Origin: Haliclona indistincta | Lineage: Eukaryota; Porifera; Demospongiae; Haplosclerida; Chalinidae | Direction: 5' to 3' | DNA length: 64,000 nucleotides | Assembly (NCBI GenBank): GCA_964017065.1 | Contig: OZ024788.1 | Location: 3,922,887 to 3,986,886, forward strand | Shown here: positions 1-64,000 of the stretch, piece after piece | Position numbering within the stretch: position 1 is the first letter of the stretch | Layout: each line of letters begins with the position of its first letter | Position numbers and translations under genes: made by a program | Notes under the pieces: model-generated | Database searches by the model: none | What the model saw: only the letters and a program-made list of their open reading frames with translations | What the model was told of the DNA's origin: nothing

Positions 1-1199
1 CTTGGTCAGAAAATTTTTTGTCACGGCTACCTGATTTTTACTACACTGTACTTTATGTACGCTAGAGCAGTCCGTAGTTTTACAATACATCTTATACTTG
101 TTCTATTGATAGATCATGCATGGTTTTAACTGTACAGTAAGTTTCAACGAGTAGAATGGAACAAAACAACGAAAAATAGTAGTGTGAATATATAATTAGC
201 TACGGCAAGTTCGTCCATTATGACAAGTTACAGTGCTTTTAATCTAGAGGAGCCACTTTTTATTCCCAGAGTTGTGTGTGTAGTTAGTCCACACAACTTT
301 CTACATAGCCCTTTCTATTGCATTAATGCAGATTGCAACTATGAGCATGAGAAAATGCAAGACACACGATGCTCTACAGCTCTCTCCCATTGAAGCTAAT
401 ACAATAGCGCCATGTTTGTGACATCACTATAATTTGTACAACGTCACGACGAACCACACCTACGACACAGCAGCCACAGTCTAGCGCCACAACGAGGCTC
501 GGCGGTTATTATTCCTCGAGCTTAGCTAATATCTATGCTGTAGAAGCACGCTTAAGAACGGGCAAAGCGCAAAACACAGCTTTTGATCGGCGCCATTCTT
601 GCCGCTCGACAGTGAGCGGCGCAGCGCACGCAGAAACACGTAGCGTAATCGATAAACGCTCTTATTGGATGAATATCATTATAACACGGCAGAGAATCGA
701 AGTCACAGCTAAAGTTGGTGTTCTCGCTGACCGCGTTTGCGCATGGAATAACGTATCGCGCTAGTTTAAAAACTAGTGAAAACTGCAAGTATCTGGCTAT
801 CCAGAGATCAAGTAGTTTTTCTTAACTCGCAAAGATGTCCAGATTTCAGCCTTAACACTTTTATCACCAAAAATCGCCAATTGCTGGTACATTTAGGGCT
901 CATACTTCACTATGCTTGGAAGTTAAGCTCTCTAACCTGCTGAGATTAAAACTGAATAGTCATTCAAGCAGACTGCCAAGGGAATTTTCTTAACTCAGCT
1001 CCATACTATTTTCCTGGCAAAGTTCAAAGTTCAAAGTTTATTATTGTTGCCCTCTACGGGATAATAATGACAAAAACAAGAACTAAGTAAATGAAATAAA
1101 AAAATATAGAGTCAGTCTGCGAACTTTAGACATGAGATTTTCTCAGCAAGGTTAATTAGATCATGAAAGTTCTTGTTCTCCAGCCATTGTATTGTGGCC
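1..1199. other. No gene recognised
   Basis: I see no convincing coding exon, RNA gene or clear repeat boundary in this stretch. Short reading frames on both strands have no recognisable motif. It ends at the TTAA that flanks the next element. Confidence 0.5.
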
Positions 1200-1456
1200 T
1201 TAAGGTGGCGGGTGCGCATGAAATCATTATAAGCCTGACTTTTTGTTAACTGTTTTTCTCTACTTATCTGCAGGCCAGAAGCTGCAAACTTGAACTACAC
1301 AGTTGTTTTATGATATACTCACTGTTTATGAACGGTTTTTAGCGATAAAACGCACAGCAGCGCTTGTTGGTACGGGCTCAAATGCGGACCGGACCGGACC
1401 GCGCGGACCAGCTCACGTGATCATTAGCCGTTCGACAGCCTGCTGAGCTGACGGCC

Positions 1457-2714
1457 GGTGTCACGGTGATATGCGACCCCCGGTGATGAGTGACCCCCGG
1501 TCACATATCACCGGTGATTTGTGACTCATGCCGCTCGCGGTGGGTCACATATCACCGCGCCGTGCGGCACGGCACGATCGGATAGCCTCGTTCTCGGTAT
1601 CGGCTTTGCAGCTGCTAGCCTGCTTGCAGCCACCACCGTGAGCGTCTGTGATCATGAAAATATCGAGGCTGTTGCACTGAACGTCTGTGATCAGGTTGAC
1701 TTCAGTTAAGATCTTGAACTAGTGGTAATGTGGACTGCAGTCTGGATCTGGATGGAGAAGAAGATCCTGTTGTGACGGTGAAATCAGTGAATATCTACCA
1801 AAAAAACTTGGTGTTGGTTAGATTGCAGGGTTTGTGAGCAGTCAAAATTATTATTGTCATGGAAAATAAACTCGATTGTGTTGCACTCAGATAGTAGATG
1901 CATGGATACATGCAGCTGGTTGTGGCAGAGTGTGATAAGGTATTAGCAATTGCAAGCTCAAACTGACATCTATACTTATGATGTACACTGACTGATGTGC
2001 ACATAAAGGTTCTTAGCTGAAGACTTTTTACACAAGTACCAGCAGAGGGTTATTCTAGCATCACCAAGTGGTTTAAACCGGAAAAATTGACATCGTTATA
2101 CATTCTTAGTAGTTTGATTCATTTTTAGGATGACCTAATCCAGAGTGATTTCATTTTATGCCCTGTGAACATGCAGAATCAATATTGGACGCTATTAATT
2201 TTGTGAGTATTATTAATTTGATCATGTACTTTATTTCTGTTTATAATTCATAATACTATTAGATGATGGATCTACGAGGGTCTATTCTTGTCTATCTATT
2301 TCAGGAATACTGAGAAGTTCTGCGCGGGATAACTGAGTGTTGCTGGACTTAAATGCTACAGTCATGTATAATTTATAACAATGGACAAGTGTAAATAATT
2401 ATGTCAATAATCCACTGATTTATAGCCAATTTTCTGCATGTTTGGATTGCATGGCTGTAATTAATTCTAGTTAAAATTATTTACACCACGCTCTGTTTCC
2501 AGAGGCAAGCAATAAAGCATTTAGAAATACTTGCCATGATATGCGCGGCTTTTTTTGTCAGAGGGGTCACATATCACCGAGGAGTCACACATCACCGCGG
2601 GACTTGCTGCTAGCTCCGGTGATATGTGACCCACCGTGCGCGGCGTGAGTCACAAATCACCGGTGATATGTGACCGGGGGTCACTCGTCACCGGGGGTCG
2701 CATATCACCGTAAC
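1457..2714. repeat. Inner foldback arms made of short diverged repeats
   Basis: Inside the 2.4-kb element lies a second inverted pair, about 1457-1560 and 2612-2714. Both arms are built from variants of GGTCACATATCACCGG and GGTGATTTGTGACTC, so each arm is itself full of short inverted repeats. Outer ends read GGTGTCACGGTGATATGCG and its near complement. No clear target duplication was found. The 1-kb core (1566-2560) shows no recognised protein. Confidence 0.55.
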
Positions 2715-2762
2715 ACCTGTCGTATTGCAGAGCGGACGATACGTCATGTGATGGCAGTTCGT

Positions 2763-3115
2763 GTTCTGCTGCTTGCATGCTTCCATGGTTCTGCTGCTTG
2801 CATGCTTACTGAGTCACGTTCTGCTGCTTGCATGCTTACTGAGTTCTGCTGTTTGCATCCTTCCATGGTTCTACTGCTTGCATGCTTACTGAGTTCTGCT
2901 GCTTACATGCTTCCATGGTTCTGCTGCTTGCATGCTACCAAGGTTCTGCTGCTTACATGACTCCATAGTTCTGCTGCTTGCATGCTTCTATGACTGTTTT
3001 GATGCTTCCATAGATCTACTGCATGCATAATACGTGCTGTCATAATTATTATGCATCTGCTAATTGCATGCTACCATACATGCTACTGCACCGAGGCATC
3101 TGCATCTTTGGTGCT
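2763..3115 (-). repeat. 25-bp minisatellite and conserved flank, copy 1
   Basis: Tandem variants of TTCTGCTGCTTGCATGC with spacers such as ttccatgg or ttactgag run from 2763 to about 2995. They are followed by a unique stretch with TGCATCTGCTAATTGCATGC and the end CACCGAGGCATCTGCATC. The same order recurs at 18490-19092. Read on the minus strand, the end matches the left ends at 12171 and 14755 (motif GATGCCTCGGTGG), so this is one end of a dispersed family. The apparent Leu/Cys-rich reading frames are a by-product of the repeat. Confidence 0.7.
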
Positions 3116-3921
3116 ATTTTTTATTATTATTTCCACTGACTTCACTGTTTACCAGAAATGTAATCTGTCTTTGTTTCACTGGTTGGCCTTTGTATTAGCT
3201 TTCGCTAGTTGTCACACCTGCCTTTGGCAAAGATTTTTAAAAAATGCCAAATGAGCTAATGATAAAAGTAAGCATAAGTCAAATAAGTAACACAGGAGTG
3301 CAGTCACTTAATTCGGCAGCAGATCTCAACATCTGTTCCCCAAGTGTAGCTTTTATTAATTCTGTCAACATGTTTCACTACAGTAGATGGGTGGCACAAT
3401 AGAACGAAAGGTCTGGGGTTCTTCTCAATAATTAACTTCCGCGATCAATGAATGTTCTTACAGATTGGTGATTTTCTTCTGTTCATACATGCACCAATTG
3501 CAAGATGAAATAGAAACTTCAAAACAGGTACATGTAGTTGCCATCACCAATATTATAATGTAATCAGAAGCTGACATCAATGATTGTTAACAATTAGTGC
3601 ATGTACACTTATTGAAACTGTGATGTCATCATGGTCCTCAGCATGCAGTAGCTTAAAAATTGCAGCACGACTACGCGCACTACATGTGTATGCGAAAACT
3701 TTGCCGCGCGCCGCTGGGTAATGATCACGTGAGCTGGTCCGCGCGGTCCGGTCCGGTCCGCATTTGAGCCCGTACCGCGCTGGTTCACGACGGGCAGCGC
3801 GACGGCGCCTATTCAGGCTATTGTACCACTTTACTCGAGCGTCCTAGGTCCTGCAACGCTACAGACCATCGACATGATCACCTAGTATCCCTTTTTTCGA
3901 TATTCGATTCCTAAGTAAAAA

Positions 3922-4151
3922 AAAAAAAACCTGGATCACCAAACTCTAGCATTAAAGTATGCACGCCTACAATACACAACTTTTTATGAACCATTTCGTG
4001 CTCACATCGTGTTTGCAATTCCAGCGCTCAAGCGCCTAGACTGTTCATACGTGTCTTCTCCAGGTGACCAAGTATGCTTTTTGCTGTTTTCTGCCCGTGG
4101 CGCGAGTTATGGCTGCTGAAGTTCTGCGTGGGCGTATGCGTTTGCCAGTTT
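3922..4151. other. Loop of the foldback element
   Basis: This is the unpaired centre between the two arms of the TTAA-flanked element. It has an A run at 3919-3928 and no recognisable gene. Confidence 0.5.
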
Positions 4152-4786
4152 TACTTACTTAGGAATCGAATATCGAAAAAGGGATACTAGGTGATCATGT
4201 CGATGGTATGAGAAAGCTCTGTGGCGATCTGTAGCGTTGCAGGACCTAGGACGCTCGAGTAAAGTGGTACAATAGGCGCCGTCGCGCTGCCCGTCGTGAA
4301 CAAGCGCTGCTGTGCGTTTTATCGCTAAAAACCGTTCATAAACAGTGAGTATATCATAAAACAACTGTGTAGTGCAAGTTTGCAGCTTCTGGCCTGCAGA
4401 TAAGTAGAGAAAAACAGTTAACAAAAAGTCAGGCTTATAATGATATTCATGCGCACCCGCCACCTTAACACATTTTTTCATAATTGCAAACCAATGCCTG
4501 GTACACAAGCAGCAACAACTTTACTGTCAACTAGCATAATCAGTCCAGATTTTCTACACACACTACGGAATGGTGTGTGCACACTCATAGCAAATTTCAG
4601 TCCAATAGCAACTCTTTACCACACTACTTTATTTGAAGATGGAGGTTCTCCTTTACTTATTCCTTAATAATTATATACAAACAGTGCATTATAATTAAAA
4701 ATTTTGTTGCATAAGTAACTTCAGTTATCAAAATGTGAGAACAAGGAAAAAACTAGTGAAATAAATAAGCAAAGAACAACATATCA

Positions 4787-4985
4787 ATACTTTTCCTGGT
4801 TTGTCAAATTCTCAGCCACATATACTAGTTCTCCTGGTTGTATTCTACCACCGCCATCAACTGCAATTACTGTTTCAGTTCTTTTCTGCTCATGTGTCTC
4901 AAAATTTCTAGTTTCATTGCTGACATTGTACGTACATGTGGTTGACCTCCGACAGTAGTTGTTGGGTGGGGCTCGTCATTGTTTC
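4787..4985 (-). other. Coding-like stretch, possible exon remnant
   Basis: On the minus strand an open frame of about 60 codons reads through NYCRRSTT, then NVSNETRNFETHEQKRTE, then a GGGRIQPGELVYVAE segment, and stops at 4787. Composition is protein-like, and the first part (about 40 bases, CACCCAACAACTAC to GGAGGTCAACCA) recurs at 24118-24160 on the plus strand. I do not recognise the family and see no splice sites that fix the ends. It may be an exon or the relic of a repeat. Confidence 0.25.
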
Positions 4986-5001
4986 GCGTCTGTTAACTAC
5001 C

Positions 5002-5183
5002 ATTAGCTCAATTGAAGTAGAGAAACATGTGAATCTACAGCGTTGCTGTGCTGAAGTATTTGATCACTGGCAGAAGAACCCCACCCCTCAGCGACCGTTC
5101 TGTTGGACACCATTGTCAAAGTGTTGAAGTCACCCTCTGTTAATGAACCAGTACTAGGTAGGAAAATTTCACAATTTTGCTGA
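5002..5183 (+). pseudogene. Death-domain C-terminal fragment
   Basis: Translation gives [14 protein letters not shown], then the family signature [16 protein letters not shown], then, after a frame change, VKVLKSPSVNEPVL and a terminal QFC before the stop. This is the second half of the Death domain found in the UBL-Death genes, without any UBL part. One frame disruption sits just after the FCW tryptophan. It lies tail-to-tail with a transporter terminal exon (5254-5482), the arrangement seen at the intact locus at 53.5 kb, so it is a relic of the same duplicated unit. Confidence 0.75.
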
Positions 5184-5253
5184 CATGTACATCAATGTTC
5201 ATTAATTTTTTCTCATTCATAATATTTTTTTCATAATATAATTTTGAATATTT

Positions 5254-5482
5254 CTAAACTTTATCATGATCATGTGATGTCGTCACTGATGAGTGTTTCT
5301 GTTCTTGTCTCTGGTTTACTAACTCGTGTTCTTCTGTTTCTCTACTGACGATATCTTCATCATTGTTCACTACTTTCTGCTTGTTGATGGTCTGGGGCAG
5401 GCAAGCCACCATCACCATCACTACCAGTATGCTGATACCAAATATGACAAAGATGAGATTGTAGTTCAGAGGAAAGCCGAGA
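5254..5482 (-). pseudogene. ZIFL-like MFS transporter terminal exon, truncated copy
   Basis: The minus-strand frame carries GLGFPLNYNLIFVIFG, the hydrophobic segment ISILVVMVMVACLPQ, and the cytoplasmic tail with NNDEDIVSRETEEHEL and TTSHDHDKV before the stop. It matches the last exon of the transporter gene at 9738-10020. Homology stops near 5482, where an unrelated repeat starts at about 5505, so the splice acceptor and first part of the exon are gone. Confidence 0.75.
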
Positions 5483-5504
5483 CCACTAGCCGAGACCAGA
5501 GGAG

Positions 5505-5955
5505 ACGTATTATTATAATTTTTATTATGGCTCTCCATAAGCACAATACTTTACTGTATTGTTGATGACGATCTTTGAGGGGTCAGCGGGGGTGATGTTG
5601 TTGCGTTTTTCTTGTGTTCAAGGAGAGTGTTCGGCTACTTCTGCTGGTCATCGTTTAGCACAAGGATGGGTGTATGCTAGCAGCACTAAATTAGCCAGCT
5701 CCTCTACTTCGTTGGACGTAGCGAGTGGTGAAACGAAAATACAGAGATTCTACCGATCTTAGGGAAATTCGTACACGTGTCTATTATTGTTTGTTGTCGC
5801 CTTCAGGAAGGACGCTGGAGCTAACGGTTTGCTGTGTCTTCTACACATGCAAGTGGCTATAGTTTGCTGTGGCAGACACCGTCTTAGCTGCGTTGGTTTT
5901 GCTGGCAATAGCGTACGAATATACATGTTGGCCGAATATAGATAATTTACTCTAA
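5505..5955 (+). repeat. Copy of the 420-bp palindrome-arm repeat
   Basis: This segment matches both arms of the large palindrome at 21406-22259, including a conserved 67-codon frame (5559-5762) that starts MLMTIFEGSAGV and ends KIQRFYRS. It begins with GAGACGTATTATTATAA, which is the centre of the other palindrome. It interrupts the transporter exon, so it arrived after that duplication. The conserved frame has no recognised domain; conservation may just reflect recent copying. Confidence 0.65.
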
Positions 5956-6721
5956 TAACAGCCTACGATCACGTGCGCATACCAACCTCCTCTGCCCCGG
6001 AAGGGTGACCGGAATTAAGGTGGCGGTGCGCCAATTTAATGAGATTCATGACTTAACAAGTAGCTTTATTTTTCAGCAATGGTATTTGTGCAGGCATGCT
6101 CCAGTATGCAATTTGTTTTGTCTATCGATAAACATCGATTAAAGCAAGTTTCAGTCACGAAGTATTTAGCTAACGTGGAGCGGCTCGCTCGCCCAGTAAA
6201 GACCGGTCTGTGGCTGTTATCTCCAGTTCGGCTTGCTTGCTCCGGAAAGAACTTCGTTTGCAGCTTTAAAATTCCAGCGCGCACAGACGTATAGAGCGAT
6301 TTTTCGATACTCCCTTGTTAACCCTGCAAAACGGCAAGCTTAGACCAGAAAAAGTTCTTTAAAAAAATTCTGGATCGAATTACGGAAATTCGCTCTATAC
6401 GTCTGTGGGCAAGATGCTGCTGCGTTTGAAGCGCGTCGATCTATTGCTCGACAGTCGAGATAGCAGCCACAGACGCTTCATGTATTATTTCCCCCATACT
6501 GTTATGTAAATCGCTGTAGTTATAAAGTCTAGTTATTAATAAAACGCACGTTGCGTGGGTGTTCTGAGCGCCCGTTGGCTTGCGCCGATTAAGCTTTTAA
6601 TTTTGCCTATTTATTATACTTTTCAGCAATGCTTTAATTTTTCTCCTATTATGCTTCAATTTTTTCCTATTATGCTACGTAATGCCAGGTGCCTATTGAT
6701 TATAATGACCCAGTTCAGAAG
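5956..6721. other. No gene recognised; small inverted repeat inside
   Basis: Nothing coding was recognised. A 130-bp unit at about 6283-6412 has inverted ends CACAGACGTATAGAGCGA and TCGCTCTATACGTCTGTG, which looks like a small MITE, but I found no target duplication. Confidence 0.4.
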
Positions 6722-6911
6722 CTGTGGGCGCTCTCAGCCTATCTAGTATCGATACCGAAGTGCTGGAAGTGCCACTACTAGTGCCTGTTCCTTCATTCAC
6801 CGAAACTGCCACTTCACCCTCGGCCAAGTACCCAAGTTCGTCGTCATCACTAATGTCTGCAGAGTCTACTAGATCCTACACTCGTGCTCGAGCAATCGAG
6901 CTTGCCGCCAT
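6722..6911 (-). pseudogene. N-terminal fragment of a transposon-type protein
   Basis: From an ATG at 6909-6911 the minus strand reads MAASSIARARV, a stop, then an acidic stretch (SADISDDDELGYLAEGEV), a Ser/Thr-rich stretch, and SILDRLRAPTASEL. The last motif resembles the start of DNA-transposon proteins that I recall from sponges and cnidarians, in which a basic segment would follow. Here the match ends at once. One in-frame stop and the abrupt end make it a relic. Family assignment is weak. Confidence 0.35.
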
Positions 6912-6979
6912 TTTAGCATACGCCTACTACCACGCCCATTGTATGACGTCATTTAGGATAAAATTAATTGTACCTATTA

Positions 6980-7154
6980 CAGTTGTTTGCGAAGATCTTG
7001 CATAACGGAAGCAATAGCGGAAGTGTGACGCTGGCCAATCAAATTCACTTTTGGTCACGTGTACAGCTTCAATTAGTCACGCCTACGTGCGTTTGATTGG
7101 CAACGTCATACTTCCGCTTTCGCTTCCGTTATGCAAGATCTTCGCAAACAACTG
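6980..7154. mobile_element. 175-bp MITE with TA target duplication
   Basis: Ends read CAGTTGTTTGCGAAGATCTT and the reverse complement, with inverted repeats of about 33 bp, flanked by TA at 6978-6979 and 7155-7156. TA duplication suggests the Tc1/mariner group. The subterminal core AGATCTTGCA is shared with the MITE at 22658-22841, so both may be mobilised by the same source. It ends about 80 bp upstream of the UBL-Death gene at 7236. Confidence 0.75.
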
Positions 7155-7235
7155 TACATGTATGCTAGCATGCATTATGCTATCATACCGAAAATTCCAA
7201 AAATTATGCTAAAATAATCGGCTCAAGCCTATCTA

Positions 7236-8859
7236 ATGGCGTCTTATTTTCGCGGGCCAACTAATGCACGCACAAGAATCGGCGAGACGCTAAGTCTTAC
7301 TGTTAGTCCAGACGAATCTATCGAGAATGTCAAACAAAAGCTCCAGGACCAGATCGGGATACCACCTGACCAGCAGCGCCTCATCTTTTCTGAGCAGCAT
7401 CTTGAAGACAAGCGTATCTTGAGTGATTATAACATTCATAAAGACTCCACTCGGACGCTTCACCTTGTACTTCGTCTAAAGAGTCAAATGCACATTTTTG
7501 TTGAAAACACTTCTGGCAACACAGTCACTCTTGAGGTTCATCCAGATCATTCAATCGAAACCATCAAGCATCATCTTCAAGATTTGATTCGACCTCACCG
7601 ACATTCTCTGGTCTTTGCTGGCAAACAGCTTGAGGATTGTAATACCTTGAGATACTACAACATACAAAATAAATCAACTTTCACCTTGTTCCTTGTGATA
7701 CCATGCTGATTTATGTTAAAACCCTTACCGATAAGACTATCACACGTGAGGCTGTCTCAGCTGACTCCATTGAATATGTCAAGCAGATGATCCAGGAAAA
7801 GGAGGGGATTCCAATTGACAAGCAGCGTCTCATCTTTGCTGCCAAGCAGCTTGAAGATCGTCATACCCTAGGTTATTACTACATTCAGAACGAATCATAT
7901 ATCCATCTTATTCTTCGTCTGAGTGGTGGTATGCAGATTTTTGTCGAGACACTTACTGGCAAGACTATCACTCTTGATGTTGATCCAGCTGACTCCATTG
8001 AGAATTGTAAACAGAAAATTCAGGACAAGGAGGGAATTCCCCCTGACCAGCAACGTCTCATCTTTGCTGAAAGGCAACTAGAGGATGGTCGTACTTTGAG
8101 TGACTACAACATTCAAAAAGAGTCGATTCTTCACCTTGTTCTTTGTTTGAGAGGAGATAACTCAATACCTGATATGCAGATTTTTGTTGAATCCTCTTTT
8201 GCCGAGACAATAACTTTTTTGGTAACCAAAACCGAATTCGTTAAGGATGTCAAACAGAAGATCAAAAAAATTACCAAAGTTCCACCTGATCAGCAACGTC
8301 TTACATATTCTGGACTTATTCTTGAAGACGGACGACGCCTATGCGAGTACAATATCAGTACTGATTCTACGATAACGTTAGCTCATGTGATTGAAATCTA
8401 TGTCATTATAATTGATAATGAGCAAATCACAAGAGTCCCACAGGGAGTGGGAGTGAAGCTTGCTGCTGAAGTAAAACTTTCTGATTCTCGTACAGTAAAG
8501 CATACATATGAGTCTTGTAGTGAAATCCAGAAATCATCCTTAGCTCATCCACTTGATAGTAGTCCTACAGAACGACAAGAACTGACTTTACGTCTTTTCA
8601 AGCAAACGTAGCATCAGTCATCCTTGACAAGTGGGAAGATGTGGCTATTGAACTAGACCTACCAATGGCTACCATTACTACTATCGAAAGAGAGAGACAA
8701 GGAAATTTCCGACATTGCTTTGCTAAAGTATTTGATCACTGGCAGAAGAACCCCACCCCTCAGCGACCGTTCTGTTGGGACACTGTTGTCAAAGTGCTGA
8801 AGTCACCCTCTGTTAATGAACCAGTACTAGCTAGAAACATATCACAACAATTTTGCTGA
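7236..8859 (+). pseudogene. Poly-UBL Death-domain gene, disrupted (locus A)
   Basis: The locus encodes five ubiquitin-like modules, a linker and a Death domain, in three frames. Frame 1 (7236-7709) holds UBL1 and UBL2. Frame 2 (7703-8611) holds UBL3, UBL4 and UBL5 and the linker with [16 protein letters not shown]. Frame 3 (to 8859) holds the Death domain with [16 protein letters not shown] and ends ISQQFC. UBL4 is the closest to ubiquitin, with [18 protein letters not shown] and [17 protein letters not shown]. Comparison with paralogues shows two single-base losses, near 7700 and near 8597. The first leaves ATGCTGA, where a start overlaps the stop. No introns are seen. The N-terminus lacks the MGNL start of the related loci at 48.3 and 58.1 kb. 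Disruption could be assembly error, but two lesions favour a pseudogene. Confidence 0.8.
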
Positions 8860-9737
8860 CGTTGTACATTGTACATGTAGCAGTGAGGTATTTTTTCTCA
8901 CTCATTAATACTTTTTGTCATACAATTATAAATATTTTTTCACATGTACATTGTTTTATGTTTTTATTTTTTTCTCCTTCTTACACACAATTTTAAAATT
9001 ATTTCCTCTTTTGTCATTACCAATTTTGAAATTAAACTTTAGTCCCAATTCAATATCCGGTCGGAGTCAAAGGTCCTGTTTCGCACTCCTAGAAACGACA
9101 AGTTTCTTCTACACGAGTTGTTGCCGTTCCTCACTATAATTATGCAGACAGCAGCTGTTGTGGTTGTCGCCAGTACGCACAAGCAAGCTGAGTTCATTTG
9201 CGTGCTTTGGAGAGCGATCATCCATGCATCAGGACCTAGCATTGGAAACAATTAGAAAAAACAGTTTGTCCTTCAAAGTCTGCTGTATGTCAATGCACAC
9301 ATTCATGTACCTGTTGGTGAGTATTAGAATCCTGGTCGTAGTAGTACTGGTATGGCTGTAAAGTGATGGGTGTCACTGGCTTGTGGACAGTAATAGCCCA
9401 AGTGATCGGTAAATCAGTAGAGTGACTGCAGTGCTGGAATAGCTGCTATTAAGAATTGACAGTAGCAACTGTATACATCACTGGAACATGAATTATTTTT
9501 GGAAGGCTTGCTCCACCCACAAATACATGGTGTAGTTGCATTTTGAATACTTTAACCTGTATTATAGTATACTTTCAGCAAAACTGAGAAGACTAGACTA
9601 GAGCTCCACCTAATAATTTATTTATGTTAATGAACCAGTACTAGCTAGAAAAATGTCAACAATTTTGCTGTCGTTGCACATGTACATCAATGTTCATTTT
9701 TCTCATTCATTAATAATAATTTTGTTATTGAATATTT
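8860..9737. other. Spacer between locus A and the transporter gene
   Basis: No gene was recognised. A short remnant at about 9628-9680 matches the last codons and 3' flank of the Death-domain genes (AATGAACCAGTACTAGCTAG), so a second, nearly deleted copy once lay here, tail-to-tail with the transporter. Confidence 0.5.
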
Positions 9738-10965
9738 TTAAACTTTATCATGATCATGTGATGTCGTCACTGATGAGTGTTTCTGTTCTTGTCTCTGGTT
9801 TACTAACTCGTGTTCTTCTGTTTCTCTACCGACGATATCTTCATCATTGTTCACTACTTTCTGCTTGTTGATGGTCTGGGGCAGGCAAGCCACCATCACC
9901 ATCACTACCAGCATGATGATACCAAATATGATAAAGATGAGATTGTAGTTCAGAGGAAAGCCGAGACCATTAGTCAGTGAGACAGAGTAGACACTACCAG
10001 CAAACACTGGAGCTACTGTCCTGCAGTATACAAGAGGGGAAAAAATAATTTTTGACAATAGGTTGGATTGCAAACTTACAAACCATGTCTGGACATGGCA
10101 ATGTAAGCCATTAGCTGCACACAATTACACAACAAATATGTGTGCATAGATTGTACACTGTGAATATCATCATGTTGCTTGTGAATATTGTTATGTGGCG
10201 ACCACAACAGAGCTGTATGGGAGTGGATCTCCTCTCTGTAGCTCGGTAAATGGCGACTTTCTGGTGAACAGTTTCTGCGTCAAAGTTAGCGAACGTTATG
10301 ACCTTGTTGTCCCGTTTGTATGAAATCAAGAGCAGTGTCAATGGGTAAAAAGCTTGTCTAAAAAAGTTGCTGTTCGAGAGTTATGGCTCAAAGAAGGCGA
10401 GTAGTCGCCTGGACTTTTAGATACGGACTCAATTATCTGCGCTAGCTTACTGCGACGCCTACAGACTCTCAATGGCATTTGTTCGCTAAGGCTGGGACAA
10501 AAGTTGACCCAGAAGCTTAGAAAAATCATGATGCACGTTACGGCTACACATACCCAAACCGCTGGTCTGGTTAGCTCAAACTACTTGGTCTACCTTACAG
10601 CTGGAAATTTCGTGAGAGAAAAATAGATTTAAAATGCACTAAAACAAAATATTTGCTGATCTTTCCCATAAAAACATTCACGAACAGAGTCAGTAATTTT
10701 TCAAAAATATTTTCCCGCAATACGATAACTATCATACATCTTGTGAACTGTAAATACCTATCCCTGAGTCACCTGAATAATGCAGTGAGTGTGGTCCCTA
10801 GTCCATTGACTGCTCCGAGCTTATCAAACGTGACAGAGTTATTGATAAAGAGGAAGAGAGCTCCAAAACAAAGAGTTCCTGACAACCGTAGCATCATGAG
10901 AACAACAATCAAGAATGACCATAATAGATACACACTGGAGAGAGAGAGACGTACAGAGAGAGGGG

Positions 10966-11030
<65 letters not shown>

Positions 11031-11077
11031 AGGGAGGGAGGGAGAGAGGGAGGGAGGGAGGGAGGGAGGGAGGGAGG

Positions 11078-11118
<41 letters not shown>

Positions 11119-11279
11119 AGGGAGGAGAGAGAGAGAGGGAGGGAGGGAGGGGGAGAGAGTGAGAGAGAGAGATAGAGAGAGAGGGAGGGAGGGAGAGAGG
11201 GGGAGAGAGAGTGAGTGAGAGAGAGAGAGAGAGAGGGGGGGAGGGAGGGAGGGAGGGAGGAAGAGAGAGAGAGAGAGAT

Positions 11280-11346
<67 letters not shown>

Positions 11347-11825
11347 ATAACATAAAACCAAAGTTGTGAAGTGGTTCTGAAGTTTGCGGAGGGCTCACTT
11401 TTCAAAGTAGTGTAGACTGGGTGTGAGAACTATAAAGAACAATAGCACGACAGCACCACATTGAAATGTGTTGATAGAACCAACGAGTTTCTCAAACTAT
11501 GGGGAAAAGGGCTTGTAATTTTTACATGGTCAATATTTTGCCCGAGCTCTTACTAGAGGAAATATGAAGAATGAAAACGGCAGCAGAAGACCTCCAATGA
11601 CACTGAGAGATATTCCAATCTGACCGAGACTAAACCCAAGACCACCTTAGCATAGCAGATGATGAAAATAATCAACAACAAAAGCATACAGACATAATCA
11701 TAATGCTGTACAACTTACCATGATATCTCTCAGTAGCACACCAGAGTGGATACACCTCATCAAATGCGATAATCACGAACGAGAAGGCACAATAAGATAA
11801 CACGGACAATCTAGTGGTTCTGTCA
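9738..11825 (-). CDS. ZIFL-like MFS transporter, C-terminal half (five exons)
   Basis: Minus-strand exons at 11719-11825, 11554-11645, 11399-11496, 10773-10934 and 9738-10020 join in frame with GT-AG introns. They give about 247 aa: LSVLSYCAFSFVIIAFDEVY, then GGLGFSLGQIGISLSVIGG, FEKLVGSINTF, a segment with RLSGTLCFGALFLFINN and LGAVNGLGTTLTALFR, and the final helix FIIFGIIMLVVMVMVACLPQ plus an acidic polar tail. The FDEVYPLW and GGLGFS motifs, and the AVNGLG loop, match the second six-helix half of the ZINC INDUCED FACILITATOR-like branch of the major facilitator superfamily, membrane transporters for metal-chelate or other small solutes. The substrate here is unknown. The first half (helices 1-6) was not found upstream, where transposons begin at about 11.9 kb. 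It may be lost or lie beyond them. The intron between exons 3 and 4 is a 400-bp GA tract. Confidence 0.7.
10953..11346. repeat. (GA)n / (GGGA)n tract in a transporter intron
   Basis: About 390 bp of GA dinucleotide and GGGA tetranucleotide repeats fills the intron upstream of exon 4; read on the coding strand it is a giant polypyrimidine tract that runs straight into the splice acceptor. The plus-strand paralogue has a shorter (CT/CCCT) tract in the same intron at about 52240-52395. Long Ser-Leu-Pro or Arg-Glu-Gly frames here are artefacts. Confidence 0.9.
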
Positions 11826-11927
11826 CTGTGATGAGAAAAAAAATGCCACTGTGAAGCATACAAATTCGGCTACATAAATTTGGTAGATGACTAATAAATT
11901 CTCAGTAAATCCTCAATAAATTCTCAG
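11826..11927. other. Upstream edge of transporter fragment
   Basis: Sequence just upstream of the first recognised transporter exon. A splice acceptor (ctcatcacag) sits at the exon edge, so at least one more upstream exon is expected, but none was recognised. Confidence 0.4.
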
Positions 11928-12391
11928 TCTAGGCCAGGCTATGTGAGAATATATGGATCAGTAAATCATTTTATTGACAAGCTCTAGACCCTACTGAGCT
12001 AGTCTTGTCTCTCTGCAGTGGTGAAATGCTACTCTCATAGTGGATTTATACCTATAATGGACCCTATAGTGATGTCTCAGAGTAGAATTCAGTGAAATTG
12101 CATTCTCACTGACCTGCAAGCTATTTAGTGGTTAATAACCATTTTGAGACTGAAACACGATGATAACTAGGCACCAAAGGTGCTGATGCCTCGGTGGAAT
12201 TCCATTGTACACAGCACTGGACTAGCTACAGTAAACTCCACCTATTATACAAGCTATAGCACAATTCCTGTACAGTAACTATCCACCATTTCACAAACAC
12301 AGCAACTGCAGATCTATACAGGATTTCTGTACAGCACTGCAACAAGCTGCAATACAGCACTGTTTGCCGAATAAGCTAGTGGGTTGCAACT

Positions 12392-13817
12392 TAGCCTCGT
12401 CCCCAGGCCGAATTTTTCGCAACGCAGAAACGCAACGGAACGAAACGGCGAAAAATTGGGCCTGGTACACACTGCAAGGGTAATAGTGCGCGTGCTCAGA
12501 CCATTCCCCAGAATCTAGGGAATCCGTAATCGCTTGGATATTCTCGCTATATTAATCCGTTATACTAGTCCGTTTAGCGAATCACTTTCCGTGCTATCAT
12601 CATCAGAAAATGGAGTCTATCGAGTTTCGTACTGGTATCACGTATGCTCTCTCCTGCTTGGGAAGAGAGAATGTCACGCTAAAGCCGAAGCAGGAAGAAG
12701 CTGTTTACCATCTGTACCATGGTCAGGACGTATTTGCTTGGTTCCCTACCGGATACGGCAAGTCTCTGTGCTACCAACTAGTGCCGTTTCTCTTCGACTA
12801 TAAGCTAAATCGTACTTCTTATGGAGCTGAGCGCAGTGTCGTGCTGGTTATTTCACCGCTAGTGTCATTGATGGTCGACCAGGTAACAGGCCTTTTACAG
12901 CGAGGTGTTTCAGCAGGAATATTGAGTGGAAACAAAGGTATGTAGTTTGCCACCCTGAACTATTAATTGTGACTGTTATAAGTACAGATGTGGACAAACA
13001 GCTGCTTGCTAGTGAGAATGATGTGACTATGGGTCGTTTTTCATTACTATACACTGCTCCTGAAGCTATTCTCGGCAAGGAAGTGTGGAAGCAGCTCCTG
13101 GTTCAGCCACCTCTCTGTGATACTGTAGTCGCAGTTGCCATTGATGAGGCTCACTGTGTTTTCAAATGGTAAGTGTTTAGAGATGTTTACAGACATAACA
13201 ATGATTGTACGTAATATTATTATAGGAGTGCTGACTTCAGACCTTGTTTTGATCGCCTCCGAGAGTTGAGAGCATTCATTCCAGCTCGAACTCCTTTCTT
13301 GGCCGCAACTGCTACTGTCACTAAGCGAATGAGGGACAATGTCATCTTAAAGCTTGGAATGAGAGGGTGCTGCTTAGTGAGTGAGTCTCCAGACAGCACT
13401 ATGAATGCTTCAGCGGCAAGAAACTTTCTGTTGCATGGTCTACAGATATACTCCGAGTGTCCACTGATTGGCACAACTGGACTGTTGATCACTCTGCTCA
13501 GTCTTTCCGCAATGCCTGATCTTGAAAACAGTGCCACACTGTGTTTAGAAATTACAGATCTACTGCAGATTCTGCATAAAGCAGATGAAGCCATAACGAC
13601 TGCCACACTGTTGATCCAGCTGTTTTAATAATTGTTATTGTACCACGCGGTTGTTAATGGTATTCAGCGTTTATTAACGTATGAATAATATTATTACTTA
13701 CGCGCATTGTCGCGCAAGCGCACTATTACCCTTGCAGTGTGTACCAGGCCCAATTTTTCGCCGTTTCGTTCCGTTGCGTTTCTGCGTTGCGAAAAATTCG
13801 GCCTGGGGACGAGGCTA
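12392..13817. mobile_element. 1.43-kb element with 9-bp duplication carrying a helicase fragment
   Basis: The ends read TAGCCTCGTCCCCAGGCCG and the reverse complement, with inverted repeats of about 100 bp (12392-12493 and 13715-13817). The flanks are the perfect 9-bp repeat gttgcaact (12383-12391 and 13818-13826). A neighbouring tandem unit at about 14360-14385 has gttgcaact only once with no insert, which is the empty site. The length of the duplication fits Mutator-like elements, and the cargo is a RecQ-type helicase fragment rather than a transposase, as in gene-capturing Pack-MULEs. Classification is inference. Confidence 0.85.
12610..13628 (+). CDS. RecQ-like helicase, N-terminal half, inside a transposon
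   Basis: Three exons join in frame: 12610-12937, 12988-13168 and 13226-13628. The product (about 303 aa) has the Q-motif region LKPKQEEAVYHL, Walker A in FPTGYGKSLCYQ, motif Ia in VISPLVSLMVDQV, motif II in IDEAHCVFKW, the RecQ-typical DFRPCFDRL, and motif III in FLAATATVTKRM. RecQ enzymes are 3'-5' DNA helicases. Motifs IV-VI, the second RecA fold, the zinc-binding and winged-helix parts are absent. After about residue 220 the sequence no longer looks like RecQ, so the protein ends in unrelated tail. It cannot be a complete helicase, but the frame and splice sites are intact. ATP binding is possible; unwinding is not expected. Confidence 0.75.
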
Positions 13818-14754
13818 GTTGCAACTATGCAATCAGAAGCCTAGCAGTGCTAACCACATGGAATTCAGTTGGGCGTGCCTATAATCAACACAGCACGTGA
13901 GCGCTGGTTGCTAGCTAGCTAGCTTGCCGCTGCTTAGCGATAGCACGATTGATTTCTCAGCACTCACTGTACTACCTTGAGTAAAGAATTGTCTTACAAG
14001 CTGTGAAGAAGACTATAGTAGACAGCTTTATCTTCAGCGAAGTCCCACAATGCTGAGCGAGTCCAGCAATGCCATTCAAGGTAACCGAAGCTTTGGAACC
14101 AAAAGTCTATCAATTCAATTCCGAGGCAACACAGAGTTGAACATGTATTGCAAGTATCAGCGCTTAGTTTTCAGCCGACGCGGAGTTCTGCCTGCGGACA
14201 GAATGAATGAATATACAAGCTATAGCACAATTCCTGTACAGTAACTATCCACCATTCCACAAACACAGCAACTGCAGATGCACCTATACAGGATTTCTGT
14301 ACAGCAATGAAGAGCGCTGCAACAAGCTGCAATACAGCACTGTTTGCAGAATAAGCTGTAGTGGGTTGCAACTATGCAATCAGAAGCCTAGCAGTGCTAA
14401 CCACATGGAATTCAGTTGGGCGTGCCTATAATCAACATAGCACGTGAGCGCTGGTTGCTAGCTTGCTGGAGCTGGCGCTGCTTAGCGATAGCACGATTGA
14501 TTTCTCAGCACTCACTGTACTACCTTGAGTAAAGAATTGTCTTACAAGCTGTGAAGAAGACTATAGTAGACAGCTTTATCTTCAGCGAAGTCCCACAATG
14601 CTGAGCGAGTCCAGCAATGCCATTCAAGGTAATGAAGCTTTGGAACCAAAAGTCTATCAATTCAATTCCGAGGCAACACAGAGTTGAACATGTATTGCAA
14701 GTATCAGCGCTTAGTTTTCAGCCGACGCGGAGTTCTGCCTGCGGACAGAATGAA

Positions 14755-15451
14755 TGAAGCACCTAAGGTGCAGATGCCTCGGTGGAATGACATTATATCC
14801 ACAAACACAACTATCCACCATTCCACAAACACAGCAACTGCAGATGCATGCATACAGGATTTCTGTACAGCAATCACAATGCAGTGCTTTAGTTATGCAA
14901 TCAGAAGCCAATCATGCCGTGCTGACCACAATTCAACTGGGCGTGTCTACAATGTTAATTACAGCACACGCATACCACTAGCGAGATAGCTTCCATAGCT
15001 TGCTTACACGATTTCTCTGGACCTGCGCTGCTACCCTGTAGCAAAATTCTAACGTATCAGCTTCTAGGCAGTCAACTGTGGATAGCTTTGCCTTTGGAGA
15101 AGTCCAGATCATCAGCAACGGTAAACAAAGTAAGCAACTCACGCCATAACTTTGGAACTAAGCTTCGTGTAAAGCTTTCACATATTCACAACCGAGATAA
15201 TATCGAGTTCTACCTGTATTGCAAGTTTCAGAGCTTACCTTTCAGCGTGCGCCGCAAAAATGGTGTAACAGACAGACAGACAGACAGACAACGCGATTAC
15301 AGTATGCCTCGTGGCTCCGCCCACCGAGGCATAATGAATGACAAACCGACGAACTACTGTATGCCTCGTGGCTCCGCCCACCGAGGCATAATGAATGAAT
15401 GACAAAACGACGAACTACTGTATGCCTCGTGGCTCCGCCCACCGAGGCATA
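14755..15451 (+). repeat. Palindrome-tailed repeat, family 1
   Basis: The unit starts with GCACCTAAGGTGCAGATGCC and ends with a (GACA)n microsatellite at about 15271-15290, followed by three copies of a hairpin TGCCTCGTGGCTCCGCCC plus ACCGAGGCA at 15303-15333, 15360-15390 and 15421-15451. The repeats are spaced 57-61 bp. The 5' motif GATGCCTCGGTGG is the inverse of the 3' hairpin arm. A microsatellite followed by a terminal hairpin resembles Helitron-type non-autonomous elements, which is inference. Confidence 0.6.
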
Positions 15452-15475
15452 ACAAGTTGTCAATCACAGTGCAAT

Positions 15476-16950
15476 TGCAACATAGTATGGTTGTCTTTAT
15501 GATCACTTGTCGGCTTTACATGCCGTAATACACACCCATCCGATGGTAGTATGGAAAAAAAAGAATCAAAAATGGTTATTAATCATGGGTATGGTACTAC
15601 TATTGTAAATAGCTTGCAGGTCGGTGAGAATGCAATTTCACTGAATTCTACTCTGAGACATCACTATAGGGTCCATTATAGGTATAAATCCACTATGAGA
15701 GTAGCATTTCACCACTGCAGAGAGACAAGACTAGCTCAGTAGGGTCTAGAGCTTGTCAATAAAATGATTTACTGATCCATATATTCTCACATAGCCTGGC
15801 CTAGTCTACTACTGTAGAATGTACATGTCAGGCGAGCTCTATATAGACCCTCGTTTTAGTACTAGTGGAATATCAGGCTTTTCCTGCCGTGGCATCAGGT
15901 TAGCAACAGCATGCGCAGTGAAATACATACACTCATAGTGCACCTACGACCATAATGAGCGGCTGCAGGCCCGGGCATGCCCGGGCTGGCTTGGCTAGCT
16001 GAAATATTAATGCGCGAGCGCAACGTATATAACGTGCATTTTTCAAGGCTAAATAGGCTTGTAGTAACGAGACTTATCTTCGAACCTGTGAGACCAAGTA
16101 GATGAGCTCGTTTTTCGCTTCGCAGAAAGTCACGAGAGCTAAAATAATGAAACCACACCCTATATGAATATCATTAACGCAAAATTTTAGCGTCGCGCAA
16201 GCGCGCCGCTAAAACGAGCCCGGGCTACTTCAAATTCCTGCAGCCGCCTATGCCTACGACTGTAGAATGAACAGGCGAGCTCCAGACCCTAGTTTTAGTG
16301 GAATCTATCCCTGCAGTGGCACCAGGCTGGCAACAGCAGTGAAATACATACTCTCATAGTGCACATACGACTGTAGAATGAACAGACGAGCTCCAGACCC
16401 TCGTTTTAGTGGAATCTCTCCCTGCAGTGGCACCAGGCTGGCAACAGCAGTGAAATACATACTCTCATACTGCACCTACGACTGTAGAATGTCCAGACCC
16501 TAGTTTCAATGGAATCTCTCCCAACAGGCTGGCAACAGAAGTGAAATATATGCTCTTATAGTGCACCTATACGACTGTAGAATGTACAGGCGAGCTCTAG
16601 ACGACCCTAGTTTTAGTGGAAGGCAACAGCAGTGAAATACATATTCTTATAGTGCACCTAGTACTACTGTAGAACGCACCGGCAAGCACTACGAGACCCT
16701 AGTTTTAGAGAAAGATCACTCCGCAGTATAGTAACATACCCACAGTTTGTGTGTTTTTAAGAGTACTGTAATAATATTATTATGTTTGAATATTGACAAC
16801 TTGTTCATCTGTTCAATGATTATTGACAAGAAAGCAGCAATCGATGATTTTGTTTCAGTTACTAATCAGTTGCAACATAGTATGGTTGTCTGAATGATCA
16901 CTTGGGAGCTTTACGTGCATGCCATAACACACTGCACACATCTGATGGTA
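15476..16950. repeat. Direct repeats around a 110-bp satellite block
   Basis: TGCAACATAGTATGGTTGTC and about 60 following bases occur at 15476-15553 and again at 16871-16950. Between them, about 15808-16720, five to six diverged units of 90-120 bp repeat the pattern CTGTAGAATG, GCGAGCTC, GACCCT(A/C)GTTTTAG, GGCAACAGCAGTGAAATAC and ATAGTGCACCTA. The first unit is split by a MITE. Confidence 0.6.
15952..16253. mobile_element. 302-bp MITE with 8-bp target duplication
   Basis: Flanks are cctacgac at 15944-15951 and 16254-16261. The other satellite units contain this octamer once, so they show the empty state. The ends read CATAATGAGCGGCTGCAGG and, inverted, CATAGGCGGCTGCAGG. An 8-bp duplication suggests the hAT group, though the end sequence is not a classic one. 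No coding content. Confidence 0.7.
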
Positions 16951-17576
16951 GTATCTGTTGACAGCTCCTGTGTTGTGAAAAGAGGAATAATCATTTTATG
17001 TAGACCTATCTCCTAATACCATAACAGTTGATTTTCATCTCACTTCGAATAGCGTCAGCATGCGTGTGTGGCTAGTGTATAGTCATGCTCACGACAACCA
17101 TGCACATACTCACGCTATTCGAATTGAATGAAATCATGACAAAATTAATAATAACACAACAATCAAAGTATGGCCATCAGTGGATGCAAAAAATGCAAAC
17201 TATAAGACACATTGTCAACTCTTTACAATTAAGGTACATCGACATTACAGTGTGTGATGGGAGTAGTAATCACTGAGTGTGCGATAGAGCATAAAAAGTA
17301 CTTGGTGAGTGATAAAGTCAATGAGTTACTGGACGAGTGCTACAGAGTAGTGTGGGTGATAGAGACACACAAAACATGATACAAAGTGCATAGAAATCTT
17401 GTCTTACAATAATTATTGAGACTGTCATCACCACCACAGCAACTCATGCATTGTATCAGTGAATGATTGACTTGCTAGCACATCTGAGGTAATGTAAGAA
17501 ATTGTGTGTATATGATGCAATAGGTGTATGAGAGATATAACTCTTATTGACCGTCAATAATCGGCAGTGTCGTATT
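16951..17576. other. No gene recognised
   Basis: AT-rich sequence before the assembly gap. A weak inverted pair (CGAATAGCGTCAGCATGCG and the complement near 17105-17122) is present. No coding signal was recognised. Confidence 0.4.
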
Positions 17577-17776
17577 NNNNNNNNNNNNNNNNNNNNNNNN
17601 NNNNNNNNNNNNNNNNNNNNNNNNNNNNNNNNNNNNNNNNNNNNNNNNNNNNNNNNNNNNNNNNNNNNNNNNNNNNNNNNNNNNNNNNNNNNNNNNNNNN
17701 NNNNNNNNNNNNNNNNNNNNNNNNNNNNNNNNNNNNNNNNNNNNNNNNNNNNNNNNNNNNNNNNNNNNNNNNNNNN
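17577..17776. other. Assembly gap (200 N)
   Basis: A run of exactly 200 N. Reading frames that span it are meaningless. Its right edge, CCGAAACTGTGTGACA, is repeated in inverted orientation at about 19474-19489, the start of a MULE transposase remnant, so a repeat probably caused the gap. Confidence 0.95.
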
Positions 17777-18054
17777 CCGAAACTGTGTGACAAGGTATTT
17801 TGATTACTCAGAAGAGGCGTGTGAGGAATGGATGAAAAATTTGCTTGTCAGAATGTTAGTGACGACTCTGTTATGTAACTTTTGCCCACAAGCATGTGCC
17901 CATAGCTGCATGGGAGAAAGAAAAATTTAATTTCCAATAATACCAGGGTTGACGGCTCTCAATGTCTCGCCATTTCTCATCAAAACTAGCCTCTGCAAGA
18001 ATGAACACAATAATAATGTGATACAATTAATACATGTATAGACATGTAAAACAG

Positions 18055-18098
<44 letters not shown>

Positions 18099-18113
18099 TG
18101 TGTGTGTGTGTGT
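18055..18113. repeat. (GTGC)n then (TG)n microsatellite
   Basis: About a dozen GCGT units run into a TG tract. No function is implied. The surrounding 17777-18490 has no recognised gene. Confidence 0.9.
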
Positions 18114-18489
18114 ATGTTCGCAATGCGTATCTCAGCAACCGCTTGCTACTAAGCGCTGAAATTAGCAACACAGGTAGATCTCAGTAGTTTATGAAAAAGA
18201 AATTTGGCAGAATTGCGATTAAAGGCTTTGTTTTCGAGTTATGGCGTGATTTGCTCGCCTGGACTGCCATTGCTCGCGTTCTGGCTTCCTTCAGAGACAG
18301 TACTGTCCACAGCTGGCTACATCGCGCTTGATATATGACAGTGCAGCTCATATGACTCCATAAGCAGCAATGAAACTTGCAAGCGAAAGCGTCTTCAGAC
18401 TCATCTTGCTCGTCGAGTGAGCCTGAGCGAGCAAGCGTTATGCAGGTCAGTCTTCAGTAAACAGCTTGTATTTTTATTACAACAGCTTG

Positions 18490-19092
18490 TACAATGCATT
18501 TTAGCTACATGTACTCTATGCTGCTACAATCCATGGTTCTGCTGCTTGCATGCAACCATAGTTCTGCTGCTTGCATGCTTCCATGGTTCTGCTTCTTAGA
18601 TGCTTCAGTTCTGCTGCTTGCATGCTTCAGTTCTGCTGCTTGCATGCTTCAGTTCTGCTGCTTGGATGCTTCAGTTCTGCTGCTTTCATGCTTCAGTTCT
18701 ACTGCTTGCATGCTTCAGTTCTGCTGCTTGCATGCTTCAGTTCTGCTGCTTGCATGCTTCCATGGTTCTGCTGCTTCCATGCTTCTATATATAGTTCTGC
18801 TGCTTCCATGCTACAATGGTTCTGATGCTTGCATGCTACCGTGGTTCTGCTGCTTGCATGCTTCCATAGTTCTGCTGCTTGCATGCTAGCATGGTTCTGC
18901 TGCTTGCATGCTAATATGGCAATGCTGCTTGCATGCTTTCATAGTTCTGGTGCTTGCATGTTCAAGTTCCATGATACTGTTTTGATGCTTCCATGGATCT
19001 ACTGCATGCATACGTGCTGTCATATTATGCATCTGCTAATTGCATGCTAGCATACATGCTACTGCACTGAGGCATCTGCACCTTTGGTGCTT
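18490..19092 (-). repeat. 25-bp minisatellite and conserved flank, copy 2
   Basis: About 18 variants of TTCTGCTGCTTGCATGCTTC occur between 18535 and 18965, with unit lengths from 21 bp to about 26 bp. They are followed by the same flank as at 3000-3115 (CTGCTAATTGCATGCTAGC and the end CTGAGGCATCTGCACC). Frames rich in Cys, Leu and His are by-products. Confidence 0.75.
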
Positions 19093-19139
19093 TATTGCAT
19101 ATGCAAGGTGTTTTAAGTATCTCAGTCAGAACATCAGAA

Positions 19140-19489
19140 GGTGAAACTTCATAAGCACCTTTGTCATGTAGTGACCCAAAGTTCCCATGCTTGTGCTCTG
19201 TGAAATTAGTCACAGAGTAATCGGAAACAGGACGGAAATAGACTCCCAATAGCTCCTAGCTCGACACTATCCGTCATAAAGAACTATGGAGACCAATTGC
19301 TATTCCACCCTTGTAGACCCTCTGAGACAAGTTCTTGGCTTTCATATTGAGGAATTATGGTAGCTACAACCCTTCCACTCCCAATAGATGTTTTCACAGT
19401 GACAAAGAAGCACGAAAAGCCATATTTGGGTACAATAGATGCTGTCCTTCATCATAATCACATACCCTGTCACACAGTTTCGGAGTGAG
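19140..19489 (-). pseudogene. MULE-type transposase fragment
   Basis: The minus strand reads, with one frame change and stops, MMKDSIYCTQ, then GFSCFFVTVKTSIGSGRVVA, IIPQYESQELVSEGLQGWN, FFMTDSVELGAIGSLFPS and LLCD-stop-FHRAQAWE. The FMTD aspartate and the C-D-F-H-R-x-Q-A-W block are hallmarks of Mutator-like transposase cores as found in animal elements and related ZSWIM proteins. At least two in-frame stops and one frameshift show it is dead. It shows that MULE-type machinery existed in this genome and could have moved the 9-bp-TSD elements nearby. Confidence 0.65.
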
Positions 19490-19556
19490 AAACAGTAACA
19501 CTTAATTCGGAGATCACTGACACACTGTGATCATATACTTAAGCAAATTAATGCTG

Positions 19557-19682
19557 TAGATTCACATGTTTCTCTGCTTCAGTTGAGCGAATGGTAGACA
19601 TTGGTAGGTCTAGTTCAAAGCCCACTATTTTCCACTTGTCAGGAATTGCTGATGCTACATTCTCCAGGAAGAGGCCGGTGAA
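19557..19682 (-). pseudogene. Death-domain N-terminal fragment
   Basis: The minus strand encodes LFLENVASAIPDKWKIVGFE, then LDLPMSTIRS and EAEKHVNLQ. It is the first half of the family Death domain, and it ends at almost the same place where the fragment at 5002-5183 begins. No UBL modules accompany it. Confidence 0.7.
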
Positions 19683-19689
19683 TAGATAG

Positions 19690-21095
19690 CCCTTGTTGCT
19701 CAACAAGATGATGTGGATTGAGCAGATGATGCATGGGAAGCTTTTGGGTGGATTTTATAAGCTAGTGTACCAGTAGTAAGCGTATGGTAGACACGGGTAG
19801 ATGCAAGTACCTTGTGGGCAAGTCTTCACCACAATTATAGGTACTTGTCAGTGCAGTTATATTAATAAAATAAAATGTGCACACCGGTACTTTGTGTCTA
19901 AGAGGTGCAGTCCTTCATACAATAGTATACACTCTGCTACTATGCTGGTTAGTGACTTTCCTGTACTGTAGTAACAACCAACAAACTGACTAACCAATTT
20001 CTCCTGTCCTCTTCCCTCCCTCTCTCCCAACCAACCGACCGGCCGAAAAAAGAATCATGTCCAATGGTGCCATTTTTTCGCTATCCAAAAGATAATACCC
20101 ATGCATTGCCATTAATGGAATAAAGTCCAATATGGTGCCGTTGCTCTCACACCGGAATACAACATTCCTTTGTCGCCATTGATGGTAAGTGCTTGTGCAA
20201 TTTAGCTATCTGCATGTCTCTGTACTATATCATAGAATGTTACCATTAGACCCGAACAAAGGATTCCTATTTACATCGAGGATGCCTGGAGTCTTTTACT
20301 CAGCAAAATAGTTGTATGAATTTCATTAATTTTAACAATAATTTATTTATTAGGTTGTGATAGATTCTTTGTAATTAGCACACTGTAGGACCCACTAGTG
20401 TCTCTGTCATCCTTTAGCCTTTGCTGATTCTATATTGTATCATCATTCATCTTATCCTCTCTGTATCCCGATGTATCCTGTAATCTGATTATTAATACGC
20501 TACCAATCTGCAACTTTAATGTCTCTTCTTGTGCGTTCATCTTTATCACAAATCATCTCAATTTCAGGTCTCACTTACACGAGAATTTTACTGAGTCACT
20601 GGATAAAGTAAGTTTCCTTTTGTACCTCTGTCCTCCATACACTTGCACGAATAAGAATTTTCAGTAATATTGACTGAAGAGATTCAACCAGTTCAAGTAT
20701 CATGTTTCTTTGAAATTCTTTCATTTTCAGATTCACTGCATCCTATTAACCACACTGCTACACTGCCTACTGTCGATGGTATGATAGTTACTGGATGTCT
20801 TTCTTAGTATAGATCAGAGGTGTTTGCTAATTTTGTTAATCTCATGGTTTATTGTATGTGTGATTGTGTAACTGACATCAATCATTAATTCCACTGTTGC
20901 AATCATTAGAGATACTAAAACTCAAATTCACAATAATAAAATAGATGTAGCTCTAGTCATATCAGTTTTGCTGAAAAGGGTACTATAATACTATCTTAAA
21001 ATCAGTTTGTGCATGTGCATCATAGTAGTACCAATCTGGTGGTTATGTGAGATTCATTAAAATCGCGCGCGCTTCGTTCCTCCCTCTCTCAATAG
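19690..21095. other. No gene recognised
   Basis: About 1.4 kb without a recognised protein domain or clear repeat boundary. A few candidate splice sites exist (for example around 20570-20610 and 20740-20780) but the intervening frames are too short to support. Confidence 0.4.
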
Positions 21096-21405
21096 TTATA
21101 AGCGCTAAAGAATGCAATTATTATTGATTGCCCATAAACTTGCATCCGGAGTAGTTTAAGCCCCACCTCCTAGCAAGTTCTAAACCATCGCCATACATTT
21201 CGAGCGTTTTTTATGCGCTGCAAACTTACACTGTTCTGGCCGTATCTTCTAAAACAGCGCTACTAAGTAAAACTAGAATCATCAGGCTATCACATGGTAC
21301 TGTAGGAGCAAAGCAGAAACCGTTAACGAGTAAGAGCTCTATAGCGACGGCAGAGAAGACCACGTAAGTTGTTCTTGGCCGAGTTCTTGGCATTCTAGCA
21401 TGTGT

Positions 21406-22259
21406 AGAGTAAATTATCTATATTCGGCCAACATGTATATTCGTACGCTATTGCCAGCAAAACCAACGCAGCTAAGACGGTGTCTGCCACAGCCAACTAT
21501 AGCCACTTGCATGTGTAGAAAACACAGCAACCGTTAGCTCCAGCGTCCTTCCTGAAGGCGACAACAAACAATAATAGACACGTGTACGAATTTCCCTAAA
21601 GATCGGTAGAATCTCTGTATTTTCGTTTCACCACTCGCTACGTCCAACGAAGTAGAGGAGCTGGCTAATTTAGTGCTGCTAGCATACACCCATCCTTGTG
21701 CTAAACGATGACCAGCAGAAGTAGCCGAACACTCTCCTTGAACACAAGAAAAACGCAACAACATCACCCCCGCTGACCCCTCAAAGATCGTCATCAACAA
21801 TACAGTAAAGTATTGTGCTTATGGAGACGTATTATTATAAATTTATTATGGCTCACAATACTTTACTGTATTGTTGATGACGATCTTTGAGGGGTCAGCG
21901 GGGGTGATGTTGTTGCGTTTTTCTTGTGTTCAAGGAGAGTGTTCGGCTACTTCTGCTGGTCATCGTTTAGCACAAGGATGGGTGTATGCTAGCAGCACTA
22001 AATTAGCCAGCTCCTCTACTTCGTTGGACGTAGCGAGTGGTGAAACGAAAATACAGAGATTCTACCGATCTTAGGGAAATTCGTGTGTCTATTATTGTTT
22101 GTTGTCGCCTTCAGGAAGGACGCTGGAGCTAACGGTTTGCTGTTTTCTACACATGCAAGTGGCTATAGTTTGCTGTGGCAGACACCGTCTTAGCTGCGTT
22201 GGTTTTGCTGGCAATAGCGTACGAATATACATGTTGGCCGAATATAGATAATTTACTCT
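21406..22259. repeat. 0.85-kb near-perfect palindrome
   Basis: Two arms of about 410 bp (21406 to about 21812 and about 21848 to 22259) are inverted copies around a spacer of about 35 bases containing GAGACGTATTATTATAA. Each arm holds the same 67-codon frame (21598-21800 minus and 21871-22074 plus). A single arm is at 5505-5955. The few differences between arms indicate a recent origin or gene conversion. Confidence 0.8.
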
Positions 22260-22342
22260 ATTGTAATGCTGGTGGAGGCTCACATATGCTTTTAATTTCA
22301 CACACGTACAATGCAGGTTGACTCATGCAATCAATATTAGAT

Positions 22343-22489
22343 ATGGCTGAAAGGACCCTGACACTATCAGAAGAAGATATTCCTGGTGCAATGTTAAATT
22401 GCAGACGTTTGGAAACATACACTGTTCCAGAATTGCGTTGGTGGCTACTTTGTAGAGGCATCTCTCCACAAGCATCATTGAAGAAATAA
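22343..22489 (+). pseudogene. SAP-like domain exon, probably transposon-derived
   Basis: The frame from the ATG at 22343 reads MAERTLTLSEEDIPGAML, then a short stretch, then VPELRWWLLCRGISPQ and ASLKK before a stop. The EL-x-x-WL-x-CRGI pattern resembles SAP-like DNA-binding segments at the start of transposon-linked proteins in early animals. Frame ends at the point where the domain should continue and no donor site is visible. Position inside a foldback supports a mobile origin. Confidence 0.4.
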
Positions 22490-22657
22490 TAGTTTTTATA
22501 GTTTTTTATAATGATCTTCTTTACAGAGCTATTACTCGGCCTTACTTTAGCTGCTACTCGCGATTTCAGTACCATGTGATAGCCTGATGATTCTAGTTTT
22601 ACTTAGTTGCGCTGTTTTAGAAGATACGGCCAGAACAGTGTAAGTTTGCAGCGCATA

Positions 22658-22841
22658 CAGCGCTTTGAATAGATCTTGCAACGCCACAGTCAAAGCGGAA
22701 GTAACACGTTTTCTTACGTTGACCAATCAATCACGCGCTTCAATTCTCTGATGCAGGCCCACACGTGACCAGCCGTGTTTGATTGGTCAACGTATTTCTT
22801 CCTCTTTCACTGTGGAGTTGCAAGATCTATTCAAAGCGCTG
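22658..22841. mobile_element. 184-bp MITE with TA duplication and in-window empty site
   Basis: Ends read CAGCGCTTTGAATAGATCTT and the reverse complement (about 33 bp), flanked by TA at 22656-22657 and 22842-22843. The inverted partner arm near 21205-21230 lacks the insert and has a single TA at the same place. It shares the core AGATCTTGCA with the MITE at 6980-7154. This fits the Tc1/mariner group. Confidence 0.85.
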
Positions 22842-22990
22842 TAAAAAACGCTCGAAATGTATGGCGATGGTTTAGAACTTGCTAGGAGGTGGGGCTTAAA
22901 CTACTCCGGATGCAAGTCTACGGGCAATAATTGAATGGGATACATTCTTTCGCTTTATAACGAAAAGGTCTATTCTAGTTCGCCCCTGAA

Positions 22991-23749
22991 ATGGCTGCTC
23001 AGCAACCTGCTGGTCCTGCTCTAGAAAGGCCATTATTTTCTAACTTTGGCTTTGTCATTTACAGAAAGGATATTGAAAATGCTGTTTCATTTTCCACCGC
23101 TCACCCTTGGGTCACTATTGCTGTGGCTGCAGTCTTGGTCTGTGTGACCATCCTCGCTATCATGGTGACTGCTGGAATGATCAAGTCTAATGATGTATTC
23201 TACATCATTTTAGTGCCAGTTGCTGTGGCAGGTATAATCTTTCTAACAATTGCTCTTGTGATGTACATAAAAGTCACAGCTGTTGTGCTAGTGTGTATCC
23301 TTGTTGGTGTTATGCTCGGTAGGGCGACAGTGACACAAAAGCCGTCTAATGAGCCAGAAACTTCACCCTCTCCACTGCCACAGCTTAATCCTAATGTACA
23401 CAATGAGTATGAAACAATTGCCCAGTCTGTCTGTACCAGTATGGCGATCAAAGGAGGATATCACGGCTGGACATTTGCAGTCAGAAGAAAGTGTGACGAT
23501 ATTACCAAACCCTGTGATGTGCTCTGCAGCCTTCAAGCTCTCCGTAATCTTGAGACTTACCCAGACCCAAGCAAGACTAAATGGACGTGCCTTGGAGCTG
23601 TCCATGTCTACGAAAGCCGTCCAGTCAGCCAGCCTAGCACAACCAAAAATCCGTCCATAGGCTTCAAGGTGTTCTGGTCAGAGTCTTATCATACAGGGCA
23701 ACATTGTGGTCCAAACCATTGCTGTTGTTTTGCAGCTGCATACATGTAG
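22991..23749 (+). CDS. Orphan membrane protein with Cys-rich C-terminal domain
   Basis: A single-exon frame of 252 aa. The first 36 residues are polar. Hydrophobic segments follow at about 36-62 and 67-108 (probably three helices in all, for example IAVAAVLVCVTILAIMV and AVVLVCILVGVML). A Pro/Ser/Glu-rich spacer leads into a C-terminal domain of about 110 residues with some ten cysteines, including KCDDITKPCDVLC, KWTCLGAVHVYE and HCGPNHCCC near the end. There is no cleavable signal. I do not recognise the family. The start codon follows the right arm of the foldback by about 30 bases, so its promoter may lie in repeat DNA. Length and even codon quality support a real gene. Confidence 0.55.
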   Translation: MAAQQPAGPALERPLFSNFGFVIYRKDIENAVSFSTAHPWVTIAVAAVLVCVTILAIMVTAGMIKSNDVFYIILVPVAVAGIIFLTIALVMYIKVTAVVLVCILVGVMLGRATVTQKPSNEPETSPSPLPQLNPNVHNEYETIAQSVCTSMAIKGGYHGWTFAVRRKCDDITKPCDVLCSLQALRNLETYPDPSKTKWTCLGAVHVYESRPVSQPSTTKNPSIGFKVFWSESYHTGQHCGPNHCCCFAAAYM

Positions 23750-24553
23750 TTAGACTATGACAAAGTCAATTATATTTTTGTGTGTGGTAGCTTGTAATAG
23801 GAATTATAATGACAGGGATGATGTTATCAGTAATAGTCTATAAAAAATTTAATAACTTTTTTTTAGAATGAAGAACAAGATTCATGTAAGGGTAGTCTCG
23901 TTTCAAATGCTGTAAATGAGCAAAGTGAGACTGCAGGCTCAACCTGTTTATCTGCAAACACAAGGCTCTGCTGGTCAGGTGGAACTTTCTTCATGCCCTG
24001 ACCTTCTGCTTCACAATCATATTAGAATCAGCTGAATCAACTCAAGAGTGAGGGTTTTAGAGGTAGTAATCTTGGTAAAAATCAGAGAACTTTTGAGACT
24101 GTGAACAGACAGGAAGCATTGACGAGTGCCACCCAACAACTATACTGCCGGAGGTCAACCACGCCCATCATGTTTAGTACCAGGGCATTTGGAGGTAGCT
24201 GCTGTAGCAAGCTTCTTGCAAGCTTAATTCCTTCGAAAAGGAAAACGACACAAAATGCCAGCGTCCTTGATCCCTGCATCCTGGAAAACTCTGATCTGAA
24301 TGAACAATCATGGGCGGGTAGGTGGGAGACAGAGAAGTGACGATGCACAACCCTATAGAATGACTACACTACCTACACCACCACTTTAAATACACTACCA
24401 TCCCACAATGACCTCATGCTACATCTAAATATATGCAAAGCGCAACTGCAACAATAATTATAGGTGCAATGTGCTGTAGACCATCTAGTGAGTCTAGTAT
24501 GTATACATCAGTATTTGTTGTATAATTTACTTTCTTTCTTGGTACTGCTGCAG
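23750..24553. other. No gene recognised
   Basis: The 3' flank of the membrane-protein gene and spacer. A 40-base match to the coding-like stretch at 4787-4985 lies at 24118-24160. Weak frames on both strands (24082-24348) have no recognised motif. Confidence 0.4.
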
Positions 24554-24821
24554 GGCAGTAGCTCCAGTGTCTGCTGGTATTATCTATTCTGTCTCACTGA
24601 CTAATGGTCTCGGCTTTCCTCTGAACTACAATCTCATCTTTATCATATTTGGTATCATCATGCTGGTAGTGATGGTGGCTTGCCTGCCCCAGACCATCAA
24701 CAAGCAGAAAGTAGTGAACAGTGATGAAGATATCGTAAGTAGAGAAACAGACGAACATGAGTTAGTAAACCAGAGACAAGAACAGAAACACTCATCAGTG
24801 ACGACATCACATAGAGTTTAG
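24554..24821 (+). pseudogene. ZIFL-like MFS transporter terminal exon, solitary copy
   Basis: It begins after a good acceptor (gctgcag at 24547-24553) and runs to a stop, with VAPVSAGIIYSVSLTNGLGF, the hydrophobic FIIFGIIMLVVMVACLPQ and the tail EHELVNQRQEQKHSS. The tail ends early (SHRV). The frame is open, but no other transporter exon is nearby upstream, so it is classed as a detached duplicate. It lies tail-to-tail with a CARD-like gene rather than a UBL-Death gene. Confidence 0.7.
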
Positions 24822-24915
24822 AAAACAATTTTTTATTGTAATTATAAATGAAAACACACTCAATAATATTATTCACAATCCATATGCACTGATGGGCGAG
24901 GTTCATAGATCCACC

Positions 24916-25766
24916 TCACAAGTGATCCCATTCTTCAGGGATTTCTCTCTCTGCATGAGACAGAGTAAAGTCAACAATTGCAACAGAAACAATAAAATCA
25001 TTCTGTAAAAGTTAGCATGCAAATGGTGGCTGCATGGCAATAGTGTTGTGAAGGAGCTTACCAAGTGCATCAATGAGATGTTCCACTGGTCCCCCTAACT
25101 TCTTCAAGACTTCGTTGATGAGCTTCTGTAAATTTTTAGGATCTTGTTTGATTGCATGGCGTATTTGCTTTAAAATCAAACCAGTACACAACTCGTCGTG
25201 CTTTGTTTTCGGATTGATAGCTACATCTTTGACGCTTTCAGGAATGATTAACTTTGCATAAGCAGCTGCAGCAACTCTGCTGATGCCCTGTTGTAGCATG
25301 CTAGCTAGGTCATCTTGAAAATCAGTGAACACCTCAGCATCAGGTTTGCCTTTGCGGCAAGCACTTTCTGTGTTTTTTTAAGGATGCAACAGGCAGCTGT
25401 CAAAACTCATGACTTACCAATTTTCTTTACAAGATGGCGGTATGCAAGTTCCTTGTTTAATATTGCGAGGAATTCCTTCATAATATACTCGGCCTGCTCG
25501 GGCTCTCTTTCCATCTTCTGTCCAATGTACAGGAGCAGATGTAAAGTTCCTTCTTGCTGCGAAATGGTATCTTTGACAACCACTTTATTCATCAACTGGC
25601 TGTCAATCAGTTTAGCTGCAAACGCGCTGGAGGCCACTCTATTGCACGATAACTCCATCGTCATCGCCAGCTTATCGTAATACTTGTCAAACACTTCTAC
25701 TGCAGTGCTTTGTTTTTTCGTGTCGACAGCCATTATAGCTTGTTTTTCCATGAAGGGAGACCGCAA
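24916..25766 (-). CDS. Two-domain CARD-like (death-fold) protein 1
   Basis: Exons at 25418-25766, 25062-25349 and 24916-24950 join in frame by GT-AG introns and end in IPEEWDHL. Domain 1 (exon 1) has MELSCNRVASSAFAAKLI, LHLLLYIGQKMER and ILNKELAYRHLVKKIG. Domain 2 (exon 2) has FQDDLASMLQQGISRVAAAA, LILKQIRHAIKQD and LKKLGGPVEHLIDALG. Both show the helix spacing of CARD or related death folds, which mediate homotypic assembly in cell death and immunity. No enzyme domain is present. The start is uncertain: ATG at 25766, 25751 or 25733. A paralogue with the same exon phases is at 61580-62367. The domain call is by pattern, and could be another all-helical fold. Confidence 0.55.
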
Positions 25767-26329
25767 TGTTTACCGAGATAATGTTTTTATAATGACGTAA
25801 TAGGTTGGGCTATGCGAATACATCTGAAGACAAAGAATATTAGCTAGATCTGATGAGGTGTACACTACAGTAGTAACACTAGTTTCCACAGATAGGGTAA
25901 GTCTGATAGAACATGTATGCGTGAAATACTTCTTTACTCATTCAGTTTATTATAGTGATTATTCACATCAGAATAATCATATCGGAGTCCTTCTGCTGCT
26001 TCATTTTTCCACTTTCCTCTATGCCCATGCATGGTACTATAGTGCGAAACACAAAAAATATTACTTGTTCCGCATCACAACATATCTAATGCTGCATTCT
26101 TGTTTTGCAAATGACCTGAAGCTATGTACTTTTTACTACTACTTTCTACTTGAATGTTTTGAAAATGAGCTTTCCTTCCTTATGTTCAAATTCAAAATCA
26201 GCTGTAACCAGTGACCAATACTTTTAACATGTTGTTCTTCAGTCCAGGCTGTCCAGCGCAGTTAATTCATCTTTTACATCATCTGCACGTACATCAGTAT
26301 TTTATTTACTTTCTTTCATGGTACTGCTG
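25767..26329. other. No gene recognised
   Basis: AT-rich stretch. The open frame at 25858-26214 is rich in aromatic residues and looks non-coding. Confidence 0.4.
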
Positions 26330-26590
26330 CAGGACAGTAGCCCCAGTGCTCACTGACTAATGGTTCTGAACTACAATCTCATCTTTATCATAAACTATTT
26401 AATTGGTATCTTCATGCTGGTAGTGATAATGGTACGTGATGGTGGCTTGCCTGCCTCAGACCATCAACAAGCAGAACGTAGCTTATAGTGAACGAAGATG
26501 AAGATATCATCAGTAGAGAAACAGAGTTAGTATAAACCTGAGACAAGAACAGAAACACTCATCAGTGACGACACATGATGAAGTTTAAAA
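26330..26590 (+). pseudogene. ZIFL-like MFS terminal exon, degraded copy
   Basis: Alignment to the other copies shows GCAGGACAGTAGCCCCAGTG, then a gap, then TACAATCTCATCTTTATCAT, GACCATCAACAAGCAGAA and CACTCATCAGTGACGACA. Several small insertions and a deletion destroy the frame. It is about 80 bases from, and tail-to-tail with, the next UBL-Death locus. Confidence 0.75.
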
Positions 26591-26667
26591 GTAATCAATA
26601 ACAAAAATTATGAAAAATAAATATAAATGAGAAAATATTCCACACGGCTACAATGTCATGTACAACG

Positions 26668-27813
26668 TCAACAAAATTGTTGTGAGATTTTCTTAGCTAG
26701 TACTGGTTCATTAACAGAGGGTGACTTCAACACTTTGACAACGGTGTCCCAACAGAACGGTCGCTGAGGGGTGGGGTTCTTCTGCCAGTGATCAAATACT
26801 TCAGCAAAGCATTCTTGCAGATTTCCATGTTTCTTGGCTACAATCGGGCGAATGATGGACATTGGTAGGTCTAGTTGAATACCCACCATCTGCCACTTGT
26901 CAGGAATGGCTGCTGCTACATTCTCCATAAAAAGACGCAATGACAGATTATGTTCTGGAAGACAATGCGGATCAAGTGAAGATTTTTGTTGACCATGACT
27001 ACAAGGATTATATTTTATAGCAAGGGTACCAGTAGGAAGTTGTAGAGCAAATCTCATTTTTTCAGTAATATGACATGTTTCCACCCTCTGTTGAACTTTT
27101 GCGATGATTTGTTCGCCTGTGGTAGTGACAGAAATGTTAAAGGTGTCCTCGCGAACAGCAAGCATTATCATGGATTGATCAGTGATCTTGTAATCATTTA
27201 AGTACTGTCCATCTTCAAGAATTTTGTCTAAGTATGTCAGTAACTGCTGGTCAGGTAAAATCCCCTTCTTTCTCCAATCTTCTTTTTGACATTCTTAATG
27301 GAATCGGTTGGATCCATGTTCAAAGCGATTATCTTGCCAGCTATAGTCTTGACTAAAACCTGTATCTGACGAAGTATAAGGTGAAGAGTCGACTCTTTTT
27401 GGACGTTGTACTCACTCAAGGTATGATGATCAGCTGCTTGCCAGCAAAAATGATACGCTGGTGGTTTAGTGGGATACCCTCTTTTTCTTGAATTTTCTGT
27501 TTGACAACTTTGATAGTGTCAGCTGGATCTACTCTTACAATAATTGTCTTGCCAGTAAGGGTCTTGACAAAAACATTCATGCCGTTTTCTTGAATTACGA
27601 TTTGAAGAGCTGATTCTTCTTGAATGTTGTAGTGACTCAAAGTATGATCATCTTTAAGCTGCCTGCCATTAAAAATGAGACACAGTCTATCAGATGGAAT
27701 TTCCTCTACATTCTTGATTTTCATCTTAACATTCTTGATTGAATCTGTTGGGGCAACCTCAATGGTCATAGTGCTGCCAACTTTATTTTTTAGATGAATC
27801 TTTATTCTTCGAC
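26668..27813 (-). pseudogene. UBL-Death-domain gene, disrupted (locus F)
   Basis: Reading leftwards, a splice acceptor at 27814-27820 opens an exon with UBL1 ([17 protein letters not shown]...), UBL2 ([38 protein letters not shown]), UBL3 (IQVLVKTIAGKIIALNMD), the second-type linker (FNISVTTTGEQIIAKVQQRV) and the Death domain ([34 protein letters not shown]) ending ISQQFC. Frame changes lie near 27418 and 27270. With three UBLs this is the shortest locus and the only one in the family where I see a splice site ahead of the coding part. The upstream exon was not identified. Confidence 0.8.
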
Positions 27814-27820
27814 CTGTAAA

Positions 27821-28146
27821 ATGATAACAAAATTAAGAATGTGATAGACAATTAACAATAAACTCATGAGTTTGATCTTCTTTGCAGGGAAAGGACAGAC
27901 TACCATGCTATTTGCTGTAAGTACAGCTGCTTCATATCAACTAAAATCACTGAATGAATCAAAAGGTGTATGATTCAATATTCAAGAACAGTGACTTAGT
28001 CAATTATTTGCAGTTATTAACTACTCAAAAAATTAATCATCCATGTCAACACTGTGAAACAATATTTTTTCAAGTTGTGGCGAAGAAACTTAGTACAATA
28101 GGCATATAAGAGGGATTTCATGAAAAATTAATTGGAAAAGATATGG
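27821..28146. other. No gene recognised
   Basis: This should contain the 5' end of locus F, but I could not identify an exon. It is AT-rich. Confidence 0.35.
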
Positions 28147-28153
28147 CAGAGAT

Positions 28154-28410
28154 CAAGAGTTCATTACGTAAGAGTATGCAACTGTCAATATACCCCCTAG
28201 GACGGCGGTGGACATTTTCTACGTCACAAGTTTACACAGCAGAAAGCATTGTGGCTGCTATGCTAATGATATTCACCGTTGTGTAATGATATTCACAACT
28301 GTAGTAATGATAATCATCACGTGTATAGGTAAACTTGTGACATAGAAAATGTCCAACACCGTCCTAGGGGGTATATTGACGGTTGCATACTCTTAGGTAA
28401 TGAACTCTTG
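28154..28410. mobile_element. 257-bp MITE, CAAG ends, 7-bp duplication
   Basis: Ends read CAAGAGTTCATTACGTAAGA and the inverse, with inverted repeats of about 80 bp. The flanks are cagagat at 28147-28153 and 28411-28417. The arms contain GCAACTGTCAATATACCCCC and TAGGACGG. The same plan, with the related words GCAACCGTCAATCACTC and TAGGATAG, is seen in the element at 29708-30310. A 7-bp duplication is unusual; Dada elements are reported with 6-7 bp, but the superfamily is not established here. Confidence 0.75.
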
Positions 28411-28417
28411 CAGAGAT

Positions 28418-29700
28418 TCATTTCCAAAAGTACATGCTTTTTGATACAAGAAATGAAACAAACTGTTTTACAAAAATTAATTGCATGTAACATATCATAC
28501 AGATGGCAGATGCCACACTGTTCCCATAATTATTCCAGAAGCTCCCTTACATGAGTTTATTGATGTACAAAGCTTCTCACAACAATTATCACATAAGCCT
28601 TTAACTGCAAGTTCCTATGGTTTTCAAGGAGTTCTTGCTTCTCTCGTCTTGCTTGTCTTCCAGTTAGTTATAAACTAACACAGGTTTATTTGGTACACGT
28701 TTTCAATATACTGTTATCATAGATTGGCTTTGTTGACTGTATATAAGTACTATACAAGAAAGTAGTAGTGATCTCAATTAGCCTAGTACCTAGTCGTTAA
28801 TTAAATTAACGCCTAGTATCAAATGCACACGCATGTGCGAATAAAATGGGCGGGGACAGCTATAGCATGCCTTCGCATCGTGCCAGTACAGACATCTAAC
28901 CAACCGTGGATACTCGTAGCTACAGGATTGTATGTCAAGTTTGCTGCCAATTACGTCTTGTCGCTCTTTAGTATTCGAATTTCTTCGTCAGCGAAACTGA
29001 AGCACGAGGTCAGTGCACATGTCATAAACGTGAACAGAAAATATCCGGTATTCCTGGAATGTCGGGAAAATAATATTTTGCGCATGCGTATACATTTGAA
29101 ACTAGGCGCTCTATTTGGCACCGTGGTACTAGGCTATGATCTCATTGATTCATTGAAGTCCAGCCGTGCACAGTGAAACAGCCAACTATTCACGAACATA
29201 ATTCTCAACCCGGAATTAAATCCAGATTTTTCACCACATAATTATGGATACCATTTTTCTTGATTGAAGTGGGAGTCAACCAGGGTCAACAAATAATTAA
29301 TAAAACATGCTTCATATAAAAGGGTTGTTCATGTACTGCTACAGATGCTTCTGTAGAACGTACGTTTCTGACACGAGGCTCTTAATGGTTAAGTGGGTGG
29401 GTAAGTAAGAGCTATACAGCACTATTGATATTAAATTTTGTAAAATTTGCTAAAATTTAATTTTAATGAGCTGTTATGAACATGAATATGAATAGTTTAT
29501 TTGCATGAATCTCATTACAGTAGACCCTTGCTAATCCGAACACCTTGGTTACCCATACAGCACTTTTCAGTTAAGTTGTCAGAAGCAAGCACTCCAAGCA
29601 GACAGTGTCTAGCCGGCTTGTGGTATTGATACAGTTACACAATGTACCGCAAACTGACACATTTCAAATGTGTTGTTGACAGACAACCTAAATGCAAAGT
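28418..29700. other. No gene recognised
   Basis: The 117-codon frame at 28823-29176 has no recognised domain and an ordinary composition. TA followed by CAGTAGACCCTTGCTAATCC at about 29518-29540 looks like a pogo/Tigger-type transposon end, but no partner end was found. Confidence 0.35.
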
Positions 29701-29707
29701 GTTGTAT

Positions 29708-30310
29708 CAAGGGCGTATAGAGAAAGAGGGCATGCAACCGTCAATCACTCTGTAGGATAGCGAATATTAATTGTTACTAAAAATAAACATCAATTAAACT
29801 CCGTATACTTTTAGTATACAGTTCATACGTCAGAGCGTATGCGGACAGTGCTGAAATGGCTACTAGTGCAGGTACATCTGTATCTAAACGGCGGCGTAGT
29901 CACGTAGTGACAGTAGTAGCTGCTCGCCCTTGTCTGTGTCCGCTAGACGATTGCTTGTCGCTAAATGCGCGAGGGGAGGCACACTAGTCGCGCATTCTTC
30001 AAGCTGGAAATCTGAAATTCGTGAGACTGTCGCTGCCCGCTACTCTATAGCTTGCGTTTGGAAGAAAGCCAAGAGCAGCAGTGGATCGTTGTAGGAGAAC
30101 ACCGGCGTAAGACTGGTACCGCTGTGCCGGGACAGGCTGTATCTGCCGAGTATCTGCATGATCTGACTGAATAAGCGTCATTAGTTACCGCCTACTTTTT
30201 TCTACGTCAGCAATTGATGGGCGTAACTTCTAATTTTAGTAACAATTAATATTTCGCTATCCTACGGGAGTGATTGACGGTTGCATGCCCTCTTTCTCTA
30301 TACGCCCTTG
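29708..30310. mobile_element. 603-bp element, CAAG ends, 7-bp duplication
   Basis: Ends read CAAGGGCGTATAGAGAAAGA and the inverse; inverted repeats run about 70 bp (29708-29777 and 30240-30310). The flanks are gttgtat at 29701-29707 and 30311-30317. It shares the arm words GCAAC(C/T)GTCAAT with the 257-bp element at 28154. The core holds short frames (for example from an ATG at 29855 on the plus strand) without a recognised domain. Confidence 0.8.
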
Positions 30311-30611
30311 GTTGTATTTACTTGTATTGTTAACAAAAAAAAACACAGTTTTGCAATATGTTAGTTTGTGGTACATTCTATAAGCTGTATCAAGACAGCT
30401 AGACTCTGTCTGCTTGCTTCTGTCAACCTAACTGCAAAGCACTGTACTGTTCTGACTAGTGAAAACATACACTGGTGTAAAAGTTCAGCGAAATTCAGCA
30501 ACTGGGTAAAACAGCATAATAATAATGCAAATTTCATGTCAACAGCCAGCTTTGATATCTGGCATGCTGGAGGTATGACTAAAATTTCACTGCATACATG
30601 TACACACTTAC

Positions 30612-31726
30612 CCAAAACAGCTTCTCCACCAATGAAGATCTGTAGTATTCCTTCCTGCTGCAGAGTATCAGTAGCAGACAAGATTGCCTCTCTAAGAGCT
30701 GGTACAATGCTGACAGGACAGAGCCAGTGGACAGCAACACAGTCCTCAGTGATTACATGAAGGTGAAGGCAGCTCCCGGGAACCTTGAGGAGCTGACAGG
30801 TGAGCATCTTGAGATTTTCAAGTGTTCTTTTCATCCATTGATCTGAGAGTTTCATGGTGACAGGTTCTGCTGAACTAGAGATTAGCTCAAGAAGATGCTC
30901 TTTGCAATATTTCTTGTAATCATCAACAGTGGTCGTCTTCATAAAATCTTGAAGTTTCTTCTCATAGTTTGACAACAGTTGATCAGGCTTTGTTCTACAT
31001 GAACAAACAGCAATTATGTTGGTTATTTTACAATTGTTTCTCACCGCATATCATCTTCAGGAAGAATTTCAACTATGTTCTTCAAATACTTGACATTAAA
31101 AAGGGTGATAACTGTCTTTAAGTACTTGAAACCAGATCGAAAATCTACTAAATCTTCCTTGTCCAGCATGTTCTGGAGTGTGCTGATAAACTCGTCTTGT
31201 TGAGAGCTGTCACAGCTACGAAGCACTGCCAGAACAGTTGCTTCAAATTTAGCCAATAGAGCAGAGTAGGCAGTTTCAAGGTCAGTCAACTGATGAACTA
31301 CCATGAGATCATCAGGTAAGTATACTCGTGCTCCTACATATAAATTGTACATGTGTAATTGCAAAATGCAAACACATGATGGGCGTACCACGATGTGCTT
31401 ATGTATTTACCAGTGCTATCCTGCCTTAACATCAGAGAATTCTTCAGTCTTCGGAGATATTCGGCGATACTTTTCTGTCCACATTGACCAAGAATTGAAA
31501 GAAACGAGTCGAATTTCCCAGGATCGGCAATAACAGCTTTCTCCACGCACACGACAAAATTTTCAGCTTGTTTGCAAGCAGTGGGCTCTGCCTTGCAGTT
31601 CTCATGGTCACGTACTGTGATGAGTTCAGCAGCACGAGCCGCGGGTAGCACTGAGTCAACGCTGATCGTGTTGACAAGGTGATCGTAGGCACAACGCAGT
31701 GTCTTGAGCTCTGCAGAATCCTCCAT
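30612..31726 (-). CDS. CARD-containing protein with unidentified C-terminal region
   Basis: Exons at 31411-31726, 31045-31333 and 30612-30994 join in frame. Exon 1 from the ATG at 31724-31726 encodes a CARD-like domain: LKTLRCAYDHLVNTISVDSV, ARAAELITVRDHENC, QAENFVVCVEKAVI and KFDSFLSILGQC. Exon 2 is helical (LETAYSALLAKFEATVLAVL and FNVKYLKNIVEILP). Exon 3 has DQWMKRTLENLKMLTCQLL, CLHLHVITEDCVAVHWLCP and LQQEGILQIFIGGEAVLG. That last block resembles a C-terminal module I recall from death-fold proteins of sponges and cnidarians. A donor (GTAAGT) follows 30612, so a further exon exists, perhaps at 30460-30580, but its end is not resolved. Likely role: homotypic assembly in death or immune signalling, inferred from the CARD. 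Confidence 0.6.
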
Positions 31727-31746
31727 TTAAAAGGTGGGGTCAGCAA

Positions 31747-32457
31747 AATCTAGTTGATTCATGGTTCAGTCTCCGTCAGATGGGAATATCACTGGCAGGC
31801 CCGAGAAAATTGTGAGAAGAGAAAAATTAATAATTATTGGGTGATTTTTATATTTTGATAACAATTCAGTATTATTATTATTGATACTCACATGATAGTT
31901 ACTATAATGCAATAACAATGTAGTAAAACATACGGTAACATCAGTAAGTTATGGTAAAACTGGTATGAAAGTACTCCTAACATACATAATTATACACGTA
32001 CCTTTTATTGTTTGGGGCTGCGCCCTCCAGATCCCTGCATTAATTCACTTAACAGTGATGTGCACCCCCTTCTAAAATAATCCTGGGTATGGGCCAGTCT
32101 CTGAGTGTCATTGAAGTCCTTCTGCTCATTCTTCAAAATTATTTCCACTGGTAAGTGCTCACAGCATACTTTCAAAGGTGTATAATGTACAAAGAATTCC
32201 TTTTTCATGGTTTGAGAGGTGACACAAAAAGATAGGCATTTACAGTACACAAAAAAGACAATTTTTAACGTACAACGGAGGAGTTTTGTGGAATTACTGT
32301 GAAAATTTTAATCGTGAATATCTCAATTTGTCACATTTGTTTTCTCTCACAAATTTCCCGCTATACAGTACTCGGACAAGTTGTTTTGAGCTATGTTCCT
32401 GTGTTCTTACATGTAGTGTGTGGTCTTACAGTTGATTTGTTTTTCGTAATACTACAG
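31747..32457. other. No gene recognised
   Basis: AT-rich spacer. The 81-codon frame at 32005-32250 (minus) has no recognised motif. The right edge contains the polypyrimidine and acceptor sequence of the next transporter exon. Confidence 0.4.
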
Positions 32458-32735
32458 GACAATAGCTCCAGTGTTTGCTGGTAGTATCTACTCTGTCTCG
32501 CTGACTAATGGTCTCGGCTTTCCTCTGAACTACTATCTCATCTTTATCATATTTGGTATCATCATGCTGGTAGTGATGATGATGGTGGCTTGCCTGCCCC
32601 AGACCATCAACAAGCAGAAAGTAGTGAACAATGATGAAGATATCGTCAGTAGAGAAACAGTGAGTTAGTAAACCAGAGACAAGAACAGAAACACTCATCA
32701 GTGACGACATCACATGATCAGTTAAATTTGAAAAA
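32458..32735 (+). pseudogene. ZIFL-like MFS terminal exon, solitary copy
   Basis: It follows an acceptor (actacag) and encodes IAPVFAGSIYSVSLTNGLGF, FIIFGIIMLVVMMMVACLPQ and NNDEDIVSRET. A deletion of 11 bases in the tail shifts the frame and brings a stop at 32668. It faces locus B tail-to-tail, but later repeat insertions (32765-34325) have pushed them 1.7 kb apart. Confidence 0.75.
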
Positions 32736-32764
32736 TATTATTAGTGATGAAAATGAACGCATTT

Positions 32765-34325
32765 CACAAACCCTCGGCGTCTACGCTCCATAGACCATAG
32801 TTGGGGATTGCAGCAGGAGTTTACCACTAGTGCCAACCTGCAGCTTAGCTTATAGGCTGTAGCTATATTGAAACTGCACTGCTAACTAGTTATGGCTTTC
32901 AGAAGGAGCTTTGCAGGCTTGCAGCTAAAGCCAACCTGCTTACTGTTGAAACTGTACTGGTAAACAGAAGACAGTAAAGTGCTGACCACAAGGACAAGGT
33001 GTGTCAAGTGGGCGTGACCGTGAACACGAGTAGGTAGCCATTGCTCTTGGCTTTGATAGGCTTTTTCTTGATATGTCTACGCACCCCCAGAGCTGTCCTA
33101 CAGTTTAGATGGAATCTACAAGTACCTAGGTAGTAAACTATGGGCGCTTTTGTCGTCAGAGAGGTCAAAGACGGCCGTCATGCAAGGTGAGTCTGCCATA
33201 GACGGGCGTGGCCCGTCCTCGCCTGTTCCGCGGGAGGACGGGTTGAAAGCCTATACCTGGATTTGTTCCATGTGCACGAAATCGTGCACACTAATCAGAT
33301 TCAGAGTTTACGTGCCATTTCCGGACTAAACCACACACAAAATGGCATGAGTCAGTGCGCAGACAATATGGGCAGTCTCTGTTTATATATGTATATCCTT
33401 ATGTAATCAGTGGTTAAACACTGACTAATATTCATGATGATTGTACACTTGTACTGCAGAACAAATCCAGGTATAGGCTTTCAACCCGTCCTCCCGCGGA
33501 ACAGGCGAGGACGGGCCACGCCCGTCTAAGTCTGCCATACATAACTCGAGAACGAAAGCACTTTAGCAAAATCCACGAGTCAGATTGCAAGCCATTGTCA
33601 TGCTAAGCCTGTTCATACCTTTACCGAGTTTCAGAAGTGAGCGATGGTCTCTGCAGCTCATTGGACAGACAGAATGAACGAATGAACGAACGAACGAATG
33701 AACAGACTTCACGAAACCCTCGGCGTGTTGCACATTGTAGAGTTAGCTCCTTAGTTATGGTTTGCAGAAGGAGCTTTGCAGCTAAAAGCAAACCTGCTTG
33801 CTATTGAAATTGCACTGCTAACCAGAAGACAGCAAAGTGCTGACCTCGTGCTGACCACAAGGACAAGGTGTGTCAAGTGGGCGTGACCATGAACACTGAG
33901 TAGGTAGCCATTGCTCTTGGCCTTGATAGGCTTTTTCTTGAGATGTCTACGCACCCCCAGAGCTGTCTTGCAGTTTAGATGGAATCTACAAGTACCTAGG
34001 TAGTCAACTATGGGCGCTTTTGTCGTCAGAGAGGTCAAAGACGGCCCACCGTCAAGGTGAGCCAGCCATAACTCGAGAACAAAAGCACTTTAGCAAAATC
34101 CACGAGTCACATTGCAAGCCATGGTCATGCTTAGCCTGTTCATACCTTAGTTGACGCGTAGAAGCGATCGCTGATCTCTGTAGCAGAAGAGACAGACCGA
34201 CCGAACGACAAAGCAAGTACCGTAACCCTCGCGCATGCGCCGAGGGTTAATAACCCTCGCGCATGCGCCGAGGGTTAATGACAGAGCAAGTACCGTAACC
34301 CTCGCGCATGCGCCGAGGGTTAAAA
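32765..34325 (+). repeat. Palindrome-tailed repeat, family 2, two tandem copies
   Basis: Two related units (about 32765-33705 with a 330-bp insert, and 33711-34325) start with AACCCTCGGCG and share a body with CTGACCACAAGGACAAGGTG and GTAGACATCTCAAGAAAAAG (inverse). Unit 1 ends in a GAAC/GAAT microsatellite (33670-33702). Unit 2 ends in three hairpins TAACCCTCGCGCATGCGC plus CGAGGGTTA at 34223-34249, 34251-34277 and 34296-34322. The family appears inverted at 40734-42050. Same layout as family 1 but unrelated in sequence. Confidence 0.65.
33199..33528. mobile_element. 330-bp MITE with 9-bp duplication
   Basis: Ends read TAGACGGGCGTGGCCCGTCC and the inverse, about 69 bp each. The flanks are agtctgcca at 33190-33198 and 33529-33537. 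The second tandem unit of the host repeat (near 34060-34075) lacks it and so shows the empty state. A 9-bp duplication and a TAG start are shared with the helicase-carrying element at 12392. Confidence 0.8.
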
Positions 34326-34465
34326 ATTAATTATTAAAAAGAGGAAATTAAAATTAAAAATTGTTTTTATGAAGGAGAACAACTAAATGTAGCATAAAAG
34401 TACAAGTGAAAAATTCATTGTATTTATGAATGAGAAAAATATTCCACATAGCTACATGTACTATG
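34326..34465. other. 3' flank of locus B
   Basis: Short AT-rich flank that matches the 3' flank of the intact gene at 53.6 kb (AATGAGAAAAAT). Confidence 0.5.
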
Positions 34466-36684
34466 TCAGCAAAACTGTTGTGAGATTTTCCTAGCTAATA
34501 CTGGTTCATTGATAGTAGGTGATTTTAACACTTTGACAATAGTGTCCCAACAGAACAGTCGCTGAGGAGTGGGGTTTTTCTGCCAGTGATCAAATACTTT
34601 AGCAAAGCAAAGGCGTAAATTTCCTTGTGTCTCTCTTTCGATAGTAGTAACGGTAGCCATTGGTAGGTCTAGTTCGATCCCCATATCTTGCCACTTGTCA
34701 GGAATAGCCGACGATATGTTTGCCTGAAAAAGACGTAATGACAGCTCTTGCTGTTCTGCAAGACTATGCAAATCAAGTGAATGTGCGAGAGTGCAGTTTT
34801 TGCTGAAAGGGTCATATTTTATAGCTAAGGCGCCAGTTGGTAGCCGTATAGCAAATCTCGTCTTTTCATTGATATGGCACGTTGCCACTCTTTGTTTGCC
34901 AGAAGTAGTCACTGAGATTTGAAAGGTGTCTTCCTCACGAACAGCAAGCATTATTGTGGATTGATGAGTAATCTTGTAGTAACTTAGGAATTGTCCATCT
35001 TCAAGGTTTTCTCCTGTATATGTCAGTAGCTGCTGGTCAGGCGGAATCCTTTCTTTATCGTGGATCATCTGCTTGAGACACTCAATAGATTTGGTTGGAT
35101 CAATGTTAACAGTAACCGTTTTGTCAGAGGGTGTCCTGATGAAGATTTGTATGACTGATGCTACGATCTTCTCTTTGGATTGCTTTTGTTGTTCTGTAGG
35201 ACTACTTTCAAAACTATAGAGTCATTCTTTACAGCAAAAGAACTGGGAAGTTGAACTTCAGCAGCAAGCTTCACTCTCACTCCCTGTGGGACTCTTGTGA
35301 TAATGTGATCATCAACGATAGTGACAGAGATTTGAAAAGATATTCTAAGCTCTAATGTGCCTGAATTAGCGACACAAAAGACATCTAGACAGCATTCGTC
35401 TTCAAGCTCTATTCCATTGTATGTGAGTAACTGCTGGTTAGGTAAAACTCCCTCTTTCTCATGGATCTTATCTTTGACTTTTGCAATAGTGTCGGTGCTT
35501 CTGAAATCAAGTGAAAATATGCCATTAGAGGTCTTAATACAAATGCATATATCATATACCAAACGAAGAACAAGGTAAAGAGTTGATCCCTTTATAATGT
35601 TGTAATCGCTCAAAGTAACACCGTCCTCAAGTTCCTTGCCACCAAAGATAAATCGTTGCTGGTCATGTGGAATGCCCTCATTGTCCTGAATTTTAATTTT
35701 GACATTCTCAATGTAGTCAGCTGGATGAACCTCAAGAGTGATGATCTTGCCATTAACGGTCTTGACAAATATCTGTATACCACTAGTGCTCAGACGAAGA
35801 ACAAGATGGATAAGTGATCCCTTCTGAATGTTGTAATAACCTAGGGTATGACGATCTTGAAGCTGCTTACCAGCAAAGATAAGACGCTGCTGGTCAGTAG
35901 GAATCCCCTCCTTTTTCTGGATCATCTGCTTGACATATTCGATGGAGTCAGCTGAGACAGCCTCAAGTGTGAATGTCTTACCGGTAAGTGATTTAACAAA
36001 ACATTTACTGGTGTTTCTTTCAAAGCGAACAGTTGACTTATTTTGAACGTTGTAGTAGCTCAAGGTATTGCGATCCTCAAGCTGCACACCAGCAAAGATA
36101 AGACGCTGCTGGTCAGTTGGAATCCCCTCCTTTTCGTGGATCATCTGCTTGACATATTCAATGGAATCAGCTGAGGCAGTCTGAAGTGTGAATGTCTTAC
36201 CGGTAAGTGATTTAACAAAAAATTTCATGGGATTTCTTATATAAGTAGTGAGGTGAACAGTTGACTTACTTTGTATGTTATAGTAGCTCAAGGTATTATC
36301 ATCCTCAAGCTTTTCGCCAGCAAAGACAAGAAGAGGTTGTCGGTGAGATGGAAGCAAATCTTTGAGATGCTGCTTAACATTCTCGATTGAGTGATCTGGC
36401 TGAACCTCAAGAGTGACTGTGTTGCCATGGCCAAAAGCGTTTTTAACAAAAATGTGCATTTGACTCTTTAGACGAAGTACAAGATGAAGCGTCGGAGTGG
36501 AGCCTTTATGATGAATGTTATAATCACTCAAGATACGCTTGTCTTCAAGATGCTGCTCAGCAAAGATGAGGCGCTGCTGGTCACGTGGTATCCCGATCTG
36601 GTCCTGAAGCTTTTGTTTGACATTCTCGATGGAGTCTTCTGAAGTAACAGTAAGAGTTAGCGTCTTGCCGGTTCTGATACTCAT
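34466..36684 (-). pseudogene. Poly-UBL Death-domain gene, disrupted (locus B)
   Basis: The first frame (36684 to 35161, 507 codons) starts [13 protein letters not shown] and holds six UBL modules and the first linker ([20 protein letters not shown]). The second frame (to 34466) holds UBL7, the second linker and the Death domain ([34 protein letters not shown]) ending ISQQFC. Relative to the intact paralogue at 53.6 kb there is one extra UBL (the duplicated third module), a 2-base insertion near 35215 and a deletion near 35178. The start is supported by an upstream in-frame stop and by identity with the paralogue. If the frame were restored by error correction, the protein would be the longest of the family, but as read it is broken. 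Confidence 0.8.
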
Positions 36685-36699
36685 TTGACTGTTGGTTGG

Positions 36700-37190
36700 C
36701 TGCCTGTGTAGTAAGAGCGCTAGCTAGTAGATACAAACTTGAGTGAGAGTCGAGGCTAGGGCCAAGGTGAGTAGACGTGTGAGCAACGAGCCTTGCCGCC
36801 TAGCTTAGTTCGTGAGTTAATGCTATTTGCTCACTTTGTTTACCGTTGCTGGCGATCTTGACTTCTCCAAAGGCAAAGCTGTCCACAGTTGACCGCCTAG
36901 AAGCTGATAGGTTATAATTTTACTACAGTTTAGCAGCGAAGGTCCAGAAAAATTGTGTAAGCTAGCAAGCTATGGAAGCTATCTTATGCGTGTGACTGCT
37001 GTGCCAAACACTGTAGACAGTGTGGTTAGCACTGATTGGCTTCTGATTGCATTACTAAAGCACTGCATTGTGATTGCTGTACAAAAATCCTGTATAAATG
37101 CATCTGCAGTTGCTGTGTTTGTGGAATGGTGGATAGTTACGTTTTTGTTTTTTTTACAATACTCACACATGATAGCTAAAAGCTAATGTA
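36700..37190 (-). repeat. Inverted relative of the 14.8-15.2 kb repeat
   Basis: About 36830-37140 matches 14800-15130 in inverted orientation, for example CTTCTCCAAAGGCAAAGCTG and the complement at 15080-15105, and GTTGCTGTGTTTGTGGAATG. It is a third location of the family-1 repeat body. Confidence 0.6.
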
Positions 37191-38641
37191 AGATGTGTGG
37201 AAAAAGTTAAGTTACAGAAATAGACAAGAGATAAGATTCTTAAATTGTCTAAAGTTGGTACATGATTTAATATCTACAGGTAAGTTATTCCAGAGTTTTG
37301 TAGTACGTAAAATGAAAGAGTTAGAATATCTATTGGTACGGGAAAAGGAAACAGAATTATCATTGCCGATAGGCAATGATATGTAGGGATGACCTCGAAT
37401 TAAGATGGCGGCTACTCATGTGTGAAAATGAGTTTTCGCACATATCTCCACTATTATACATCTATACTGCATTTTAACTATCTCTAAGTGACTCTGAAGT
37501 GTAAGCGCTTGTAGGACGTCTATGAAAGTCGCCGGGACTGCTTGTTTGACGACCAAAATCAAGATGGCGACTCTCAGAGAGAAGTTGCAGATCTTCGCTG
37601 TTTTAGCGTTTATCGAGATTCTAGACATCTAGGATTGATCAGACGATTGTTCTGAGCATGGAAATACCTTTGGCGAAGCTGGCAGACGTTTCTAAAAAAT
37701 CGCCGCCCACGCGAATTGTTCATCTTCTTTCTTCTTCTTCTTCTTCTTCTTCTTCTTTCAGTAAGCCTAGCGCTGTCCTGAGTGAACGAATCACTACCAA
37801 ACCTGCACCATCGCATGTGTATACATCTGGGGTAGTGCACTTACTTCTTAGATAGGCTTTAAACACTACCAGAAGCGAGTAATCCTTGAAAAACATGGTT
37901 TTTGGACCGTTTTGGACTGTTAGAGCGACTTCATTAATTAATAACCCTCTTGTCGCTGCTGATCATTGACTCCGCCCACATCAGTTTTGAAACTGAGCTC
38001 GGTTCTCGAACAGCTTCGCTTTGTCTCTGCTCTGGGCGCTTCAGCGCGCAAGCTAGGTATGAACATTTGTTTAAAGCAGTATACTATACTCTGGGTAACA
38101 CTGATCTGTCTATGCTGACATCATGACTCGGCACGGCAGGCGCAGGCGAACCTTCTCACTGACCAATCTAGGCTTACACTACTCGGCGTAAGCTGTACCT
38201 ATAGGACCCCTGTGCTGTTGACAACTGGACATTGGTCATTGTAAAAAGCTAGAAGCCTCTGTGATCGTGATATCGACATCAACATGCAAGCCTGGGCCGG
38301 ACTAGTCAGTAGTACGGACTATACTAGCCGCTTCCCGAGTCCGCCATGATCATCATAGTGTTCCACTTACTGAGTTGTTAGTGTTAGTCTCTTCTTCATC
38401 CATTACAGTGCTAAGAAATATCATGTTGTCAACTCATACCCTCAACCTCTCTAACTAATTTAAACCTTTTGATTATTCTTGAGCATTCCATGTTCCTTGA
38501 CTCTCTGTCTATAGGCTATGCACCTTCTGATTTACTAGACTAGTAACTGCTGCTCACAGAGTTGTAAAAATGAAATAAAAGCTAGCATAGAATACAGCTA
38601 ATAAGTTCAAACTGATAGTGATCAAAAAAGTAACAGGAACA
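37191..38641. other. No gene recognised
   Basis: Contains a (CTT)n microsatellite at about 37725-37757 and three AAGATGGCG motifs (37405-37570) of the kind found at YY1-bound promoters, but no supported exon. Weak inverted similarity to 44900-45330. Confidence 0.4.
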
Positions 38642-39439
38642 AGTAAAGTAAAAAAGTTTTAATAAAAAAACTAAAAAGTGTAGGGATGACGCTTGCAAAA
38701 GTGAAGGAACAAGATGGGATGATGCTTGCAAAAGTAAAGGAACAAGATGGGATGATGCTTGCAAAAGTAAAGGAACAAGATGGGATGATGCTTGCAAAAG
38801 TAAAGTAACAAGATGGGATGATGCTTGCAAAAGTGAAGGAACAAGATGGAATAATGCTTGCAAATGTAAAAGTCCCAAGTATCCCTACATCAGCGGCTTG
38901 AAGGAGGACGCAGTCCGATGAAGTAATTGATGGTTGTAAATAACTAGACTGAGGTATCTGTGTTTACTTGAGGAGGACGCAGTCCGATGAAGTAGTTGAC
39001 AGTTGTAAATAACTAGAGGTATCTGTGCTTGGAGGACGCAGTCCGATGAAGTAGTTGACAGTTGTAAATACATGCATGTAACTACTGAGAGGTATCTGTG
39101 TTTTGGAGGACGCAGTCCGATTATGTAATTGACGGTTGTAAAAGAGGATTCCGCATTTGTCAGTTGCACGTCGTCGCAGCAAGTCGCTGATGTAGGGATA
39201 CTTGGGACTTTTACATTTGCAAGCATTATTCCATCTTGTTCCTTCACTTTTGCAAGCATCATCCCATCTTGTTACTTTACTTTTGCAAGCATCATCCCAT
39301 CTTGTTCCTTTACTTTTGCAAGCATCATCCCATCTTGTTCCTTTACTTTTGCAAGCATCATCCCATCTTGTTCCTTCACTTTTGCAAGCGTCATCCCTAC
39401 ACTTTTTAGTTTTTTTATTAAAACTTTTTTACTTTACTT
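38642..39439. repeat. 0.8-kb palindrome with minisatellite arms
   Basis: Arms 38642-38895 and 39185-39439 are inverted copies. Each arm is made mostly of a 33-bp tandem unit, GATGGGATGATGCTTGCAAA plus AGTAAAGGAACAA, five to six times. The loop (38896-39184) contains four copies of a different unit of 55-70 bp with GGAGGACGCAGTCCGATGAA. Arm ends share ATCCCTACATCAG with the palindrome at 46189-46588, which suggests related foldback elements. Confidence 0.8.
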
Positions 39440-39763
39440 GTAGTTATAAGGATTAGATGAGCGTAAAACAGATAAAGGGGTGTGAGGTGGGATACGTGAC
39501 GCACGTGACCAAGCAGTTGTTAGCGCACGTGACCAAGCACTAGCTTGAGTATCGCCGCGCCGTATCAATCACAGAGAACACATAATTTATTTGTCTGGAG
39601 TATTCGAAGAACGGTAAGCTCGTGTAGGATCACTATTCTGCGCTTGCCAGACTATTATAACCTGTCCTCCGTGTCTACAAACAAGTGTGGGCGGGGCTCG
39701 TGTGCACTGCGTTGGCGAGCTGATATGACAATCAATTTTTAGCTGTAATAATTACTAGGAGAT
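39440..39763. other. No gene recognised
   Basis: Short spacer between two repeats with no supported feature. Confidence 0.4.
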
Positions 39764-40689
39764 AAGGTAACCGCGCCTAATTCCGGACACGTTGTGCTAT
39801 TATCGGAATTTCAGTAATTTCTACGGGCGAAAGTTCCAAGTGTTACACTTTAGTAGAATCCTTGGGCCTTCTTCTTGACGACACTGTACAATTCTAGCAG
39901 TAATTGTTCGATTTGTAAACGAGCGGCAGGTTTGTTTTCCGCTTTTTGAACTCTTCAATTTTAGGGGGCGAACCCTAATTCCGGACACTTCTAAAGGTTG
40001 GTCTGTGCAACCCTGCAAGCATGGTGCAAGTTGCCAAAGCTGTTACTTTCGATGTTAAGCGATGAAAAGACTCACTCAACTCACTGCAGTTGCCAAGACT
40101 ACTAATCCAGGCTTGACCTTAGATTATTGAGCAACCGAATCAGGCTGGGAACGAAATTTTGTGTAAAATGCCTGTAACTGCTGTTTGCATGACAGAAATT
40201 ACCAGTGAGTGGTTGAACAACCTTGCTGCTGCATACTCAGCACCGTAACATCAACTACAGTTGTAGTATTCAACAGAACTGCAGTGCAAAATAAGATAGA
40301 AATCGACGTAGGTTGAATTTTGACTAAAATTTACAGCAGTGGTTGACTCAACTACTTTACTGCAGCTCATTGCTATCATAAAAAGTTAGATGTAGTCATA
40401 TTGAAGTCTGTCAGTGTGCAAGATCACTCGCCGAAGCAACAGTAGCTAAGCTTGGTGGACGAAACCAAATCACGTTGGCGATCAATTATTTAGTAGGGCT
40501 AGTTCTACCTGTATTCCTGCACCACTGGTAATAGTTTAGTGCTTAAAACTCAGTGAGATGATGCTGCTATGATAGCTCTACCTGTGTAGTGAAAATGGCT
40601 AAACTACGTCAACGCGTTCTTGAGAAATGCAGCATGAAAAGTAGAGTGTCCGGAATTAGGAACCGTCCGGAATTAGGCGTGGTTACCTT
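39764..40689. mobile_element. 0.93-kb inverted-repeat element
   Basis: Ends read AAGGTAACCGCGCCTAATTC and, inverted, AAGGTAACCACGCCTAATTC, followed by CGGAC. The block CTAATTCCGGACA recurs just inside at 39975-39990 and 40645-40660. No clear target duplication: the flanking triplets are TAA and TTA, both compatible with TWA, but they are not identical. No transposase frame. Confidence 0.6.
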
Positions 40690-40733
40690 ACGAATACGCA
40701 TGAATGCCTCGCGCGGAGTTTATTAAGTAGTTA

Positions 40734-42050
40734 TTAACCCTCGGCGCATATATATGCGCGAGGGTTACGGTACTTAGTTTGTCATTAACCCTCGGCGCAT
40801 GCGCGAGGGTTACGGTACTTGCCTGGTCGCATTCTGTCCATCGAGCTACAGAGAACAGCGATCACTTCTACGCGTCGACTAAGGCAAGACAGACTAAGCA
40901 CGACCAGAGCTTGCAATAGGACTCGTGGATTTTGCGAAAATGCTTTCGTTCGCGAGTTACGACTGGCTCACCTTGACGGCCGTCTCGGACCTCTCTCTGA
41001 GGACAAAAATGCTCATGGTTGGCTGTCTAGGTACTCTTACAGTCGATTTGAACTGTAGCACAGCTCTGGCCGGGATGCATAGATACTTCAAGAAAAGGTT
41101 GTCAGCTTACTGCACACGTGTACGTATTCGGTTGTAGTCACGCCCACCTAACGCACCTTGACAGACCATTTAATCCAACATACTAATTTATGGAGTTTGC
41201 AGCTGTGCAGACTGACACTACAATGTGAATGGCATGCCCGCCGAGGGTTTGTGAAATCTGTTCATTCGTTCGTTCATTCATTCTGTCCATCGAGCTGCAG
41301 AGATCAGCGATCATTTCTACGCGCTGGTGAGGTTATGAGCATGACAAGCTCGACAATGGCTTGCAATGTGACTCGTGGATTTTGCTAAAGTGCTTTCGTT
41401 CTCGAATTATAGCTGGCTCACCTTGACGGCCTTCTTTGACCTCAAAAACGCCCATAGTTGACTACCTATAGGTACTTGTCAGTGGCGTAACTACGGTAGG
41501 GCAGGGGGGGCAGTTGCCCCCCCGCTTTTGAAGAACCGGAAGCATATTAATAACAGAACTTAGCTTCTAGAAGTCCTCCTGACCTAGAGAGTGAGTCTAG
41601 TACACACTCAGCAGTACAGCGTACGTTTCGCGCCATCTTTGTTATGGGCTTTTAGCGAATCAAAGTGTCAAAATGACGTCATCTCATGAATATTAATTAG
41701 ATTTTGCGTTTGGCGGCGCGCGCTTCGCGCGCGCATAATCTACTTTCTTATGGCTGCCCCTCCGCTTCGTCAATCCTAGTTACGTCCCTGCTTGTAGATT
41801 CCATCTAAACTGCAGGACAGCTCTGGGGGTGCGTAGACATCTCAAGAAAAAGCCAAGAGTCAGTGTTCACGGTCACGCCCACTTGACACACCTCAGTTGT
41901 CCCTATGGTCAGCACTTTGCTGTCTTCTGTTTAGCAGTTCAGTTTCAATAGCAAACAGGTTGGCTTTAGCTGCAAAGCTCCTTCTGCAAACTATAACTAA
42001 GGAGCTAACTCTACAATGTGCCACACGCCGAGGGTTTTGTGAAATCTGTT
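40734..42050 (-). repeat. Palindrome-tailed repeat, family 2, inverted copies
   Basis: Two hairpins at 40734-40766 (with an ATATAT centre) and 40785-40812 begin the array; two bodies follow, the second ending CCGAGGGTTTTGTGAAATC at about 42030-42045. It mirrors 32765-34325. A (GTTC/ATTC)n tract is at about 41260-41285. A hAT-type MITE lies in the second body. Confidence 0.6.
41480..41790. mobile_element. 311-bp hAT-like MITE
   Basis: Ends read CAGTGGCGTAACTACGG and, inverted, CAGGGACGTAACTAGGA, a form typical of hAT MITEs. Flanks are cttgt at 41475-41479 and 41791-41795. The other family-2 copies (for example near 33118 and 33990, inverted) carry one uninterrupted CTTGTAGATTCC, which is the empty site. 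Confidence 0.75.
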
Positions 42051-42099
42051 CATTAATATTATTGACCAGCTAAATTTTTGGGGTGGGCTCGACAGCAGA

Positions 42100-43045
42100 C
42101 GGCGGTGTCATGGGGAATAGTGTATCCCCCATTCAATGTATCCCCATACAAAGTTCACTAGTGACCGTTGTATCCCGGTACATAATTCCCTAGTGAATCG
42201 TGTACCCCCGTACAAATATCACTGGCGATTTTTGTATCCCACATACACCGTTCTCTAGTGAATGCTGTATCCCACTAGTGAATTGAGTATCCTGTTCTTG
42301 TTAGTCTATAAAATAATGAGTGAGTGAGACTCTCCTGCGCCGCGTTGACTACACGAGTCATGCGTACGTATATACCTCAAGCATCAACCAAAAATACCAC
42401 TCTTACCTACGGACTATATAAATTATTATAGTAGTAGTAGTAGATAGATCATGCAACTATTAGTATTGCTACACGTATCCATGCGAAGGTCATGAAGGTG
42501 CAGTGTACGTTCGATCGCCCTCATCATGGGTGTGGCTGGCACCTCTGAACACGTGGAAAACTCCAGCTGCACGATGTCTGACGCTGAAGAAAGAAAGTAC
42601 GGAGAGGTGTACGAATATCTGTTGAATAAGAGCTATCCAGAGAACTCGAGCAAAATAGACAACAGGCTATGAATCCATGATACAAGCCTGGCGCGTTCGT
42701 CTGTACATCGATACGGACTGCACATCGATTATAATAATACTTCATACCTCGGCTTCGTACTATTTTAAGTATTAGCAAGGCTGGCTCTCGTAGCCTAATT
42801 TGGTCAACCTGCATGATGCCCTGATCAAATATCCGGCTGGTACAGTAGATTTTAGCGGCCCGGATAAATCGGAGTCATCGGTTCGATTTTGCAGAAAACT
42901 CATTCTAAGGGATGCAAAATTCCCTGGGAGGATACAGAATTCACTAGTGAAATGGGTATGCAGGATACACCATTCACGGGGATTAATGTATCCGGGATAC
43001 ACGATTCACTGGGATACACGATTTACTACTACACCGGCAGGTACA
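42100..43045. repeat. Foldback with short repeated GTATCCC / ACTAGTGAA units
   Basis: The left part (42110-42300) has five or six diverged units with TGTATCCC and ACTAGTGAA. The right part (42910-43045) has the inverse words GGGATACA and TTCACTAGTG. The core (42300-42900) has only weak frames. The plan, arms built from short internally symmetric repeats around a 0.6-1 kb core, is the same as at 1457-2714, though the words differ. Confidence 0.55.
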
Positions 43046-43479
43046 GATACAGCGACCTAGCTTCCTGTTTTCGGCCTCGTGGACTCGTGTCAGACGACCT
43101 AAGAGTCAATGCCGGTTCCGTGCATTGTTAGTAGTACTGCTGAACAATGCCTTGCTTCTTTTGTGGCGTTAGACTCAGGCACTGCTCTCTGTTTTCTCTT
43201 CCCGAGCTGAGCTAGCCACTTGGCTCTGTCAGGAGTAGACTCTGGGATCTGATCCGCCATGGTCTCAGCTAGGCCACCGTTAAGTTCTCTCATACGCAAC
43301 CGGGTCCAGTGATCCCGTGACCCCGCAGTATAATACGTAGTATGAGCCCTCGCCGTAACCCTGATTAGCATTCCTAAGCGTGACATCGATCTAAATATAC
43401 ATACATACATACATACTAGGTATACTTACAGCATGTATTTGCCTCGCACAGAAATACAATTCATTAATAAAAACAACTA
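43046..43479. other. No gene recognised
   Basis: No supported exon. TTCCTAAGCGTGACAT at about 43371 recurs at 44068, and a CATACATA run lies at 43400. Confidence 0.4.
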
Positions 43480-43640
43480 AGTTACTGGATTAAATTCGAT
43501 AGATAGCCACGAATATCTCTCTTGAAAACAGAGAGGGATGGAGCGGAGACAATCTGCTGTGGGGATAATCTCAGCAGGTAATTTGTTCCATAGTTTAACA
43601 GTGTCCGGGAAAAGGAGGAGTCATAAGCAAGACATGTCTT
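43480..43640 (-). pseudogene. LINE reverse-transcriptase 3' end remnant
   Basis: The minus strand reads PPFPDTVKLWNKLPAEIIP, then after a frame change VSAPSLSVFKRDIRGYLSN and LIQ-stop. The pattern R/D-T-V-x-x-WN-x-LP followed by S-x-x-x-F-K-x-x-x-x-x-Y is the usual C-terminal end of non-LTR reverse-transcriptase ORFs in animals. Only this tail remains; no catalytic motif is present. Confidence 0.5.
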
Positions 43641-44090
43641 AGCATTGAGTCAAGAACTATAATCAGTTTCTGTAGACAGTCTTTTGTTAGCCTTTTCACG
43701 AAGGTGTGAAAGTCTGCTTGCTCTATTATTTGTAATGGAGAGTAAATACAGCGCGGGATCATGTCTATAAGCTTACCGAGTAGTAGTGGTGTCTCTCTTC
43801 AAGTTCACGCTGTCTGCGCTTCCTCTCCCGTGCCAAAGCCCTGGTTCTTGCTGCAGCATCAGTCACAGTATCGCTGATGAGGGCGGTGGCCGCGGTGCAT
43901 GGAAAGCGAGATGGGAAGGCAAATTGTCGTCCATTTTTGTAGTCGAGTTATGAAAGAACGTCAAATAGTTATGAAAGAACGTGCAATCCCGGGGACTTGC
44001 AATTGCTGCCCTCGTGGGCCTCGCATACAATACTACAGTATGGGCCTCGCCATATGGACTGATTGCATTCCTAAGCGTGACATATATATA
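43641..44090. other. No gene recognised
   Basis: Possibly more of the degraded LINE on the minus strand, but I could not support it. Confidence 0.35.
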
Positions 44091-44374
44091 AAGTAATAAA
44101 AACATTTTAACCAAAATGGAAGAGATTTAGGGTTGGTACATTTATCGAAAAAGTATAGAAACAAGATTTGAAATGAAAAGAATTGTAACAATAGCAGTGT
44201 AATGCTACCTCCCTATTAAATTAACCACAACTATCGAAAGCAGTTAATTTAGGGAGGTAGCATTACACTGCTATTGTTACAATTCTTTTCCTTTCAAATC
44301 TTGTTTCCATACTTTTTCGATAAATGTACCAACCCTAAATCTCTTCCATTTTGGTTAAAATGTTTTTATTACTT
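44091..44374. repeat. 284-bp near-perfect palindrome
   Basis: Arms of about 130 bp (44091-44222 and about 44245-44374) differ at only a few positions and flank a 20-base loop around CAACTATCGAAAGC. Outer ends are AAGTAATAAAAAC. It is probably a foldback MITE; no clear target duplication. Confidence 0.85.
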
Positions 44375-45591
44375 GTTTCTTTTCTTTTTTTATTAATGAC
44401 TTAGTTGGCACTTATGCTAATACAGTGTATAAAGAGAACTAAGTGCCGGGCAGCTCCGCAATGCACCGAGTCAATCGCCGACTCTCAGTCTGCAGTCTGC
44501 ACTGCATGCAACACGTACCATGCAACATTAGCTAAGCTTAAGCTAGCATTCTTACAAGCCTGAACAGACAAATCCGGTGTAACAGTGACGATTTGCTCGT
44601 TGTCTGCTGTGAACACTGCTAGTGGCAGCAGCACTCGCGTTCCAAGCGGACCAAGCCATGATGCAATTTGTACTAAGGTGCGCTTGTTTTAGAATAATTA
44701 CATACACGGGCGTGCGCGAGTAGGCGTAACCTAGTAACGGAGTTCAAAAGAATGATGGAATGGAGCCTGATTATGGACCAAAAATCGCTGTTTTCTGGAA
44801 AATACTCGCTTCTGCTAGTGTTTTAGGCTTAAATAGATATCAGGTGCACTGCTCCCAACGACTAGTGTAGTTTCTGTGTAGGTTTTGTCTTGAATAGCTC
44901 ACTAGCCACGGCGCTAGGCTCTCTGAAGAAGAAGAAGAAGAAGAATAAGAAGAAGAAGAAGAAGAAGAAAGAAGATGAACAAACGGGTGACCACGTGAAC
45001 ACTGGTTTACCACCTTAGGCTTGGTCTCTTTTGCTTCTGAAGGTCTCTTTGTAATCGCACAAATCGTGCAAAGAGCTTCAGAACGTTAGATTAGCTTGAA
45101 ACGCCCGTACGGCGAAGATATGGCAGTGCCGTAGTCGTGCCTCCAAGCGAGACGCCATCTTTTCATGCCCATAGCACCTGGCCTTATAGTCTTTATTAGT
45201 AGACTCATTGTAAGCGCTTACCTCTTAGAATAGCCCCTAGGTAGTTAAAATACCCCTGATATCGTCAACAGCCAAGATATACGTGAATTATTGCGTTTAG
45301 CCTAAGTGTAGCCGCCATCTTGTTTTCCGCCCAACCCTAAATATGTCACGACTACCGCGTGGCATAATGCAAACATACAATTTCGACACAGTACTCCGCG
45401 ATTACATGCCTCGCGCTAAGGCGCTCGGCAATTAACATTGCTGAGAAAACGCACGACGCTCCAGTCCCCCGCACACCGTCGCGATTATTTGCCTCGCGCT
45501 AAGGCGCTCGGCAATAAAGAAAAGGCATCAACAACAGTAAAAGTAACTAATGGTAGAAACAAAGACGGCTCAGTACATGCATAATAATCAT
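44375..45591. other. No gene recognised; GAA microsatellite and hairpins
   Basis: A (GAA)n tract is at about 44926-44968. Two related hairpins with TGCCTCGCGCTAAGGCGCTC lie at about 45408 and 45490. No supported exon. Confidence 0.4.
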
Positions 45592-46120
45592 TAAACCATA
45601 GTATGAATAATTCTCTTTGATGTAACGAACGTTAATGAGGGCTATAAATCATGCACAGCCCGCACGCGTTTCAAGATGGCCGCCGCGTTCGAGAATCCAC
45701 AAACAAACGGCGCTCGGGATGCCCTGCGGTCTTCCTGCGACGCAAGGTAGCCTGCTAGACGTTAGGCAAGCAGCGCACTATGGTTTAAAGTAGTTATATA
45801 CCTCACAGTCGGTGTTTAAGCATTTAAAGCCCTTGGGCTACGCCCGCGGGCTTTAAATCGCTTAAACACCTCCTGATCGGTATATAACTACTATTTAAAC
45901 CATAGTATGAATAATTCTCTTTGATGTAACGACCGTTAATGAGGGCTATAAATCGTGTACAGCCCGCTCGCGTTTCAAGATGGCCGCCGCGTTCGAGAAT
46001 CCACAAACAAACGGCGCTCGGGCTGCTCTGGGGTCTTCCTGCGATGCAAGGTAGCTAGCTAGACGTCAGGCAAGCAGCGCACTATGGTTTAAAGTAGTTA
46101 TATACCTCACAGTCGGTATA
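45592..46120. repeat. 230-bp direct repeat around a hairpin
   Basis: About 45592-45812 is repeated directly at 45897-46118 (for example CAAGATGGCCGCCGCGTTCG and TTAGGCAAGCAGCGCACTAT). Between them is a strong hairpin at 45813-45870: GGTGTTTAAG and ATTTAAAGCCC pair with GGGCTTTAAAT and CTTAAACACC. This is a third palindrome-tailed family. GCCATCTTG and GATGGCCGCC words could be YY1-like sites, which is speculative. Confidence 0.6.
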
Positions 46121-46188
46121 TAACTACTATGTACATGCATAATAATTATTGAACTGCACTTCACTGAAAAAGAAAAAAGGACACAAAC

Positions 46189-46588
46189 AAGAAATTAAAA
46201 AGATTTCTATCGAAATCAAAAGGATGTAGTGATGAAGAAATCTACTACTGGTCCACAATGTAAACCAACAAGGAACAACCATGGAATGGTAACACGATTG
46301 ACTTGCTAACAGACCATAGATCCCTACATCAGTGGCTGTACATGAGATCGATATTTTTGTCACAAGCTGAATTCAATTCAATGCACGTCATGTGTCAGTC
46401 AACAGCAACTAGCTGAACTAGCTATAGTCATCCACAGCAGCCACTGATGTAGGGATCTATGGTCTGTTAGCAAGTCAACCGTGTTACCATTCCATGGTTG
46501 TTCCTTGTTGGTTTACATTGTGGACCAGTAGTAGATTTCTTCATCACTACATCCTTTTGATTTCGATAGAAATCTTTTTAATTTCTTG
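46189..46588. repeat. 0.4-kb palindrome
   Basis: Arms 46189-46338 and 46438-46588 are inverted copies with a 100-base loop. The arm centre carries ATCCCTACATCAGTGGCTG, like the palindrome at 38642-39439. It lies just outside the left edge of a segmental duplication. Confidence 0.8.
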
Positions 46589-46760
46589 TAGCATTTACAT
46601 CAATCAGAATTTACATCAGTGCTTACTTGACCTACTCTGTCTTATATCATCTGAATTGTTTTCAGTTATTATAATGCAGGCAGAAAGCAAGAGTGCACAA
46701 CTATGTCAATATTGGGGGTGATTCACAGTTTATTTTATGAACATGATAAAATCTACAAAG

Positions 46761-48326
46761 TCAGCAAAATTGTTGTGAGATGTTTCTAGCTAGTACTGGT
46801 TCATTAACAGTAGTGGACTGCAACACTTTGATAACAGTGTCCCAACAGAACGGTCGCTGAGGGGTGGGGTTCTTCTGCCAGTGATCAAATACTTTACCAA
46901 AGCAATGTCGTAAACTTCCTTGTCTCTCTCTTTCGATAGTAGTAATGGTAGCCATTGGTAGGTCTAGTTCAATAGCCACATCTTCCCACTTGTCAGGGAT
47001 GACTGATGCTACGTTCGCTTGAAAAAGACGTAAAGACAGTTCTTGTTGTTCTGTAGGACTACTATCAAGTGGATGTGCTGAGGATGATTTCTGACTTTCA
47101 CTACAAGAGTCATACTTGATAGAGTAAGAACCACAATTGGGAATTTGAATTTCTGCAGCAAGCTTCACTCCCACTCCTTGTGGGAGTCTTGTGATGATTT
47201 GGTTGTCGACAATTGTGACAGAGATTTGGAACGATTGACTAAGAATTATCGTGGACCAATTGCTAATACCGTAGTCACATAAGCGGCATTCATCGTCTAG
47301 CGTTTCCCAGTATACACGAGCAATTGCTGGCTAGCCAAAATTCCCTCTTTTTCCTGGATCTTCTGCTTGACAACCTGAATAGTGTCAGTTAGTCTAACAT
47401 CTAGTAGAATTTTGTCATTAGAAGTCTTGATAAAAATTATCTTGCCATAGCTTGAACGAAGAACAAGGCGAAGAGTTGACTACTTTTCTATGTTGTATTC
47501 CTCCAAGGTATAAATATTCTCGAGCTGCTTGCCAGAAAAGATGATACGCTGCTGGTCAGGTGGAATGCCTTCTTTTTCTTGTACCTTGTGTTTGAGATCC
47601 TCAATAGATTCAGTTGGGTTAACCATAAGAATGAGGGTCTTGCCAGTTGGAGTCTTGACAAAAACTTGCATGCCACCACGTAAACGAAGAACAACATGAA
47701 GAGTTGACTCATTTTGAATGTTGTAATCACTCAAGATATCACTATCCTTGAGCTGCCTGCCAGCAAAGATGATACGCTGCTGGTCAGGTGGAACACCTTC
47801 CTTATCCTGGTACTTCTGCTTCACATACCCAATGGAGTCAGCTGGGTTGACTTCAAGGGTGACAGTCCTGCCAGTAAGGGACTTGATATAAATTGTAGTA
47901 GCTCAAGGTATTATCATCCTCAAGCTGCACGCCAGCAAAGACAAGAGATTGTCGGTGAGGTGGAAACAAGTCCTTGAGATGCTGCTTAACATTCTCGATT
48001 GTGTTGTCTGGATGAACCTTAAGAGTGATGGTCTCATCTGCAGGGGTTTGAACAAAAATTAGCATACAATTTTTTGCACGAAGAACAAGGTGAAGTGCTG
48101 AATTCCACTCCTTATGAATGTTGTAGTCACTCAAAGTATGATTATCCTCAAGCTGCTTTCCAGCAAAGATGAAGCGTTGCTGGTCAAATGGTATCCCCAT
48201 CTGGTCCTGGAGCTTTTGTTTGACATTCTCGATAGAGTCGTCTGAACTAACAGTAAGATTTAGCGTCTCGCCGATTCTTGTGCCTGCATTAGTTGGCCGG
48301 CGAACACAAGACGTCAAGTTACCCAT
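46761..48326 (-). pseudogene. Poly-UBL Death-domain gene, disrupted (locus C1)
   Basis: The start is [15 protein letters not shown], followed by UBL1 and UBL2 (48326-47853), then UBL3 and UBL4 (to 47480), a broken UBL5, the linker ([17 protein letters not shown]) and the Death domain ([34 protein letters not shown]) ending ISQQFC at 46761. Against its twin at 56442-58070, C1 has a deletion of about 50 bases near 47888, a GAG-to-TAG nonsense near 47488 and a one-base loss near 47307. The M-G-N-L-T-S start fits the N-myristoylation consensus, with a nearby Cys, so an intact version could have been membrane-anchored. UBL3 ends in LRLRGG. Confidence 0.8.
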
Positions 48327-48696
48327 AGAAGCTGAGAAGTGAAACCGAAACTAACGGTACCGGTTCGAAATTCGTCACGACAGGGCTCTTTTTGCTTGGC
48401 CTCTAACTGTACCGTCTCGTGATAATATCTGGACAGTGAACGATTCTTCCTCTGCTTGTTCTGTAGACGACGTCGCGCGTGCTCGATTTCTTGCTATTGT
48501 TCAATTTGTTGGTGGATCGTATGGATGAGGAAGAAAATTACGGTAAGTCGCGTGGTGCCATTGTTCTCGAATTGCATGTATGTGTGCTACATGTATTAAC
48601 TGTTTATTGTCTTCATGTACATATTATTATTTGTTTGCAATGTCACAAAATTATGTCAGCATTATACGAAAATTAATAATTATTATAAAATTTTTG
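48327..48696. other. Intergenic spacer between loci C1 and E1
   Basis: Contains the C1 promoter side and the E1 3' flank; duplicated at 58071-58416. No exon was supported. Confidence 0.5.
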
Positions 48697-50820
48697 TTAC
48701 TCGTCGATAAAATCTTTTGCAATCTTTCTAGCTAGTTCAGGCTCATCAATAACAGCTGACTTCAGCACTTTGACAACAGTGTCCCAACAGAACGGTCGCT
48801 GAGGGGTGGGATGCTTCTGCCAGCGATCAAATACTTCAGCAAAGGAACGATGCAGATTTCCATGTATCTCTGCTTCTATCGTACGAATGGTAGACACTGA
48901 TAGGTCTAGTTCAAAACCCACCATCTGCCATTTGTCGGGAATGGCTGTCGCTACATTCTCTAAAAAAAGACGCACAGACAGTTCTTGTTGTTCCGTAGGA
49001 TCACGAGATGAGAAATGTTTCAGGCTTTGCGGAGTCCTGCATATCATAGCACTAGGGGCAGTAGAGCATGCTTCATCAGTGAGATTGTGCGTGGTCATTC
49101 TTTGTTTGTCATCAGCAGAAGTGGAGGTTAGAAAGTTATTCTCACGCGTGTGAGCAAGAATTATAGTGGATTGACTCTTGATGTTGTAGTGAAGTAGACA
49201 GTACCCATCTTCAAGCTCGATTTGAGAGTATTTAAGCAACTGCTGGTCAGTTGGGATTTGCATTTCATTCTGGATCATCTGTTTCACAGTATCAATAGAA
49301 TCAGCTTGATCAACCTCGAGAGTGATGGTCTTGCCGGTAACAAGAGACTTGACAAAGATTTGAAGACAAGGAAGAACAAGGTAGAAAATGGACTCATCTT
49401 CAATGTTAAGGTTTCTCAATGTTTGCCAGTCTTTAAGCCTTTTTCCAGCAAAGGTGAGGCACTGTTGGTCAAGAGGAATCCCTTCTTTTTCCTGTATCTT
49501 CTGCTTCACAGTTTCAATGGAGTCAGCTGGGTCAACTTCAAGAGTAACGCTACTGCCGGTTCAACATTTGACAACAATCTGCATATAAGGAGGAATAAGA
49601 TAAAGTACGGATTCATTTTGAATGTCGAGGTCACTTAAAGTAAGGTGATCTTTGAGTCTGTTTCCAGCAAAGGTGAGACACTGCTGGTCAGGTGTAATCC
49701 CCTCCTTGACTTGGATCTGCTGTTTGACTACTTCGATGGAGTCGGCTGGATCAACCTCAAGAGTGATGATGCTGCCGGTAATGGTCTTTACAAAGAGCTG
49801 CATGCAAGGAGGATCAAGTTCAAGAATCGAACCATCACTAATGCTATAATAATTCAAGTTGTTGCTGTCCTCAAGCTGATTGCCGGCAAAGATGAGCCGC
49901 TGCTCATTGATTTGAATGTTCTCTTTGTCTTGTATTTTTTGCTTGATGATAGCAATGGAGTCACTTGGGTCTACTTCAAGAGTGATAGTGTTACCGGTAA
50001 GAGTTTTAACATATATTCGCATGCAATGGTGAACAGTTGCCTCTTCTTGAATATAAGAAGTACCACTCGAAATAGGAATACGAAGTGAAAGGTGAAGAGT
50101 CGACTCTTTTGTAATATTGTAGTCACTCAATGTACGTCCATTCTCAAGCGACTTGCAAGCAAAGAAGAGACACTGATGTTCCGGTAACCAACCGTCTTTG
50201 TCCTGAATCGTCTGCTTGACATTCTCAATGGAGTCAGCTGGGTCAACCACAAGAGTGATAGTCTTACCAGTAAAAGTCTTCACAAATACCTGATACGTAC
50301 ATGTATTACTGTTGGAAGACCAACTATCTTCACTTAGCCGTATACGTAAAACTAAGTGAATAGTGTTGTCCTTTTGGATGTTGTAGTCACTCAGGGTACG
50401 ACCATCATTAAGCTGTTTGCCGGCAAAGATGAGACGTTGCTGGTCAGGTGGAATACCTTCCTTGTCATGGATCTTCTGCTTGACATTCTCAATGGAGTCA
50501 GCTGAATCAACCTCAAGAGAGATGGTCTTACCAGAAAGAGTCTTGACATAAATATTGTAAGTCGGAGTGGTGCCAAGATCGTTATTTGTGCCAGGTCGAG
50601 ACCTTTGTTGAACAAGGTGCAGTATATTTTCCCCTTGAACGTTGTAGTCAGCCAAAGTATAGCTGTTCTTAAGCTGCTTACCAGCAAAAACAAGGCATTG
50701 TTTTCCTAACGAAATTCCCAGTCTGTCCTCGATTTTATTCTTGACAGTCTCAATAGAATCAGTTAAATCAACCTCTAGAAAAATGGGCTTGCCGGTACGA
50801 GGCTTGATGATAATTCGCAT
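48697..50820 (-). pseudogene. Poly-UBL Death-domain gene with one nonsense codon (locus E1)
   Basis: From [18 protein letters not shown] there are seven UBL modules, with spacers of 15-25 residues after the first three, a linker and a Death domain ([34 protein letters not shown]) that ends KDFIDE. The frame is open except for TGA at about 49560 within UBL6, where the twin E2 has CGA (Arg). It is a C-to-T change at a CpG. About 708 codons would otherwise be read through. UBL2 is close to ubiquitin ([36 protein letters not shown]). The terminal sequence (FIDE rather than QQFC) and spacers separate the E type from the A/B/C/D/F types. Start chosen because the twin has a stop just upstream. Confidence 0.8.
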
Positions 50821-51772
50821 CATTAGATTCACTTTCTTGCAGTAACTTCTCCAAGCGCTCATGCTAAGTATATGTTGCTGCACAGTTGTAGCCCTTCGCT
50901 GATGATGGCTGATCGCCGCGGCTATCATAACACAGAGAAAATCCCTTGTAAAGTCCCTTGCTTACCAGACTACTAAGTACTGTGATTACAGTAATAGAAG
51001 TCAGTGCGCGAAGGAGTAAACAATTCTGTATACGGCGAATTCCAGACATGGCTGCATGCCCATTCCATTTTTAGCAATTCCTTATACGGCCGGCCATGCA
51101 CACGGAACCGCACATGCGTAGTAAGCAGCGGTAGAAAATGCAAATTGCTTTCCACTGTGGTTCTTCGCTTGAGGGGACTCTCGGAGCGTCTTGTCTAGTA
51201 CGACGGACGGTCACAGGAACGTTTCATGTTATCACGATGCGTACGCCCTGTTTCTCAGGGGTTAATCGTAGGTTTATAAATTATTCCATAAAAGGAATCG
51301 CTATTAATTTTGAAATCGCCGTGTGCACTAAGAAAGTAAAAAACACGCAGGTTTCGCGCCTTCTTCGAGCCTGAACGGCTACTTTCTTTGACAAAAATTT
51401 CACCCTCTGGACCTGCCCACAACTTTATAAAAACTGCCCGAGCATAACTGGTCATACGGTCCTCTGAACTGAGCTGTTCGCTAAAGTTGACGCAGAAACA
51501 GTGCACCGGTAGCGAGTCGGCCAGTAACCACGAGCCAATTACAGTTGTATTATAGATAGTTTGGTGTGAAGGAATGTTCGCGGTCAATATCAATTCAAAA
51601 CTGCGGATGTGACGTCAGGTTTGAACGCCGCCATGTTTTTTGGAGGGATAGATTTGTACAGCGTCCATTGAGTGACGTCACGTATTTTAGCTCTACCAAG
51701 ACTCCTTGGAACCATATTTCGGTTAGCTTCACAAAATCAACTATGGTGAACTATTGTAAATTCTCATCACAG
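50821..51772. other. Upstream region of loci E1 and the plus-strand transporter copy
   Basis: No exon was supported. TGACGTCA-like words (GATGTGACGTCAGG at about 51606 and AGTGACGTCACG at about 51671) and GCCGCCATG (51627) suggest a promoter-like segment. The N-terminal half of the transporter is not here. Confidence 0.4.
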
Positions 51773-52345
51773 TGACAGAACCACTAGATTGTCTGTGTTA
51801 TCATTATTGTGCCTTCTCATTCGTCATTATCGCATTTGATGAGGTGTACCCTCTCTGGTGTGCTACTGAGAGATATCACGGTGAGTTGTACAGCATCATG
51901 ATTATGTGTCTGTGTGCTTTTGTTGTTGTTTATTTTCATCATCTGCTATGCAAAGGTGGTCTTGAGTTCAGTCTCGGTCAGATTGGAATATCTCTCAGTG
52001 TCATTGGAGGTCTTCTGCTGCCGCTTTCATTCTTCATATTTCCTCTAGTAAGAGCTCGGGGCAAACTATTGACCATGTAAAATTACAAGGCCCTTTCCCC
52101 ATAGTTTGAGAAACTCATTGGTTCTATCAACACATTTCAATGTGGTGCTGTCGTGCTATTGTTCTTTGCAGTTCTCACACCCAGTCTGCACTACTTTGAA
52201 AAGTGAGCCGTCAGCAAACTTCAGAATCACTTCAAAACTTATTCTCTCTTTCTCTCTCACTTTATCTCTCTTCCTCCCTCCCTCCCTCTCCCTCCCTCCC
52301 TTCCTCCCTCCCTCCCTCCCTCCCTCCCTCCCTCCCTCCCTCCCT

Positions 52346-52396
<51 letters not shown>

Positions 52397-53532
52397 GTGT
52401 ATATCTATTATGGTCTTTCTTGATCATTGTTCTCATGATGCTACGGTTGTCAGGAACTATTTGTTTTGGAGCTCTCTTCCTCTTTATCAATAATATAACT
52501 CTGTCACGTTTGATAAGCTCGGAGCAGTCAATGGACTAGGGACCACACTCACTGCATTATTCAGGTGACTCAGAGATAGGTATAAACAGTACACAAGATG
52601 CATGATACTTATCGTATTGCGGGAAAATATTTTTGAAAAATTACTGACTCTGTTCGTGAAAGTTTTTATGGGAAAGATCAGCTAATATCCGCTTGTTTTG
52701 GTACATTTTCAAATCTATTTTCTCTCACGAAATTTCCAGCTGTACGCTAGACCAAGTTGTTCAATCCAGCGGTTGGGGTATGTGTAGCCGTAATGTGCAT
52801 CATGAATTGTCTGAGCTTCTGGGTCAACTTTTGTCCCTGCCTTAGCGAACAAATGCCATTGAGAGTCTGTAGGCGTCGCAGTAAGCTAGCGCGGAGAAAT
52901 GAGTCTGTATCTAAAAGTCCAGGCGACTACTCGCCTTCTTAGAGCCATAACTCTCGAACAGAAACTTTCAGACAAGATTTTTACCCATTGGCACTGCTCT
53001 TGATTTCGTACAACCAGCGGGACAACAAGGTCATAATGTTCGCTAACTTTTGACGCAAAAACTGTTCACCAGAAAGTTGCTATTTACCGAGCTACAGAGA
53101 GGACGTCCACTTCCATACAGCTTTGTTGTGGTCGCCGCATAACGATATTCATAAGCAACCTGATGATATTCACAGTGTGCAATCTATGCACATAATTGTG
53201 TGCAGTGAATGGCTTACATCAATATTTTTTTCCCTCTTGTATACTGCAGGACAGTAGCTCCAGTGTTTGCTGGTAGTATCTACTCTGTCTCACTGACTAG
53301 TGGTCTCGGCTTTCCTCTGAACTACAATCTCATCTTTATCATATTTGGTATCATCATGCTGGTAGTGATGGTGATGGTGGCTTGCCTGCCCCAGACCATC
53401 AACAAACAGAAAGTAGTGAACAATGATGAAGATATCGTCAGTAGAGAAACAGAAGAACACGAATTAGTAAACCAGAGACAAGAACAGAAACACTCATCAG
53501 TGACGACATCACATGATCATGATAAAGTTTAA
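51773..53532 (+). pseudogene. ZIFL-like MFS transporter, C-terminal half, broken copy
   Basis: Exons at 51773-51880, 51956-52047, 52105-52202, 52398-52564 and 53250-53532 match the five minus-strand exons at 9738-11825 one for one, with the same splice sites and with exons 2, 3 and 5 of identical length (92, 98 and 283). Exon 1 has one extra base (in TTATCATTATTGTGCC) and exon 4 has five extra bases (near ATCAATAATATAAC), so both are out of frame. The last exon is intact. The paired tail-to-tail neighbour 60 bases away is the intact UBL-Death gene. Confidence 0.75.
52240..52395. repeat. (CCCT)n and (CT)n tract in a transporter intron
   Basis: A CCCT array followed by a CT array fills the intron before exon 4, directly upstream of the acceptor CTCTCCAG. 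It is the shorter equivalent of 10953-11346. Confidence 0.9.
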
Positions 53533-53592
53533 ATAACAAAAATTATGAAAAAAATTATTTATGAATGAGAAAAATGAACATTCATGTACATG

Positions 53593-55614
53593 TCAGCAAA
53601 ATTGTTCTGAGATTTTCCTAGCTAGTACTGGTTCATTAACAGCAGGGGACCGCAACACTTTGACTACTGTGTCCCAACAGAACGGTCGCTGAGGAGTGGG
53701 GTTCCTCTGCCAGTGATCAAATACTTCAGCACAACAACGCTGTAGGTTCACGTGTTTCTCTGCTTCAATTGAGCGAATGGTAGCCATTGGTAGGTCTAGC
53801 TCCAAACCCACCATCTGCCACTTGTCAGGAATGGCTGCTGCTACGTTCTCCAGGAAAAGGCGCATAGTTGGTTCTTGTTGTATCGGAAGACTACGTAAAT
53901 CAAGAGAATGTGCAAGAGAAGGTTTTTGGCATCTTTCACTAAAAGGATCATACTTGATAGCTAGGGTACCAGTTGGAAGTTGTAAAGCAAATCTCATTTT
54001 TTCTTTAATATGACACGTTGCCACTCTTTCTTGAACTTTTGTGATTATCTGCTCGCCAGAGGTAGTGACTGAGATATTAAAGGTTTCCTCACGAACAGCA
54101 AGCATTATTATAGATCGATGAGTAATGCCGTAGTCAGATAAGCATCGTCCATCTTCTAGTGTTCTGTCAGAGTATGTAAGCAACTGCTGATTGAGTGGAA
54201 TCCCTTCTTCATTCTGGATCATCTGCTTGAGACACTCAATAGATTTGGCTAGATCGATGTTAACAGTAACCGTTTTGTCAGAGGGTGTCTTGATGAAGAT
54301 CTGTATGACTGATGCTACGTTCGCTTGAAAGTGACGACAGGATTGCTTTTGTTGGTCTGTAGGACTACTTTCAAAACTAGAGTCATTCTTTGCAGCATAA
54401 GAACTGGGAAGTTGAACTTCAGCAGCAAGCTTCACTCCCACTCCCTGTGGGACTCTTGTGATAGTGTGATCATCAACGATAGTGACAGAGATTTGAAAAG
54501 ATATTCTAAGATTTAATGTCGCTAAACAACCAACATCACAAAAGGTACGTAGACAGCATTCATCTTCAAACTCTTTTCCATTGTATGTGAGTAACTGCTG
54601 GTTAGGTAAAACTCCCTCTTTCTTATGGATCATATCTTTGACTTTTGCAATAGTGTCTGTCCTATTGAAAGAAAGTGAAAATGAGCTATTAGAGGTCTTA
54701 ATACAAATGTATATATCCCAACGAAGAACAACGTGAAGAGTTGCTTCTTTTTGAATGTTGTAATCGCTCAAAGTACGACCATCCTCAAGTTGCTTGCCAG
54801 CAAAGATGAGACGTTGCTGGTCAGGTGGAAATCCCTCCTGGTCCAAAAGTTTATGTTTGACATTCTCAATGGTGTCAGCTGGATCAACCACAAGAGTGAG
54901 ACTAATGCCAGTAAGGGTCTTGACAAAAATCAGCATACCACCTCTCAGACGAAGAACAAGATGCATAGTTGATTCCTTCGGAATGTGGTAATAGCCTAGG
55001 GTATGACGATTTTCAAGCTGATTGCCAGCAAAGATAAGACGCTGCTGGTCAGGTGGAAACCCCTCCTTTTCCTGGATCATCTGCTTGACATATTCAATGG
55101 AGTCAGCTGAGACAGCCTCGAGTGTGATAGTCTTACCGGTAAGCGTTTTAACAAAAATTTTCATGGGATTTGTTACATAAGGAGTGAGGTGAACAGTTGA
55201 CTTGTCTTGAATATTGTAGTAGCTCAAGGTATTATCATCCTCAAGCTGTTTGCCAGCATAGACAAGAAGAGATTGTCGTTTAGTTGGAAGAAAATCTTTG
55301 AGATGCTGCTTAATAATTTTGATTGAGTGATCTGGCTGAACCTCAAGAGTGACTGTGTTGCCAGAAGGGGTTTCAACAAAAATGTGCATTTGACTCTTTA
55401 GACGAAGTACAAGGTGAAGCGTCCGAGTGGAGTCTTTATGCTGAATGTTATAATCACTCAAGATACGCTTGTCTTCAAGATGCTGCTCAGCAAAGATGAG
55501 GCGCTGCTGGTTAGGTGGTATCCCGATCTGGTCCTGAAGCTTTCGCTTGACATTCTCGATGGAGTCTTCTGAAGTAACGGTAATAGTTAGCGTCTCGCCG
55601 GTTCTGATACTCAT
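53593..55614 (-). CDS. Poly-UBL Death-domain protein, intact (locus D)
   Basis: A single open frame of 673 aa from [13 protein letters not shown] (55614). UBL1 1-75, UBL2 76-150, UBL3 151-226, UBL4 227-300, divergent UBL5 301-372, beta-rich linker 373-436 with [19 protein letters not shown]6 437-511, second linker 512-583 and Death domain about 584-673. UBL3 starts [18 protein letters not shown] and ends LRLRGG; UBL4 has [18 protein letters not shown] and [13 protein letters not shown]. The Death domain shows [34 protein letters not shown] and [10 protein letters not shown]. Death domains assemble with others in apoptosis and innate signalling; UBLs bind ubiquitin receptors or mimic ubiquitin chains. 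A fused linear chain could be a constitutive ubiquitin-like scaffold recruited by Death-domain partners (inference). The frame stays open to 55809, but paralogue B has a stop upstream of MSIRT, so that start is preferred. The linker's HFQANVASV followed by UBL6 is a leftover Death-domain helix. Confidence 0.85.
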
Positions 55615-56269
55615 TTGACTGTCAGTTGGCTGCCTGGAGAGTAAGAACGCTAGTAGATACAAACTTGAGTGAGAGACGATGCTAGGGCCTAGCCTGGGTG
55701 GGTACGTGTGAGAAAGAGCCCCGCCTACATGGATACCACTTACATGTACAAGTCGAGTAATGTCTACAAAATGGTCTAGCATTATAGTACCTAGGAAGCT
55801 TTTCTGCATAAAATCTTTCTCTGTTTAAAACAGAACCATGATTAGTAGTCTAATGTCTGAAACTAGCAACAAACTATTCAGAGTGATTGGTGCACTGCAG
55901 TGCTGCAGAAACTAAAAATAAAATCAAAAAATTATTTTACTATCCATGTAACTATATCCATGTTGCATGTTATTTATAATCAGAATACCAAGATCAAACT
56001 CAGTAGTTGAGCTGAGCCGCACATCAGTAAAACCACTGTAGACTGCTGAGTTTAACTTTCACAGCTAGCTGCAGCAACACCGTAGTTTCCTGATGGTCGC
56101 TAAAATTAATGACATTCTCAGACTAAAAAATAACAGTCTGGTGTGATTAAGCTGTTGGATATAAAAGTTGTACCACGCACTTATTATAATTCATGTAAAT
56201 AAAATGTCTATCTGCGATCTGACTGAATTATTAGTGTGTCTACGGAATTTACATCATGATCATCAGTGT
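55615..56269. other. Upstream region of locus D
   Basis: Sequence to about 55700 still matches the upstream of locus B (GTTGGCTGCCTG). Beyond it no gene was recognised. Confidence 0.4.
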
Positions 56270-56441
56270 TTACTTGCAGTACCTACTCTGTCTCTGAATT
56301 GCGTACCCATGCATGTAGAATCTGTTGTTTGTTTTTCAGTTATTGTAATGCAGGCAGAAAGCAAGAGTGCACAATGATGTCAGTGACTCGCAGGGTGACT
56401 TTACTTTATTAACATGATACATGAAAAATTAATCTACAAAG

Positions 56442-58070
56442 TCAACAAAATTGTTGTAAGATGTTACTTGCTAGTACTGGTTCATTAACAGCAGGGGACT
56501 GCAGGACTGCAGCACTTTGACAACAGTGTCCCAACAGAACGGTCGCTGAGGGGTGGGGTTCTTTTTCCAGTGATACTTTAGCAAAGCAATGTCGGAAATT
56601 TCCCTGTCTCTCTCTTTCGATAGTAGTAATAGTAGCCATTGGTAGGTCTAGTTCAATAGCCACATCTTCCCACTTGTCAGGAATGATTGATGATACATTC
56701 GCTTGAAAAAGACGTAAAGACAGTTCTTGTCGTTCTGTAGGACTACTATCAAGTGGATGTGCTGAGGATGATTTTCTGACTTTCACTACAAGAGTCATAC
56801 TTGATAGAGTAAGAACCACGATAGGGAATTTGAACTTCTGTAGCAAGCTTCACTCCCACTCCTTGTGGGAGTCTTGTGATAATTTGGTTATCAACGATTG
56901 TGACAGAGATTTGGAACGATTGACTAAGAATTATCGTGGACCAATCGCTAATACCGTGGTCACATAAGCGGCAATCATCTTCTAGTGTTTTCCCAGTATA
57001 CATAAGCGATTGCTGGCTAGCTAAAATTCCCTCTTTTTCCTGGATCTTCTGCTTGACAACCTGAATAGTGTCAGTTAGTCTAACATCTAGTAGAACTTGG
57101 TCATTTGAAGTCTTGATAAAATTATCTTGCCATAGCTTGAACGAAAAACAAGGCGAAGAGTTGACTCCTTTTCTATGTTGTATTCCTCCAAGGTATAAAT
57201 ATTCTTGAGCTACTTGCCAGAAAAGATGAGACATTGCTGGTCAGGTGGAATGTCTTCTTTTTCTTGTATCTTGTGTTTGAGATGCTCAATAGATTCAGCT
57301 GGGTTAATCATAAGAGTGAGGGTCTTGCCAGTTGGAGTCTTGACAAAAACTTGCATTCCACCATGTAAACGAAGAACAACATGAAGAATTGACTCATTTT
57401 GAATGTTGTAATCACTCAAGGTATCACTATCCTTGAGCTGCCTGCCAGCATAGATGATACGCTGCTGGTCAGGTGGAACACCTTCCTTATCCTGGTACTT
57501 CTGCTTCACATGCTCAATGGAGTCAGCTGGGTTGACTTCAAGGGTGACAGTCTTACCAGTAAGGGACTTGACAAAAACATTCATGCCACCATCCCTTGAG
57601 CAAGGCATTAGTTGAACAGTTGACTTGTCTTGAATATTGTAGTAGCTCAAGGTATTATCATCCTCAAGCTGCACGCCAGCAAAGACAAGAGATTGTCGGT
57701 GAGGTGGAAACAAGTCCTTGAGATGCTGCTTAACATTCGCGATTGTGTTGTCTGGATGAACCTCAAGAGTGATAGTCTCGTCTGCAGGGGTTTGAACAAA
57801 AATTAGCATACAATTTTTTGCACGAAGTACAAGGTGAAGCGCTGAAGTCCATTCCTTATGAATGTTGTAGTCACTCAAAGTATGATTATCCTCAAGCTGC
57901 TTGCCAGCAAAGATCAAGCGCTGCTGGTCAAGTGGTATCCCCATCTGGTCCTGAAGCTTTTGCTTGACATTCTCGATGAAGTCCTCTGAACTAACAGTAA
58001 GATTTAGCGTCTCGCCAATTTTTGAGCCTGCATTAGTTGGCCGGCGAAAATAAGACGACAAGTTACCCAT
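56442..58070 (-). pseudogene. Poly-UBL Death-domain gene, disrupted (locus C2)
   Basis: The preferred start is [15 protein letters not shown] at 58070; four UBLs are open to 57210 (UBL2-UBL3 and UBL3-UBL4 joints with [18 protein letters not shown] and [18 protein letters not shown]). A CAG-to-TAG change near 57213, one-base shifts near 57120 and 56775, and a small deletion in the Death domain near 56572 break the rest. The domain order matches C1. The M-G-N-L-S-S start also fits N-myristoylation. Lesions differ from those of C1, so the twins decayed independently after duplication. Confidence 0.8.
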
Positions 58071-58416
58071 AGATCTCAGAAATGAAACCGAAACTAACGA
58101 TATTGGTTCGAAATTCGTCACGACAGGGCTCTTTCTGCCTGGCCTCTAACTGTACAGTCTCATAATAATGTCTGAACAGTGAATGATTCTTCTGCTGGTT
58201 CTGTAGACGACGTCGCATGTGCTCGATTTCTTGCTCTGGGGACGAGACTAGTGAATCGTATAATTAAGTTACGGTAAGTCGCGTGGTGTCGTTGCTATGT
58301 GTGTGCTATAACTGTCATGTACATATTATTATTAGTTTATACGCAATGTCACAAAATTATGTCAGCATTATGATAACAATAATCATTGTCTCAGTTAAAA
58401 CAAAATTATATTATTT
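58071..58416. other. Intergenic spacer between loci C2 and E2
   Basis: Equivalent of 48327-48696 with small indels. No exon was supported. Confidence 0.5.
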
Positions 58417-60524
58417 TTACTCGTCGATAAAATCTTTTGTAATCTTTCTAGCTAGTTCAGGCTCATCAATGACAGCTGACTTCAGCACTTTGACAACAGT
58501 GTCCCAACAGAACGGTCGCTGAGGGGTGGGGTTCTTCTGCCAGCGATCAAATATTTCAGCAAAAGAACGATGCAGATTTCCATGTCTCTCTGCTTCTATC
58601 GCGCGAATGGTAGCCACTGGTAGGTCTAGTTCAAAACCCACCATCTGCCATTTGTCGGGAATGGATGTCGCTACATTCTCTAAAAAAAGACGCACTGACA
58701 GCTCTTGTCTTTCCGTAGGATCACGAGATGAGAAATGTTTCAGGCTTTGTGGTGTCCTGCATATCATAGCACTAGAACATGCTTCATCAGTGAGATTGTG
58801 CGTGGTCATTCTTTGTTTGTCATCAGCAGAAGTGGAGGTTAGAAAGTTATTCTCACGCGGGAGAGCAAGAATTATAGTGGATTGACTCTTGATGTTGTAG
58901 TGAAGTAGACTGTACCCTCAATTTGAGAGTAGGTAAGCAACTGCTGGTCAGTTGGGACTTGCGTCTCATTTTGGATCATCTGTTTCACAGTATCAATAGA
59001 ATCAGCTTGATCAACCTCGAGAGTGATGGTCTTGCCAGTAACAAGAGACTTGACAAAGATTTGAAGGCAAGGAAGAACAAGGTAGAAAATAGACTCATCT
59101 TCAATGTTAAGGTCTCTCAATGTGTGCCAGTCTTTAAGCCTTTTTCCAGCAAAGGTGAGGCACTGTTGGTCAAGAGGAATCCCTTGCTTTTCCTGTATCT
59201 TCTGCTTGACCGTTTCGATGGAGTCAGCTAGGTCAACTTCAAGAGTAACGGTACTGCCGGTTCGACATTTGACAACAATCTGCATATAAGGAGGAATAAG
59301 ATAAAGTACGGATTCATTTTGAATGTCGAGGTCGCTTAAAGTAAAGTGATCCTTGAGTCTGTTTCCAGCAAAGGTGAGACACTGCTGGTCAGGTGGAATC
59401 CCCTCCTTGACTTGGATCTGCTGTTTGACTACTTCGATGGAGTTGGCTGGTTCAACCTCAAGAGTGATGGTGCTACCGGTAATGGTCTTTACAAAGAGCT
59501 GCATGCAAGGAGGAACAAGTTCAAGAATCGAACCATCACTAATGATGTAATAATTCAAGTTGTTGCTGTCCTCAAGCTGATTGCCGGCAAAGATGAGACG
59601 CTGCTCGCATTGATTTGAATGTTCTCTTTGTCTTGTATTTTTTGCTTGATGATAGCAATAGAGTCACTTGGGTCTACTTCAAGAGTGATAGTGTTACCGG
59701 TAAGAGTTTTAACATATATTCGAATGCAGTGGTGAACAGTTGCCTCTTCTTGAATGTAAGAAGTACCACTCAAAATAGGAATACGAAGTGCAAGGTGAAG
59801 AGTCGAGTCTTTTAGAATATTGTAGTCACTCAATGTACATCCATTCTCAAGCGGCTTGCCAGCAAAGAAGAGACACTGATGTTCCGGTAACCAACCGTCT
59901 TTGTCCTGAATCATCTGCTTGACATTCTCAATGGAGTCAGCTGGGTCAACCACAAGAGTGATAGTCTTACCAGTAAAAGTCTTCACAAATACCTGATATG
60001 TACGTGTATTACTATTGGAAGACCAACTATGTTCACTTAGCCGTATACGTAAAACTAAGTGAATAGTGTTGTCCTTTTGGATGTTGTAGTCACTCAGGGT
60101 ATATACGACCATCATTAAGCTGTTTGCCGGCAAAGATGAGACGTTGCTGGTCAGGTGGAATACCTTCCTTGTCATGGATCTTCTGCTTGACATTCTCAAT
60201 GGAGTCAGCTGGATCAACCTCAAGAGAGATGGTCTTGCCAGCAAGAGTCTTGACACAAATATTGTAAGACGGAGTGGTGCTAAGATCGTTTGTACCAGGT
60301 CGAGACCTTTGTTGAACAAGGTGCAATAAGTTTTCCGCTTGAACGTTGTAGTCAGCCAAAGTATAGCTGTTCTTGAGCTGCTTACCAGCAAAAACAAGGA
60401 ATTGTTTTCCTAACGAAATTCCCTGTCTGTCCTCGATTTTATTCTTGACAGTCTCAATAGAATCAGTTAAGTCAACCTCGAGAAAAATGGGCTGGCCGGT
60501 ACGAGGCTTGATGATAATTCGCAT
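58417..60524 (-). pseudogene. Poly-UBL Death-domain gene, disrupted (locus E2)
   Basis: The twin of E1 with the same order: seven UBLs, linker, Death domain ([34 protein letters not shown]) ending KDFIDE. Against E1 it has a 4-base TATA insertion near 60102, a 2-base insertion near 59608 and a deletion of about 10 bases near 58915, each shifting the frame. It keeps Arg (CGA) at the codon that is TGA in E1. Start from [18 protein letters not shown]; a stop lies four codons ahead. Confidence 0.8.
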
Positions 60525-60665
60525 CACTAGATACACTTACTTGCAGTAACTTCTCCAAGCGCGAATGATAGGTTACGTAGTATATATTATCTCTGCTGCT
60601 ACATGTACAGCTGATGGCTGATCGCTATCATAACAAAGGGAAAATCCCTTGTAAAGTCCCCTATA

Positions 60666-61217
60666 CCAGGGGGTACGACAAGCTAATTTCGTATTGCGAC
60701 ACGCCCACTAACGAACAATAATTCAGCTCAGGCGTGCATTGTTTACACTCCAGATCAAGGTAAGTAATATTCCAGAACAATCCACTGAAAATACATGTTG
60801 CTGAAACAAGTTATCTGCTGTTACAGTGATTGGACAGCATTTGTGTGTGTTGCAGCCAGAGTTTGTGCGCCACAGCCGCACTATTTCTTTACATTATTAA
60901 CCGAATGATGCTCAAGAATGATAGCAATGCTGTTTTGATCACGATGGTGCTTTCTTGGGTGAATTGTTTTGCCAACCATTTCTCTATCTTCATCTCTCTG
61001 TACTGCAAAAACTAAAAGAGATAAGGGTGGGGTAAGGTAGCTTAAACGAAAGCTCTTGGGCGGTAGAATCCATTTCGCAACATGCATACCGTTCAAATTG
61101 TCCTCTAAAGACGTAGCAGACCACGAAAGTCGCAATGTATTTTGGTTTTGCCCCTACGTGCAGCAACGTTAACGTCAGCATTACGTCAGAATAAATTAGC
61201 TTGTCGTAACCCCCTGG
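60666..61217. mobile_element. 552-bp inverted-repeat element upstream of locus E2
   Basis: Ends read CCAGGGGGTACGACAAGCTA and, inverted, CCAGGGGGTTACGACAAGCT. The equivalent place upstream of E1 (about 50960-50980, TTACCAGACTACTAAG) has no insert, so it entered after the segmental duplication. The exact target duplication is unclear. No transposase frame. Its outer position may have separated E2 from its promoter. Confidence 0.7.
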
Positions 61218-61579
61218 ACTACTACATGTAAGTACAGCGATGAACGGCACATTATTTGTTGACAAAAGTAAATTTATTGATAGAAGAGTTAGCAATGATC
61301 CTGTGACAACTCCTGCAGACCTTTCACTACATAAGGTAGAAATCAAAAATAGAAATGTCAAGACTGGGGCAATAAACACAAGTAGAATAATTGGGATAGC
61401 ATTTGCCTATTAGGTCGCTATGCAGAAAGAAAGAAAAGTCTATCAGATGTTTACACTAATTATTTTTTGAAAGCTTTGTTTATGGAGGGAGGGTTCTAGG
61501 TTTCTCGTGAAGTATCCGAAACCCTGTATTTAGATAAGGTTTCTGAACCGACTGTCTTGTATACCAAGAAGCAACTCAC
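61218..61579. other. 3' region of the second CARD-like gene
   Basis: A final exon of the gene at 61580-62367 is expected here, since exon 2 ends in a donor, but two alternative acceptors (near 61530 and 61410) leave its identity open. The 129-codon frame at 60990-61379 is hydrophobic but unsupported. Confidence 0.35.
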
Positions 61580-62367
61580 CAAGTGTGTTAGTAAGATGCT
61601 GTACTGATGGTCCCATAGGTATCATCACCCTATCAATGAATACTTGCAGCTTTGTTGGATCAGTCGCGATCTGTTTGCGTATTTCTTCCAGAATGTTACT
61701 AATACAAAGCTTGTTGTGGCCTGCCTTTGGATTAACGGCTGCATCTTTGACGTCAGGAGGAATTAGCCCCCTTGAATAGGCAGCTGCTGCAACACTACTG
61801 ACGCTATGCTGTAGCAGACTAGCCAGATCATCTTGGAAACGGACGAGTACTAGCTTGTCAGCCAAAGGATTTTCTCCACTGCGCACTTGTTCTGCAAGAA
61901 TTTTGGTGTTATGACTGCTATCCCATTTCCCCAAACTCACCAATTCTCTCCACCAGATGTCGAAACGAGGCTTCTGAAGCCACTATCAACATGAACACGT
62001 CCATATAACCCTTTGCCTCGGCGGGATCCGCGGCCCTGCGTAGTTTCTTTCCAATGTTCCGCAGCAAGTACAGCGTTCTGTCTTGTTGAGACATGGGCAC
62101 TTTGTCAAGCACATCGTCCATCAAAGCCTCGCCGATCAGCTCAGCGGAGTAGGCGCTGGAAGCCACACTGCTACAGGACAGCTCTAGCTGCATCTCAAGC
62201 ATTTCGATTGACATTGAGAAAACCTTCTCGGCGGTTGCCTTCCCCGCACTTTGATCGGTAGCAACGTCAACGTCCATAGCTTGCATTTGTGCGCCAGACA
62301 TTGAGAATGGGTGTATTGTTACACAACAGTCGAGTTCAAGGGGTAGCACTTCCTCTGCTGCTATCAA
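61580..62367 (-). CDS. Two-domain CARD-like (death-fold) protein 2
   Basis: Exon 1 (62367 to 61941) and exon 2 (61891 to 61580) join in frame, splitting the same Ile-Gly/Glu codon boundary as in the paralogue at 24916-25766. Domain 1 has LELSCSSVASSAYSAELIGE, LYLLRNIGKKLRR and EASFRHLVERIGE. Domain 2 has FQDDLASLLQHSVSSVAAAA, CISNILEEIRKQIATD and GPSVQHLTNTLGE. Exon 2 ends at a GTGAGT donor, so a short last exon is missing from this model. Start candidates are ATG 62367, 62301 and 62277. The helix pattern suggests two CARD-like or related death folds and no other domain; function is inferred only as an adaptor. Confidence 0.55.
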
Positions 62368-62590
62368 AACAAAAACTGCTCAGTGTAAACATGATTTCAG
62401 TTGTTCGCGAGCAAATCGCATTCATGTTTGCAGTAGTGATCATAGGTATAATTATGAATGCAACTCCCGTGCATACAGTACATGTAGTAAAGGCATAAAC
62501 ATGCACAGAAAATGGGTTGAGATGACTATAAAGATTTGTGGATATAACTGTTGTGAACTGTGTATTATTTGCAGGAGTTGTGTTTGTGAT
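62368..62590. other. Spacer between CARD-like gene 2 and the carrier gene
   Basis: Short AT-rich spacer; no feature supported. Confidence 0.4.
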
Positions 62591-63490
62591 CTATTTCCTT
62601 AGTCCCCATTCTGAAGCTTTTCTTTGAGCTGTGGTCATTACTATCATGCTGGTACCATTAGCTACAAAACTCCTCAAAGAGCCAGGAACAATGCCGCGAT
62701 ACAGAGCAAAGAATCCACCCTTTTCTCTTATGACAATCCTCATTCTCTGATAAGCTGATAACCGTTGTCTCTCTCCACCCTGGACCTGAGATTTCATGAA
62801 CTCCAGCGGCCAAACCATCCACCATCCGATAGTGGTCGCTACTCCCTGCATCAAGAAAATTCCAAGCAATGAACTGGAGTGTATTTGTGGAAAGTGCCTT
62901 CGCAAAGAGTCAAATAGGATGATGTATGTGCACCAGAGACCAACTGTACGTGACCAGGTCAGTCCGAATCCCCGATGAAGGTCACGCAGTTTCCAAGTTT
63001 TTTGAATCTGCCGACGAACTTTAGCGTACTCAAGTGGAGTCTCAATGACAGCACGAACTGTCCCTGCCCCGACTGCCCCTGCAATTAGTCTTAGCTGAAT
63101 ACCGCCAGTCATAGGTATTTCATAACGTGCGAAAGGTGAGTCCAAATAAGTGTAGACGGCTTCAAACACAGCAAATTGAGAAGATCGGAAAATGATAGAA
63201 CCGCAAAAAGGAGGAACCCAGCCTCGATAAAGACCCCGTAGCCCCAGGTCTTTAACTGTCTTGACAAAAGATCTCATCATTGTTCTGTTTTCAAAGCCAG
63301 TCTGAACCTGCATCTTGGTCTTGATGGTGTCAAAGGGATGTCCAACTAGTACACTTGTGCCTCCATACAGAACTCCCGTCCCTAGAGTGATAAGGCCTTC
63401 CTTCCACCATGCTGTCCTCTGCTCGCTGTGTGTCATTGCTTCCACGACCACGCCCCTGAAAGGAGTGGCTTGTTGTGAACTTGGAATCAT
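62591..63490 (-). CDS. Mitochondrial carrier family protein (SLC25)
   Basis: A single-exon frame of 299 aa, the normal length for the family. Three repeats each hold the carrier signature P-x-D/E-x-x-K/R: PFDTIKTKMQ (first), PLEYAKVRRQ (second) and PLEFMKSQVQ (third). Glycine-rich helix words (GLRGLYRGW, FALYRGIVPG) follow each. Members move metabolites across the inner mitochondrial membrane through six helices. The substrate cannot be told; the second and third signatures (PLEYAK, PLEFMK) are of an atypical acidic type, so this is not an ADP/ATP carrier, and the closest human member is uncertain. Start may be ATG 63490 or MTHSEQ at 63436. The gene is head-to-head with the ankyrin gene and the two first ATGs overlap. 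Confidence 0.85.
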   Translation of the reverse strand: MIPSSQQATPFRGVVVEAMTHSEQRTAWWKEGLITLGTGVLYGGTSVLVGHPFDTIKTKMQVQTGFENRTMMRSFVKTVKDLGLRGLYRGWVPPFCGSIIFRSSQFAVFEAVYTYLDSPFARYEIPMTGGIQLRLIAGAVGAGTVRAVIETPLEYAKVRRQIQKTWKLRDLHRGFGLTWSRTVGLWCTYIILFDSLRRHFPQIHSSSLLGIFLMQGVATTIGWWMVWPLEFMKSQVQGGERQRLSAYQRMRIVIREKGGFFALYRGIVPGSLRSFVANGTSMIVMTTAQRKASEWGLRK

Positions 63491-64000
63491 GGCGAGCCTT
63501 GGCGTTCGTCCTCCTGCTGCGGAAAGAGAGTTTTCTGCGTATCAGTTTGACAAGAAAACATACGACATTTTATGCCAGCATTCAAAGAATGGAGAGTTGA
63601 ATACAATGAAGCTCATGATTAGTTCGGTCCCAGCGGAGGCAACATTCGGTCGTGTCGAGCGGGTCGTGTCACTTTTTGTCCAGAAGAGCCTCGCCATTCA
63701 CCTTTCGTTTTGGCTGCCCAGTACGGTCACTTGAACGTCGTCCAGTATCTCATGAAGAACTACGCCGACATTATAGACGTCAACTACGGAGCTACCATAG
63801 TCTCACAGAACAGTGGAAAAGATACACACAGTGCTACAGCACTCTTGGCAGCCACTCTCGGTGGTCACACTAAAGTGATAAAATATCTCGTCTCTCTCGG
63901 AGCAGATGTCAACAAGTGTACTCACACAGGGTCTACTCCATTACGTGCAGCTTCTTATCACGGCTTCATTGACATCATGAAATGCTTGATCGAGAATGGT
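63489..64000 (+). CDS. Ankyrin-repeat protein resembling FEM1, 5' part
   Basis: It opens MASLGVRPPAAEREFSAYQF and continues DILCQHSKNGELNTMKLMIS. From about 63690 the ankyrin text is in another frame: SPFVLAAQYGHLNVVQYLMK, ATALLAATLGGHTKVIKYLV, GADVNKCTHTGSTPLRAASY and HGFIDIMKCLIENG at the edge. The STPLRAA word and the repeat order are like the N-terminal ankyrin array of FEM1, a substrate receptor of CUL2 ubiquitin ligases, but many ankyrin proteins look similar. The frame change lies near a direct repeat GGTCGTGTC at 63650-63672, so it may be a one-base error or a short repeat-associated indel. The gene continues past the window. Confidence 0.6.

Follow-up and report, generated by a model that had tools for sequence, protein, structure and literature searches.

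Does the locus studied here encode a true fusion of ubiquitin-like (UBL) modules with a Death domain, and what could such a protein do? The window, i.e. the whole stretch of 64,000 nucleotides used for the analysis, corresponds to C6:3922887-3986886 in a searched animal genome of 144.0 Mb (46 contigs), probably that of a sponge to judge by its size and its richness in Death domains. The initial annotation gave the correct positions of the gene (Table 1), but the strand is the minus strand, as the plus frame there is riddled with stops. The minus-strand open reading frame (ORF) spans 53593..55809, and an upstream spliced start is possible. The further claim of six UBL modules, two linkers and one Death domain in a single predicted 673-aa frame is borne out by the ORF, Pfam and models. 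Pfam analysis of the reported protein revealed ubiquitin in six stretches (E 4.6e-115); the PF00240 beta-grasp match is above the curated cut-off and the six modules were also modelled. In the full-length model (mean pLDDT 67.2, pTM 0.25) the UBL modules are good and the Death region and linkers poor. In the reported protein Pfam found no match for NACHT, UBA or TRADD-N, although the sponge clade of TRADD-N may lie beyond the Pfam models.

Table 1. Positions in the window of the reported gene, its parts, its paralogues and the small ORFs.
Feature	Position	Strand	Remarks
Intact poly-UBL-Death gene	53593..55614	-	predicted 673 aa from MSIRTGETL, ATG at 55614; stop 53593-53595
In-frame upstream extension to first ATG (55809)	55615..55809	-	total 738 aa; no recognisable domain; start codon uncertain
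UBL module 1 (N1 cap)	55399..55614	-	tail KSQ-M
UBL module 2 (N2 cap)	55174..55383	-	tail TNP-M
UBL module 3	54946..55158	-	78% identity to own ubiquitin; Ile44 patch retained; tail LRLRGG-M
Gly-Gly of the sole GG junction in the reported gene	54937..54942	-	module 3 to 4
UBL module 4	54718..54930	-	78% identity to own ubiquitin; Phe4 retained
UBL module 5	54496..54708	-	degenerate; 34% identity to own ubiquitin
Linker 1	54301..54495	-	ends in remnant of Death domain start
UBL module 6	54088..54300	-	last UBL type
Linker 2	53866..54087	-	beta-rich; no confident model
Death domain	53596..53865	-	six helices (predicted); profile, model, fold comparison
Small ORF	53209..53532	+	one hydrophobic segment; convergent, 67 bp from Death coding end; possible companion gene exon
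Small-ORF copy	5257-5490	-	
Small-ORF copy	9741-10043	-	
Small-ORF copy	24531-24812	+	
Small-ORF copy	32450-32718	+	
Paralogue A	7218..8859	+	three frames (broken)
Paralogue B	26668..27832	-	broken
Paralogue C	34466..36723	-	six UBL, frame change, then last UBL, linker, Death
Paralogue	46761..48350	-	broken; N-terminus MGNLTSC
Paralogue	48697..50961	-	one in-frame stop inside sixth UBL; five UBL ahead, one UBL and Death behind
Paralogue	56442..58145	-	broken; N-terminus MGNLSSY
Paralogue	58417..60536	-	broken

The initial annotation had rested on a Death fold in the last 90 residues, and a Death-fold match was found there by profile, model and fold comparison, with Pfam scores below threshold. 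PF00531 is the best Pfam family for this part, with 14.8 bits in the whole protein and 18.8 bits for the part alone (cut-off 22.6); across the family 24 of 36 members match it with E values of 1 or below, the lowest being 5.9e-4. The predicted model has the six helices of the Death fold, and the domain is nearer to the Death subfamily than to CARD or PYD. The best profile and fold matches are the Death domains of FADD, TNFR1, RIPK1 and CRADD/PIDD. A profile of 25 close paralogues matched only CRADD (E 0.16) among solved structures; with distant relatives added it matched FADD at E 0.0053, its weakest rows (E 0.43 to 0.89) including unrelated proteins. Foldseek gave no match at E 0.001, nor did the viral fold library (best E 0.89), in which one Clandestinovirus protein appeared at probability 0.85. 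The fusion of a UBL array with a Death fold is confirmed.

Family members were searched for with a 107-aa C-terminal query, and the best 150 of 704 candidates were scored. Among these, at least 34 Death matches were tallied on C6:3.72-4.05 Mb, 30 of them on the minus strand; the tally leaves out the single further copies at C6:4.64 Mb (C6:4637908) and C8:5.87 Mb (C8:5865770), and a second piece at 3819851 was merged. The remaining matches are weaker relatives elsewhere in the genome. Frames open for at least 430 aa hold 13 of the 34 cluster matches and shorter frames 21. Eight family copies lie in the window, together with small fragments, and only the reported gene is open throughout, the other seven being broken. 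The C-terminus also matched 30 database proteins (65-100% covered), every one with at least three UBL rows, and a second database search added eight more. Nine of the 30 show 99.7% identity or more to DNA of this genome; the remaining 21, at about 49-91% (the top of this range being UBLs against polyubiquitin), may come from other species or from further loci. The number of UBL rows per database protein is 3 to 11, the maximum counting one split unit twice; in the array of P0020 one unit is divided between two partial rows. A chance fusion is excluded, because UBL and Death share one frame in the 30 database proteins and in all 13 long cluster frames, where at least four UBL rows precede the Death domain in the fetched part. 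The order in the family is N1 cap, N2 cap, a variable number of middle modules, last UBL, beta linker and Death. The family is tandemly expanded, with many broken copies in the cluster, and probably lineage-specific.

Other loci with UBL modules were also observed. L044 (C6:4001918-4003039) has four UBL and the beta linker, with a stop ahead of any Death domain. L053 (C9:5799522-5801849) is a single 776-aa open frame of nine divergent UBL modules for which Pfam lists no Death. L054, L055 and L056 (C2 and C4) have one UBL followed by a common stretch, Pfam giving the UBL alone for L054.

The beta linker turned up with this family alone, with matches in 43 of 44 scored candidates, all on C6 or at C8:5.87 Mb. 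The two linkers of the reported gene are homologous. A 74-aa query made of linker and Death start aligns to linker 1 over positions 1-74 with 79% identity, and the copy of the Death start at the end of linker 1 joins module 6 directly. Since linker 1 ends in this copy, the double-linker gene seems to have arisen when two shorter, single-linker members fused in frame near the first Death helix. The N-termini of the two types were also compared. The twenty proteins analysed below include 12 single-linker members, and ten of these (three of the ten being near-duplicates) start with MG, beginning [66 protein letters not shown] or MGSWISWL, a pattern which we take to resemble N-myristoylation signals; P0018 and P0031 have no MG-type N-terminus. 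In the reported gene and the related double-linker genes the N-terminus reads MSIRTGETL or a similar sequence.

How much of ubiquitin is left in the array was judged against one unit of the genome's ordinary polyubiquitin arrays (C3:5769531, C2:5476172). Module 5 of the reported gene shares 34% identity with this unit and the other five modules 49-78%. With this range and a single GG junction, the gene is not a polyubiquitin gene of near-identical units that all carry a processable LRLRGG. At the module 3-4 junction both the distal Ile44 patch and the proximal Phe4 at GG-Met are present; contact residues number 10/10 on the distal and only 3/6 on the proximal side, scored with lists which we take to represent the ubiquitin contacts.

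A total of 20 proteins with a full N-terminus (the reported gene, three loci of this genome and 16 of the 30 database proteins) were used for comparison of the arrays; nine that lack or start inside the N-terminal module and five unscored ones were left out. The set holds the near-duplicates L030, L032 and L033 and its rows are related, so the counts are not independent and are descriptions rather than tests. The N1 cap has a mean identity of 60% to the genome's own ubiquitin, GG in 0/20 and the Ile44 patch in 2/20; for N2 the values are 54%, 1/20 and 1/20. In the first middle module mean identity is 71%, with GG in 14/20 (GG-Met in 10/20) and the Ile44 patch in 11/20, and in the other middle modules it is 75%, with 8/37 and 22/37. 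The last module (49%; 0/20 for both GG and the patch) and the degenerate module of the double-linker type (36%; 0/8 for both) have neither. GG is retained at 23 of 105 junctions, spread over 17 of the 20 proteins; P0008, P0015 and P0018 are without any. Mean contact residues at the 23 GG junctions are 8.0/10 distal and 4.4/6 proximal, and at the 82 others 5.0 and 3.2. In the trio L030/L032/L033 a run of glycines comes after the GG instead of Met, so no native Met1 linkage is present there. The description as a linear chain, given in the initial annotation, is only partly right: the caps and last modules have mostly lost the Ile44 patch and GG, while the junctions counted above retain GG.

Selection was estimated as dN/dS by the Nei-Gojobori method, segment values being given with bootstrap ranges. 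The median for the Death domain is 0.29, from 21 sequences with 193 pairs, of which 185 were usable. The C-terminal parts taken as a whole gave 0.51 for double-linker genes (15/15 pairs) and 0.38 for single-linker genes (15/21). In six double-linker genes the values are 0.97 (0.56-1.77) for the middle UBL, 1.37 (0.74-3.08) for the degenerate UBL, 0.45 (0.24-0.80) for the last UBL, 0.24 for linker 2 and 0.26 for Death. Five single-linker genes (five of the seven in the whole C-terminal comparison) gave 0.31-0.48 for UBL segments, 0.47 for the linker and 0.26 for Death. The trio L030/L032/L033, whose sequences are too close for a decision, gave 0.59 (0.35-1.01) for UBLs and 0.40 (0.15-1.05) for linker plus Death. 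Positive selection on linker 1 (dN/dS 2.81) was rejected, as dS was 0.02 and the bootstrap unbounded. Purifying selection acts on Death, linker 2 and the last UBL, and also on all tested single-linker UBLs. Protein-level constraint on Death and last UBL, and on single-linker UBLs, supports translation in one frame. The raised middle-UBL value of the double-linker genes may reflect either relaxed or diversifying selection.

In the animals known to date, ligases add ubiquitin chains to Death-fold platforms; a hard-wired chain, as proposed in the initial annotation, might bypass the ligase. Our best explanation, held tentatively and at somewhat less than even confidence, is a Death-domain adaptor family with a gene-encoded, ubiquitin-chain-like arm. 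Its computed part is the architecture, the predicted Death fold, purifying selection on Death and the tandem cluster. The Death domain would nucleate or enter a homotypic Death assembly, a middle junction of each subunit would offer a Met1-type, di-ubiquitin-like surface, and this surface would bring to the platform, with no need for LUBAC, ubiquitin readers such as UBAN or zinc-finger proteins that carry kinases. In MG-starting members N-myristoylation would tether the array to the membrane. The variable number of middle modules and, in one subfamily, their faster evolution than Death would resemble immune families in which the signalling end stays constant and the arm varies. Against this explanation stand the proximal contacts (3/6), the seven broken copies among eight in the window, the three of 20 members without a GG junction, the glycine run after GG in the trio L030/L032/L033 and the lack of a Foldseek match at E 0.001. 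HOIP-type matches were found in the genome (UBA at C2:7393786, RBR at C2:7390498 and 7390642), as was a borderline UBAN match (C2:942179), and these families had no match in any of 14 control genomes. The HOIP-like and UBAN-like matches suggest that parts of a linear-ubiquitin system are present, so such signalling may be available. The OTULIN family search gave no match in the genome or in the controls and is thus uninformative.

The same data bear on other explanations. The array could be a bait or decoy for ubiquitin-attacking enzymes of pathogens (proteases, ligases, modifying enzymes), where a hypothetical attack, e.g. a cut at the retained Gly-Gly, would alter or free the Death part and start signalling, much as in an integrated decoy. 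This is unlikely, though it deserves serious weight: the middle UBL of double-linker genes has dN/dS 0.97 (bootstrap 0.56-1.77) vs 0.26 for Death, few GG junctions are retained among many lost, in many single-linker members the GG junction separates the MG N-terminus from Death, and the tandem cluster holds many broken copies. However, middle-UBL values in single-linker genes (0.31 and 0.40) are not raised, and the retained GG may simply have been inherited from polyubiquitin. In another reading, host deubiquitinases would cut GG-Met in a polyubiquitin-like precursor whose pieces act separately. GG in 14/20 and GG-Met in 10/20 first middle modules fit a precursor, but GG is lost in 20/20 N1, 19/20 N2, 20/20 last and 29/37 other middle modules, so most of the protein is not processable into ubiquitin units, and we consider this reading improbable. 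Quite improbable, too, is a ubiquitin tripwire, in which a look-alike chain on a Death domain, membrane-anchored in MG-starting members, would offer one or a few GG as bait. Chain-attacking enzymes of pathogen or host would cut or modify the array and so trigger signalling from the Death platform, and array length and sequence, differing between copies, would cover many enzymes. In a milder form, the hard-wired linear ubiquitin chain would recruit kinases without a ligase.

That the genes are degenerating by-products of polyubiquitin recombination, with no protein function, is very unlikely. The seven broken window copies of eight, the 21 of 34 cluster Death matches in frames under 430 aa and the unconstrained middle UBL, degenerate UBL and linker 1 of double-linker genes (dN/dS 0.97, 1.37 and 2.81) would fit it, but Death, linker 2, last UBL and single-linker UBLs are under purifying selection, 13 long frames are open, and 30 database proteins carry the same fusion, of which 21 have no near-identical counterpart among the loci of this genome that were compared. 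Least likely is a scaffold unrelated to immunity, either like a proteasome shuttle or otherwise binding ubiquitin receptors, that uses its UBLs as Rad23 or ubiquilin do. An NCBIfam Rad23 match via the UBL, below cut-off in the reported protein and P0017 and above it in P0020 (282 vs 207.3 bits), agrees with this, but the score stems from repeated UBL stretches, UBA is absent from the Pfam matches of the reported protein, and the Death fold points to assembly signalling. Apart from Rad23, the NCBIfam search gave chance rows only.

The neighbourhood of the gene was also analysed. Among 52 scored genome places the small ORF next to the gene has 48 matches, 47 of them on C6:3.65-3.98 Mb. For 14 of the 34 Death matches, 8 of the 13 long frames among them, a convergent small-ORF match lies no more than 300 bp away, against a random expectation with mean 1.2 and maximum 6 (2000 random placements); 37 of the 48 rows were used, the C10 row and rows below 3.72 Mb being left out, and some rows are pieces of one copy. 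This convergence is above random, and the duplicated unit thus seems to include the small ORF. Membership of the small ORF in a known receptor was rejected, as its Pfam rows were limited to weak, sub-threshold ones for transporters, and a search for its upstream exons found none. Elsewhere in the window, an ORF at 31334-31726 (-) with a CARD_2 match (E 5.3e-06, 26.8 vs cut-off 28.2 bits) is perhaps another Death-fold gene, and two look-alike ORF pairs (by eye), at 25012-25769 (-) and 61530-62379 (-), have no Pfam match above cut-off. Dense Pfam Death clusters occur at C8:11.89-12.24 Mb, C10:4.28-4.37 Mb and C7:8.30-8.45 Mb; many of the matches there lie in frames of about 750-1500 aa and are possibly NLR-like.

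Comparison with known systems revealed likeness in parts. The Death domains of FADD, TNFR1, RIPK1 and CRADD/PIDD are alike in fold and are the best profile matches; those domains are joined to DED, kinase, CARD or receptor parts and are not known to be paired with UBL arrays. In the MDA5 CARDs-MAVS CARD polyUb complex ubiquitin is a separate molecule. That complex (PDB 7dni) likewise unites a Death-fold platform and a ubiquitin chain, whereas the reported family would carry the ubiquitin part in the same polypeptide. Polyubiquitin and di-ubiquitin (PDB 2w9n, 2zvn) share the head-to-tail folds, modules 3-4 aligning over 148 residues with LRLRGG-Met retained; unlike them, the reported modules are divergent and position-specific, lack GG at most junctions and are fused to a Death domain. 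Large lineage-specific Death-like expansions with variable partners are described for Amphimedon in the accessible text of an earlier study (PMC8195603, eLife 2021), with ubiquitin-system domains among TRADD-N partners; in the proteins described there Death-like units are N-terminal and TRADD-N follows, whereas Death is C-terminal after the UBL array in the reported gene. In the sponge Dysidea avara the NLR repertoire is rich in Death domains, and a figure legend names UBQ (ubiquitin) among the domains of the NLRs drawn (PMC12909245); the proteins in the accessible part of that source are NACHT-LRR, whereas the reported protein has no NACHT match. A UBL-array-then-Death family is not among the literature matches listed, subscription journals being mostly outside the search. 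Sponge Death-like expansions with variable partners are already published, and UBL arrays ending in Death are new among the literature searched, as far as its accessible text goes.

The combination of array and Death domain could give a ubiquitin-type signal without the usual enzyme. If this is true, the family would match in nature the linear-ubiquitin fusions made by engineering, would provide a ready test of whether the chain alone suffices for signalling, and would constitute a new class in the immune repertoires of early-branching animals.
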